Shown here piece after piece: positions 1 to 64,000 of a stretch of 64,000 nt of DNA. Both the position numbers and the translations under genes were made by a program. Location of the stretch: assembly GCA_963920705.1 (NCBI GenBank), contig OY987234.1, positions 23,393,794-23,457,793 on the forward strand, given 5' to 3'. How positions within the stretch are numbered: position 1 is the stretch's first letter; each line of letters begins with the position of its first letter. The notes below the pieces were generated by a model that did no database searches, was not told the origin of the DNA, and worked only from the letters and a program-made list of their open reading frames with translations. This DNA is from Odiellus spinosus. Lineage: Eukaryota > Arthropoda > Arachnida > Opiliones > Phalangiidae.

Positions 1-774
1 GAGCGCGTTAAAAATAAAACAAAACGGAATTTTCGACAAAATATATAATTAAAGGGGTAGTCTTAAAAAAATTGCCAAAATTAATCAATATTGGGAAATA
101 TATATTTTTTTAGTAACCGAGCGACACCCCTGGAACAGAGGTTGGCCACCATAATTGGTTGGAAATTAAGAGCTCCGCCGAAAATATATAATAACAAGGA
201 ACCCGCGGTACTCGAAAAAGACCTCGAAATAAAAGTGAAATTATTGACCAATCATGTCGCCAGTTTTTTCAAATACCTATGGATTATTTTTCTCCAAGAA
301 GCCTATAACGATTAAGAAGTCATTTCCCTTTCGCTTTTACATAACGCAACAATCTACCGGAATCGACAACTGTCGCGAACTTGCAAAAACGAAAGAACAC
401 TCAATAGCCGATCTACTCGAGAAGAAAGGCGCTCAAAATATTGGAGAAATATTTATTATTAATAAAAAAAGGGAGCTTAATTTTCAAAACTCACGCGATA
501 AACTCGAAAGGCCACGATCTAAGCTTTCTTTATTTCATACAGACGACCAAAAAATTAAATGGAAATTATCAACTCGCGAGGGCCTTTTTCGCCATCAAAG
601 CGAAAGTGAAAATTAGTTCCCATAGCCTTTTTCAATCAATTGGAAAAAATCTAGGACTATTAACTATATACTTAATAGATAGGAACGACAGAATAGGGAA
701 TTTATAAGCGTACTATCCTATAACGGCCAAAACAGAGCGAATTTTAGGAATCTACGTTTTATTAGGCCATATTT

Positions 775-1053
775 ATTAGAACAGACTAAAAAATTATCCA
801 TTTGGATTAGAACAGACTAAGCTAAAAATTATCCATTTGGATTAGAACAGACTAAGCTAAAAATTATCCATTTGGATTAGAACAGACTAAGCTAAAAAAT
901 ATCCATTTGGATTAGAACAGACTAAGCTAAAAAATTATCCATTTGGATTAGAACAGACTAAGCTAAAAAGTTATCCATTTGGATTAGAAGAGACTTAGCT
1001 AAAAAATTGTCCATTTCGATAGAACGGACTAAGCTAAAAAATTATCCATTTGG
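775..1053. repeat. 35-bp tandem repeat, about 8 copies
   Basis: A unit of about 35 bp is repeated head to tail roughly eight times. Each copy begins ATTAGAACAGACTAAGCTAA and ends ATCCATTTGG. The inner copies are nearly identical and the outer ones are diverged, with substitutions and single-base indels. No coding sense was seen. Confidence 0.93.
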
Positions 1054-3044
1054 AATTGAAAAGGTTTAAAAAAGTGTTGTCATTATCCCTTTAAACCTGG
1101 TCGCGTTAATGAGTATACTTCCGCTTCTTGAAATAATAATTAAAACGAGAGACGAACTATAAGGCGAGCTTGAATAACATGGGCGTCCAAAAATGATTAT
1201 TTTCTCCTCATCTCGATGAGAAAGAAAATTCCCAGACTTTTCGAGCGAAATTAAAAAATAAACGTGGATTAAATTCGCTCGAATAATCGCTTTTTTTACG
1301 CGCGCGGCACGAAGAATTAAAGGCTTAGCATTCTCGGACATTCGTATTTCGCGAATTTCCCCTTATTAATACGGAAAAGCTTTCGCGTTTCAATGTAGCC
1401 CGAATTACGAGCTACAAAAAAAAACGAATCTACGAATTTGCCGAAATCAAAATTTGGATAACAAAGACTTTAGAAGAAATAACGACAAAGTAAAATTCAA
1501 TATTTCGATTTCGAATAAAAGAAGATAAAGAAATTCGAATGAAAAAGAAAAGAAAAAATCGTCTCGCTAAACCTTAGGCATCGTTCGAATCTATCAAAAA
1601 TGAAAAGTCCCATAAAAACCACAAGGTTTCTTTCAATTTTTTGATACGAATATAATAACTCCGTCCGCCTTAGTTTCAATTCTTGATAGACAGCGTCAAA
1701 GGAAAGACGTTAAGCGGGGGAAAAAAAAAGAGCGGAAGAATAAGGATTAAAGAAAATAATAAGACGATGATAGATTTAAAATAATGGCAAAGTGATGGAG
1801 CTTCGTTTGAAAAATATAAAATGAAATACGGACTCGTTGACGTTATAGACGGAGGAATACGAACGCGCTTAAAAGATTAGAGCCAGAGAGGCACCTACCG
1901 ACTTTCAACTTTGACATTAAGAAACATTTTAAAGGGAGAATGAACCAGAACCAAAAAAAAAAAAATTTACTAAATAATATTTGTATTTTAGGAATTCCTC
2001 GGTAATTACTTTCGCGGATAAATTTAATTATCTAACCTAACCCACATCGCCTGATGAAGATTTCACTCTCGACTTGGTGCTTAACAATTTGGTTTCATTG
2101 GCCCACTAATGTGGATAGGGTGGGGGGGAGAATAGTGCATCCCAATCCAAAACCCAAAAAATGTGAATTTGTGAGACTGTCCCTTTAAGATATCCTTATA
2201 TATAGGTACTCGTATAAAATAAATTTCTTTTTCCATTAAATGAGATTAGTTTGGCTTTGAAGGTTTTTAAGGGTTATTTTATTCGTCCATTTGACAGGCT
2301 CAGGAAGGTTTAGAAAACGAGAAGCTTCTAAGCGGGTAATGACATTCTACAATCATTTTCAGTCTAATGTTTCTCAACCGCGTAAATATGATTTAACTTA
2401 AGTAGAAGTCTTCGCGCTCGAAGCTATAAAACGCTATCAGAAGTAAATAAAATGGAAAAGTAGAAATAAAATTAGTTTCTAAAAAGGCGATTATAAAACG
2501 CCTATTTTTGGCAATCTTTCCGAAATTGCTATTCAATTTCCATTTTAAGGGTCTATCGTACGTCTACAAAATATTTCCTTAAAACCTTTTCTTAAAAGTT
2601 TAGAGGATTTTTGTCGAGTGTCCGCGACACTTTGCCCCGTTTTAGATCCGATTATATTTGGAATGTTTGCCAGAACCTCCCGATTTGTTTCGGATCCCTT
2701 TAGTTAGAAAACGTATTCCCTTCGCTAGCTTGAAAACCTTTTATAAAGCTTAAAATTCTAAGGTAAACTTTCCTCCTCCCGGGGAGAAGGAGAAATAAAG
2801 AGCTAGAACAAAAGGATAAAAGATAAGAGGATTCCCGAAGATTAGAAGATAAAAATCTCGGACTTAACCGCTCCCGCTCGTAATGATATTTACGATAAAA
2901 TTCTCCGGAGAAAGTAAATCTCGTTCTAAAGGAATCGGGAAATCTAGGCCTAGCTGCTTTCAAAATGGTTAATTATTATTAATTTAGTTAGACAGGGTTG
3001 TTCGAAACTCCAAATATATATTAGTTCAAAATATTTACCGCTCA

Positions 3045-3345
3045 AAATCAATCTTAACAACTCGAAAATTTAGAAGGCGATTCGATGGACCATTTAAACC
3101 GAGTTCGCGACCAATTAAAGTTTCTCGCGCAAATCGAGGCGCCCGCTCCATCAAAGCGTAAAGGTGGCAACGTTCGCGCCAAAGCGCGTGCCTCAACCGA
3201 GTTCGCGACCAATTAAAGTTTCTCGCGCCAAAAGCGCGTGCCTCAACTGAGTACGCAGCCACTTAAAAGTTTCTCGCGCCAAAAGCGCGTGCCACTAACA
3301 TCATTTTCAAACGGATTTAGTCCCGAATTAGGCTTAGCGTAAAAT
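3045..3345. repeat. Dispersed repeat D, copy 1, with internal tandem units
   Basis: The segment contains three diverged copies of a block with CCAATTAAAGTTTCTCGCGC, and ends in GAATTAGGCTTAGCGTAAAA. A second genomic copy with the same right end lies at about 26,530-26,672, inside the large PDE4 intron. The element class is unknown. Confidence 0.6.
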
Positions 3346-4221
3346 CTACATTAAATATCTTTTCCGAGTATTAAATCGAACTATTTTATCAGTAATAGCT
3401 AGTAATCGCTTAAAGTGGGTTTATTTACGATTAAAATTGACGTCGTTAATCCCTCGTTTTATCAAATAAATATTAAAGAAGAAATCAATTTTCATCTCTC
3501 ATTTCATATCGGATTAAGCGTTTTGAAATCTTGGCCAGGGATTACCGCAAAGTTTCAAGATGATACGTTGAAATTAATCTAGATAAATACTAGAACTTTC
3601 TAGCGGGCAGCGGCGCTTTCAGTTAGTTATTTGGCTTTAATCTAATAGGGTATATTTTATTTATAGTGAAAGTTCTCTAACCAAAGAGAGTATCAGTTAA
3701 GCCAATTACGATCGGAAGCTGAATATTTAAAGATCTTTTCTATTTAAACCAACATTATTTCCGTATACGTAAATAGAAGTCGGGTGATTATATAAAATGT
3801 TATTAACGAGTGTACGGGTCGATAAACCTTAACCAAAAGCTAATCGATAAATTGGCGCGACTTTTGGGGGGAATGTTCGATCCAAAGTTAAGGAGTCAAT
3901 CCTTTTACGTAAGTAACCAAAATAATTGGATCTTGACAGTTTGAGACGTAGAAATAACGGGCTAAATATCTCGGGGCGTTTCAAATAATCAGAGGAGAAT
4001 AATAATAATATATTACGTATCTCCCTAATACCGCTTTGGGGCCAAAAAACTAAGAATATCAAATATCTAGAAATAAAAGTAGTTGAAGGAAGAAGAGGTC
4101 AAACACGGGTACTTACATATTGGAAGGTCTCGAAGACGCGTGTTCCTCCTTGAAAGTACTTATATCACCGAGTTTAGATTGAGTTTTTAAAAAAAAAAAA
4201 AACGCGACTATTCTTCGTGCC

Positions 4222-4409
4222 ATGTTTGGACTTTATATGGCACTACGCGTTCGGAAACCATTTACGTCATTTTGTGACGCGGTTTTCCGCGAACCTCTCT
4301 TATCAGGACCGCCAATTAAACTTGATCCAGACGTTGATGGCCTCTCGCGGCTCCAGAGGCCAAACGTGACCCTTCGGAGACGTTCTACGATGATATTAAT
4401 ATCCAAGAT
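4222..4409 (+). other. Candidate alternative first exon of PDE4 (weak)
   Basis: An ATG-initiated frame of 62 codons plus 2 nt is noticeably more GC-rich than its surroundings. It ends at a possible donor (AT|GTAAAA) in phase 2, the phase needed to join the UCR1 exon at 14,596. The encoded end would be LRRRSTMILISK followed by I and then FDVG. Vertebrate PDE4 isoforms also have unique first exons spliced at this FDV position. The donor is weak and the protein is not otherwise recognisable, so this is only a candidate. Confidence 0.22.
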
Positions 4410-5930
4410 GTAAAAATAATCGACATCTGAAATTAAAACATAAAAAAATTCATTCGATTTTATAAAACAATAGAGTTTAAAACAAAGCTGGATTCGAATG
4501 AAGAGTTTCAAGTTGGTATTTTTTTTTAATTGATATACTGAATTAAAAAGATAGCTATTATTGGACAATAAAACCGCGATGGCGAGTTATCAAGAAGGCT
4601 ACAAAATCCCCTGGTGGAAATTCTAAGCGACACCCATTTGATTTAAAGGGAAACTAGACTCGAGTCATTTATTTATTCATTTTCCCTTACCTTATATATT
4701 CCCTTTATTAATCGTAAACTGTTCGCGAGCCACGCTACAAAGAGAAGGAAGATAAGTGGGTGGAAGTCATTGTTGATTTAGACTCGGGCCACGCCCCCCC
4801 CCCCCCCCACATTCGAGAACCCCCTAAACTATACTCGATAATCAAAATCAATCGACGAAAGAGCTTAAGGGGGGAGAGGGGGGGAAATTGGGGTAAATAA
4901 ACTTCCAACTAAAGTTAGAAACAATTTGAAATGTTAGCGCGTATTACGCTTTAATCTTGGGAAAATAGAAGAAAAATGGAGGAAAAGGGAAAGTTTTTTT
5001 GGGGTTTTTTGATAACTTAAGCTCGCGTGTCTAACCCCGTTTCGTGACTGGATATTCGATCGCTTTTTTAAATGAAAAAAACTGGATCGGAACACCGCGC
5101 GAGTAGCTCCGTTTATCACCAAAATTCATCCATTTTTTACGCTATTCCTCAAAATTATCGAAACTTAAAAAATAACTCGGTTCGTACGATCTCTTTAAAA
5201 CTAAATTTCAAACGAATTCCGACTATACCTACATCATCGATTTCGTCGAAGACATATAGCTACACCTTTGGAAGGGAAACCAATACGCCTTGGAAAAGCG
5301 TCTTTTCTATTCAAATTGTATTCCTTTCCAAGGATGTAACTGATTATAACACTTATAGGAAATCAAGAGTGGGGTTTTGGGGGGTTTGTGTTTATCAGCC
5401 CCCCCCCCCTCGTCTCCCATTTCCTTTTATTTCACCTTCCCCCCAACATATCTTCTCGAGTATATCTTTGAAAGGACTCTGGGTATGTCAAAACATGGCG
5501 AGAAAAGACCTAAAAGGCGAGGCAGGGGCCCGGGGGGGGGTTCGTCATACCCCCATTTATACGTGGGTGTTACGCAATATATACTGTATATAAACTCTAG
5601 GTAAATCAAGTTGCGCGCGCATCTTTCAATCAAAGGGGGTTTTATCCACCTCTAAATAGCAACCCCAAACCAATTTAAAGCGTTACTGACGTCACTATGA
5701 ATTAGTACAAGGTTTAGAAAAAATAATTAAGCTGATATTTGAAGGTTTTCCAAGCTATTTTCTTATATTTCTCGGTCTAAATTTTGTTATTTTTGATTTT
5801 CATATTGTTCTTGGAACGAATCATTTAACTAAAATAATATTCTAGAATAAATGGCAATTTTCTTGGGATAAAAATGTATACTATTATTATTATTTTTTTT
5901 TATTTTACCTTTGGATAATGATAGTGTATG

Positions 5931-6012
5931 TTTTAAACGAACGGATAATGATCCGAAATGAATTCAGTTTGATCTATCCAATTAATAAAAGTTCTACAAA
6001 CTCCAAACACTA
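5931..6012. repeat. Dispersed repeat E, copy 1
   Basis: This segment of about 80 bp resembles 28,171-28,253. Both start at TTTAAACGAAC and share ATCCAATTAA and ACAAACTCC, ending in AACACTAC. The similarity is partial, and the element borders are uncertain. Confidence 0.5.
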
Positions 6013-9000
6013 CCGATTTCCGCCAAAAATAATATCCATTAACAATACTACTTAAAAAAGGGGGGCCATTTTTCATAAATATCACGTATTGTTGCTTCCA
6101 TAAACAAGAATGGAATTTAAACTTTAAAGTAAATGTCGGATACGAAACTCGATGACGTCATTATCGCTTTAACCACCCAGTCAGTATCTCCAATATAAAT
6201 TGTGAGAAGAGTCCCGCCACGTAACGGTTCAAATTGGCGCTGAATAGTTTGCAATCGGTTTAAGAGGAGGGTTGCGAGGATTGGCTTTCGCGCTCCTCCT
6301 ACAGATATATAGCTAGCTATAGGCGCGAAAAATCGGCGAAGACGAGGACACTCTTTTTCTTTAGTTCGCGGAATCCCGCGAGGTGGATAAGAGTCGAAAA
6401 GTACAGTTTCCGTGGAACGCTTCAATTACTTTTAGGTGTAATTCCCGCGCTTCTTTACGCTCCATTCCAAGTTCCGTTTAGCACAACCCCCCCCCCCCCA
6501 CCCAACGTCGAAATCTTAGCTTTTCAGTTTTCACGCGAAAAGACGCGAAAAGGAAAGAAGTTACTCTCCTCTTCCGCACGAATCCTCTCCATCCAATAAA
6601 ACCGGTTCCCTCCTTACAGTAACGATATTTCGTCCGCGATTCTTTACCCCCCCCCCAACCATCGTTATTTGTCCGTTCGCGTTACAATCGCGAATACAAA
6701 AATTGACGGAAAATATACTCGAAGCGATTTTGATTGTGGTAAAAAAAATGAAATTTAAATTCACGGCATTTATACTAAATTTTTAAAGTACGCTTCGCGA
6801 AATAGAATCGAGAACTGGAACACCCGTAATAACTTCTTCAGACGAGCCGAGTAATCAGAGTGGTTTTAATCAGATTTAACCATCGGTTTCCATAGCCTCC
6901 TCAGTTCTATAAACCCAAAGTTAATCGTGATTAAACCACGGTTAAATCCGATTAAACAGCGGCTAGTTCGCGTTAATCCCGCGTTAAATTAGGTATTATC
7001 CGAGTTTCAAAATGAGGTCTAAATCCATAGACACTTTTGGATCTCTAAAGCATTCGTTCTATCCTCCGTTACATCATTCGTATTCGTTCTCTTATAACGA
7101 ACTATAACGCGTATGAAAGAAAAACTAGGGTTTCCGTTGACGAAGCGAATTCGGAACTACGTAGTCGGATTCGTTTTGAAATTTTGGCTAAAAAGCTAAA
7201 ACTTCTTTACGCTTTCAACGAGAAAAGCGGGGACGTAGATTCGTAGCTCCTAAAATCGCGATTTGAATCCGACTATAGGAACCCCTTTTATATATATTTA
7301 TACTTCGTATCAAATAAAATTTGCAATGAATAATAAACTAAGAATAGATGAATAGAATTATTTATCGAAAGTACGGTGGGAGAGTGTCCTTTCGTAAGGA
7401 ACTTTCGTTCTGAAATGATTATTCTCCGTTCGCTCCGGGACTCTTACCGGGATGAAGGAGATGGAAAAGTTAAGGAGGGTTATCGCGAAGGGATTTCATT
7501 CGCCACGACGATTTTCGCGCCGAAATGACGTCGCGTCGTTCGCGCGCGAAGTGACGCGTTATTTACAATAATCTATCCAATAATTACCTCGTTAATTTGG
7601 TTTTACGACGTTTTAATTATATATCGCCGCGTGGATACTAACCGGACGAACTACAGTTTAGTTTTAGGTTCTTATAATAACTAGATTTCGTAACGAGGGG
7701 ATTAAAAAAAGGCTTAGAATAAATAACGTATAATGATAGATAGGAATAGATCTCGCGGAGAGCCTTAAAAGTAATCTAATTACGTCAAAATCGGATGAGA
7801 AATGAAGAAAGTAAGATATTTTAAAACAAGATTTCATTTTAAAAAATATATTCTAATTCGTTTCGTTTCTTTAACTTAAATTCATTTTTTTTTAAATTAA
7901 TTTGAATTAATAGACTGAGCTAATTTTAAAGCTCACAATGTGATTTAACTTAAATATTAGGTTTCAGGCGGAATATTTCGAGGGAAAATTTACTCCGAAG
8001 ATTTTTTTCCGTTACAAAATTTGAAAAATCTATTAGTTTTATCAATTAATAACTCGTTAGAAGTAAGTAGGCTTATTTTGTAAGCTAGCTAAGTAGGCCT
8101 CGTTGATTTACGCGGAATAATTTCAGATTTTACCGGAATATTTTCGATTTAAAACTTTTCACGGAAAAAAGTTTTTATCGAGTTTGGGAGCGTGACGAAG
8201 AAAGCGAGTCTCGTAAAGAAACGAATAAAAATACTCTCCTCGAATAATAAGAGCTCTTTAAAAGACCGCGCCAAAAGATAACGGTGGAATCGACCAATAA
8301 AAAGCGGTAAAGAAATAAAATGATAAAGATTATTTTCAATAATATTAGAAATATATTTAAATTTAAGTAAATTAATTTATAATAAATAATAATATTTCAT
8401 GTCAATTATATTTCTAACGATCCTTCCGATAACAATACACAAATTTGATTGGTCGATTTCGCGAGATATCAGTGAAGCCTGAACTTTAAGGTAGGAAATA
8501 TTTTTCCTCGTTTAAATTATTCGTACGAAATAAGTTTTAAAGACGTCATTGACGTTCTAGATCAACTCCCCCGTTATTATAATCATTATAATCATCACCG
8601 TCAGATAAAAAAAAAATATTAGAAAATTTTAAGCGACATATATTCGTACGCCCTAGGCACTAGCGTCAATATATAGAAAAGTCTTAAAGGAAAAGCTTCA
8701 ACGAGTAAGTTTTTAACGAATGTTATACGGACAAAATACACCACCGCGTAAAGTATTGGTAGGAGTCTTAGAGTCTACGGGGCTGCCCATACTGAAACTG
8801 TTGGTCCGATCTGGACCAATCACTATCAAAATATAATTTAATTTAATTATAATAGCGTTAATTACTAGGTTTGATAAAAAAAAGCACAGCCACGTTAAAC
8901 GTAATCTAATCTCTCGCGTTTGCCGTTTCCATCCCGCAATTACTTCGCTCTCATTTCGGCGCCAAAAAAAGGGCTCTACAGTTTACAAAAGTTTCTTAAA

Positions 9001-9368
9001 AATAAATAATAAATAAAAAACTTATTGAATCATTTTAATAATCCCTTTAAAATAATTTTCCGTACTTTTTGCCATCTAAAAATGTATCCCATTTCGGTCT
9101 GGTCTTTAACGCGGAAAAGAAGGGCGGGAAATTTTGGCGCCAAAATGATTATAAATTCACGGAGTGCCGCGCGCGTCGATGATGAGGTTGATATTAAAGA
9201 GTTTTTATATTTATAATTTAACTTTTCTATATTAACGAGGTTCGAGGAGTTTCCAAACATCAATTTAAATAGAAATAGAAAATAGGGATGACGAGGTAGT
9301 TTTCATTTATTTATTTTTATTTCGCGAGGTATTGCTTTTTAAATACGATTCTTTGGCAATCGCTCGCG

Positions 9369-10121
9369 TGACGTCAAATCGTAGTCGTTTTCGATACATC
9401 GTGTACTAAATTTCTCTCGAAACAAAGAATGGAAAACGCCGCTTTTAATCGCGCGGATGGCTTTGAAATTCTAGGACAATGACGTAATAAACGATTCAAC
9501 GCCTACCAATTGTCCGCTAACAACTTCTCTTTCCGCAAACGTTCGAAACTAATTTTGAACGGAGACGACGCGGGATATTCTTCGTTCGTCATAAACCGGA
9601 CAATGACGTCACGAACTACGTTAAGGGTAAGCGATCGTGTCCGAAACTACCAACAAATCTTCGAGTTTACTTAATTTAGAACTAAATTGAAAACACGAAG
9701 AATATCGACTGTAAAAGCGACGTCAGCGATAACTTCGTCAACTACGAGTTTTATTCGAATTTTAAACTACTAGAAAACTGATATAAACTAATGACGTCAC
9801 GAACTACGAGTTTAAGTCGCTTTCGACTTAAAACTACTCGAATACATTAAGAATATTCGTTAGAAACAATGCCATCACAAACTACGGGTTTTCTTCAATT
9901 TCAAACTACTTAAAAAGGTGATGAAGTCGCGAACTAAAGAGCGTAGTCGTAAAAGTCAAATTTAAAACTACTCGGAAGCGTCGAATAAAAGTTCTAAACC
10001 GAAATAAACGATGACGTCAAGAAACTACGAGTCTTTCGCGATCAAAAAGGTAACCCAGTTCGTCGAAAAATAATTTTAAAATACGGGTATACGTTCCGTA
10101 TCGGCGTAGACAATGACGTCG
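9369..10121. promoter_or_regulatory. Array of CRE (TGACGTCA) sites upstream of PDE4 exon 1
   Basis: Perfect palindromic cAMP response elements lie at 9369-9376, 9604-9611, 9792-9799 and 10012-10019. One-mismatch versions are at 9480-9487 (TGACGTAA), 9718-9725 (CGACGTCA) and 10114-10121 (TGACGTCG). Several sites sit in a diverged repeated module reading roughly TGACGTCACGAACTACGAG. The array ends about 80 bp before the first PDE4 coding exon. CREB-family factors bind this octamer and are activated by cAMP/PKA, and PDE4 destroys cAMP, so a feedback promoter is an attractive inference. Promoter position and factor binding are not shown by sequence alone. Confidence 0.6.
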
Positions 10122-10203
10122 CGAAACCCGCTTACAAACGAGCTACCGATAAGCCACTTCGCGTTTATCAACGTCAAAACGGATTAAGTTCGGGGAAAAC
10201 AAC

Positions 10204-13200
10204 ATGCTAGGTACTGTTTTAATGTTATTCGTGGCTGTGGCTCGTTACTTGGGAGTTCGAACCGCAGTCGCGCCGGAGTTACTAGTGACGCGATATCACA
10301 ATTTCCCTTACTACCGAACGCGTCGTCGACCCAGTAGTCGCAAGAGCGACCCGTTACCAGTCACCAAGGATAACGCCATGACCGCGGGAACGGGCGGAAG
10401 TACTTCGACGGGGCTGGTGTCCCCGTCATCCGCGCAGTCCGTGTGTATGGTGACCTCGGCGGGTCGGAGGTCATTAGGGTTATTGTATCGGTGTCCGCCG
10501 TTACCCGGTTCCCATCAAACCAGGCAAAGAGCCCTTTCGAGGTGAGACATAACATAGCCGTCTACGTATTGCACGCTTCGAAGTCTCGAGTCTTTGTAAA
10601 GTAAACGAGCAACCCGATTGCGTCTCTACTTTAATTAAAGGAATACTTAAAACGAATTAAATTTAAATAATTTACGAAAGGAATTGACATTAATCGCGCG
10701 TTTCCCCAATCTTTAAATACGTACGGGGATAAATCCAATTTTTAATAGAATATTATTCATTTTTCAACTTCACCCTCCCTTTATTTAAAAGTATTCAAAA
10801 GGATGATTAGAATTGACCAATCAGATCCTTTAGATGATTTACGCAATAGGGGGAAAATATCGGCACGCTCGAAGTATTACATAATATATATTTAAATCAT
10901 TATTTTCATACTGCGTCAAATATGCTAATTTTTCTTGTAATAAAATTAAAGGGACAATATATGAAAATATTATTAATAATAACTTATTACGAAATATTCA
11001 ATACCGTCACAAATAAGGCTTTTTTTAATTATTAGTTACTCCAAATAGCTTCGATATCGACGTTTTCCTACACTAAAATAGAATTTAAATAGCGAAAATT
11101 AACGCCAAGTCTATAATTAGATCTTAAATGAATGAAATTAACTTCGAGTTAAATTTAAATTGGTGTTTAATGGGAATTAGCGTCAACTACTTTATCAAAA
11201 TGAAGCTTTAGCTTTTCTCATTTCGCTTTACAGTCGCGCGTAATCTTCAGCGTTCCCAACCGACAGACAGACGTAGATAATTATTTTGATTTATTGTCGC
11301 AACGTTTAAGTATTCCTTGAAAGTGAAAATGTGTTAATGTATCGTAATAAAAGTGTTAATCGCGCAAATACGTGACGTAATCTGACGTATCTCGATGTGG
11401 TGTATCATTGTTACGCGGGTTTCGTACAACCAGAAGTACATTTTTTATATAAAATTATTGACATCATTATAGCGGGATTGTAAAAACAGCTTGACTACTC
11501 GAGCGAGACGTCAATTTCCATAAAACTTTTTTTAGGCTAGACTAAATTTCAATGAGATATACGCTTAGAAAATTCGAACGTCAGGATATATTATATCATA
11601 AGTAACGTTATAGATAGAAGTACGCTACTTTTCATCGTTTAAGAAGAAATTTTAGAATATAATTGGCCAATGGGATAATATAGAAAAAACCTCTTTAAAA
11701 ACGCAAATATCCGGGAGCCCTAGCTAGATAGAAAAACATCTTTTGAGAAACGAAAGAGGAACAGTTTTCCAAGAGCAAAGTAAATAATCAAATAGATTTT
11801 TTCGCGAGTATACAAGCGGGGAATATCATTTTTTTTAAAGGAATTTACGTACGGCATCTCTTAGGAGTTAAGAGGCGTAATGGACTCCGTTTTAATTGAA
11901 AAACGGGGCTTAGGGGGGGGGGTCTTTTAATTACGGAAAGTAACCCGCCACAATTCGTTCAAATTAATTGAAGCAACGAAACGCTGTTGGGGGAAATAAG
12001 GAGAAACAGTAAGGTCGAGTGAAACTTTCGATAATAATAAAAGAACTTTGCGGGTATTGGCAACTTTACTCGAACACGAGGGATGTTTCAGTTCTACTTT
12101 AATCACGAAAGAAACAATTGTTATTTGGAAGAGAGAAATATAAGATGGAATATATAATACAACCTGCGCTTGACGCTGCGCTAAATAGCGCGTTTAATGC
12201 CAGGATTGACAAAAAAATCGGACTTATTTATATTTAATTTAAATTAATTTAAATGGTCGGTTGGTTAAAATCGGTTGAAACCCGCACCATTACAAGAAGA
12301 AAAATTCAAAAAACAAGTAGTAACTGATTTAAAGGTAGATCTTGACAAAAAAATAACAAATATTTGAAGCAGGAGGCTAAAATAGTCATAATTAAAACAA
12401 AACATATTATTTTCTAATTGAGGGAGTGATAAAAATCGAGCCCAGTTCGGACTTTGCGCGGGTTCAATCAATTTACTCCAACAGAAAGAAGATAGTGAAA
12501 GCGATCTGATACGTGGACGGGGAGTAAGGGGGGGGGGTGGACTAATCCCCGGGATTTATCGGAAAAACTCGAGTCGCGGTTAATCCCACATCGATAGTTC
12601 CGCGAGTATAAGTATACGTTGTCTTCGTAACATCTCTTGGAGACTGAATATCCTAATCGGGTTGAAACGAACTAAGCGAGGGAGAAGAACAAAGCCTAGG
12701 CGAAAGAATATAATCACGAAACGCTATCCACGCGCGCCCAATACACCACAGTCTACACTAACCGGATCGGAAATTTAACTTCTTCCCCCAGAAAAGCAAT
12801 TTCTGGCTTCTCTTTTTCTATTAGTCGAGCTCCCACGAGTGTACAACTTTCATTGGACGTGGTAAAGTTCGAATATAATAATTTTTTCTTATTGTCGGTG
12901 GTAGAAAAGCCCCGACTTTAAGTAGAAACAAAATATATAAAGATTTTAAACGAACTCCGAATGGAATTAGAATAGCATTTCCGTCTATTTTAATGGAGAC
13001 GTTTCATTTGCCCTTTTAAATAAGATCTAACAAAAACGAAAGTCAAAAGGAAAGATCAAAAAAATTAGAATCCTTTGAAGAGAATTTCGCTTTTTTAATG
13101 GAAAAAGCGGACCAATTAGTCGAAAATCTTTAAAACTCGACGGGGGGGGGGGGGCTTTCGAAATTAATTAAAAGGCCTAGAAGCTAGCTTAAACTCTACT

Positions 13201-16200
13201 CGACAGAACACGCTCCAAAAACTGGATTAAAAAACTAAGTCGGGACTTTAAGCTAGGCCTAATTGATCATTTTTCCAATTTTCAGGGAGAGAGAGAGAAA
13301 CCGAGGGGGGAGGGGTGTCTATACGTATATATATATATATCTAACAGTTTGACACGGTTATTTGTTACCCCGGGCCAGATCCAACCAACGAGCCTTTCCA
13401 ATTAGCGAAGCCGCTATGAAATGCCGATAAGAATGGGATTCCAAAGAAAAATAAATTACGACGAGTTTCGGGCCAACAAAATGAAACTCTCCTTAAGGCC
13501 TTTCTTTTTTTAATTACGAACCAAATCGACACGAGAGAATGGAATTATCTTGAATTAAAAAAGTATATTTGAAATATTTCTTCGTTTCAGACTCGTGATC
13601 AGGACCGTGTATTACTAGAAGTCAATAACGTCGCGTTTATCGGGAAAAATAGCCCAATATTTAAATTTAATCGCTTTAATTTGGTTTAATTTAATTTGAA
13701 TTTTCAAGAACTCCAAATGGAAATTGAGTCATATTTTCGGCTTGATCGTTAAAAAACGATTCAATATATCTATACAGATGTCATAGAATAGAAGAAAATT
13801 ACCCTAACAGTAAAAATAAATATTTTATAATAAAGGGGTCCAATTTACGGCGCATTTTCTAGTCAACGCCTGTAGAAGCGTTCCAACCCTCGTACACGCC
13901 TGTTTGCGGAGAAGCTAGCCTCAAAGGGAGAATGCAAACCGATTCCTTATAGTTTAAATAAGCCTCCTAATACACCACGTAACCAACGCGTTGATGTTAT
14001 CTTCTCGGGGAATATGAAAACACGCCACAATTATTATTATTATTATACGCGTAAAGCCCTATTCCAATTACCTAAAGGTCTTAGGACATATTCGTAATTA
14101 TCCAGTCGATTATATTCGAGCTTATAAAGTTGGTTTTGCCCCAATACCGAGTAATCTTGAACGTCAACATTCGAGTCTAGTTCAATCCAAGCTATTCGAG
14201 CGAGTCAACTAACAAGCGTCGCTTCTATAAAGTTCAATCCCTTAATATTGATATTATTAATTAGGCTTAACGTCGTTAGTTCAATATTCTCGATAAGTCG
14301 TTCGAGGTTTACATTCTTGTACGAATATAATTTACCAAAACTGATGTAGTAAAGATAAAGCCTAATTACTCGAAATTATCGGGTTATTCGCGAGCCTATC
14401 TAAGATATTATATCATAGTACGTTTTTAAAAACATTGGGGTTTTCTTACGGTACGGTGGAAGTCTAACAAATCCCAACTATTCCGTATATTCTAAGCCAA
14501 ATATTGATCATATTTAAGCCTACTTAATGTCGTAACTTTACTTAAATTTTAAATTAAATCCTAAACTATAAGCGTTATATGATTTTTGTTTTCAGCTTCG
14601 ATGTCGGGGACGCGGAACACGGTCTTCCGCCGTCGGGACCGGGCATCCACGTGGGTGGGCACCACGTGGGTCACCGCGGACTGTTGGACGCCACCAGTCC
14701 GTCATCGGCGGCGGGATTGGTCCTCCAAGCCTTCCCCCAACGCAGAGAATCCTTCCTATACCGATCGGACAGCGAATTCGAAATGTCACCCAAATCCGTC
14801 TCCAGACACTCTTCCTTCGGCAGCGAGTCGTAAGTACACGATTCATTTCGTACGACTTTTCGTATTCGAGACTTCTACCAGGGCTAAACAGGGGCCTAAG
14901 CTCGAATCTCGTCACAAACGGGGGCCCTTCGTACGTTTATTACCCAAAAATGGGAAAACAATATTTATCGAATGGGGCCCATGGCCCTCTAGGACAACGC
15001 GTCTCTATCTCATCGCCTAATCGCAATCTGGTTTAACGGAAGAAACGCCCTTTTAATTTACTATTTGGTTTACAAAGATATTGAAACGTATCGCGCAAAT
15101 ATTTTGTTTCAATATACTAGATTATGGAAAGGCGTTATTTTTACTAGATTTAGACTGATCTAAAATATTTCCAAGTATATGTCAGCCAACTGCTTTTTGA
15201 CAGAATTGATAGTGACGAAGACTCAAAGAGTAATAAAAATAGTCTATTAAGCTTAAATAGTTCTTCAACATCCAAACTTCGATGTCCAGCCCCGGCCACC
15301 CCATTCGTCGCTATCCATTTTGTAGACAGACAGACGGGAAAATAGTAGAAATGGGTCAATATACGATGTATACAAGTTTTAGCTTCGAGCCAACTTTATC
15401 GAATAATATTCGGTGAACGAAAAATCACGAAACTAGTAGCGACGCCTGGTTGGAAACAATTCAATTAACGAATCCGAGTTTGTTTTATCTGGGTTTAAAT
15501 AGTCTTTTGTTCGTAATTTTTTTGTATCAAACAAAATTCTAGTTTATTATTATTGGTCGCGGAAATCGGGGAATTTATCGAAGGTTGGAAAATAATCGAT
15601 AGTTTTAATCTCCACTCCGAGAAAAAAGCGGTCGATCCAAAGGATATCGATCCGACAAATGGAAGAAACGTTCTATCGAGCGTAGGCTTTTATTATTTAA
15701 ATTAAATCTAAACTTAAATCAAATAATAAAAAATTGACTAAAGTAAATTTAAATAAAATTGGCGTGGGAAAATTAATCGATAAACTAAAGATACGCCAAT
15801 GAAATCAAAATCAACCTCGTATAGAGAGTGCAGGAGTCTAATTTATTAAAAGCTGAAATTTCTGATTCGTCCGTTCTTGTAAATTTTCTCGCTACCCGGA
15901 AAAGTTTCGATTATCCGAAACCCAAAATAATTACCCGTTCACAACCCTAATAAAAATCCACAAGCCTTAGGAAAAGTGGAGCTTTAAGGGTTAAATATCA
16001 TTTACTCGATATTACCCTGGTAATAATAGTAACCACGAATAGTTGGCCCGCCGCTGACAATCTATTTTCATTACCAACCTAGCAATTTGGATGTCGTATA
16101 AATATTCCCGACAGAATATAGGAACGGGTAGAAAGAGGAAAGAGACGAGGTTATCAGCGCGGAACAGAAATTCCTCGAGAACAAGATGTTTAAGATTAAG

Positions 16201-19200
16201 CGAGTATAATAGATATAATAGCTTCGGTAAAATATCTTAAATAACGAATAAACGTACAATTTAAGACATATTATAATCGCTAGCCCGAATCCGAATAATC
16301 GAAATTTCAAATAATATTCGATCTTTTCGAATCGATTATTCGATCGGTTTGAAAAACCCTTATTTTAAATATTTTCTTTCATTTATCAAATTAATTTCAA
16401 TAGTTAACGAACTCCATCGTAATTATTACCAATTTTAACTTCACGAGATAGAATAACTAAATGAAATATTTGTCTCAACTTTCCCCGTAATTGGATGAAT
16501 TTGGTCACGAGTTACCGAGATAGAAAAGTTAGTTAGGGGAAAAAAAAGAAGAAAAACGTACTAGGACCTACCACCAATAAGAAATACGGTGAAATAAAAA
16601 AGTTTAACGCGAAAATGAGATTTACAGACAGCGAAAAAGCAGCCAGCCTATAGGGTTATCCGGATAATACCTTTCGGAAAACTAAGATTTCTTGGTAGAA
16701 CGAAAAAAAAAATCGGAGCTATACGGAAAATCTAATAAACGGAGGAAAACAGGGGGATACGTGGGAAAAAATGGAACGTCGGAAAGTGTGATATATGGGC
16801 CGAAGTATAGATAAAAGTATAGACCGGCAAAGTGTCCGCAACTTTTCCAGCAATTTCATTCCTCCTAGGCTTCCCCATCTCCGGGCGACCGTCGATACCA
16901 AATAAATCATATTTATATAAACACGGAGGCCAAATACCGCCCTAAGTCCCTTAAGAAGACGCGGTCTATTCGGGAAGGAGTTGCCCAACAAATATACAGC
17001 CATTTTCAACGGCTATAGAGAGCTATTTTTCTACAAAATGATAAAGGGTTCGCGATACGCCGAACCTATAACCCCCTCCCCTGTTTTTGGAGCGAGAGTA
17101 ATTTGACACGTTGCCCGAATCGAGTCAAATTGCGCGTTTAAGTCTTTAATTCTTTGGAAATTTTATAATTTTTAATTCGTTCCATCCTATCGACTTTAAA
17201 TATTAATATTAAATTTATTAAAGTGACATTAGACGCGAAAATAAACCCGAAACTACTACTCCTATACGCGAAACTTGACCAAGTAACGCTTTTAAGAAAA
17301 AAGGTTCGAAAGAAAAAAAAAAAGGTTTCATATAGAAGATGAAAGGTTTTCCGTCCAGTACGCGACACACCGGGGAAATATAAATAAAGAATGCCTATAG
17401 TCCGCGCCACCTTCAATTGATAACGCGTACAAAGGGTCGTCTACAAATATATCGAAGATTAAAGCGAGCCTAACACCTTTTTCCTTTTTTTTTTTGTTTA
17501 GAATGTGTATGGATTATATTTTTAGTAACTACATATAAATGACGTAGTTTATTTTTGGAACGTAATTAACAATCATTTTAGGACTTGATCTGAATTAAGT
17601 ATTTTTAGTTATTATTTATACGGTTGCGCGAGTAAAAATATTTTTTTAAAGATTTATATGGGAGTTGGTTAAAAACGCGCGTCATCCTCCCGTTAAAGGA
17701 GTCTAGCTTCGCGCGTGCTGCCAATTTAAGATGGAACAGACTATCTTTCGTACGCGGAATGACTATGGGATGAATCCAGTAACGTCAATTTAACAAAACA
17801 ACACGTATAAAAAAAAAGAAAATAATGCTAGGATTAGGTAGGCATTACCTCTAAGCGCCAGTGTTCTCCCTAATTAAACGAAAATGAAACTTTCCTATAC
17901 ATTATTAATACACAATGGCGTACGCGCTTATCTAAACACGTAGGGATTATATTAAGCGTCTCTCGCCGATTTCGAAATAATCATTTTATACTGATTTTAA
18001 TTAAATTACGCGAATAAATATTTTGACCTTTACATAATTGAAACCAGGCTACCACCGTTATTTTACGATTATACTTTTATTTAAAAGATGGTTATATCCG
18101 AAATTTGAAGGTCAAATTGAAACGAGGGGTCAGACACTCTCGAAGACACTGTACACCCGAGTTCACCGAGTTTAGCTTTGACATTGCATTGAGTTGGAAC
18201 TCTTACGAACTCAGAGTTCAGCTTTGAGTTCAAAAATTTTGTACACCCGAGTTCGCGAATTGAAATACGCTTGGAAATAAATTAATAGAAATATATATTT
18301 AAGCCTACCGGATAAACCCTAAAAATGTCTTTAAAAAAAAAAATAAAACAGCTTAGAGATCCAAAGCGTAAGCAATAACTCAAAAGCAATCTTAGATTTT
18401 CCTCCGGTAAAACTAAAACTCTTTTTGGTATTTCCTTGGTACGCGCGTCATAGAGGATAGAAAGACGGCGCTTACAACGTACGAAACTCCTTTCCATGAC
18501 GTATATTTCTACTCCGTTTCTATAGCAACCGTCTTCCCGTATTGATTTTTAACCACCAATCCTTAATAGCGAGGATATACGCGGGGATACCGAGGAACCA
18601 AAGCCCATTTCTCCTCCTCTCATCGCGCCCGCTAGACAAATCCCCGAATGACCAGCGGGGATTCAATCTTTAGGCGTGGTCAATTTTATTACCCTTTTTT
18701 ACATCATATTAGAATCATTTCGTACCAAACGCTTTCTCTAACTGATTTAAGGAAAAATAAATGTTAATTTTATTTACTCGATTTATCGGCTTGTTCGATT
18801 AAAAATCCGGTTTATTTTTTCCTTCAAAATGCTCGAAAAATTTCACTCAAGAAATATAAAACGTTAAAGAAATTTGCCATCAAAATCCCTACTGGTCAAG
18901 GATGGACAGACGCGGAGGGAAACCAGGGTTAATGCTTTAGGGTAGAAACGGAATAAAACATCAATTATGGTCAGAAATTAATTCATATGGTATCCAAAGG
19001 CTTTAAGCTTTCCCCTGGCCAGTGTTAATAAATGGATTGAAAGGGTACTCTGAAAAATCTCAACTAGCTAAAAGGCTTAATCATTTTTCTTATCCACGAT
19101 TAAGTAGGAGTCTCGGAATAATTAATGGCGCGTTGTATTTCATTCTCCCTTTCCGCGTTTAAAAGAGACAAAGAGAAGATGCTCCGGATAAATGGCCGTG

Positions 19201-22200
19201 CCTTCGTAATACTAACTAAGTAAAGATCTAGGGGGTTGGGGTGGGTGGATCTTGGCGCGTAAAGGTCGAATAACCGAATTCCATTGACTTATTAATGAGA
19301 TTGCGCGCGTAGAAGCTATACCCACCCCACGCTTTCTCTCTATACTCTCTTCATCTCGGGGGATTCCGAGAAAAAAAGGCGGGTGCTTGAATTACGCGGA
19401 GGATAAATGATAAAGCACGTGGTGGTAATTCCAAAAGAACGTCTTTCTATAAAGCCGACTTGTTTAAGATGAATTCATTAGATCAATTGTTAAAATGTCC
19501 TACAAGTATCGCCACCTCTCATTCTAACTCCGTCTCTCTCTTGTCAAACGTTTTTAAAGTAGCGGATACCACTCGATTCGGGGATCTCGCCTCAAATTCA
19601 TCTTTACAATTTAAATCGCGAGAATTTCAAATATTTCGATTCTGTTCGTGACGTCAGTTTTACTTTTTAATTTCAATACGCTCCCGTAGAATAATCAAAG
19701 AAATCGGCACACCCAATTAGCAAAAAATCTGATCTTAAACGCTCCAAGATAATAACAGAATTCGAAAATAAAAATTGACCAAATGAAATAACTTGAACCG
19801 GTTTGCGGCACACTTTTTTCAATTCAAATTCTTGGACTTTTGCGGGTTTTTCCCTGACCTTTTCCAACGATATTCCCTGACTAATACTACCCAATTTTAA
19901 CCTTTTATTGTTTTATATAATCGCGTTCGCCAAACTTTGACGCGGGCGTACCTTTGTGGTAATCTATACAACTGACACACCGTCAGCTGAGAATCTTTTC
20001 CGCGGATAATGATCGCAATTTCCTGGCTTTTTAAAATATCTTAAAATTCGCGGACTTTTTTGGTTGATTTTCAAGCGTTCCCACCTCCCATTCTAGCTCT
20101 TTCTTGTCAAACCTGTGGCAACCCTGCTATAAGTAAGAATTATTATTATTTGGGGAGGGGGGGGGGGGGGTTTAAAAGCATTTTTCCCCTTCCTTCGCGA
20201 TTAATTTTAGCCCGCTTTTACCAAAATGAGAAACCACTCAAACTTCGTATTTATGTTTTTTCTCCAATAGTTTAAAAGGCATCAACTCGGTCAACTCGAC
20301 CTCTAGAGTCGAGAAAATAATGTTGGAAAGTTAAGCTTCTCAAGCGGGCAACCAACTCTAAGGGGAATTGACTATAGTCTCGGGTTCTATTACGATAAAA
20401 GAAGATCGCCCTCCCAATCTTCTAATCTTCCGCTATTTCTTCCACGCCCTAATCATTTATCTTTGGCGGACGGATAATCCTCTAAAAGCGTTAAAGAAAA
20501 TTCAAGGATAATCCTAAAATATCCCCAAAAATTTTATATCTAATTACTAGCTCTCTCTTATATAAAATATAAAATGGATATTTTTAGATCAATTTTTGCT
20601 CATTAAGCGAATTTTTAAAATAGATTTCCACGCGTTAATTAGAAAGTAAGTCTAAGAGAAATGTCATCTAAAGTGGGCCCAAATGGGAAACCCCCTATAT
20701 CAAAGCGGACATCCTAAAATAAAGTCGAATTACCGTTATTCGGGTTAAAGGGTATTAACGGTATTTTTCGGGTTAAAGGTTACTAACACTCGCGAAGAAA
20801 AACACCTTTTGATTCGTGTTTCTCCCTTTACGCGGTCGCGAGCGTTATCGAGCGCGAAAATATACTAAAGGCGACAGCATTACGCTGGCGCTAGTTGATC
20901 AATGACGTTCCACCTATAGGTCTACTCTTATGACACACTTTTCAGTTTCGCTAGGATCGAGCGAAATAGCGAGTAGCCAATTATTCAAACGCGTACGCGT
21001 ATTTACTAGTTACGAAACAAAACTTAACGTTACCGAGATAATAATTAATAAAAGTTTTAAAAAAAATATCAAAAAAATTTACGTAGTTTACAATAAGGGG
21101 AATAATTTGGCGCCAAATACAGAATCGATTTGGCGATTTCGATTCTATTCTGGTGCGGAAAAAGTGGGATTTCATTTTCAATTTAGGCCTCGGTTAAATT
21201 GTTCGCGAATTTTGCAAAAGCAATCTCGAAAGGATAAGTTTTACTACGAAAAAAAAACCTATTTCAATTTTGCGCGGAAAATAAAAAAAAAACGCGGGAA
21301 ATATTGAAAAACATAAAGGCGGGAAAAAGTACCGTTGATACGGATGTTATATATTTACGCGAAGGGACATCTTTAAAGGTTTGAATAGCATTACGACGTA
21401 TCTCCGTTGAAGAATATCTTCGAGAGATACCTGTTATTGCCAATTAATTCGACTAATTTATATATTTCGGGTTTTTTCTCCAAAGCTTCGAGTGTCTATG
21501 GTTTAAGTTTTCCGTTGAGTGTCTAACTTGGTTCCCTATCTAATCTTGGAATTAATTAAAGCGAGAGTTCAGGCTTTCGAATTGGATTTTTGCGAATTAA
21601 GAACATCTCCGATTTATTTTTTCCGAGGTTGGTAATTATCAAGATTTGACCCCTTCTACTATTATCCCCTTCTGGTCAAAAACGAGGAAAACATCGCGAA
21701 AAAGAATAAGAATCCTTTCTTTCCCGTTCGACGCGAGTTTTATATCCAAAAAATGAACGGTAGGAAGAAAGCATTGACCCAAACAAAACCCGTGGCTAAC
21801 TCGATAGCGAAAAAACCTAAGACTTGCTGGAATCTGAAGAGTCCATTAGGCGATATCAACGGTCGCGACTAACAGTGACCCCCGAGAGGAGTGTCCGAGA
21901 CTCCAAATAGATAAGGGAAATAAGAGATACGTCCAAATTGGATACGTTGGGGTCGCCGTCTGGCAAATCTATCACACTTGGACATATGACCGTACAGTGG
22001 CGATATTATACTTAGGAAGGAGGGCCAGGAGAGAGAGAGAGAGAGCGAGTTTAAAGGCGCTTTCGTATGACCCGAAAGATACTTAAAAGAGCTAGTAATG
22101 TCTTTAGAAAAGCGTCTCATTTCTACAATCTTCAATTTCTAGTTTCTACGTTAAAAAATAACTCTAAATTATATTCGAACCTTGTTAGGTGAAATGAACG

Positions 22201-25200
22201 TAGTTTTGGCGTTATAATTTGACTCTTAGTGTCAGCTAGGTCTCGCGAAGGTACCTTGATAGCCCCTTCTTTATATTGGAAGGTCGCGACACGCTAACTA
22301 AACATTAAGGAGATTCGGGAGTACGCTTTAAACGCGGATGGAAATAGAAGGCTATTGGAGTAGTAAGGCAAAGGTTAAGGCGAAGGGCGGACGATACGCG
22401 GGGGTTCCTTTCTATCCGACGTATATTACCGGGCCCCACCCCGACCGCCGGATTTCTCATCGAGCGAGCCGGGTCGAGATCCCCTAACTCCGCCAGGATC
22501 GATACTCTACTAAGAATAGGCGCCACTAAATCCAGAAACGCTTTCTAGAAAATATCCCCCCCCCCCTTACTAGAGTAGAAATACAAAGAGAAGCTTTACG
22601 AGTAAATAATAAAGCGTATCCCAAATGGATTCGCTGGCCGCTCTCGTCACCAATTATTAAAAATAATTTCGGACTGTAAAAATACGCCAGGAAATATTAC
22701 CGAAGGTTTCGAGGTAATTTACGAGTCGAGAACTAAACTAGCTAAGCCTAAATACGTCGAGAGTTTTAGAATACGCCGTTTTAATAGTAGCGTAAAATTA
22801 AAAATATAATGAATTGGAATTCCCAAAAAAAAAAATTGTGTCAACCTCACTTTATAGCTAAAAACGCGTGAAATAAACTAGAAAGAAAGTGAAACGGATA
22901 GAGGTGGAAACCCAAAATGGTCAGAAATACAAATAACAATTTATCAGAGCTTTTGAGTTCCCGTATCGAGAGTGTCGCCACGTGGATTTTAGGGCCCCTT
23001 TTATACGCGATATATTTATTAAGAAAACTAGAATTTAAAACTTATAGCTTTAAATTCCGAGTAATCGCGCCCTAGCTAGAGACAACCGAGCGACAAAACG
23101 CTAAACTCGCATAATTTTTGGTAAATTTCCGAGGATGGAAATGTTTTTGGCGCGTAAGCGCGAAGAGTTTCTCGGGAGAGGACGCGAAAATCGTTAAAAT
23201 GGGGAAGAACGGAGAGGCGATTTAATTGGCGCAAACGGGCTCAGATTTCGGAGAAATATTCTCTTCTCAGCGGGGTGAGAAACTTTTTAAAACGGATAAA
23301 AACTAAATTGCCTTACCTACCTTAAAGTAACGAATGTTTTTTCACCCGCGGAGCAATTGGATTTCCTAAACTCAACCTAAGAGTTATTTTGTTAAAAATA
23401 TACGAAAAGGTTGGCGTATTGAAGTCGTACGACCTTAGTCGATAAAATACGCGTCGGGCCTAATTTATATCCGAGCTACGGCATTTTTTTTAAAATGTTT
23501 ATTTCCATTTTATTCGAGAATATTCGATACTCGTTAATTTTAATTCTAGTTAAATTTGGTTTCGAGCCTCGCGTAGTCGAACTTCGCGTACATTTTAGGG
23601 TTCCCCCCGGACAGACAGACGGAGAGCTAGATTATTGGCTATAATTCAAATTATATAGGAGGTTGACGAGCGAGATAGAAATTTGAGAAATAGCGAGCTA
23701 AAAATTTGGTCAAGCGTCAAAAAATATTCCTTCAAATTAAATCGTAATAACGTGGAGATTTTTTTTGGTTCGATTCCTCGTTAAATTCAATTTTAAGAAT
23801 TTTCTCGGTTTCCCCCTTTTTTCCATTTTGCTTCCCATTTGAAGTAATATGAACAATTTAAAGTTGGAAATGAGAGAAGAGCGAGATTCGAAGGCGGATA
23901 AGGAAGGAATCGCCCCGGGGAACCCGAACACCAAACGCGTCACGCTTACCAATATATAGAGGCTAGTTCGTCCGAAACACGGAGGAACAATACGAAGGAG
24001 AGCCGCCACGATCTATTTATACGCCTAGTGGTTCTGATCTAAAAATTCAATAGCTTCTATCGAGTAATAAAAGTGACATTGAGCTCGCTATCTCGTACGA
24101 CAAACATTATATTCGCTTAGAGCGTTAATTACATTTCCGGAATAAATTTCGAATTTTTGGACACGCGTCTGTCTACGGCCCTTCCCTCGGCATCTTTCCT
24201 CCGCGCGATGCCAATTAATTACTCGCGTTTTTTAATACGGAGTCGAGGATATATCTAATTAGGATTTCAATAGTAGCCTAGCTTTCAAAGTCGAGGTTCG
24301 TTTCGGAGTCAAAAATCTATCCGGTTTCACCCTCCCTTGACGATACGACGGAAGATTGAAGAGACTAGAGAAATGGAAAGAGAGATAACGTCGGTCAAAT
24401 AAAAATTGTACCGCGCAGTCCGTATAATTCCGCTTTCCCTTCGCCAGTAACTAAGCCTCGGCCATAACTAGAGTCCGAAGGAGAAGGAGTGATAACGAAC
24501 CCCGGGCCTTAACAACGCCACGGAAAAGGGGGCCTTTCCCCTATAACGTAATATCCCCCATAACCCCCGGTAGAGTGGGGGAGAGAAAACCTCGTGGAAA
24601 TAGCGCGTGTGTGCGAAGAGAGAGAGAGATAGGTCTGGAGAAGGGCGTCAAAATTTCGGGGCCCAAAAGTGCAAAAGGAAGGATTCTGATCCGGAGAACG
24701 GATCGGATCGCCAGAGGAGAGACAAACAGAGAAACAGAGTCGCTTCGCTTAAAACGGAAATCGGATCCTTTACAGTTCATAATATCAGTTATTTTTCCCC
24801 GACAAAAAAATAAATACCAGGAATACGAACAAAATACGCGCGCGCCTTAATTAAAAATGATGAAGTGATAATTAAATTGCTTAAAATTGGGGCTCAAGTT
24901 GGATTAATATCGAAAGACGTCAATCATCCTCGTCGTTAAAAGAACGCGCGATAATTAAATGCGTTGATGGCGTAATTAGATTTAAATTTAGTTACCATCT
25001 ACGGTAAGGGAATTAAGAGTAAGTTTTTAAAGTTCACGTTACGAGTAATTTAATATCAATAGATGAAATACTATTTCTAGAAATTAAGAATAATAGAGCT
25101 AAAATTAAGTTTAAATTACGAGTTCGTAATTAAATATAAATTCGACCCAAAAATGATTATAAATTTACGGTAAGGATTATCTTCTGGATTAAGTAAAAAT

Positions 25201-28200
25201 ATCTTGGAAATAAATAAGATGTAGTTACGTTAACTAATTTAGTTTAAAGTTAAATACGTTAATTAAGTTAAAATATATCCAAGTATAGTTATTTTTTTAT
25301 AATTAGTTTTACCAAAAGTATTTTACTTTACGAAATAAAGTGAGAGACCTTTTGGTTATACGTTATTATAATTAAATTTAAAAAAGGGATCCCTACAGGG
25401 TTGCCATAATTTTTTTAGATTTAAATTCCCTGACTTTCGCGTGTTTTTCCCTGACCTTTTCCAACGATTTTCCCTGACCGTTTCGGCTAATACTATACTA
25501 ATTTTTAACCTTTGATTTTTTATATTATTTTGCAATTGCACGAATATCTTTGTTCTAATCTATACAACTGACACGCCGTCAGCTGAGAATCTTTTCCGCG
25601 GATAATGATCGCGATTTCCTGGCTTCTCGAAAGATCTTTAAATTCCCTGACTTTTTTTGATTAATTTTTAAATTCCCTGACTTTTTAAAATATCTTAAAA
25701 TTCCCTGACTTTTCCCTGACTCGGTTCATTTTCAAATTCCCTGACCAGTGGCAACCCTGCAATAAATTCCTATAGGGTTAACTAAAGAAGAGATTTCCCA
25801 GTATTTACTGTACTAAAAATGACGAAATAATTAAGCTAAGTTACGCGGTGATATAATCAGTCAATATAAAGAAAAGGCGTTTGTCATCGAGAGAGTTAAA
25901 GATTAGGTTATCCGGGGAAGCAGTCGCGATAGAATACGGGGTACACTACGTTAGGCTTAAGGAGGGTGGAATTATATATGGTCGTATAATTAATATTTCC
26001 CTATAAATCTTATACGGTTTAGATGGGTGAACAAACTAGGAGAGTGATGTTTTATAGATGACATCGCGCGGCGTAGCGTGAGTGGGTGTGTATTCGTAAT
26101 TGGATCTTTCAGTCACAAAAATCGATTTGAATCGAGTAGCGTTAGGTTTATTCAAAAGTTGAACGTCCCCTTTTACTAGTTCGCCTTTTCGGTTTAAAAT
26201 TAACGTTCTTAACTAACGGAAATTGAAGAGATTAAACTACACTCGAGACTGAACGGGATTTCGTTTTAAATATGACACCGTTTTCATTATCAGTAAATAT
26301 ATCTTAAAATAAACTACCGTTTTTAGAAGTTGATTCTTAAGTAGGGTTATTTCGCCTCTCTCTCGAGTTTCGACGTCATATTATACAATAACAAGAAATT
26401 ATCGTAGTACCCGCTTAAAGGGACCAAGAAACCCCGTTTCTTTTTTTTAGATTAAATTATTTCAAACGAAACTCAAAATGTTAGGACTAGTTGGCGATTG
26501 AATGGCCAATCAAACGTAAAAATAGGGCTTTTAACCAATTAAAGATTCTCGCGCGCTTTCGACGCGACTTCTCGCGCGCTGACTTGCGAGTGTAACCGTG
26601 GCAACGCTCGCGCCAAACTATATTTACTTTCAATTCGAAATTAGGCCCGAATTAGGCTTAGCGTAAAATTAACCGAAAAGAGCTTTTTCCTAGCGTTGAT
26701 GTTAATTATTTAACTGATAATAGATATAATAATGGATCATTTTCGCTTGGAAATTACTTTTGTACACTTAAACCGGTCCATTTAGGAGCTAAATTGTTTA
26801 TAAACACTAAAAACCGGTTTAATTGTAAGGTTTCGTGGTCCCTTTAATCCCGTCGTAAAGTTTCGGATAACTTATCGTAAGTACAGATAAGAGTAATACA
26901 GATATAATTAAATCCAGGACTCACCCCATTCAGAAGATCCAACGAAGAATTTCTTCCACGTTATCCTCGAAGGTTTTTTACGATAAACAATCCCAAATCC
27001 GAGCGGTTGCTTTTACTAGTCCTATCATTTTTTACGGCCGCAAATCTGCAACAAACCAAAATATATATTATTACTTCCATATAACTCAATATCTTTAATA
27101 TTCTCAGTTAGATAGGACATTTAGAGTGCAAAATTGAAATTTATCTACGTAGGTGAATCGTACGTTTCGCGCCAAATATTACGCGTTTGTTGATTCTCGG
27201 ATTAAAAAAGGTCAAGATTTTGCGCGCGTTTCGAAGGAAGAACTAATTCGAGTCTAAATTAAGAACGGCGCGTGCGCGGTGCGTCCGTGTTTCGCGCGAA
27301 AAGTTTCGTTTCTAGGATCGTATAAACAACGCGCGAAAAATTTCGGGTCTATTTTTTCCCATCGTTCGGTGCCGCTTATAGCGGAACGAAACTCGCGGGT
27401 GTTTAAATGGAAAAGAGTTGTTTGAAAATAACTAAGAGAAGAGGATTCTTCCTCTAACTCCTTGTTATATTTCGAGTAAGACCTTTGAGAGAGATTAGTA
27501 TTCGCTTTTAAATCTCTCGTTCTAAGAAAAAAATCGCGAAAAGAACGTAAAAACGGCGATGAATAGGAGATTGAACTGTCGTAAGGCTTCCGAGCCGACG
27601 ATTCCAAGGACTTTAAGCACTAGCGTGCTTAGGGTTAAACAGAGACAAACGTTTTGGGAGAAGTTACTAGTCGATGAAGTCTTCAATCCAAGGTATTTCA
27701 AAATAAATACAAAATTTTATTTGATGATATTTATCGAAAGACGAGTCCCACTACCAAATAATACCAGTGTTAAGATAAACGTTTCAAATAGCTAGGATTA
27801 AATATTTAAAGGGAGAATGCGATATAACAAAGTCATTTTTTATCGATTCCTTCGAGTTTAAATAGTCCTAATCCAACAGTAAACAAAATTTACAAATGTA
27901 AAACTTAATAAACAAAATTGGCTTAGCTGGATTCGTGGAGATATCGGCTGAACTAAGGAATATCGAGCAATGACATTGATCCAGCATTCCCCGTATAAGA
28001 TCTATCGATCAATGTCATTGGTCCGCTAGTTCTTATACTCCAGGGGAGTTTGGATAATCTCCACGAACCCAGCTAAGCCTATTTTTACGCTAAGTTTTAA
28101 ATTTCTAGTTTAATATTCGTTTGTAATTTTGTTTACTGTCGGATTAGGTCGTTTTTAGGTTGCATTCTCCCTTTAAACGAACAGACAATATCTGAATATA

Positions 28201-31200
28201 ATTAATTAGATGGATATCCAATTAACAGAAATTCGACAAACTCCGAACACTACAATGTCTAGATAAAATAACGAATATAATCCGCTTGCCCAAAATAACG
28301 TATATGTCTATCCCTTTAAATTCAGATTGGAGTTTTCCATTCTGCCGTCCAATATATTCGTGTCTGGAAATTAGGTCACGAGGCCAATATTCGACCACGT
28401 GTCCATTCTCATACATATATATATTCTTTTTCATAAGTAATAATAATATAGAAAATGAAAACAAGTTTTTTTTCCTAATCGATCGGGTTTGGCGTCAATA
28501 TTCCAAACTCAAAATGGTGAACCATAATTATACAAAGGTCAATCGTTGAACTAATCTTGTTTTAATTTAGATTAAATTTAATTCTACAATGTTTAAAAAA
28601 TAAAAACCCCGAGAACTACGTTTCGATTTCTGGATAAAGAATCTCTAGAAATCCAAATCCTTTTTCCTCGTATAAGTGTCCCTCCAATAACTAGGATTAA
28701 TTTTTAATAAGAATGGAAATGGGTTTTTTCGAAAGGTTAAAGGTTCGAGGCGATTTCGACGCCAATGGATTAAATTACGGAAAAGGGTATTTGGGGTTCT
28801 TTATAATGTTACGAAATTATAGGCATCGTAAAAAAACATAATATATAAGACTAGGTAAGACGATTAAAGGTATACTATACTCTAGAAATGACTCGTTTCG
28901 AATAGATTGAGATTTAAAAACAAGCGACGAAAGGTTTCGGGTAATTAGCGGTTAATTAATTAGAAATACACGATTGCTAATCAACCAATGAGAGAGTTGG
29001 TATTTTTGATGGCATCGCCTCAACCGAAAGATATATTAGTTAAATTAGATACATTATTAAAATTTTTCTCGACAGATTTAGGTATTTTAAGGGACCCGGT
29101 GGGAAGAGCTATTTTAATTAATTTGAAATTAAACTTTGATTGGTTTCTTTGGCAGCCACGGCGAAGATCTGATAGTGACGCCATTCGCTCAAGTCCTGGC
29201 CAGCTTGAGAAACGTCCGCAATAATTACATCTACCTGACTCACGTTCAACCCGCCAAGTAAGTAACCAACCCTCAATTATCGAAATTATCAACCGGGAGT
29301 GATTGCAATTTTGGTTGATTTACGGGATATTAACCTTAAATATTAACATTTTACAAAATCCAGTATACTGTAGCTTCGTTTGAAAATATATCTAGGGTAC
29401 TTTAAGGAACAAATTTTAATTTTATTTTTAATTTGAAATTAAAAGCTATTCAATTAAGAATCAATATAGATTTATATTAGCGGCAAAAAAGAATAGATAT
29501 AAAAGAGCGCCTTAAAAAATGAGAACAGATTCTCTTTAAATCCCAAAAGCTAGGTTGTCTTAAATTATACTATCTTATTGGGAACGTTTTCAAGCATTAA
29601 CCTTGACTACGCGGCTCGACTAAAAACGCCTAAGACTAAATGGATCGCCTCATTAAAAGAGATATTGTTCGTAAAAGAAAAATTAAAATTAAATTTAATC
29701 ATTTATCCATTAAGATATAATTTAAAATTAAATTACGAGAGACTGTAGACATTGTTTTAAATTAAACTGTTATTGTAATTAAGATTAGTATTAGTCAATT
29801 TTCCTTTAATAAACAAATTAAGATCGAGAAATAATGGAAACTTTAGCCCGTAAAATCCACCTACATTTACCAAAGGTAAAAGCGCGTTTTCTTAACGATA
29901 AAATTTGCGAAATTCGAGCTTCCACGAGGTCTTTATAAAGATTCGAAGTCGCAATTACACGAAGGTCTTTCGAATAAAAAAAAAAGGAAAATGTCGATAT
30001 CAACACGAGCGTCTATTAAAAATTGTACTTATATTAAGATAGCGAAAGACAGATAATGATAATTCAGTCGTGGCCCGGGGCTATCATTCGCTTCTTAAAA
30101 TTCCCTCTCTCTCTCGATTGTCCCCCTTAGTACTTGGCTATTACGTTCGCGTTTCAGTTGGCAACCGAAAAAAGTCGAGATGGTTGAGAACTTGGAGGAT
30201 TTAAAGGAAAACGGAGGATCCGCGTTTAGATTATTTAATTTTGTACAACGCGTTTGTTTATCCGCGCGTTTAGGTCCAGAAGATCGTCGAGTAACGCGAG
30301 CGCTCAGCAATCGAGCGTCAAACCAATTACGGATGACGCGTACACGAAACTGGCGTTGGACACCCTGGAGGAGTTGGATTGGTGTCTCGATCAGTTGGAA
30401 ACCATTCAATCTCATCGGTCCGTCGGGGACATGGCTTCCAGCAAGGTCGAAACAAAATTACATTTTCATTTCCCCACCTAACATTCCTCATTTGTTTTAA
30501 AGTAGGGACGCGATCAGACTCGATTCGGGCCTCGAGTGTCTCTATCAAATCTGTTTCATTTGACGCGAGATCGCGGATCGAGTCTACTTTAACGTTTTCC
30601 TTCTCACTCTCTCTCTCTCTCTGTCTTATGATTTTATCTCCATCTTATTATCAGTCGAGAGGATGGTTTCATAAACTACTTTTCAAGCTACGAGGTTTAA
30701 ACGTGGCGTATTATTCCGCTAGAGCTTTGGCTAGTTTTGCAAATTTAATTTGAACCGATTACCTGGATTTATTATATTTAATTCGTAGCGGAGTTCCGCT
30801 CGAGTGATAATGAACTTCTCATTTTTCGGCCGATTTATCTTTTCTCTTTAATTTCTTAAATTAGTTCAAAAGAATGCTCAACAAAGAGCTGAGCCATTTC
30901 TCCGAGTCCAAATCGGGTAGTCAAATATCGGAATATATATGCAGCACTTTTCTCGGTAAGTTTTCTTCGTTGTTTTTCTTTTTAATTGACCGTTATCCGC
31001 GTTATAATTTCGAGTTTACGAAATGGCGCTGGTTCCTAATCATTGTAATGCCCTTGAAACGACTTCTATTAAGTTTTAAGAGAAATACGATCGTAAGAAT
31101 GGTCCGCTTAAATATTTTGACCAAATCAAAAATCCTTGAAACACTTAAAAAAAAATCAGGCCATGTTTGAATCTTTTGTAAGTCCAAACGCGATAGCTAA

Positions 31201-34200
31201 CCACGAACGGTTGAAGGCGACAGATTCGTGGATGTCTTAAGTACCGTTAAACCCCTCTTATTTCGTAATTACTCGAGGAATTTTCGTGGAAAAAGATAAT
31301 AGATTACCTCGAGCGACGTGTTAAAGAAAAAAAAGACCTAAATACTATAATAATTCGGTAATTATCGTAATTAAAAGACAATCAGCAAGACGTGGATTTA
31401 ATGAATCTGCGTCCCGACGAAGTAACGAGAGAAGTGGCGGCCCTACCATCGCCCGGCGGTTCCAACTCCACGACGATGGGCGCCCTAGCTTCCAAATTGT
31501 CCTCCATTACGGGACGAACGTCGCCCAGGAGTCGACCGGGGACAACCATGTCACAAATCACGGGAGTCAAGAAGCCCTTGTGTCACACGAACAGTTTGAC
31601 GCAGTTACCCAAGTACGGAGTCGAGTCCTCGCAAGAAACGGATTTAGGGCAGGTCAGTCCGAGACAACAAAAAACCTTTTCCACTCGATGAAATCGTAGT
31701 TTCAGTCAATTCGTATGAGATTTTTTGTTTAATCCTCAGATGCTGGAGGAAATCGATCACTGGGGAGTCGATATCTTCAAAATCCGCGATCTGTCGCTCG
31801 GCAGGCCACTAACGGCCGTCATGTATTCCATATTCAGAGTAAGAATCGATTTTCGAATCGATCGGTTCGTTAATTAAAAGCTTCGAATCGATTCCGACTA
31901 GGAGCGCGATCTTCTAAAAACGTTCAAAATCCCGTCGAAGACTTTTCTAAACTTCCTGATGACCTTGGAGGATCATTACTTAAAGGTGCCGTATCACAAC
32001 AGTACCCACGCCGCCGACGTTTCCCAATCCGTTCACGTTCTATTGCTGTCACCGGCTTTGGACGTAAGTTCGACTAATTACTTTCATCGATCTCCCCCAT
32101 CTCCTAAAATTAGAATATCTTCGAGGCGAAAAGAGGGCCAGTGTCGCCAAAATAAAGGGATAATAACCTCGTCATCTTTCGCTCGTTACTTTTTGTTTTA
32201 AAGGGAAAAACCAGCCAAAATAAATTCAGTCTGAAAAGCGTCTATACCCTCTGTTTCCGATATTTTCGGGTTTATTAAACCTTAATGAAAATTAAGAATT
32301 TAGCTAATTAAGGCTCGTTATGATCAAGAACTAGCGTACTAGTTTCTCGGGACTTTTCCTTTATATTTCCGGACTTTTCGGGTTTTTACGAACTCTCGGT
32401 GGTATTATCCCTTTAATAAATTCAAGAGGAGCGAAACTTTCTAACGAGTTAATAACGCTAGGCTTAATTTTGCGAATTAAAGCTTCGAAAGAAGGAGGAG
32501 GATTCCCTTTTAGATACTAGAGAGTGAGGGATTTAATAAAAATTGCGTCTTCTTTTCGGTGTTGGCCTCGTTGACAGGGAGTCTTCACTGATCTAGAGAT
32601 TCTAACGACGCTATTTGCCGCGGCTATTCACGACGTCGATCACCCGGGAGTCACCAATCAATATCTCATCAACTCCAGTAAGGAATAACATTCGTTAAGA
32701 CTTAATTTAGAATTTATTGAAAGACGAGCCGAACTATACGCGACCGACTTCAATGCCTAATCATATTTCATTCATTTCCCCAATCTAAGATTTATTCAAA
32801 CTCTAGTTCAATTAGGCAAGAATTTAGACAGGAAGGGTTGGACGGGGAAGCGTCACGCGTCTCCTCCTGGTACGTGTGGGGGGGATGACACTCTAAGGTA
32901 AGAGATAGAAGGGTGTGACGTTGGAAGATCAGGACTGTTGGCTCCCTATTGGACAGTGATAGAGTTAGAGGGGGGGGGGCTTTAAACGGACGTATCCCTG
33001 ACGCGATGTCGATGTCGATGTCCTTTTTGAAATCAAGGTCTACGAACTTAAAAACTTCGACCATCCATTGAAACTAACGCTCGTGTCTCAAAAATCTTTA
33101 TCCGATAAGTGTTCGGCTCAAAAAAGACAAATGCAATAAGCGAAACTATAAAACAGGTTCGGAATTGGCCGTAATGTACAACGACGAATCCGTTCTGGAG
33201 AATCATTCGCTGGCGGTGGCGTTTAAACTACTTCAAGACGAGAACTGCAATATCCTGGCTAGCTTGAACAAGAAACAAACATTGACGCTCAGGAAGATGG
33301 CCATTGACATGGTCGGTTAATAATACGACTATTTAACTAGCCACGATCTTAATAGATAAAGCGAAAACAGTCCATTCTTGTTAGTTCTTACTATAGTCTC
33401 CGTTCGCGGAGGCTTACGAACGCCAGTCTCGTTATTCGTCAATATCTATTAAGATACGATGTCCGGAAGTTAGTCCTAGGTTTATACGCCAGGAATCATT
33501 AGATCAAACTAATTCCTCTTGGCGGTTCTGTTTTTACGCGCAGGTCCTGGCGACGGATATGTCCAAACACATGACGCTACTCGCGGACCTGAAGACGATG
33601 GTGGAGACGAAGAAGGTAGCTGGATCGGGAGTGGTACTACTAGACAATTACACGGAACGCATCCAGGTAGGTAAATTACGTCACAACGAGAGGACGAGGG
33701 CGTCCGCGAGAATCAGGCGCCTTCAAAATGTCCGAGTAATCTTATCTCCGCCATGGTAAACAGGTGCTTCAAAACATGATTCACTGCGCCGATCTGAGCA
33801 ATCCGACAAAGCCATTGGATTTGTACAGGCGATGGGTGGATTTTATCATGGAGGAGTTCTTCCAGCAAGGTGATAAGGAGAGGGAGCTCGGTCTCGACAT
33901 CAGTCCCATGTGCGACAGACATTCGGCCACCATCGAGAAATCGCAGGTAAAACAAGGTCTTCTCGTTCTTTAAATCGTCTTTATCGCTCGAAAACAATCG
34001 TAGCTTCATTCTCCCTCGAACCAACTCGTCTTATCATTGTACAAATAGAGAGGCTGACTCCGTAGACGGAATATTAATTCTAATAGTCTCTCGGGATCAA
34101 ATTGCAATCGGTTGAAATCCTAGTTTCCCAGAGACAATATTCAAATTAAGCTTTTCAAATCCTTCTTGAAATTCAGATTTCCCAATTACCGCCCAATCCT

Positions 34201-34656
34201 TCTCAAAATCCAGCGTCTTTAATTCCCAAAATCCATCGTCCAATCCTTCTTGAAATCGCATTTTTCAAATCCCATATAGTATATTGTCCGATGAAATTAA
34301 TTTACATCGTTTCGATCCAGGTTGGTTTCATCGACTACATTATCCATCCACTGTGGGAAACGTGGGCGGACTTGGTCCATCCGGACGCCCAAGAGATCCT
34401 GGACACGTTGGAAGAGAATCGAGACTGGTACCAGAACATGATTCCTACGAGTCCCACGAGCAGGAGTCAAGAATTACTCGAAGATCCGTCGGAACTTCAA
34501 GAAGAAGACGAAGACGATAACACGCCGCCGGAAGACGACGATCGAGAGGACGTTTCCGGTCGAAGATTAGCCGCGGCGGCCGAGAAAATTAAGTTTCAAA
34601 TAACGATAGAAGAACCGGAAGACGACGAGGACGCGGAATCGGCGGGCGAGAATTAA
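10204..34656 (+). CDS. PDE4: cAMP-specific 3',5'-cyclic phosphodiesterase 4, long form (dunce orthologue)
   Basis: It hydrolyses cAMP to AMP and shapes PKA signalling. Thirteen exons: 10204-10541, 14596-14829, 29156-29257, 30274-30445, 30865-30955, 31390-31652, 31740-31838, 31902-32063, 32578-32677, 33157-33311, 33544-33666, 33764-33946 and 34321-34656. All phases agree and give 785 residues. UCR1 (about 138-215) keeps the PKA site QRRESF (Ser165) and [19 protein letters not shown]2 (about 246-312) keeps [16 protein letters not shown]. The catalytic domain keeps [10 protein letters not shown] (464-473), HDVDHPG metal ligands (505-506), HCADLSNP (D623) and the purine-selective Gln at 674 ([11 protein letters not shown]). 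The C-terminus has a Ser-Pro and KFQI where mammals have KFQF. Exon 1 opens with a hydrophobic stretch and has no earlier in-frame ATG after a stop at 10,150. Weak points are the exon 1 start, the exon 4 donor (GTCGAA) and the exon 6 acceptor. All catalytic residues checked are intact. Confidence 0.95.
14596..14829 (+). other. PDE4: PDE4 UCR1 exon with PKA phosphorylation site
   Basis: This exon starts FDVGDAEHG, the usual point where isoform-specific PDE4 N-termini join the common body. It contains [20 protein letters not shown], the conserved UCR1 segment whose Ser is phosphorylated by PKA in mammalian long forms. The donor is a perfect GTAAGT at 14,830. It enters and leaves in phase 2. Confidence 0.93.
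19796..20126. mobile_element. hAT-type MITE, CAGGGTTGCCA family, diverged copy
   Basis: The right end reads TGTGGCAACCCTG. The left end is a degenerate version near 19,797 (GGTTTGCGGCACAC). The interior shares with the copy at 25,396-25,762 the runs TTTCCCTGACCTTTTCCAAC and GTCAGCTGAGAATCTTTTCC. No transposase is encoded. The assignment to hAT rests on the known widespread MITEs with this terminal repeat. Confidence 0.65.
25396..25762. mobile_element. hAT-type MITE with CAGGGTTGCCA terminal inverted repeats
   Basis: The element begins CAGGGTTGCCAT and ends GTGGCAACCCTG, an imperfect inverted repeat pair about 365 bp apart. Its interior repeats the phrase TTCCCTGACTTT several times, a hallmark of these non-autonomous elements in many animals. 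I saw no clear 8-bp target duplication, so insertion borders may be eroded. Confidence 0.75.
26530..26672. repeat. Dispersed repeat D, copy 2
   Basis: It shares AACCAATTAAAG, GTGGCAACG and CGCGCCAAA blocks and the right end GAATTAGGCTTAGCGTAAAA with 3045-3345. No coding content was seen. Confidence 0.6.
27559..27692 (+). other. Candidate alternative first exon of PDE4
   Basis: An ATG-initiated frame of 44 codons plus 2 nt starts [20 protein letters not shown] and ends VDEVFNP before a donor AG|GTATTT in phase 2. That phase joins correctly to the exon at 29,156 ([12 protein letters not shown]), which would give a PDE4 isoform with a truncated UCR1 lacking the PKA site. Composition looks coding, with mixed polar and aromatic residues and no low-complexity run. 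PDE4 genes in flies and mammals are known to use several internal promoters. No independent support is available. Confidence 0.33.
27806..28176. mobile_element. TTAA-bounded MITE, family A, copy 1
   Basis: The 371-bp element is bounded by TTAA on both sides and has terminal inverted repeats AGGGAGAATGC and GCATTCTCCCT. Inside are further inverted repeats: GGCTTAGCTGG with CCAGCTAAGCC, TCGTGGAGAT with ATCTCCACGA, and CAATGACATTGATC with GATCAATGTCATTG. The RNA or single strand could therefore fold back over much of its length. A second copy lies at 61,816-62,130. The TTAA target suggests a piggyBac-type mobiliser, but no transposase is present. Confidence 0.82.
28173..28253. repeat. Dispersed repeat E, copy 2
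   Basis: Starting at the TTAA that ends the family A MITE, this segment resembles 5931-6012 (TTTAAACGAAC at the start, ACAAACTCC and AACACTAC near the end). Confidence 0.45.
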
Positions 34657-34764
34657 TTAAAAATCGATCGGGAAATTAAGATAATCGAGTGGAAGTCTTT
34701 CGTAGGAAAGTTAAAACGAACGAAATGTTCCCTTAAAAGGCGAAAAACAAAACCTAAAACCAAA

Positions 34765-34834
34765 AATAAATCGCCAAACCGGGATTAACGGCTTCCCGCC
34801 AACCGGATTAATTTATTTCGCGCGAAAAAATAAA
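34765..34834 (+). terminator. Candidate polyadenylation signals of PDE4
   Basis: AATAAA occurs at 34,765-34,770 and 34,829-34,834, about 110 and 175 bp after the PDE4 stop codon. Further A-rich signals follow in the AT-rich downstream region, so the true 3' end could be later. Confidence 0.4.
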
Positions 34835-35565
34835 GGAAATTAAGTGAAAAAGCCGCGATTCTTACGGCGAATGGAATTGATCGGTTTAAAAAAGGAAACG
34901 CGGTGCTGAGAAACAGCGCGACAATAAAGGCTAAGTGATCGGTGATCAGTGATGGGATTAAACAAGATTAAGAGCGAATCTAATCTCGGATAAACCCCTT
35001 TCAACGAGAAAGGAAAATTTAGCCCAAGATTAAAAACAAAATATATATTGAAATTAAAAACAAAAAAAATCAAATCTTTTGTGAAAAATAGTCCACGAAA
35101 CATAAAAGGTACTACCTCCGAAATTAATTTTTTTCATCAAAATGGCAATACAAAACTCGAAACCCAAAACCCCCGGGTTTACGGTTCAATTTACCTGACA
35201 ACTACAAAACAAAATGGATAGATTTAACGATCCAAACCCGCGAGCACAATTTAAGTAGAAAAATACGAATTATAAAATAAACCTTAAAATACGTAAAAAA
35301 AAACTTTCGGTGCAACAACTAATAAAAAAAAAACAAAAAGCTACGAAAAAAATAATATTTCTTAAAAATATGAAGAAAAACCAAAACTATTTGCGCTGTA
35401 CCTTAAAAAAAAAAAAAAAACAAAAAAAACGATGATGTTATTAACTCTATGCATGCGCAGTGTTTTTAAATTTGAAAAACAAAATTATCGTGATGACTTT
35501 TCGATTTTATTTTGTTAATTATAATTATTATTTGTCCGCCTTGGACAGAATTTTATCTCTCTAAT

Positions 35566-35591
35566 GAGTCGATTAATCGATTAATCGACTC
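35566..35591. repeat. 26-nt perfect palindrome
   Basis: The sequence starts GAGTCGATTAATC and continues as its exact reverse complement, without a spacer. It could form a cruciform or serve as a paired binding site (TCGATTAATCGA-like core). It lies about 0.9 kb after the PDE4 stop. Confidence 0.9.
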
Positions 35592-35859
35592 GTGGCTGGC
35601 ATTTAGTCATAATTAGCCCCAACCCAATCCTAATTTATTCGCAGATATTATTGGAAAAATAAAACGCCACAATTAACCTAAAACTATTTCCACGGGATAA
35701 AAATTAATTCATTCGCGAATGAAAAAAGATACGCGCAAAACTAAAAGCAATTAGCTGATCGAAAAATAATTAAAATTAAATAAATTATAATTAACAATTA
35801 AAATTTGTTAAATTATCCAATTAGTTTAGTAATAATAAAAGCAATTAACCAATTAAAAG

Positions 35860-36150
35860 ACAATTATAATTAGATAAATTAATAATAAATTAATTATAAT
35901 TAAATAAATTAATAATAAATTAATTATAATTAAATAAATTAATAATAAATTAATTATAATTAAATAAATTAATAATAATAATAAATTAATTATAATTAAA
36001 TCAATTAATAATAATAATAAATTAATTATAATTAACAATTAAAATAATTTAATTATAATTAACAATTAAAATAATTTAATTATAATTAACAATTAAAATA
36101 ATTTAATTATAATTAACAATTAAAATAATTTAATTATAATTAACAATTAA
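35860..36150. repeat. AT-only tandem arrays, two unit types
   Basis: The first part repeats a unit of about 30 bp built on AATAATAAATTAATTATAAT, about five times. The second repeats a 27-bp unit built on AATTATAATTAACAATTAAA, about four times. Both are almost purely A and T. A similar 10-bp array (AATAATTAAT) runs at 37,161-37,222. Confidence 0.9.
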
Positions 36151-37160
36151 AATTTGCGTAAATTATCCAGTTAATTATTTTAATAATAATAATATTGAGG
36201 TGATCTCGTTAGTTATTACGGTACAATTGTCGAATCTGGGTAAAAATTAATTTTCAAATTGCGAGCGTTAATTAATATCCGACATTTAACAATCGTACCA
36301 TAATTATCGTTAATTATTAATGAAAAATAATATAAAGGTGCTAGAATTATAATTTTTAGGTTTAAACTTTGAAACTCAAAGAAAAAAGTTCAATACGGAT
36401 GCAATTTATTTTAAATTCTTTTTAAATTCAAATATTTGAAACTCTTTTTTTAAATTATATGTAATTTGAAGAAAAAACTGCAATTTAATTTTACAATTAA
36501 ATCTAATTGAACTTTATTTCTTTCGTGGCGAGTAGGCCTAGTTGCACAACGAATGATAGAAGAATAAAGGGGAGGTAAAACTAAAAATTAATAGACCGTT
36601 AAAAACCGGTCTTTTTATATTTTTCACTCATTACCCGGTAAATAAAGTTTAAATCAAATACATCCTTCCAAAACCGAGCTAAAATGTTCCGTAATATTTA
36701 TGAAGAGCATAGATTAAAATTTATCATAAATTATCATGAATTTGCATCCAAATTATTACGTGAAAAATGCCAAAAAAAAAAATAATTGTTGAAAATAAAG
36801 TTTTTAAATTGTTATTAAAATTAAAATATTGGATTTAAAAACATTTAAGTTTAAAAATTTAAAAAGAAATCGGATAATTTATAAATCTATGATCCTCGTA
36901 AAATTAAAATAAATTATATTTTCGAAAAATATTAAAATACCAAAAAGAAAACTGCGGAAATTTTAAATAAAAAAAAAAAAAGGCCAAAACAAATAATATA
37001 TAATTAAAAGTAATCTTTGCCGCTTAGAAATAAACACCGTCGTTTTTAAGTTCGAATAATAACGCGAACCCGTTAATTCCCAGCTCCAAATGTAAATAAT
37101 AAATAATAACGTCGCAAAATTAAATTAACAAAAAGTTTTGTTTCGCGAAAGTATTATAAT

Positions 37161-37222
37161 AATAATTAATAATAATTAATAATAATTAATAATAATTAAT
37201 AATAATTAATAATAATTAATAA
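37161..37222. repeat. AATAATTAAT 10-bp tandem array
   Basis: About six perfect copies of a 10-bp AT unit lie in the intergenic region between PDE4 and POLE4. Confidence 0.9.
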
Positions 37223-37832
37223 TATATTCTCGCGAGTAACTGGCGCGATTACTCTCGAGAAATGTCATGTGATAAAAATAACGCGAAATTCAGGCCACAA
37301 TTTAGGTAATACGCAATTAAAGAAAATATTGTATTAACCAGCGGCTTACCTCGAAACTACGAAAATAGTTCTCGATTAAAAATAAAAGGGTTACGGAAGT
37401 ATATTTGTTAGAGATTATAAGTAATTGAGATTGATTACAATTTGAGAGAGAAAAAATTATAAACTAAAGAACTACCGCGTTATTTTTTCAGTTAGAAAAA
37501 ACATAAATATTAAAAAAATATCCCATCGATTATTTTTAAAAAAACAAAGAAATTCCGGTATCGAACTAAAATATCATTAGATTTAAAAAACAACTCGTAT
37601 TATAGGACTAAGAAATATGGCTTGAACGTGACCCCGTGGTTGTGTGGATAAAACAATTACCTACACCGTAGATCTCGAGAAAAACTAAATAATAATACAG
37701 TCTAGTCAGAGATGATTGTTGAAAACAAATTAAATGTTCAATCAAATTAAGACTCTCTGTTCAATCTAATTATTCTTACTTTTTAACTTTAAGAACTAAA
37801 GGCATATCCAAGGGGGTCATTTAAAAAACACA

Positions 37833-38230
37833 GTTGCCGCAAATTTGACACTTTTCTAGGTTTCCCCCGACCAAATGACTATCCTCTTTCTTTTGTTACG
37901 GAAAGATACAATTCCCTGACCCTTTGATTACGACTCTTCCGTCACCTTTAAATAATATTTTCCAATTCCCAGAGTTCTCCCAGATTTGCGGGATAATCTA
38001 ATAAAAAGAAAGGTTTACCTAGATCCGGGATTGCCCCAACATTTGATTTGGCATTTAAAACCATAACCAAGCGAGGGGTTAATTTATTTTGAAACATTAC
38101 AGCAGTCCCTCGACTAAAATACCTGTTGCCACAAAATCTGACACTTCTGTAGGTTTTCCCTGACCTTCTTTGACCTTTTCCCTGACCAAATGATTATACC
38201 ATAATCCTCTTTCTTCCGTAACATCAGCCA
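37833..38230. mobile_element. Remnants of two CAGGGTTGCCA-type MITE ends
   Basis: Two similar segments in the same orientation, about 290 bp apart, each begin with a decayed terminal repeat (CAGTTGCCGCAAATTTGACA and CTGTTGCCACAAAATCTGAC). Both continue with TTTTCCCTGACC-like phrases, an AAATGA(C/T)TAT block and CCTCTTTCTT. The matching right ends were not found. Confidence 0.5.
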
Positions 38231-38758
38231 GCTATCGTACGTATCGCGATACAATTTTTCAATTATTTGGCATTTAAAATTTAATCTTTCTTTCGTAAAA
38301 TCACGCGAGACTTATTCGAGTGGCATTCTCAAAATTGAAACCATTTTACGGCATAGCGCCAATAAATATCAAGAAAATTAAAACTACTTACGTTTTAACG
38401 CGTGAAAATGTTGGCGCGTTATATCCTTTTGAGTTGACCACGCCGGCGATAAGCTTTCATTTATGGAGGAAACCAAGGCCTACTTGAAGAGTGACGAAAT
38501 CGTGTAGAGTAGAGCGCGGCTTTCAAAATTTAGACTTGACACCAATTTTTAGGTCTCGCGAAACTAATTTAACGTAATACTATTAAAATACTATTAAATA
38601 TATACTATTTTCGCGTAAAAAGATAAGTTTTCTTACTTTAACGACGATTTAAATCAGCAATTTTCCTCTTAAAAATCCAGTTGAACTTCAGTCGACGATG
38701 GCGGATTGGCGGTGAAAGAATCTCGCAAAACCGTTAGAAAAATTCCCCGTTAGACGTC

Positions 38759-38835
38759 GCCAATGAGGTAAAGTCGAATCTCATTGGCTGGAGGTTGGAG
38801 CCGCGTAAAAAAAAGGAAGTGATTGAGTCACGTGA
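38759..38835. promoter_or_regulatory. POLE4 promoter elements: inverted CCAAT pair and CACGTG
   Basis: GCCAATGAG (38,759-38,767) and its exact reverse complement CTCATTGGC (38,780-38,788) are 12 nt apart. TCACGTGA (38,828-38,835) contains an E-box. All lie 100-180 bp before the POLE4 ATG at 38,938. NF-Y binds CCAAT boxes in many housekeeping and S-phase promoters, and CACGTG binds bHLH factors. Function is inferred from motif and position only. Confidence 0.5.
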
Positions 38836-38937
38836 TCTTCCAAAGTTCCGATAAATCCTCGGCGCTAACCCTAAATCAGCCGCTAAACTTTAATCTATAC
38901 ATTTTTTCTGTTAAAATTAATATTTTTATACGAAATT

Positions 38938-39415
38938 ATGGAAGAAGAAAATATAGTAATTACCGACGATGAAGAAGAAACTCCGGAAGAAATGAATTTG
39001 GACACCGAAGCGACGGATATCCTAATGGAGAAACCCGCGAATGAGAAACTGTACAGGTTACCTTTGGCTAGGGTTAAGAATTTAATGAAATTAGATCCGG
39101 ACGTTCATTTGGCTAGCCAAGACGCCACATTTTTAATCACTAAAGCGACGGTAAATATCAAATTAAACTTGAAATTAATCTCTTAGTTAAATCGCGACCA
39201 TTCCTTAGGAATTATTCATCGAAGTTTTAACGCAAGAATCGTATTCATTCACGCAACAAGCTAAGAAGAAAACCCTTCAAAAGAAGGATCTGGAATCGGC
39301 TATTGATCAAATAGACGCTTTAGTCTTTTTAGAAGGTAACTCCGGAACTTATTTAAAATTAAAATTGCGTATAACTAATCAAAAGCTTTTTAAATTAGGT
39401 ACTTTGGATGACTGA
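38938..39415 (+). CDS. POLE4: DNA polymerase epsilon subunit 4 (histone-fold)
   Basis: It is a small histone-fold subunit of DNA polymerase epsilon. In animals it pairs with POLE3 and helps bind DNA and histones at the fork. Exons 38938-39150, 39209-39335 and 39399-39415 give 118 residues, with introns of 58 and 63 bp. An acidic start (about 1-35) precedes the histone fold. Recognition rests on RLPLARVKNLMKLDPDVHLA, on AKKKTLQKKDLESAIDQIDA, and on the ending FLEGTLDD, which matches the family ending FLEGTLD. The last exon carries only the final six codons. AATAAA follows at 39,468. The gene is tail to tail with DNAJC14, with 214 bp between stop codons. Confidence 0.96.
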
Positions 39416-39442
39416 ACTTTTCTACCTTAGAAAAAGTTGGTT

Positions 39443-39473
39443 TTTATTGTACATAGCAATTTTTGTTAATAAA
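39443..39473. terminator. Overlapping polyadenylation signals for POLE4 and DNAJC14
   Basis: AATAAA at 39,468-39,473 on the + strand is 53 bp after the POLE4 stop. On the - strand AATAAA at 39,448-39,443 is about 180 bp after the DNAJC14 stop. If both are used, the two convergent transcripts overlap at their 3' ends. Confidence 0.5.
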
Positions 39474-39629
39474 TTCATCCATTCTCGCTTCGAAATTGTG
39501 ACTTTTTTTAGTTTTTTTTTTTTCGTATAAAAATACTTCAATTGACAAAAAACTTTTCAGTTTTAAGAGATTTTAAATTAAGGAGAAAAAAAAAAAGTCA
39601 AAACCAAAAATCACTTCGAAGTAAAAGGG

Positions 39630-42600
39630 TTATTTCCTTCTCCTTTTAGCTTCTCCTTGCTTTCTAGTTTTAGATTTCGCTTCGTTAGTTTTAGGATCGC
39701 TGGTCGTTGTGAAAGCGGATTCCGCGTTTCCTCGTCTACTCTTGCTTAAAAGGTCATTGACTAGATCTTTCAAATCTTCCATTCTATTTTAATAATAAAA
39801 GTTCGTAAATAATATGATAAAACTAAAAAGACGTAGAAAACGAAAGCGGCTCCCTTTCAGTTAATAATTCTAGATTTTTGTCAAAAGTTTAGTGTTGACC
39901 TCGCTAAAAATGTTAAAAACGGTTTCAAGAATGAATGGGATTCTTTGTCTTTTTAATTTAGGCTTAGAGTACAAAGTTTAGAACCGATTAAAATAGTATT
40001 AATTAATAATTCGATAAAACTAAGTATTAATTTGAAAAGTATAGATATTTCAAATTGTGGGCTGGAACTTTAATTCCCCAAATTTTGTTCTAAGGAGAAT
40101 TTAGCTTAAAATTAAAAAGGAATATAAGATTTTTACTAAACCTGGAATGAGCCGAAGTTCGATTCTTATTTTTGGGAGTAGCGAGTCGACAAGGTACGGC
40201 GTGCGTATTAGCTTCCACAGTCGCCATTAAATCAGTTTGACACGTAACCCATTCCGTTACGTCGTATATGGCGCTATCGAGGTAAGCGTAGTAATGCCAT
40301 TTAAAACCAAACATGCTCGTTTCCGCCCAAAGATCTCCCTGAAAAAAGATTAGACGTTAAGTTCAATTAGAAAGATTCGAATGTAATTTCGATAAAAATT
40401 ATATTTAAATTACCAATCTAGCCACGTGATGAGTTTTACAAGCGGCGCAAAACCGGGCATTATCCGCTTGCTTTTCAGTTTTGTACCTTTTGTGACTTTT
40501 ACCGCAAGATCGACAGCCTAAAATGCTTTGAATCTGAAAAAAGAAAAAAATATGTTAAAGACTCCTTTCGAGCGAGTACTCGCTTCGAACGAGTACTCGT
40601 TTTAGCCTTAATTACTCAATTTCTTACCTCTTCAATATTTTTCTGGATTCTTTCTAAAAACGAAGCCATTTCTTCGTTTCCTTCTAATCTTACGTTATTT
40701 TCTTTGTCAAATTCCGCTCGTTTTTCCTTTAAAATTGATTAATATTTAATAAAACTGTAGTTTCATTCGTTCGAGTTCATTTTTTTCTTACCGTATTTCC
40801 TAAAATTTCAAAGGCACTCGCCAAAACTTTGAAAGCTTCTTCGGCTCCGGGAAAATTGTTTTTATCAGGATGAACTAAAACGGCTTGAGTCTTGTATCTT
40901 TTCTTGATGTCTTCGTCGCCGCAGTCGCTCGGAACTCCGAGAATGAGGTAAGGATCTTGTCCTTTTAGTTTCAGAAGTCTTTCCACGGCTTCGCTACCTG
41001 AATATCGAACGTATTAAACGGCGTTATTAAAAAGTGATAAACCTCGAAGATCATTTTACCGTTATTAGGCAGCTTCTCAAATTTTGGATTTTCAGTTGAT
41101 TTTGCGGCGGCTTTTGCCACGTAACCGCTTAAACCGGGAGTTTTTAAAAAAATCGTAAAGATGACGGAAAGAGCGCGAAGTTTGAACCATTGGTAACCTC
41201 GGTGGGCGTACGAAGAACAAGCCGTTTTGAAAGTTTTAAATCTATATCGAATAATTTGATTATTTAAAGTTGACTTTGAGAAAGGATCAAAGTTACTACG
41301 GCAATTCTTACGTCAACCATCTCACTGTTAACGGTTTAACCAAATCACAGGGTTGCCACAGCTTTTTCATAACAAAATTCCCTGACTTTTTAGACCAATT
41401 TTGAAATTCCCCGACTTTTCCAGGTCTGCGACAACCCTGAATTGAAAAAGTGACCCTAAAGAATTGCCAGCGTAATTTCTATCCTTTTCTCGTTGAATGA
41501 AACTTGCCCTTCCCAAGCTATGACGATAAAAACGCATAAAGAGCCAACTACGACTCCGAACAAAGACACGATCCCGTCTAGGGTATATTTAAACCAGGGT
41601 TGGGAAGGCCATTGACTGACGCTAGACCATATTATGGCTAAAAAAGAGGAGCCACGATTAAAATTATTCTCTAAACGTCACTTCCCTATAGACTTACTAT
41701 AAAAGGTGACGAAATGATCGAGAATAGATTCCTTTTCAGTTTCATTCGAATGTCTTTTCCTACTTCCGCTGTGTCTAGGTAGTTTTCCCCTGTCACTTCT
41801 TTGCCTTCCTTTGACGCTAAAATTTTTTCTCTTGGCTTTAATTTCGCTCTCTCCATCGCGTTCTTCGGGATTTTCTTTCCTCAATCCGTTTAAAACGTTT
41901 CTACCTTTGTTTTTCTTATTTTTAAGATTAGAATTGGAAAGTTTTTTGTCCCTTTCTTTAGCGGAATTAGTTTCGTCTTTCCCTCTTTCTCCGCTCGGAT
42001 CGTTTCCCATTTTTCGTTCTTCATCTTCGTTGGCTTTTTTCCGCAAATTATTTACGTTCAAGGGGCACTTGATACCGGATGGACAAGAATTAGCGGGAAG
42101 AGTGTTGTTAAGGGCGGCGAAAGGGCGACATTTGCAAGCTTCGCAATAATTTCCTCCTCCTAGTTGTCTCTTTGATTCGGAATTATCCGGCTTAATTTCT
42201 TCGCTTTGAACAAAATCAGTTTCTAAGTTGGCTTTTTTCTTAGAGTTTTTCTTGTTGACAGACTTGGAAGAAGAAGAATTTCTTCGTTCGTTCTTTAAAT
42301 CTCGATTACCGTCGGTTGAAAAGAAAGACGGAGAGGCGAAATTTGTTTTATCGTTAGGTAAATTAGCAGTTTCGTTTCCCAAGCCTTTCTTTAATTTTTC
42401 CGAGTAGGATTCGGCCGGTCTATCACTCGCGAAACTCAAATCATTCGCGGAATTGTCAGTTTCTTGACTTTCGGCGCTAAAAGCCGACGCTTGACTCGAA
42501 CGTCTTTCGCGTTCCACTTCGTTTAAAAGTTGCAAGTAATAAAGGTAATTCCAACTATTCAAATTTCCATTAGTTTCCGAGTTTTCCCCCGAAGTTTCGC

Positions 42601-42889
42601 GATTGCAAACTCTCTCTCGATTATTAAAAAAGTGCCTAGAGGAATTGGGCGAAGATAGAGATTCAAAAGGAGGCATCGGCGGTAAGGCAAAGTCTGAACC
42701 GGTTTCTGGTTGAGAAGTTTCGGAAGGCCACTCGCTCGCGTTCATTTCGGAAGACAATACTCCGGTAGCTTCCTCGTCTTCCGCATCATTCGGACCACCA
42801 CCAAAGATGAACCGAGAATTGTACCAAGCTCGATATTCTTCGGGGAGACTTCTAAACGCGCTCTCAAAAGGTGACTCGTTTTCGCTCAT
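39630..42889 (-). CDS. DNAJC14: DnaJ homolog subfamily C member 14-like ER membrane chaperone
   Basis: DNAJC14-type proteins are ER membrane J-proteins that recruit Hsp70 and assist membrane-protein export in vertebrates. Eight exons in transcript order: 42889-41698, 41637-41504, 41306-41060, 40997-40792, 40726-40628, 40533-40414, 40338-40142 and 39783-39630, giving about 782 residues. The N-terminal 397 residues are polar, low-complexity Ser/Asn/Glu/Lys with an odd cysteine cluster (CEACKCRPF...CPSGIKC). A membrane segment (IVSLFGVVVGSLCVFIVIAW) follows in exon 2 and a second hydrophobic stretch in exon 3. The J domain (about 538-600) keeps the HPD motif (VLVHPDKN, 567-569). Next comes a CRSC...CAAC zinc-ribbon-like pair, then the family blocks DLWAETSMFGFKWHYYAYLD and YDVTEW. 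The border between exons 2 and 3 is uncertain because a MITE sits in that intron; the choice given keeps the frame. The start is the first ATG after a possible acceptor at about 42,907. Confidence 0.88.
41348..41439. mobile_element. 92-bp CAGGGTTGCCA MITE inside a DNAJC14 intron
   Basis: It begins CAGGGTTGCCACAG and ends GACAACCCTG, with TTCCCTGACTTTT and a close variant inside. It is a short internal-deletion member of the family seen at 25,396. It lies between DNAJC14 exons 2 and 3 and may have changed the splice border there. Confidence 0.8.
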
Positions 42890-42907
42890 TTTCAAACGTA
42901 TCTGCGT

Positions 42908-43629
42908 GGAAAAAATGTATAAAACTTGAGAACTTTTAAGCGAGTAGGTAAGGATTTGATTCTATCGAAAGAGAAAGTATCTCAGGGCTGGCTGGACGAT
43001 TTTAAACAAACTTGCCAGCTGAGAGATTACCCCAAAAATTCTAAATTAACTAATTAATGCACCCCCATTAAAAATAACTCAAGGGATGAAAGTTTGGACA
43101 TTTAATCTAATCAATACGCGCGTTGAAAGTAACTAATACAGGGCGATTATATAATAAAACAATTATTATACTTTAAAAGGTTTCGTTTACCGTTTTATTT
43201 TGAGCCTTGAGAAGTTGAGAATCAATCGTCCAACAAATAGCAAGAAGCCAAGGCCTTTTAGTTTCAATTCTCCTAAGCCTTGGTCAAAATTCAATAATTA
43301 ACTTGGCGATTAATTTAAAACCTATAGTTTAAAAACGCATAATCGGTAATAATTTCACTTCCTTTACTGCTTATTTATTATTTAGTTCCAAATTTAAATT
43401 AAAATGTTATCTTATACTTACAAATAAACTATTTTTCGATTACCGAAGGACTCGGCGTGCGCTTCTTTAAGTTCATGCGAAAACCCCTACAAGCGGACTT
43501 CTCCTCGTGATGCTTACCTGGGGGATAGGGGAAGGGGGGGCTATTTATAAATAAAATTAAATTTTCTTTACAATAATAATAATAATAATAATTGTATTTT
43601 CACAATTCATTAAATACGCGATTCATACC
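42908..43629. other. Intergenic, DNAJC14 to INIP
   Basis: I saw no coding exon. The stretch is AT-rich with an ATA microsatellite at about 43,569-43,591 and presumably holds the DNAJC14 promoter. Confidence 0.6.
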
Positions 43630-43635
43630 TTTATT
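43630..43635 (-). terminator. Polyadenylation signal of INIP
   Basis: AATAAA on the - strand lies 50 bp after the INIP stop codon. Confidence 0.6.
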
Positions 43636-43684
43636 TTCACTATATAAAATATACATATTCAAGTCAATAAGAAAGATTTTCTTA

Positions 43685-44375
43685 TCAAAGTCTAACAACT
43701 GGAGTTACTGTTGGAGCGGCTGCTACAATATCAAACCTAGGCAAAACTGGTAAGATTAAGTTTCCAAAAGATGAATCTTGAGTGATGAAATAGCCCACTG
43801 AATTGGCATGAGCGTGCTTTAAATAATTTCGGGCTTGGTATCGTAAATTCATAAGTATCGTTTCTCAAGATTTACAACTTACTTGAATCGCAGTTCGCTG
43901 ACTAGCTAAAAGAGTATGCGACTCCACAGTTCCAGATACAACAGCCTAAATAACAGAGAGTTCTTATTTATATCTATATAGATAGAAGTATATAGATACC
44001 AGTGATAGGCAAGTTCGCGAATGTTTACCCTAGATGACCATTGGCAAATTTCTCAGCACTGATAGACCTTATTTTTAATTATAAAATTTTTATAGTTCTT
44101 ACGGAAGTGACAACTCCAGGAACCGCGGCAGCCGTGGCTCTATAAAATAATCATTTAATTTAAATGTTTAAAAGGTATTTCGCGTCTCGGGCAAAGCCAC
44201 GAATGATATTTACATAGGTGTTGTTCCTTGTTTGAGAAGTAATTTCTTCGTCTGTAACTCTTCAAGAATCTTGCGGTTTTGTAGCTCTGAAAATTAAAAT
44301 ATTGATTTAACTAATTAAATCTATAATTTATACAATAAATTTACCTTGTTTCGAACTTGGAGGTTGAAAAGCCAT
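43685..44375 (-). CDS. INIP: SOSS complex subunit C (INTS3 and NABP interacting protein)
   Basis: INIP (SOSS-C) joins INTS3 and an hSSB/NABP single-strand DNA-binding protein in the SOSS complex, which helps double-strand break signalling and repair. Five small exons in transcript order: 44375-44345, 44286-44214, 44139-44103, 43945-43883 and 43816-43685. They join in frame to give 111 residues, close to the usual 104 or so. The N-terminal helix is NRKILEELQTKKLLLKQ. The strongest identifier is HAHANSVGYFITQDSSFGNL followed by ILPVLPRF, nearly the family signature. The exon 4/5 junction TAIQ|HAHA uses the acceptor TTTAAAG. The C-terminal tail after LPRF (DIVAAAPTVTPVVRL) is longer than in vertebrates. 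The exons are too small to stand out as open frames. Confidence 0.94.
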
Positions 44376-44616
44376 CGCAATTAAGCCTAATGAATGTGTA
44401 GACTGTAGACTGAATGCGGACTAAGATGCGCGAGCAGACAGCCGGAAATTAAGTTAAGCCAGAAGTGAACCTTTAACCTTTACAAACTCCTTGGCTCATT
44501 TCCAAGCGCTAAATTTAAAATGAAAAAAAAAAACGAGCTTGAATTTCAAACAAGTTTTTTCAACAGGAACAGGGTAAAAGGATTTAAATATACAAAAACA
44601 GCTAGAGCTTACGATA

Positions 44617-44707
44617 CAACAAAGCACTCGTCTATAAACAAAATACAGGCTAATAGAGTAGGAGGTTTTTATCTACCTAATTTCCATTCCTCTAAGCCGT
44701 CTAAGCA
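44617..44707. repeat. Local duplication, copy 1 (second at 44,924-45,018)
   Basis: Both copies start ACAACAAAGCACTCGTCTAT and end CTCTAAGCCGTCTAAGCA, about 90 bp with scattered changes, 307 bp apart in direct orientation. Element type unknown. Confidence 0.85.
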
Positions 44708-44710
44708 ATA

Positions 44711-44867
44711 CAGACATATTTCCAAATATTCGTAAGCTATCCCAAAAATTGGTTTTAAAATTTGTAAGCCCCGCCTCTATCGCAATGGCCGACACTTTTC
44801 TTCGATTGAGCAGACAATGTTTACATTTTTAGGACTCGCTATTGGCTAAAATTATTTGGGGAGACGT
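44711..44867. repeat. Dispersed repeat F, copy 1
   Basis: This segment of about 157 bp is nearly identical to 56,731-56,892. Shared runs include TTTCCAAATATTCGTAAGCT, CCCAAAAATTGGTTTTAA and GATTGAGCAGACAATGTTTA. It lies about 340 bp upstream of INIP. There is no protein-coding sense beyond a short shared frame. Confidence 0.88.
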
Positions 44868-44923
44868 TCATATAGCTGTAAATATACATAAACACCTTGA
44901 TAATAAGTTTAAAGAAAGTACTT

Positions 44924-45018
44924 ACAACAAAGCACTCGTCTATAAACGAAATACGGGCTAACAATAGAGTAGGGGATTTTTATCTAACTAATTTCCTTTC
45001 CTCTAAGCCGTCTAAGCA
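44924..45018. repeat. Local duplication, copy 2
   Basis: It matches 44,617-44,707 with few substitutions and one small insertion. Unlike copy 1, it is not followed by repeat F, so the two blocks move or duplicate separately. Confidence 0.85.
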
Positions 45019-45296
45019 AAGTGGCGGAGCACTTACAGACTAATAATAATAATGTATATTGAACGAGAGGAGAAAGTGGCATTCACTTATTGTGCCATGT
45101 ATCAGTTTCAGAAGTACATAGTAAAACACAGAAAAAAAAAAAAAAAAAAACAGCGTGTTCTAATTATCAGAAAACAGGAAATACAAATCAAAATAAACAC
45201 TTTAAGAGAAATATAATAAATAAATTAAAGAATACTCCAAGAATGAATTAAATTATTATTTTGTGGGCTCCTTTTCACGAACATCCAAAACCCTAA

Positions 45297-45437
45297 TTAA
45301 AGGGACTATCCCCGATTTTTTAAAGCCCCTTTAAATTCTTTTTTTCTAGCTTAACAACTTGTACAGTCAAAGCTAGACTGCGCGCGTAAGGGAAGAGCAT
45401 TTAAAGGGGCAAATTTGAGAGCAGATAGGGCCTTTAA
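45297..45437. mobile_element. TTAA-bounded MITE, family B, copy 1 (141 bp)
   Basis: It is bounded by TTAA and starts AGGGACTATCC. It ends GCAGATAGGGCCT before the closing TTAA. The interior shares TTTTTCTAGCTTA, TTGTACAGTCAAAG and AAAGGGGCAAATTT with the 141-bp copy at 47,039-47,179. It is non-coding. Confidence 0.85.
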
Positions 45438-45812
45438 CTATTAAAGTCGAAGCTACAGACATCAAGGACAAAGTTTTCTAATGGAAAATTTGTATTGTAC
45501 AATATAAAAGCGTAGCAGTTCGTATTTTAAGCAGTTTTTGACACCACCATGATTAATAGACTATAATTTTCGGGTTCTTAAACCCCAAATATAATGACCC
45601 TCTTATTTCGCGGTACTCAAGTTCCAAGAAAGTCGAAGGTTCCGGTCGCTGGTATCCGTTTCTAAAAGTACGACCCACATGGATCGATACCGCGCCTTTT
45701 TCGAGCCACACGCCATATACCGGATTTCCTTAATTAGGGATTAAAAAGAGCCCTTCGGATTACGCAAAAGACTCGAATATAAAAACAGAACCGATCCCCT
45801 TTTGTCCGAAAC

Positions 45813-45820
45813 TATATAAA
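45813..45820 (+). promoter_or_regulatory. TATA box of the C-type lectin gene
   Basis: TATATAAA lies 92 bp before the lectin start codon at 45,912. This fits a transcription start near 45,840-45,850 and a leader of about 65 nt. It is a plausible core promoter by motif and spacing. Confidence 0.5.
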
Positions 45821-45911
45821 AAAGCCTCCCACGATTGGATTTCTTTTCATTTTAGTTGCGCGCTGTTTCGCTACAACAACAGCCCGCCCGCGTTCGAATC
45901 AAATTATCAAA

Positions 45912-48900
45912 ATGAAAGTTTCCCAGTTTCAATTTTTCCTAATAGTCGTGTTTATAGGACGTATCACCCGGGCCCAAGAAGGTAACGAGTTTAAAAACGC
46001 TTTATTAGTATGAAAACGACCTTTGGAGTAGTAATTTTGGTTTTACATTCGTTTCCAGAGGACTGGGCTTGCGAAGAGAACTTCGTATCCATAGGGAGTT
46101 CTTGCTATTATTTTCACGGAATCGAAACTTTGGCCAATTACACGACTGCCATCAAATTTTGTCAGAAAATGTACGCCGGTTTAGCGGACTACACCAGAAA
46201 CGATACCGTCAACTATTTGGATCTTTTGCTGCGATCCGGATTTAGTCAAACTCCTTCGACATCCATCTGGGTTCAATCGACGGACAGAATCGATTGCAGA
46301 GCGGTCACCTTTCCGACTGATATCTCCAGGGCCATAACGATTCCTTGTAGCAAAGAAGCGGCTATTGTTTGTAGAAAACCGGGTAAATCTCTAAGCCAAA
46401 ATCGAAACGTCGTACCTAATGGTCGTAAAATCAACTCCCTAATCTTTAGCTTGCGAAGCCGGAACGTTACCGCGAGGTCCGGTTTGCTACTGGATGCATT
46501 CGGAACGGGTGACGTACGTCGAAGCCGAAAAGAGTTGCGAAACCGAGAAGCAATCGCCGGGTCGCTTAGCCACGGTGCGCAACGCCGAGATATTAGAAGT
46601 ATTGTCTCGAGTGGTCAAGGCGTACCAAATCTCCGGTTCAACCTGGTTGGGAATGAACGACCGCGAAGTCGAGGGAGTATGGCGCTATTCGGACGGAACC
46701 TTGGTTCGATCCGAAGACGTCGACAAATTATGGTTAAAAGGGGAACCTAACGGAGAACGGAAGGAAAACTGCGGAGCGATTTTCGGCAAAAGGTGGAAAT
46801 TCTTACTCGGGGACGAAGGTTGCGATTTGACGTATCCGGCCTTGTGCGAAGTCGACGCGGCCGCTCTTTCCGTTGATTTCGGTAAAAAGCGACATAATGT
46901 TTCTAATCATCAGTTTAGACCGGAAAAGAAGTTTAAAAAGTGGAGATAGAGAGGCCAAAATTGGTCAAAATCGCCCATTTCATCTCAAAATGGCAGCGGG
47001 CGCGAAGATAAGCTTACCGCTAAAGGATTACTAAAGCCTTAAAGGGACTATCTGCCCTTTAAAGTCGCCTTCTTTTCTAGCTTAGCAGACGACGTTGTAC
47101 GTAGCGAATTGTACAGTCAAAGTACAATATGGGAAGAGAATATTAAAGGGGCAAATTTCAGAGCAGATAGGGCCTTTAACTACGCGCGCGTTGCCAACTC
47201 GAGGGTGAAATGATGATAAGCCCCTTTATAGCGTTTTCCATTGGGAAAGCTACGATTAAATAAACTCGAAAAATATCTAACCGAAGTACGTGCCTTTATA
47301 ATACTTATTTGGCGGTGTTGAAATACGTTATTAATCACTTTGTAATTCAATAGAAGAAAGTTTAATAAAAAAAAGCGATACTTTATTGTATCGGATCATA
47401 ATACGCCCTTTCTGTTTTCTTTTTTTCATTCGTCGCCCTATACAGGTCCTTTTGTTCTGCTCTGTCAAAAAGGTTTTCGCTACTTCGACGGCCATTGCTA
47501 TCGTTTGATAAACGACCGAGAAAGTAATTACGTCGAAGCTTTCGACCACTGCACGTCTCTGGGTTCCTCCCTGTCCTTGGCCCGTTCCGACCAGATCCTG
47601 AAATTCGCGCGGGCGCTGGCTGACGAAGTTAAAAGCGGAAACGCGACGTATCCGAACGGAACTCTGGTTCCGCCACTTCGAGCTTGGATCGGAATGATGA
47701 GGGATCCTTCCTCCTACTTGAATCGAGGGAACTTGAAGACCTGGTTATGGGCGGACGGCGTCTATCAAGCGCCGGACGTCCTATCGGCTCCTAATACCAT
47801 GGTGAAAGAATGTCCTCCTACCATCGTCGATTGGCCAACCGCTTTCGCCGGACCGCCGATAGAGTCTTCCAGGAAAGGATGCGTTTCTTTCGTGGCCGCC
47901 GATAACTTTCATTGCAAACTCAGAAGCGAGTCGTGCTCGGCGCGTATGGGCTATTATTGCCAGCATAAAGGTAATACTACGCCTACGTATTATTCGTCTT
48001 CGAAGTTCGCGCTTATCTTTTCGCTAAGCTCGCCAATTTATTCACGAGAAATTGAACAAGATGCTCGAGGCTGTTTGGTTGTTCATATTCATTCCAAATA
48101 TTGTAATTTGGTCAGAAATGGTTCAACTTGTAATTCGAACAAATAAACTAAATGAAATAATCCGAATTCAAGAAAAAGAGACAAAAATATAATTTTTTAA
48201 AATCGGACGGGTTATTTCCTTTTGTCTATTTGGCCAAATTTCGTTAGAATGGTCCAATTTGAATAATTCTTGGCAAATTACAATATTTTTTTTTCCTGAT
48301 TGGGTGTGGCGATTTCTTTGAAGCGCGTTGAAATGAAAAGTAAAACTGACGTCACGCGTGAATGTAAATGTGAGAATAATTTGATCAATTTCTGATTAAT
48401 GAATTCGCGAGCTTGGCGCGAAATTAATTTGTCAAGCTGCCCCAATCGAATCAGGATGAATAATTAAAAAGAATGCTCAGTCTTAAAAAGGAGGCCATTT
48501 AAGCGAATTTTCCGGGATTTCGATTTAGAAGTTTAAATACTTAGCGACATTATTTATGACGACGTAAAATTTTGTCAGCTTGCAACCAAGGATGGTACCC
48601 TTTCTCCATCAACACTTGCCTGATACTAATCACTTCACCCAAGTCGTACGTCAACGCCAAAAAATACTGCGAGGCTCTTAAAAGCGAAATCGTTTTCGTC
48701 ACCTCGAACCGCGACCTTCAAGTACTTCGCCAATTACTTTCCAAGCTTTTACGAAGCGAAAAAGCGACCGTTAAGAAACCTTCTAGCGTTTGGATACAAT
48801 TAGTCCTGGAGGATTACTTGTCGGCCCCCAAAAGTTGCTACGTCGCTAGGACGGACTCGGCCAACGTTACCCTCGGAGATTGCGACGAGGAAAGAGCGTT

Positions 48901-50113
48901 CTTTTGTCAGGAACCGGCGCTGAACCAACCCAGAGGCAAAGCCCAACAGTTATTCGAAAGTCAAATGTTAAGCGACGGTTCTTACTTGCCCAAAGACGAC
49001 GACGACCAAGACGAATTTACCACCAGAAGAGGAGTGACCCCCATTCTTCGACCTACTTTGCCTACTTATAATATAACTAGGAAGGATAGACCCAACTCCG
49101 TAGGAGATTCTTCTACCGATTCGAGCGTACATACCACGACAGACGACTACGAAAACGAGCAAACGGAGGAAGATAATACTATCGACGTCCCTACTCAACC
49201 GGGTGAAAAAAGGACGACTAAAGCTCGAGGGACTAGGCCCACGCGAAAACCCAAACCAGATAGTTCCGGAAGTAAAGGGGAAAGTTCCGGGGAAAAAAAT
49301 GATAATTCCGCTGGAAAAGGAGGTAGTTCGGATGGTAAAAACGATACTTCCGGCGGGAAAGGGGACAACTCAAACGGTAAAAACGGTACTTCCGGCGGTA
49401 GAGGAGACAGTTCAGACGATAAAAACGATAATTCGGATGGAAAAGGAGATAGTTCGGGTGGCAATAACGATAAATCCGATGGAAAAGAAGACGGCTCTAA
49501 AGGTGGCTCTTCTGATGGTAGAGGAGACAGTTCCGGCGGTAAAAACAATAATGCTGGTGGAAAGGGGGACAGCTCTAAAGATGAAAGCGATACTTCCGGT
49601 GGAAAAGGGGGCGATTCTGGTGGTAAAAAAGATAATTCGGGTGCAAAAGGGGACAGTTCGAGTGGAAAAAATGATAATTCCGGTGCAAAAGGAGACAGTT
49701 CGAGTGGAAAAAATGATAATTCCGGTGCAAAAGGGGACAGTTCGAGCGATAAAAATGATAATTCCGGTGCTAAAGGAGACAGTTCGAGTGGAAAAAATGA
49801 TAATTCCGGTGCGAAGGGGGACAGTTCTGGTAATAAAAGCGAAAGCTCATCCGGAAATTCAAACGGTTCCGGAAGTAAAGGCGACAATTCGGGCAGTAAG
49901 GGAGAGAGTTCATCTAGCCAATCGGGTAGACCTAATGGAAGGCCGGGAGATTCGTCAACGAAAGCTGGCGACTCGAAAAATGAGCGGACGACGGAACTAT
50001 CGCCATCGTGGTCTAGAACTACTTCTAACCCCCCGAGAACCAATCCGGACGGTTCGAATGGTAATCAAATGGGATTATTTCTAGCGGTTTGTATTTACAG
50101 GTGCCTATCATAA
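45912..50113 (+). CDS. Secreted multidomain C-type lectin with four CTLDs and Ser/Gly-rich tail
   Basis: Five exons, 45912-45981, 46059-46382, 46450-46881, 47446-47970 and 48579-50113, encode 961 residues. Exon 1 is a signal peptide (MKVSQFQFFLIVVFIGRITR). Each later exon encodes one C-type lectin domain. CTLD1 (about 28-130) and CTLD4 (about 452-565) are compact and lack the calcium motif. CTLD2 (about 133-262) is canonical, with WLGMND and an EPN motif (GEPNGERKENC), which in the family favours mannose-type sugars. CTLD3 (about 282-449) has an enlarged loop and no EPN. The tail (about 600-961) is built of Gly-Asp-Ser-Ser and Lys-Asn-Asp-Asn-Ser units, likely heavily O-glycosylated or disordered. 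It ends in a short hydrophobic stretch, GLFLAVCIY. All four introns are phase 1. A glycan-binding surface or matrix role is inferred. The exact 3' end is uncertain. Confidence 0.85.
47039..47179. mobile_element. TTAA-bounded MITE, family B, copy 2 (141 bp)
   Basis: It lies in intron 3 of the lectin gene. Ends are AGGGACTATCTGC and GCAGATAGGGCCT inside TTAA, an almost perfect terminal inverted repeat. It has the same length as the copy at 45,297, which suggests recent spread. Confidence 0.87.
49640..49830 (+). repeat. 42-bp coding repeat in lectin tail
   Basis: A 42-bp unit encoding GAKGDSSSGKNDNS is repeated about four and a half times with few changes, inside a longer region of diverged 7-residue units (49,260-49,900). 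The near identity at DNA level suggests recent slippage or unequal crossing-over. Repeat number may vary between individuals. Confidence 0.88.
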
Positions 50114-51171
50114 TAATTACAAAATCAGGTTGGTAGACTTTAAAATATAGCCCTTTTCTTTCCCCCAAAAACCCAAAAAATATCTTCCCAGTCCTGAGTA
50201 TGAATGACTATATAGCGAATGATTGGTAGAACGTTAAGCTTACACTTAATACGCGTTCAGGAGACGTCATGATCATCACGGACCTAATTAAACTGGTAAG
50301 TAAATATAATGGGAAATTATTTTAAAAATCAAGGATGACAAATTATTTCCGTTTTTTCGAGAAATTATAGAAAAGAAGATCTCAAGACAATTAAAAGTCA
50401 GCTAGCCGCTCAATTCCTTGGCTCAAGGTCAAATCGGGGTTCCAACTAGTGCCAAATCAGATTAAATAATTAACGCGCAATTACTTGGACTTTTCCTTAA
50501 CGCGCAACGCGAGATTATAACAGAAATGTTTGTAAAATAACCATGAAATCTTGTCAAAATATAGATCATTGTGTTTGACCCATTTATCTCCCTTTAAAAC
50601 ATTAATGTTAAATTTAATAGAAATAAACTTCAGGGTAGTTCCAAATTAAAATAAAATGTTTCTTCGTATTTTTTTTTTTTAAACTGGTGTATTAGGAATT
50701 GATAAAAAAATCAATTCTTGTTGAGTTGCATTCGCCCTTTAATGGGTAAAACTCCGCTTTCTGTTACTGTCACTGCCAATTTCAACTAAATATCTTTCGA
50801 TAGTAATATAAATATATTTTTTTCCAGAAAAACCAATAACCTAGATAATCGTTAAATGGATTTAACGGATATGCCCCCCCCCCCAAAAAAAACCTGACTT
50901 TTAAAGGTATTTTGTGGGAGGTAAAAACTCGTGGGAAAAAAGTAGTTAATTGCGGTCAATTCTACTTCTTGTTCCAGGGAACTTTCCTCCGCCTTAACTC
51001 TACCCATTGCCTCAACTTCTATCGAACAATAACCTCTAAATGGTGGGATAAAAACCCGATGGGCCCCACTGTGGTTAGAAAGCGAAACATTTACGAACTC
51101 TAATGGTATATCAAAGAAATGATTAAAATTGGGTTATTAGGAGTTCGGTTTTCGAAGTATTTGGGTCGAAG
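50114..51171. other. Intergenic, lectin to receptor genes, with one orphan exon-like segment
   Basis: It is mostly AT-rich with no family resemblance. The one notable segment is 50,261-50,295, which has a good acceptor (CGTTCAG) and a perfect GTAAGT donor. It could be a lectin 3' exon or a first exon of the next gene. Confidence 0.5.
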
Positions 51172-51195
51172 TCTAAATTGAATCCAATTGCGAAT

Positions 51196-52704
51196 ATGCA
51201 GTTCATGTCGGATCGCGATTCCTCCTTGTACGTCTACCAACCATTCATCGGTATATTCCGAGCGGTCGGAGCGATGCCGATATCTTCGGGTAAACCGTTA
51301 CCATACCATCATTGGTTATTTTGCGAAAAGGCTTTTTCGTGGCATTCGGTGGCCTACGCCATTCAACACTTCATCTTGATACATTACGTCTTCCGATGTT
51401 TTTATCACGTGGGAGACGAAGATTTTTGGCCAATCGCCGTCGAGTTTCTGAGAGCTTTCGCCTCAACCGTCACGGTTCATATATTCACGCGTTATAACTC
51501 GACTTTTCATCGTCTCCTGAAGGAACTGGATTTGGTGAAAGGTTCGGCGGTGGAGAACATCCGGATGGCCAAAACGGCGCGTCGATGTTTGGGTTTGTGC
51601 GTTTTTTACATCGTCGTACGATGCCTTTTGGATATGATGAGGGTCGTGGCTCCTAAAACGCACGCCGGACATTTCGTCAACTTTACGGAAGATTCGGGCA
51701 ACGGAACCCGGAGTTACAAACGCTTTTTCCCGGCACCGACGCGTCTCGAAGAGTACGCCAAAAATAATTGGTACGGGGCCGATCTCTCCGGTTTGAACGG
51801 AATGACTATCGGATTCTTAGAAGGTAAGTTTATTTTTCGCGCGTTGGGTCCGGTTAGTCGGGAAGTACTAGCGTATACGTCGATGATAGTCAATGGTCCG
51901 GCTATCCCGCAGTTTACGGAGCCTTGGAAGTGTCTCTGTTTCGTTTTCTGGTCAGCGGAAGTTTCGCCTTCGCTTTGACCTTGTTCTGCTCCATGTGTCA
52001 TCACGTTACTATCAAGTATCGATATTTCAACGAAGAAATCGAAGATTTGCTTCACCGTCACGGCGAAGTCACGTCCGAAATGTTATTGCGTTACCGCGAG
52101 ACCCTCAGCTTGTTATCCCGAGCCGTCAACACGATGGACGAATTCTTCAACAAGTCGACGTTCTTGTGGTTCGCCATGTTTCTATCCGGTTTCTGCGCCG
52201 AAATTACGGCTCTCTTTTCCGAAGTAGGAGCCGAGAAAAAGGTCGAAGACGATCCCTTAATCGAATTGAACGTGACTTTCGACGGGGCCTATCTCCTTTT
52301 CTGGTTCTACAATATTTCCGTACGGAGTTCCAGAGTTTTCGAAGAGGCGACCCGGTGCGTTCGGCCGTTCCATCATTTGACCAGTCGGAAGTCCCTCGAC
52401 GACGTGGATTTCGCCCTTCAAGCTCGTTTACTCTTTTCCCAACTTCAAGACGTCAGAGTGGGCCTCACGGCTTGGAGTTTCTTCATAATTAATCGGGCGG
52501 CAATCTTGACCATCGGCGGAGCTCTCATCACTTACATGATCGTCGTCATTCAGGTAATTATCGATCAACACGCTTCGTGCCTATAGATTTTCCAATTGAC
52601 CAGCTAATTAACGCGCTTCTTTCGTTTAGATGAATCCCGCGGCTACGAGTATGCTAATAAAGGCGACCACCTCTCGAGCCAACGATTCTCTAGACCTTGA
52701 CTGA
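51196..52704 (+). CDS. Gustatory receptor-like seven-transmembrane protein 1
   Basis: Exons 51196-51823, 51913-52553 and 52630-52704 encode 447 residues, a usual length for insect-type gustatory receptors. These are ligand-gated channels of chemosensory cells with an intracellular N-terminus. The N-terminus has YQPFIGIFRAVGAMPI, the family's typical opening block. The C-terminus has LITYMIVVIQ, the TM7 TYhhhhhQ signature, and is followed directly by a phase-0 intron, as in many GR and OR genes. Several hydrophobic helices precede it (for example ARRCLGLCVFYIVVRCLLDM and FLWFAMFLSGFCAEITALF). The last exon is MNPAATSMLIKATTSRANDS and a few more residues. An extra upstream exon (50,261-50,295 joined at 51,172) is possible. 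Neighbour 54,510-56,061 is a clear paralogue. Ligand unknown. Confidence 0.83.
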
Positions 52705-54509
52705 AAATTTATATCATCCAATACTACAAGAATTTGCTCGAAGTTGACTATCTATTTTTGGTTAAGCTAACTATCCCTTTTGCCATAAACCCATAAACGC
52801 GTTGTTCGCTGAAGGCCGTCATTACCTCTCGACCAACGAGAAAAAGTCACCCCGGGTCACTTAAAATTATTTTTAAATATAATAATAGTAATTTACTCTT
52901 CCTCAAAAATTCGAAAAGTTTTCATATAGTTTTAGGCATATTTGAAGTCTAAAGATTGATAAAATATCACCCATAGTCTAGTCATAGTATCCCTTTAAAA
53001 ACATCAGAAAGTAATCTTAAATTTAGAAATCAACTAAATTTTCATTATAATTTAAAATCAATACAAAACCATGGAAGATTTTTTATATATAATTTTGTCA
53101 GTTTGCTAATCTGTTTTCAGTTTGCTAATCGTTCCGAAGGCAAAATACATTTAATGAAGCCTATCTTTCTCCAAATGAAAAGCGTAAGGATTTTTCCGAA
53201 GCTCGTAAAAGCTTATTTCCCAGACCCATAAAGGGAAACATTCCCTTAAAAACGGTCTAATTAATTAGGCTAATTATCACGGTTGGTTAATTAGGGTCTT
53301 TTCCTAGAGTCTTGAACCGCGAATAGCCCCATTCTTAATCTACAAAATGAGCCCTTCCGTCTTTAAATCGACCCAACCAAAGTTAAGTTATACATTTTTA
53401 AATGAAAGTGTTCGGAATAAGAAGCGTTCAGATTTAGGAGGACTGACCATAGTATATATTTTGTTTTTCTATAAATTATCACGAAATCCTTCCTTGAAAA
53501 TAATTTTTCAAAATCGAATCAATCACCGCGATATCTTAAACTTATATGCCTCGAATTTCTAAATGTATCTTCTAAGTTCTACCTAATAATTAGAAAACGA
53601 CAGTTAGTTAACAATCGATTAAATATTAATTTAATGTAAAATTTGAAATATTAAACTTGAATCTTGAAAAACAGAAGGAGTGTCTCGTATAAATATCGAA
53701 TTCCGATGAAATTCCATTACTAGCCTATATAGATAACTACTGGGAATATTTGCGAGCGAAACAGGTTTAAACGACCCAAAATATCCGCTCGATCCTGGCA
53801 CCGAATATTTCCCTCCTTCTTACAAATGATATCAATAAATTAATTCCTACAATCAAATAAGTCCGAGAATCTATAATAAAGGAAATCTCTATTTTAGCTA
53901 CATCCTATACCTATTCGCTTCATTATACCTTTAAACCTTCGCTTATATTTGTAGGCGCTGAAGTTACAAAATGAATACCTTGCCGGTTAAAGGCCCTATC
54001 TGCTCCGAAATTGACCCTAGCTTATGGACACAGACAAACGTCGTGATGGGGGGGGGGGGCAACAAATATCCAAAATTTTGATCGAATTAATGAATTTTCG
54101 ATTGATTGGTACATGTATATTGAATAATAAAGCCCTAATTGTTAGGAAAAATTCATGTTTAAATATAAATTTAAAACCGGAGTAAATCGACATTGAAATT
54201 TAGATTTTTTAAAAAAAAAGTAGGTATATATGCATATAACCTTTCCACGGGGGAATCATTTGACTCTATTAACTTAACGCGCCATCGGAAGGACTTAAAA
54301 GATCGAGGGAATTGAGCAACGAGACTGGATTTTAAACTTAGTAAAAATCTCGGGTTTTAGCCACCGAAGATAAGTCCTAGTCCAAATTACGAAAACTAGG
54401 AAACATGTTGAGACACCATTCCCTAGACCCTCTGGTAACTCGAATGTTTAATACGTTGTTTATTTAAATCCAGTATGTTAACTTTGGTGATATTTTAAAG
54501 GGTGGAATA
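52705..54509. other. Intergenic between the two receptor genes
   Basis: No coding exon was recognised. A fragment of the family B MITE end (TTAAAGGCCCTATCTGCTCC) lies at 53,988-54,007, and a run of G lies at about 54,048-54,058. Confidence 0.6.
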
Positions 54510-56061
54510 ATGGCTGAGGACATCTACTCTCCAATTACCGCTAGTTTACGTCTCGTAGGATTAATGCCCGGAATGAGTGGGAAAAGAACTCCACCCGCTA
54601 ACCAATGGTATATCGTTAAATAGAGAAAAAGAATAAGCGAAAGGGTGCTTACGTCACTAAGCGTGGTTCTCCCTCGCCGTTCAGGTTGTTTTGCGAAAGT
54701 CCTTGGACTTGGCACTCGATGGCTTACTTTCTTCAACACTTTTACGCCGTTCATTTCGCCTTTCGATGTTTCTTTCGCGTCGGGGAAGAGGATTTCTGGC
54801 CGACGGTGGTCGAATTTGTCCGAGTTATCGTATCGCTGATCACGGTTCACGTTTTTACTTCCCGGAACTACGAATACCATAAGATCATTCGCGACTTGGA
54901 CCAGGTTCAAGGTTCTTTGGTGGAGAATAAGAAAATGTCCATCGTCATACGTCGAAGCTTGTTTCTCTGCTCCTTGTACCTTCTAATTCGAATTATCCTG
55001 GACGTCATGAAAGTCGTGGCTCCCATCAACTCGGGACAGAAACTGCGCTCGAATCACACGGGGAACTTTGACCCCGAAGTCATTGGGGATAAAATTAGCG
55101 GACGTCTGGAACGTTACGCCGACTCTTATTGGTACGGCAGTGATTTGAAGGAGACGGGTACGGTGGAGAAAGGTTTCTTGGCGTTCGTCGGGACCATCGA
55201 TATGATTCTATCGCGGTTATTGGTCACCGGAAGTTTCGCCTTCACCATGGTTTGTTGCGCCAATTTAGCTCATCATTTGACCACGAAATACCAATTCATT
55301 AACGATTCGTTGAGGGAAAGATTGCCGGAATCCGTAGATAGTTACAACGCCGGGATTGAAACTAGAATGAACTTGACGGCCGATGATTTGACGAACCTAA
55401 GACGAAATTACGCTCTTTTGGCGGAGAATGTCGCCTTGATGGACTCGCTTTTCGACAAATGGTAAGTTTAGGCGGTAAAATAAACTTCTAATTTCGGGTA
55501 ATACCGAATCTATCGCAGCGTGTTCATGTGGTCGTTCGCCTTCATTTCGGGTTTTTGCGCAAATATGACCGCCATCATAACGGAAGTGGGTTCAACCAAG
55601 GTCAAGAAGGTCGCGGACGACCCGATTGTCGAAATGAACGTCTCCTTGGACAGTTTCTACTTGTTGTTTTGGTTCAGTTTCACCTGTTGGTTGGGATCCG
55701 GGCTTCACGAATCTTCGAGCGATTCCGTCAGAGTTTTGCGGCATTTGGCCAGCCTGGCTCCTTTGGACGACGTCGATTTTGCCTTACAAGCTCGCCTCCT
55801 CTTCGATCAATTGAATAACGTTAAAGTAGGCCTAACTTCCGGAAAACTCTTCTTACTAAATCGAGGCGCCGTACTGACCATCATGGGAGCTCTGATTACC
55901 TATTTGGTAGTGGTCATTCAGGTAAACGAGCTATCCGATGTCAATAGCTACTTAGTCTAACAAAATGAATCATTTTGTTCCAACAGATGAATCCTCTCGC
56001 CGTAAGAATGTTATTAGAGGTGACAACTTCACAAGGACACGGAATAAAGGAAGAAATATAA
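54510..56061 (+). CDS. Gustatory receptor-like seven-transmembrane protein 2
   Basis: Exons 54510-54607, 54685-55461, 55519-55921 and 55987-56061 encode 450 residues and join in frame. The protein aligns along its length with the upstream neighbour: WLFCE, GEEDFWPTVVEF, DDVDFALQARLLF and LITYLVVVIQ, then a last exon starting MNPLAVRMLLEVTTS after the same phase-0 intron. The opening is MAEDIYSPITASLRLVGLMP, typical of GRs. Two of its introns, after NQW and inside FDKC|VFMW, are absent from the neighbour, and the neighbour's intron at GFLE|VYG is absent here. AATAAA follows at 56,370. The pair is a tandem duplicate, old enough for introns to differ. Confidence 0.86.
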
Positions 56062-57414
56062 TTGCCACATTCTTAATTATGTTCATTTCAATTATTATTT
56101 TTAAATTGTTTGTAAATGTATCGCGGCCCCAGAATAAAAATAATTATAGCGCGTATAATTCTGTTACGTTATTAATTTCCCGCCAAATAAGCAAAATTCC
56201 TTCATGTTCTTCATATTCTATTTATGTTCTTAATATTCTCTTGTCATTCACTTACGTTATTAATACCCTTTTCATTGTATATATATTTAACATCATTGTA
56301 AGAATATTTTGCGATGTTAACTTGGAAACGAGCGGGAAAAAGAGGCTAAGCCCCTCATTGGAGGGCAAAAATAAATAAAGAAAAACAGGTGCACGAACTC
56401 GCCTCGTGGTAAAAATAGAAATTTTTGTTAATAATAATTTCTGGAACCGAGCGAGCGGGCCACTTGGTCAAGAATACAGCGGAGGGACATTGGTCCAAAA
56501 AAGTTAGAAAAATTAGAGCAAATTTAGAGCGTTTTTAAGTTAAAATTAAGTTAAGTGCCCATTGTGGATGTGAGAAAAATAATAAAGCCTTCAATTTATT
56601 TCACGAGATCACGGAATCTAATTGCGCTAAGATCTAATGTTTCAGTCCGTTAGAAAGCTCTCCCAAACTAAAAATAAACCATCTTTATCTCTTCCTCGTC
56701 ATCTTGATCTTTCCGTTTTTAGTAACTCCACAGACAAATTTCCAAATATTCGTAAGCTACCCCAAAAATTGGTTTTAATATTTGTAAGCCCCGCCCATAT
56801 CGCGATGGCCGACACTTTACTTCGATTGAGCAGACAATGTTTACATTTTTAGGACTCCCTATTGGCTAAAATTAATTGAGGGAAAGAGACGTTTACGCGC
56901 CGGTTTTCAAATCTACAAGTTCGATAAGATAATAATTACGATTGTAAAATTCAAGAACTTACTGTTTCGTCCAATTTAGCGTCGCGTTCTCTTCGGTTAA
57001 AAATGTGTAGAATTACCAAAGATTAAAGAAAAAGACGGTACGAGCATCGAGCACTGTTGAGAGGAGCCGGAAAAAGCCGAGAGTAGACGACGCGTGGAAG
57101 AGGTCAAAAGATGATGCGCCGCTACAGCGTCTCCATCTGGGAGATCTTTTTTTCGATTGGTCAAGATTGAAAAGTCACCACCCTGAAAAGATATTTTCTT
57201 CCAATGAAATCATTTATAATCGTAGGCCTTGACACGAAAAGTTCCCGCTGCGGCGATAAACTATCGCGAAAAGAAATTCTATCTCGTCTTGGATAAAAAA
57301 TAAAGAGAAAATTGGGAAGGTCGCGGGAAAGGACACTCGAGATTATAAAATAATAAAACTCTCAGTCTTCTCCCTCACTTCATTTAGTCCGAATTCTCAG
57401 TTTAATTAAAGGTC
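56062..57414. other. Intergenic upstream of PGM1
   Basis: It contains repeat F copy 2 and presumably the PGM1 promoter. No coding exon was found. The frame at 56,637-56,852 is the repeat. Confidence 0.6.
56731..56892. repeat. Dispersed repeat F, copy 2
   Basis: It closely matches 44,711-44,867 and lies about 520 bp upstream of the PGM1 start. Both copies carry GACAATGTTTACATTTTTAG and a CCCCGCC box beside ATGGCCGACAC. Confidence 0.88.
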
Positions 57415-60181
<2,767 letters not shown>

Positions 60182-61429
60182 ACCAAATCAACAAATTGTT
60201 AAAGTCCTAAACAAAAACGCCCGTTAACTTAAATTTTTTTCCGCAACAATTGAATTAAATCTAATATTCCCGTTACTTTATTTGGGTTTCACCAATTTTT
60301 CTTAGTTAATATTTAATTTAACGATCTCTCAATGTTTGGAAACTTCATTTTTTCCCTGAAATTTGAAATTTTGATCCTGTAAAGTTCAAATATTTGGCGC
60401 CAAAATTGTCATTCGAAATATTTGGCGCCAAACTAATACCGTTCTAAATTGATTTCCTTTCCTTTGTCGCGAGATTTAACCAACCTATCATCATTTGACG
60501 TCTCTAAGATCCGTTCTCCCGTATCATATTACCGTAAATTCCAAAAGGAAACTATATAAATAAACGAGAATTTCAATTAGCTGATAATGTCGATTCACGA
60601 TCGTAATAATCTAAAAAATCAGAACTGTTAGGGTTTGCGGGCAGTTTGGGGCAAATTCCTTAAGGTAGTTTCAAAACGAAAGAAACGAACAAAAATCTAC
60701 CAGCTTTAAACGATTCAAAAATATATTTTCTTAGAAATTAACGAAAAAACGATGAAAATGAAATTAAGAATGAGTGGATTTTAAATCTAGTCGATTATTA
60801 TTACGTTTAGCGGAAATAAATCGTCAACGTAATGTTTTTGCGAGAATGACTTTTACTTTTAAATTGTTTAAAGAAAAATCATATATATATTAACGAAAGT
60901 TGTAATTTTTGGTTTCAACGCCGTGTTTTGCGTAAAATAGAGTTGCGAAGAGCAAAATTTCTAAAAAGACACGATTGAAAGCAACCAGCCTCAAACTGCC
61001 GCTGTAAGAAAATATTAAAAAAAAATAACGCGTATTAAGAAAGGTTTCGTTTCGCGGAAAACCAACGATATACCGTTTAAAAGGGTTCTATTATAGTAAT
61101 GAGAAATAAATAAAGGATTATTTTACGGTTTCTCTATCGCCGTTTAAATTTCGTTCCTTAATTATTACAAACTAGAGCGAAATTTCATAAAACGGTAGTT
61201 TTTGGGATTTAAAAAAGGTTAAATATTAGACGTATCGCCGTAAAATCTGTAAAAAAAAACGCGTTTGTATCGCGTAGTACACCAGCTTTTTTTTTTACCA
61301 TTCATTAATCAATTATGTATACAATTTTTGTTCCCAATAAAAATGATCTTTATAATCTGCGCCTCTACTGATTTTGGGGTTTTTAGGGGGCGGGTATCCA
61401 TCAAATATTTTCTCCATGAGAAACGCTTC
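60182..61429. other. PGM1 downstream region
   Basis: No coding exon was seen. It contains two TTTGGCGCCAAA palindromes (60,393-60,404 and 60,421-60,432). AATAAA at 60,559-60,564 is a possible 3' end signal for PGM1. Confidence 0.5.
60393..60432. promoter_or_regulatory. Pair of E2F-like palindromes TTTGGCGCCAAA
   Basis: Two perfect 12-nt palindromes, each preceded by AAATA, lie 28 bp apart. The motif fits the E2F consensus TTTSGCGCSAAA. Two more perfect copies occur at 9133-9144 and 21,106-21,117. Function is unknown; no promoter is recognised nearby. Confidence 0.4.
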
Positions 61430-61434
61430 GTCTA

Positions 61435-61552
61435 TTAGTTATCTGCTCTGAAATTTGCCCCTTTAAAACGCTCTTCCTTTCCGCACTCGGATTAGCTCCG
61501 ACTGTAAAAGTAAAGGGTTCTTAAATATCCAGAGTGTCCCTTTATAAAGGGA
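61435..61552. mobile_element. Family B MITE fragment, reverse orientation
   Basis: ATCTGCTCTGAAATTTGCCC is the reverse complement of the right-hand part of family B. A decayed GTCCCTTTATAAAG near 61,540 would be the other end. Borders are eroded. Confidence 0.6.
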
Positions 61553-61815
61553 AAATCTTCATAGCGGAGGGAATTGGCGAGGAAATCTAAAAAAACGCGA
61601 GTTTTTTGACTTTGAAAAGCCAACGAAATCCATTCTAAGAACGTCAATGAGAGATGGTCAATCGCGATCAGCACCTACCTATGGATTAAAAACTACTCGA
61701 TCGTCTCCCAAAGGGGATCCTCGCTCCGAGCAACTTTCGGGCCTAAATAATCAAGAAATAATCCCGTTAGAAAACAGAGAAATCTACGTTTTAGATCAAA
61801 GTAATTGCATCCGCT

Positions 61816-62130
61816 TTAAAGAGAGAATGCGGTCTAATAACGAGTTACGTTTTATCGATTCCTTCGAGTTCAAATAGACACCGATAAAAAGTTTACGAAA
61901 CAAATATTAATTTAATATAAATTCGTGGATATCAGCTGAATTGCCTCCGTGTAAGGGCTAGTCTCCACGATTGGACCTTATACGCCAGGAAATCAGCTGA
62001 TCTCCACTAATCCCGCTAAGCCTGTTTTGTTTTAAATTTATTTCTAGTTTAATATTTGTTCGTCAATTTTTTCACTAGTAAGAAATCGATCAAAAAACTC
62101 TCGTTGATAAAAGTTGCATTCTCCCTTTAA
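61816..62130. mobile_element. TTAA-bounded MITE, family A, copy 2 (315 bp)
   Basis: It starts TTAAAGAGAGAATGC and ends GCATTCTCCCTTTAA. The interior shares TTTATCGATTCCTTCGAGTT, TCAGCTGA blocks and GCTAAGCCT with copy 1 at 27,806-28,176. Its right TTAA is also the left TTAA of the next element. Confidence 0.83.
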
Positions 62131-62224
62131 AGGGACTATCCGAGCCATTTTGAAAGCCCCTTTGAAGCCGAAGAAGATGATTTTAAAGGGGGGCGCGTTT
62201 CGGAGCGGATAGCCCGGCCTTTAA
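62127..62224. mobile_element. Family B MITE, 98 bp, abutting family A copy
   Basis: It starts TTAAAGGGACTATCCGAGCC and ends GCGGATAGCCCGGCCTTTAA. It shares a TTAA with the element on each side. Confidence 0.75.
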
Positions 62225-62334
62225 AGGGATTATCCGCTTCGAATTTGCCTTTTTAAAATACTCTTCCCTCGGCTTCCGGTCTCGGTCGTCCGCTAAACGA
62301 CTTTAAAAGAGATGGTCCCTTTAAAGCGGCAAAA
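62221..62334. mobile_element. Family B MITE, 114 bp, third in chain
   Basis: It starts TTAAAGGGATTATCCGCTTC and ends ATGGTCCCTTTAA. It shares its first TTAA with the preceding element. It contains TTTGCCTTTTTAAAA, a diverged form of the family B interior in reverse orientation. Confidence 0.68.
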
Positions 62335-62671
62335 ACTTTACCAGTGTTTCGCGGAATGCGCGTTAAGATAAGTATTTTTTTTTTTTTTTCGTTTTGAGCC
62401 AAGTTTTATTTCCAGAACAAGCAACCAACCGTCACAAATCTTTTATTATTATTATTTTTTTTTTGTTTTTACTCGCGATTTTTTCGTCGCGAAATTCGTC
62501 CCTCGTCTTCGAATTCCGTCGCGAAACTCGAATATTTTTCGTTTGATTATTCGCTCTAGTTAGTTCGATCTTTTCAAGAATGAAAACCTCGTATCATTTT
62601 TGTCAAACAGAGCCAAGTTCGAGTTTCGTGACGAAACTCGAATATTCTTTTTCGACGTTATTTATTTTTAT

Positions 62672-62934
62672 TTATTATAATTATTATTATTATTATTTGA
62701 TTAATATCTGTCGAACAATCAAAACCTTGGTGAGGCATTTTTTATTTATTTGCCGAATCCCATTTCTTATTTTTAATTATTTAAACGAGTATTTTTCTCG
62801 GAAACTTTTTTTTTCCCCAAAATTCATTTTTCATTCGCTTTACCATTATTATTATTTTTATTATTATTATTATCATAGCACTCTGATATCAACTCTCCGA
62901 TTGTTTTCTATTATTATTATTATTATTATTATTT
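62672..62934. repeat. TTA/ATT microsatellites
   Basis: Three runs of ATT/TTA triplets lie at about 62,672-62,697, 62,846-62,874 and 62,910-62,933, in T-rich DNA. Confidence 0.9.
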
Positions 62935-62939
62935 GTTGA

Positions 62940-64000
62940 CGGCGTTGAGAGATTATTAGGGTAGTCGACTCTTTATTATTAGTGAGAGTCTGGTTTCGAT
63001 TCGTTTGGGGGTTTTTCATTTCATTTTTTTTATTTTATTTACAAGATTTTGTTTAATGTGCCTAGTATTAAAGCTTGTTTTTGTTTCGTAAATTGTAACA
63101 CTTATTTACGGTAAACTTAATATTTGTTGGTAAAATAAAATTTTCTCTCGCTCGGATATTTATTTGAATTTTTGTTTTTCCTGGCTAAATTACGACGAAG
63201 ATTATTTATATTAAGTTTATTCGGCGAGAGCGTTAGAACCGTTCCAATTATTTTTTTCCTGTTTTTATTTTCGTATATTTCGTTATCTACATTATGGCAC
63301 AATTTTGAAATATGTTTTGTTATACGTATAATATTAGTTAACATTTAATCGAGTCCTCCTAGCGTACGTTAAAATAGATTTTTCGCTCCTCTATACGATT
63401 TAAACTTATTCTTACTTCAATTTTATTTTCTATTTCATTCCGAAACGGTTTTTTTTGTTCGCGTCATTCCAAATTATTTTAATTTACGATATTTTTAATA
63501 TATTTCAATTTCGGCACCAATTTTTTTGAATAAAAAAAGCGCTTTTAAAATTATTACTACGGGGATTTCGTTTTCGAATTATTCCAAATTTTAATTCGCG
63601 TTATTTTTTAATTCCGATTTTTCTCGTTAATTGGCGGCGAAATAATGGATTTTTTAATTATTCGACGCCCGTAGTAATAATAATAAGATTAAAAAGCGGG
63701 TTAGCGCCTTTTTAATTACAATTAAATCGGCATATTCCAATTTGGAAGATCGCGCCTCGCTCCGAGATTTATTTCGAATTAATTCGTTTATCGCTAATTA
63801 CCTAAATTGAAACGAATCCGCTTTAGATATTTAATATTAATAATTGAAATAATTAATATTAAATAATGAAAACGCGTTAGAATTAGCTTACGTTAACGCT
63901 AATTATATTCCTATTAACGTTAGCGTTTTTAGTACCATTTTATTTTTAAAGACTAGCTAAAATTAATTTTATATTTATGGATATTTAACGAGAAATAAAT
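62940..64000. other. Terminal intergenic region
   Basis: The AT-rich sequence has no recognisable exon, RNA gene or element up to the window end. Confidence 0.6.

What the first reader, a model, noticed from the sequence alone, without database searches (positions are those of the whole stretch)
9369..10121. CRE array at the head of a cAMP phosphodiesterase gene
Four perfect TGACGTCA octamers and three one-mismatch versions lie within 750 bp, ending about 80 bp before the first PDE4 coding exon. Two more perfect sites are at 5687 and 6153. In the rest of the window I found only three (19,649; 48,347; 57,820). By base composition fewer than one would be expected in 64 kb. cAMP would switch on its own phosphodiesterase through CREB. 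The sites ride on a diverged repeat, so repeat expansion may have built the array.
Basis: partly seen in the sequence, partly recalled or inferred. Interest (0 to 1): 0.72.

Follow-up and report, generated by a model that had tools for sequence, protein, structure and literature searches.

The report
Decayed CRE repeats before a PDE4 gene
Just before the start of an arthropod gene for a cAMP-destroying enzyme lies an old, worn repeat with several perfect cAMP-response sites that could let cAMP limit itself, but this genome is unusually rich in that site, so a regulatory role is unproven.

Summary
Exon 10204-10541 joins a UCR1 exon in frame, so this is a long-form PDE4. The genome encodes a CREB-type KID.

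TGACGTCA occurs 21,887 times in this 443-Mb genome, 3.2 per 64 kb, about 6.8 times the dinucleotide expectation. It recurs in unrelated satellites and at the ends of a dispersed inverted-repeat element. Only the cluster stands out.

The array is a single-copy, strongly diverged tandem repeat. Its unit is ACAATGACGTCACGAACTACG plus, often, a second AACTAC box.

Most likely it is a promoter-proximal CREB/ATF platform giving cAMP feedback onto PDE4 (0.4). A neutral decayed repeat is almost as likely (0.38). Transcription start, binding and conservation could not be tested. cAMP-sensitive PDE4 promoters are already known in mammals, chiefly for short forms.

The parts
9369..10187 (+). diverged tandem array with CRE and AACTAC boxes (end taken as the end of the last unit's short frame)
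   Evidence: single copy in the genome
9369..9376 (.). perfect TGACGTCA
9480..9487 (.). TGACGTAA, one mismatch
9604..9611 (.). perfect TGACGTCA
9718..9725 (.). CGACGTCA, one mismatch
9792..9799 (.). perfect TGACGTCA
10012..10019 (.). perfect TGACGTCA
10114..10121 (.). TGACGTCG, one mismatch
9614..10028 (+). span of ten AACTAC boxes, starting at 9614, 9645, 9740, 9765, 9802, 9832, 9880, 9904, 9966, 10023; none on the - strand in 9360-10160
5687..5694 (.). outlying perfect TGACGTCA, not part of the repeat
6153..6160 (.). outlying perfect TGACGTCA, not part of the repeat
10204..10541 (+). first PDE4 coding exon, 338 nt, GT donor at 10542
   Evidence: no Pfam match of its own
14596..14829 (+). PDE4 UCR1 exon, first part (end inferred from the GTAAGT donor)
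29133..34653 (+). frames with UCR1 second part (29133-29258), UCR2 (30239-30478), catalytic domain and C-terminus (31371-34653); frame limits, not exon limits

Best explanation
The array is an old, decayed tandem repeat directly upstream of the first coding exon of a long-form PDE4 gene. Its units carry a CRE-bearing box (ACAATGACGTCACGAACTACG) and often a second AACTAC box. It most likely works as promoter-proximal DNA that binds CREB/ATF-type bZIP dimers, with an unknown partner at AACTAC, so that sustained cAMP raises PDE4 transcription and damps itself. Shown: the sites, the repeat, the PDE4 exon and its in-frame join, the single-copy nature of the array, a CREB-type KID in the genome. Inferred: that transcription starts in or just after the array, that CREB binds it, and that PDE4 responds to cAMP.
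For: Four perfect and three near-perfect CREs in 753 bp, ending 82 bases before the PDE4 ATG. Exon 1 joins UCR1 in frame. No ATG lies between the last unit's own ATG (10113) and 10204, while seven lie in 9470-10203: a start just after the array would give a clean leader, one upstream would not (inference). In the seven ATG-context units the octamer columns are kept in 5-7 of 7 rows, the distant flanks mostly in 3-4 of 7. The region is single copy at E<=0.001. A KID is encoded (60 bits). Six of the seven ORFs of at least 80 aa upstream of the array match no Pfam family, so no competing gene was recognised. cAMP-sensitive promoters are known for mammalian PDE4 short forms (PMC1892053, passages).
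Against: TGACGTCA is common in this genome (21,887) and recurs in unrelated tandem repeats. The octamer is not clearly better kept than its neighbours in the box (CGAA columns 5,5,7,7 of 7), and anchoring the rows on the box inflates conservation. Only 4 of 9 aligned units keep a perfect octamer. Fruit fly CREs show no bias to transcription starts (PMC1796609). In mammals PDE4 long forms are usually constitutive (PMC1892053), and this exon heads a long form. No expression, binding or cross-species data.
Confidence: 0.4

Rival explanations
1. Neutral relic: a minisatellite that happened to carry TGACGTCA arose beside PDE4 and has decayed. The octamers are leftovers and have no cAMP role.
For: Genome about 6.8-fold rich in the octamer. 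Octamer-bearing tandem repeats of unrelated sequence are frequent; octamer pairs exceed those of the composition-matched TCACGTGA 786 to 155. Tandem repeats are abundant in random stretches. Box-to-box spacers of five units are homologous (0 of 1000 shuffles as alike). Column conservation does not single out the octamer. Another cluster of four lies within an RdRP gene with no obvious promoter role.
Against: The array is old (48% mean column identity) yet four octamers are intact and the block ACAATGACGTCACGAA has sharper conservation than its flanks. It is strand-consistent and placed directly before the coding start of a cAMP enzyme. Other octamer arrays seen are young and regular.
Confidence: 0.38
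2. A functional array for another bZIP factor (ATF-2-like, CrebA-like, Jun/ATF), so that PDE4 is controlled by stress or development rather than by cAMP.
For: TGACGTCA is bound by several bZIP families, and the A before and C/T after it suit ATF-type sites (recalled, no call).
Against: No direct test; a CREB-type KID is present and the gene is a cAMP enzyme.
Confidence: 0.12
3. The array lies in a long 5' leader and acts at translation: each unit supplies an ATG (seven short frames from 9479 to 10113) and represses PDE4 translation.
For: All seven ATGs of 9470-10203 are in the repeat units, six of them followed by short frames of 14-24 codons and one by a 2-codon frame, five beginning MTS or MKS-R-like. 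Direction is constant.
Against: ATG number is ordinary (7 against a mean of 6.7 per 734 bp). Codons 2-4 show 4 synonymous and 6 non-synonymous changes with 37% synonymous expected, i.e. no peptide constraint. Whether the stretch is transcribed is unknown.
Confidence: 0.07

Closest known systems
cAMP-sensitive intronic promoters of mammalian PDE4B and PDE4D short forms
   Same: Same enzyme family; a cAMP-sensitive promoter giving slow negative feedback (PMC1892053, passages)
   Different: Here the array heads an exon joined to UCR1, a long form. Mammalian long forms are 'usually constitutive', though cAMP-elevating agents are reported to induce PDE4D3, a long form (that label recalled), in contractile vascular cells (PMC10707411, passage). 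Tandem-repeat origin; cAMP response untested
Canonical CRE/CREB promoters
   Same: Perfect palindromic octamers near a first coding exon
   Different: Start site unknown; no CRE positional bias in fruit fly (PMC1796609); degenerate array with an AACTAC box
Octamer-bearing satellites and minisatellites of the same genome
   Same: TGACGTCA once per tandem unit
   Different: Those listed look regular, with units of about 19-33 bp or about 193 bp (read from the printed heads of matches); the PDE4 array is diverged, single copy and irregular, with ATG-to-ATG spacings of 52-188 bp

Membership tests
cAMP-inducible PDE4 promoter | belongs to a PDE4 gene | tested here: met
   UCR1, UCR2 and catalytic frames; C-terminal frame best matches PDE4B/PDE4D structures; exon 1 joins in frame
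cAMP-inducible PDE4 promoter | CRE octamers near the first exon | tested here: met
cAMP-inducible PDE4 promoter (mammalian short-form type) | drives a short form lacking UCR1 | tested here: not met
   exon 1 joins a UCR1 exon in frame and phase; no transcript data
cAMP-inducible PDE4 promoter | transcription starts beside the CREs | not testable with these tools
   no transcript data held
cAMP-inducible PDE4 promoter | transcription rises with cAMP through CREB | not testable with these tools
   no expression or binding data; a CREB-type KID is encoded
functional CRE | octamer density above this genome's own background | tested here: met
   4 in 651 bp against 1 per 20 kb genome-wide; sites are clumped genome-wide, so the weight is limited
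functional CRE | conserved at this place in related species | not testable with these tools
   the genome has no relatives in the held set (stated)
functional CRE | octamer better kept than the rest of its repeat unit | tested here: inconclusive
   octamer columns 5-7 of 7, neighbours CGAA 5,5,7,7 of 7, AACTACG columns 4-7 of 7 ungapped, flanks mostly 3-4 of 7; rows anchored on the box
tandem repeat / minisatellite | homologous head-to-tail units | tested here: met
   box-to-box spacers of five units more alike than in 1000 of 1000 letter shuffles; but the stretch after box 2 is not (152 of 1000 as good), TRF does not report the array, and self-alignment with both boxes masked is at background
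mobile-element copy | further copies in the genome | tested here: not met
   1 match, itself, at E<=0.001 (the search skips very common words)
uORF array with conserved peptide | synonymous changes favoured | tested here: not met
   4 synonymous to 6 non-synonymous, 37% synonymous expected

The most novel reading that the evidence does not exclude
In this arthropod a genome-wide excess of TGACGTCA, carried by satellites and by a dispersed inverted-repeat element whose ends hold a CRE next to ETS- and YY1-like motifs, supplied raw material for cAMP control. At PDE4 an old tandem expansion of a CRE plus AACTAC unit was kept as an autoregulatory promoter of the long form, a feedback that mammals place chiefly on short forms.
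Probability: 0.15. Interest if true: 0.6.

Novelty: new member of a known kind. Interest (0 to 1): 0.33.

Why it matters
If the array responds to cAMP, transcriptional feedback of cAMP on PDE4 would have been built by repeat expansion at a long form in an arthropod. If it does not, the case still warns that counting CRE octamers against base composition misleads in this genome, which holds nearly seven times the expected number, part of them in satellites and a dispersed element. CRE-based target prediction here needs the genomic rate as its null.

Tried and rejected
Composition as null: set aside for the genome rate. Array as a mobile-element copy: rejected, single copy. CRE+AACTAC as a genome-wide composite element: not supported; TGACGTCAN{1,4}AACTAC gives 28 matches, 3 of them in the array, against about 39 expected from motif densities, though the backwards control gives only 3. 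The consensus unit with up to 3 mismatches gives 33 places, 2 of them in the array, backwards control 12, and no second array among them. uORF peptide: not supported.

TGACGTCA as a favoured seed of tandem repeats: unsettled. Pairs exceed those of TCACGTGA 786 to 155, but the backwards word ACTGCAGT, with 2,125 sites, has 6 pairs where its own Poisson rate gives 0.3, about 19-fold clumping against about 23-fold for TGACGTCA (arithmetic). Among the TRF arrays of period 10 or more in L010-L029 and the window only one unit array was flagged with the full octamer (L023:9615-9650).

Tandem homology: the best self-alignment scores 43 against at most 32 in 60 shuffles; masking CREs alone leaves 43, masking both boxes drops it to 20. 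Of eight same-length control stretches of the window one scores higher (58, from 25001, which holds a tandem repeat) and seven score 20-33. The targeted spacer test is positive, with units picked by eye; the stretch after box 2 is not (152 of 1000 shuffles as good).

Competing upstream gene: none recognised; six of the seven ORFs of at least 80 aa in 1-9368 were tested, and the one ORF of at least 90 aa in L013 was not. The sigma-70 promoter scan is uninformative for an animal. Rfam found nothing in the window. Species: not identified; mitochondrial COX1, 7tm_7 receptor and RdRP suggest an arthropod, my inference; the PDB comparison of COX1 did not help.

Literature, listings only unless said: TGACGTCA with dunce, 0 papers; TGACGTCA with satellite and tandem repeat, 1, off topic by its title; TGACGTCA with transposable element, CREB and insect, 1, on Drosophila feeding; further listings. 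The passages shown from two reviews gave no PDE4 CRE, although mentions a PDE3A promoter variant regulated by cAMP-PKA; one search gave none.

Full report
Observation. The window holds nine perfect TGACGTCA at the coordinates given and 34 sites within one mismatch against 12.2 in shuffles. Four perfect (9369, 9604, 9792, 10012) and three one-mismatch sites (9480, 9718, 10114) lie in 753 bp; 82 bases separate the last from the ATG at 10204.

The gene. The frame from 10204 runs to 10541 and ends in phase 2 before a GT donor. A UCR1 exon begins at 14596 after a CAG acceptor, and the join reads in frame into FDVGDAEHG...[19 protein letters not shown]. Frames with the rest of UCR1, UCR2 and the catalytic domain follow to 34653, and the C-terminal frame matches PDE4B and PDE4D structures (best E 1e-24). 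Exon 1 itself matches no Pfam family, so its coding status rests on the open frame, the phase match and an upstream in-frame stop at 10150. The predicted transcript is a long form. That RRES is the PKA site of UCR1 is recalled; that PKA phosphorylation of UCR1 activates long forms as feedback is in PMC10707411 (passages).

Background of the octamer. The genome (443 Mb, 286 contigs) has 21,887 TGACGTCA against 2,125 of the backwards word. Fifteen random 10-kb stretches hold 8 in 150 kb against 1.1 by dinucleotides; the genome rate is 7.4 per 150 kb, an excess of about 6.8-fold. At the genome rate 64 kb should hold 3.2, and nine or more has P = 0.005. Outside the array the window has five. Poisson would give 0.11 clusters of four in 651 bp genome-wide, but sites are clumped: 786 pairs 173-203 bp apart against 33.5. 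Places listed there (a capped list) include repeats with periods of about 32 and 193 bp that carry one octamer per unit. A triple pattern built on the array's own spacings finds 51 forward and 55 reverse matches; among the listed ones most lie in minisatellites of about 19-33 bp with unrelated sequences, and two are the array itself. TCACGTGA, of the same composition and similar density in the sample (7 against 8 per 150 kb), gives 155 pairs, many of the listed ones from the 193-bp satellite. The backwards word is clumped to a similar degree relative to its own rate (6 pairs from 2,125 sites; arithmetic), so clumping as such is not special to this octamer. The 100 sites listed include one other cluster of four in 632 bp; it lies within an RdRP gene and shows no tandem repeat beyond one 14-nt pair.

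Anatomy of the array. Nine stretches, anchored by eye, align at 48% mean column identity. The shared core is ACAATGACGTCACGAACTACG; four units add a second AACTAC 24-31 bp after the first (positions). AACTAC occurs 10 times on + and 0 on - in 9360-10160, against 31 and 14 in the whole window. Spacers between the two boxes of five units are more alike than in 1000 of 1000 letter shuffles, while the stretch after the second box is not (152 of 1000 as good). With both boxes masked the whole-region self-alignment is at background, and TRF does not report the array. So the array is a very diverged repeat, demonstrable in part. The region is single copy at E<=0.001, and the CRE+AACTAC composite is not above density expectation elsewhere (28 including 3 in the array, about 39 expected).

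Mechanism. The most likely reading is a promoter-proximal bZIP platform. Between the last unit's ATG and the start codon there is no further ATG, while seven lie inside units; this fits a start in or after the last unit better than one upstream, which is inference. A CREB-type KID is encoded. Six of seven upstream ORFs of at least 80 aa have no Pfam match. Against it: the octamer is abundant and satellite-borne here, unit conservation does not single out the octamer, and fruit fly CREs show no bias to starts.

Rivals. A neutral decayed minisatellite is nearly as likely. Another bZIP factor could own the sites. A uORF array is possible in anatomy, since all seven ATGs of 9470-10203 are in units, but codon changes show no peptide constraint (4 synonymous, 6 non-synonymous, 37% synonymous expected) and ATG number is ordinary (7 against 6.7).

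Known systems. [quoted passage not shown] PMC10707411 (passage) reports that cAMP-elevating agents induce PDE4D3 in contractile vascular cells; PDE4D3 is a long form (recalled), so induction of a long form would not be without precedent. The feedback idea is thus known; the arthropod host, the array and its repeat origin would be the new part. TGACGTCA with dunce returned no paper.

Verdict. A real and unusual cluster with a plausible but untested interpretation. The more general fact is the genome-wide abundance of the octamer.

Noticed in passing
L012:3859-4307; genome-wide in G000: A dispersed inverted-repeat element whose ends read TGACGTCAGCCGGAAGTTACC followed in L012 by ...GCCATCTT, placing a CRE beside ETS-like and YY1-like motifs (motif names recalled). 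The 21-mer occurs 199 times with up to one mismatch; many listed ends pair 400-450 bp apart.
   Followed up: partly
G000 C2:23616-28299, C2:34447709-34465030, C1:35157098-35417684: A 193-bp satellite carrying TGACGTCA and TCACGTGA in its monomer lies mostly within 0.3 Mb of the ends of two large contigs (another copy at C2:1043307), perhaps subtelomeric.
   Followed up: no
L010:3963-6718: A eukaryotic RNA-dependent RNA polymerase gene (PF05183, best E 1e-42) whose span holds four CRE octamers in 632 bp.
   Followed up: partly
8951-8967 and 9132-9148: An inverted pair of 17-nt arms around GGCGCC palindromes (TTTTGGCGCCAAAA at the second; E2F-like, recalled), 164 bp apart, just upstream of the array. 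TGGCGCCA is 4 in the window against 1 in 150 kb of random sequence.
   Followed up: no
window 1-64000: CpG observed/expected is 1.59 in the window and 2.39 in 9001-10000, against 0.98 in 150 kb of random sequence.
   Followed up: partly
G000 C17: Several COX1 fragments with TGA and TAG codons in a large contig look like nuclear copies of mitochondrial DNA; C286 looks like the mitochondrion.
   Followed up: no
48572-50113: A 513-codon frame ending in a long Ser/Gly/Lys/Asp-rich repeat, over a 42-bp tandem array at 49295-49827; its start looks lectin-like (my reading, untested) next to a C-type lectin frame at 46494-46949.
   Followed up: no
51178-55960: Neighbouring chemosensory-receptor-like frames: 51924-52586 matches 7tm_7 (E 3e-14); 51178-51978 and 54686-55465 gave no Pfam match.
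   Followed up: partly
L016, L019, L025: Of 15 random stretches, L016 and L025 are almost wholly one 23-bp minisatellite on opposite strands and half of L019 is an 18-bp one: the genome is very rich in tandem repeats.
   Followed up: no
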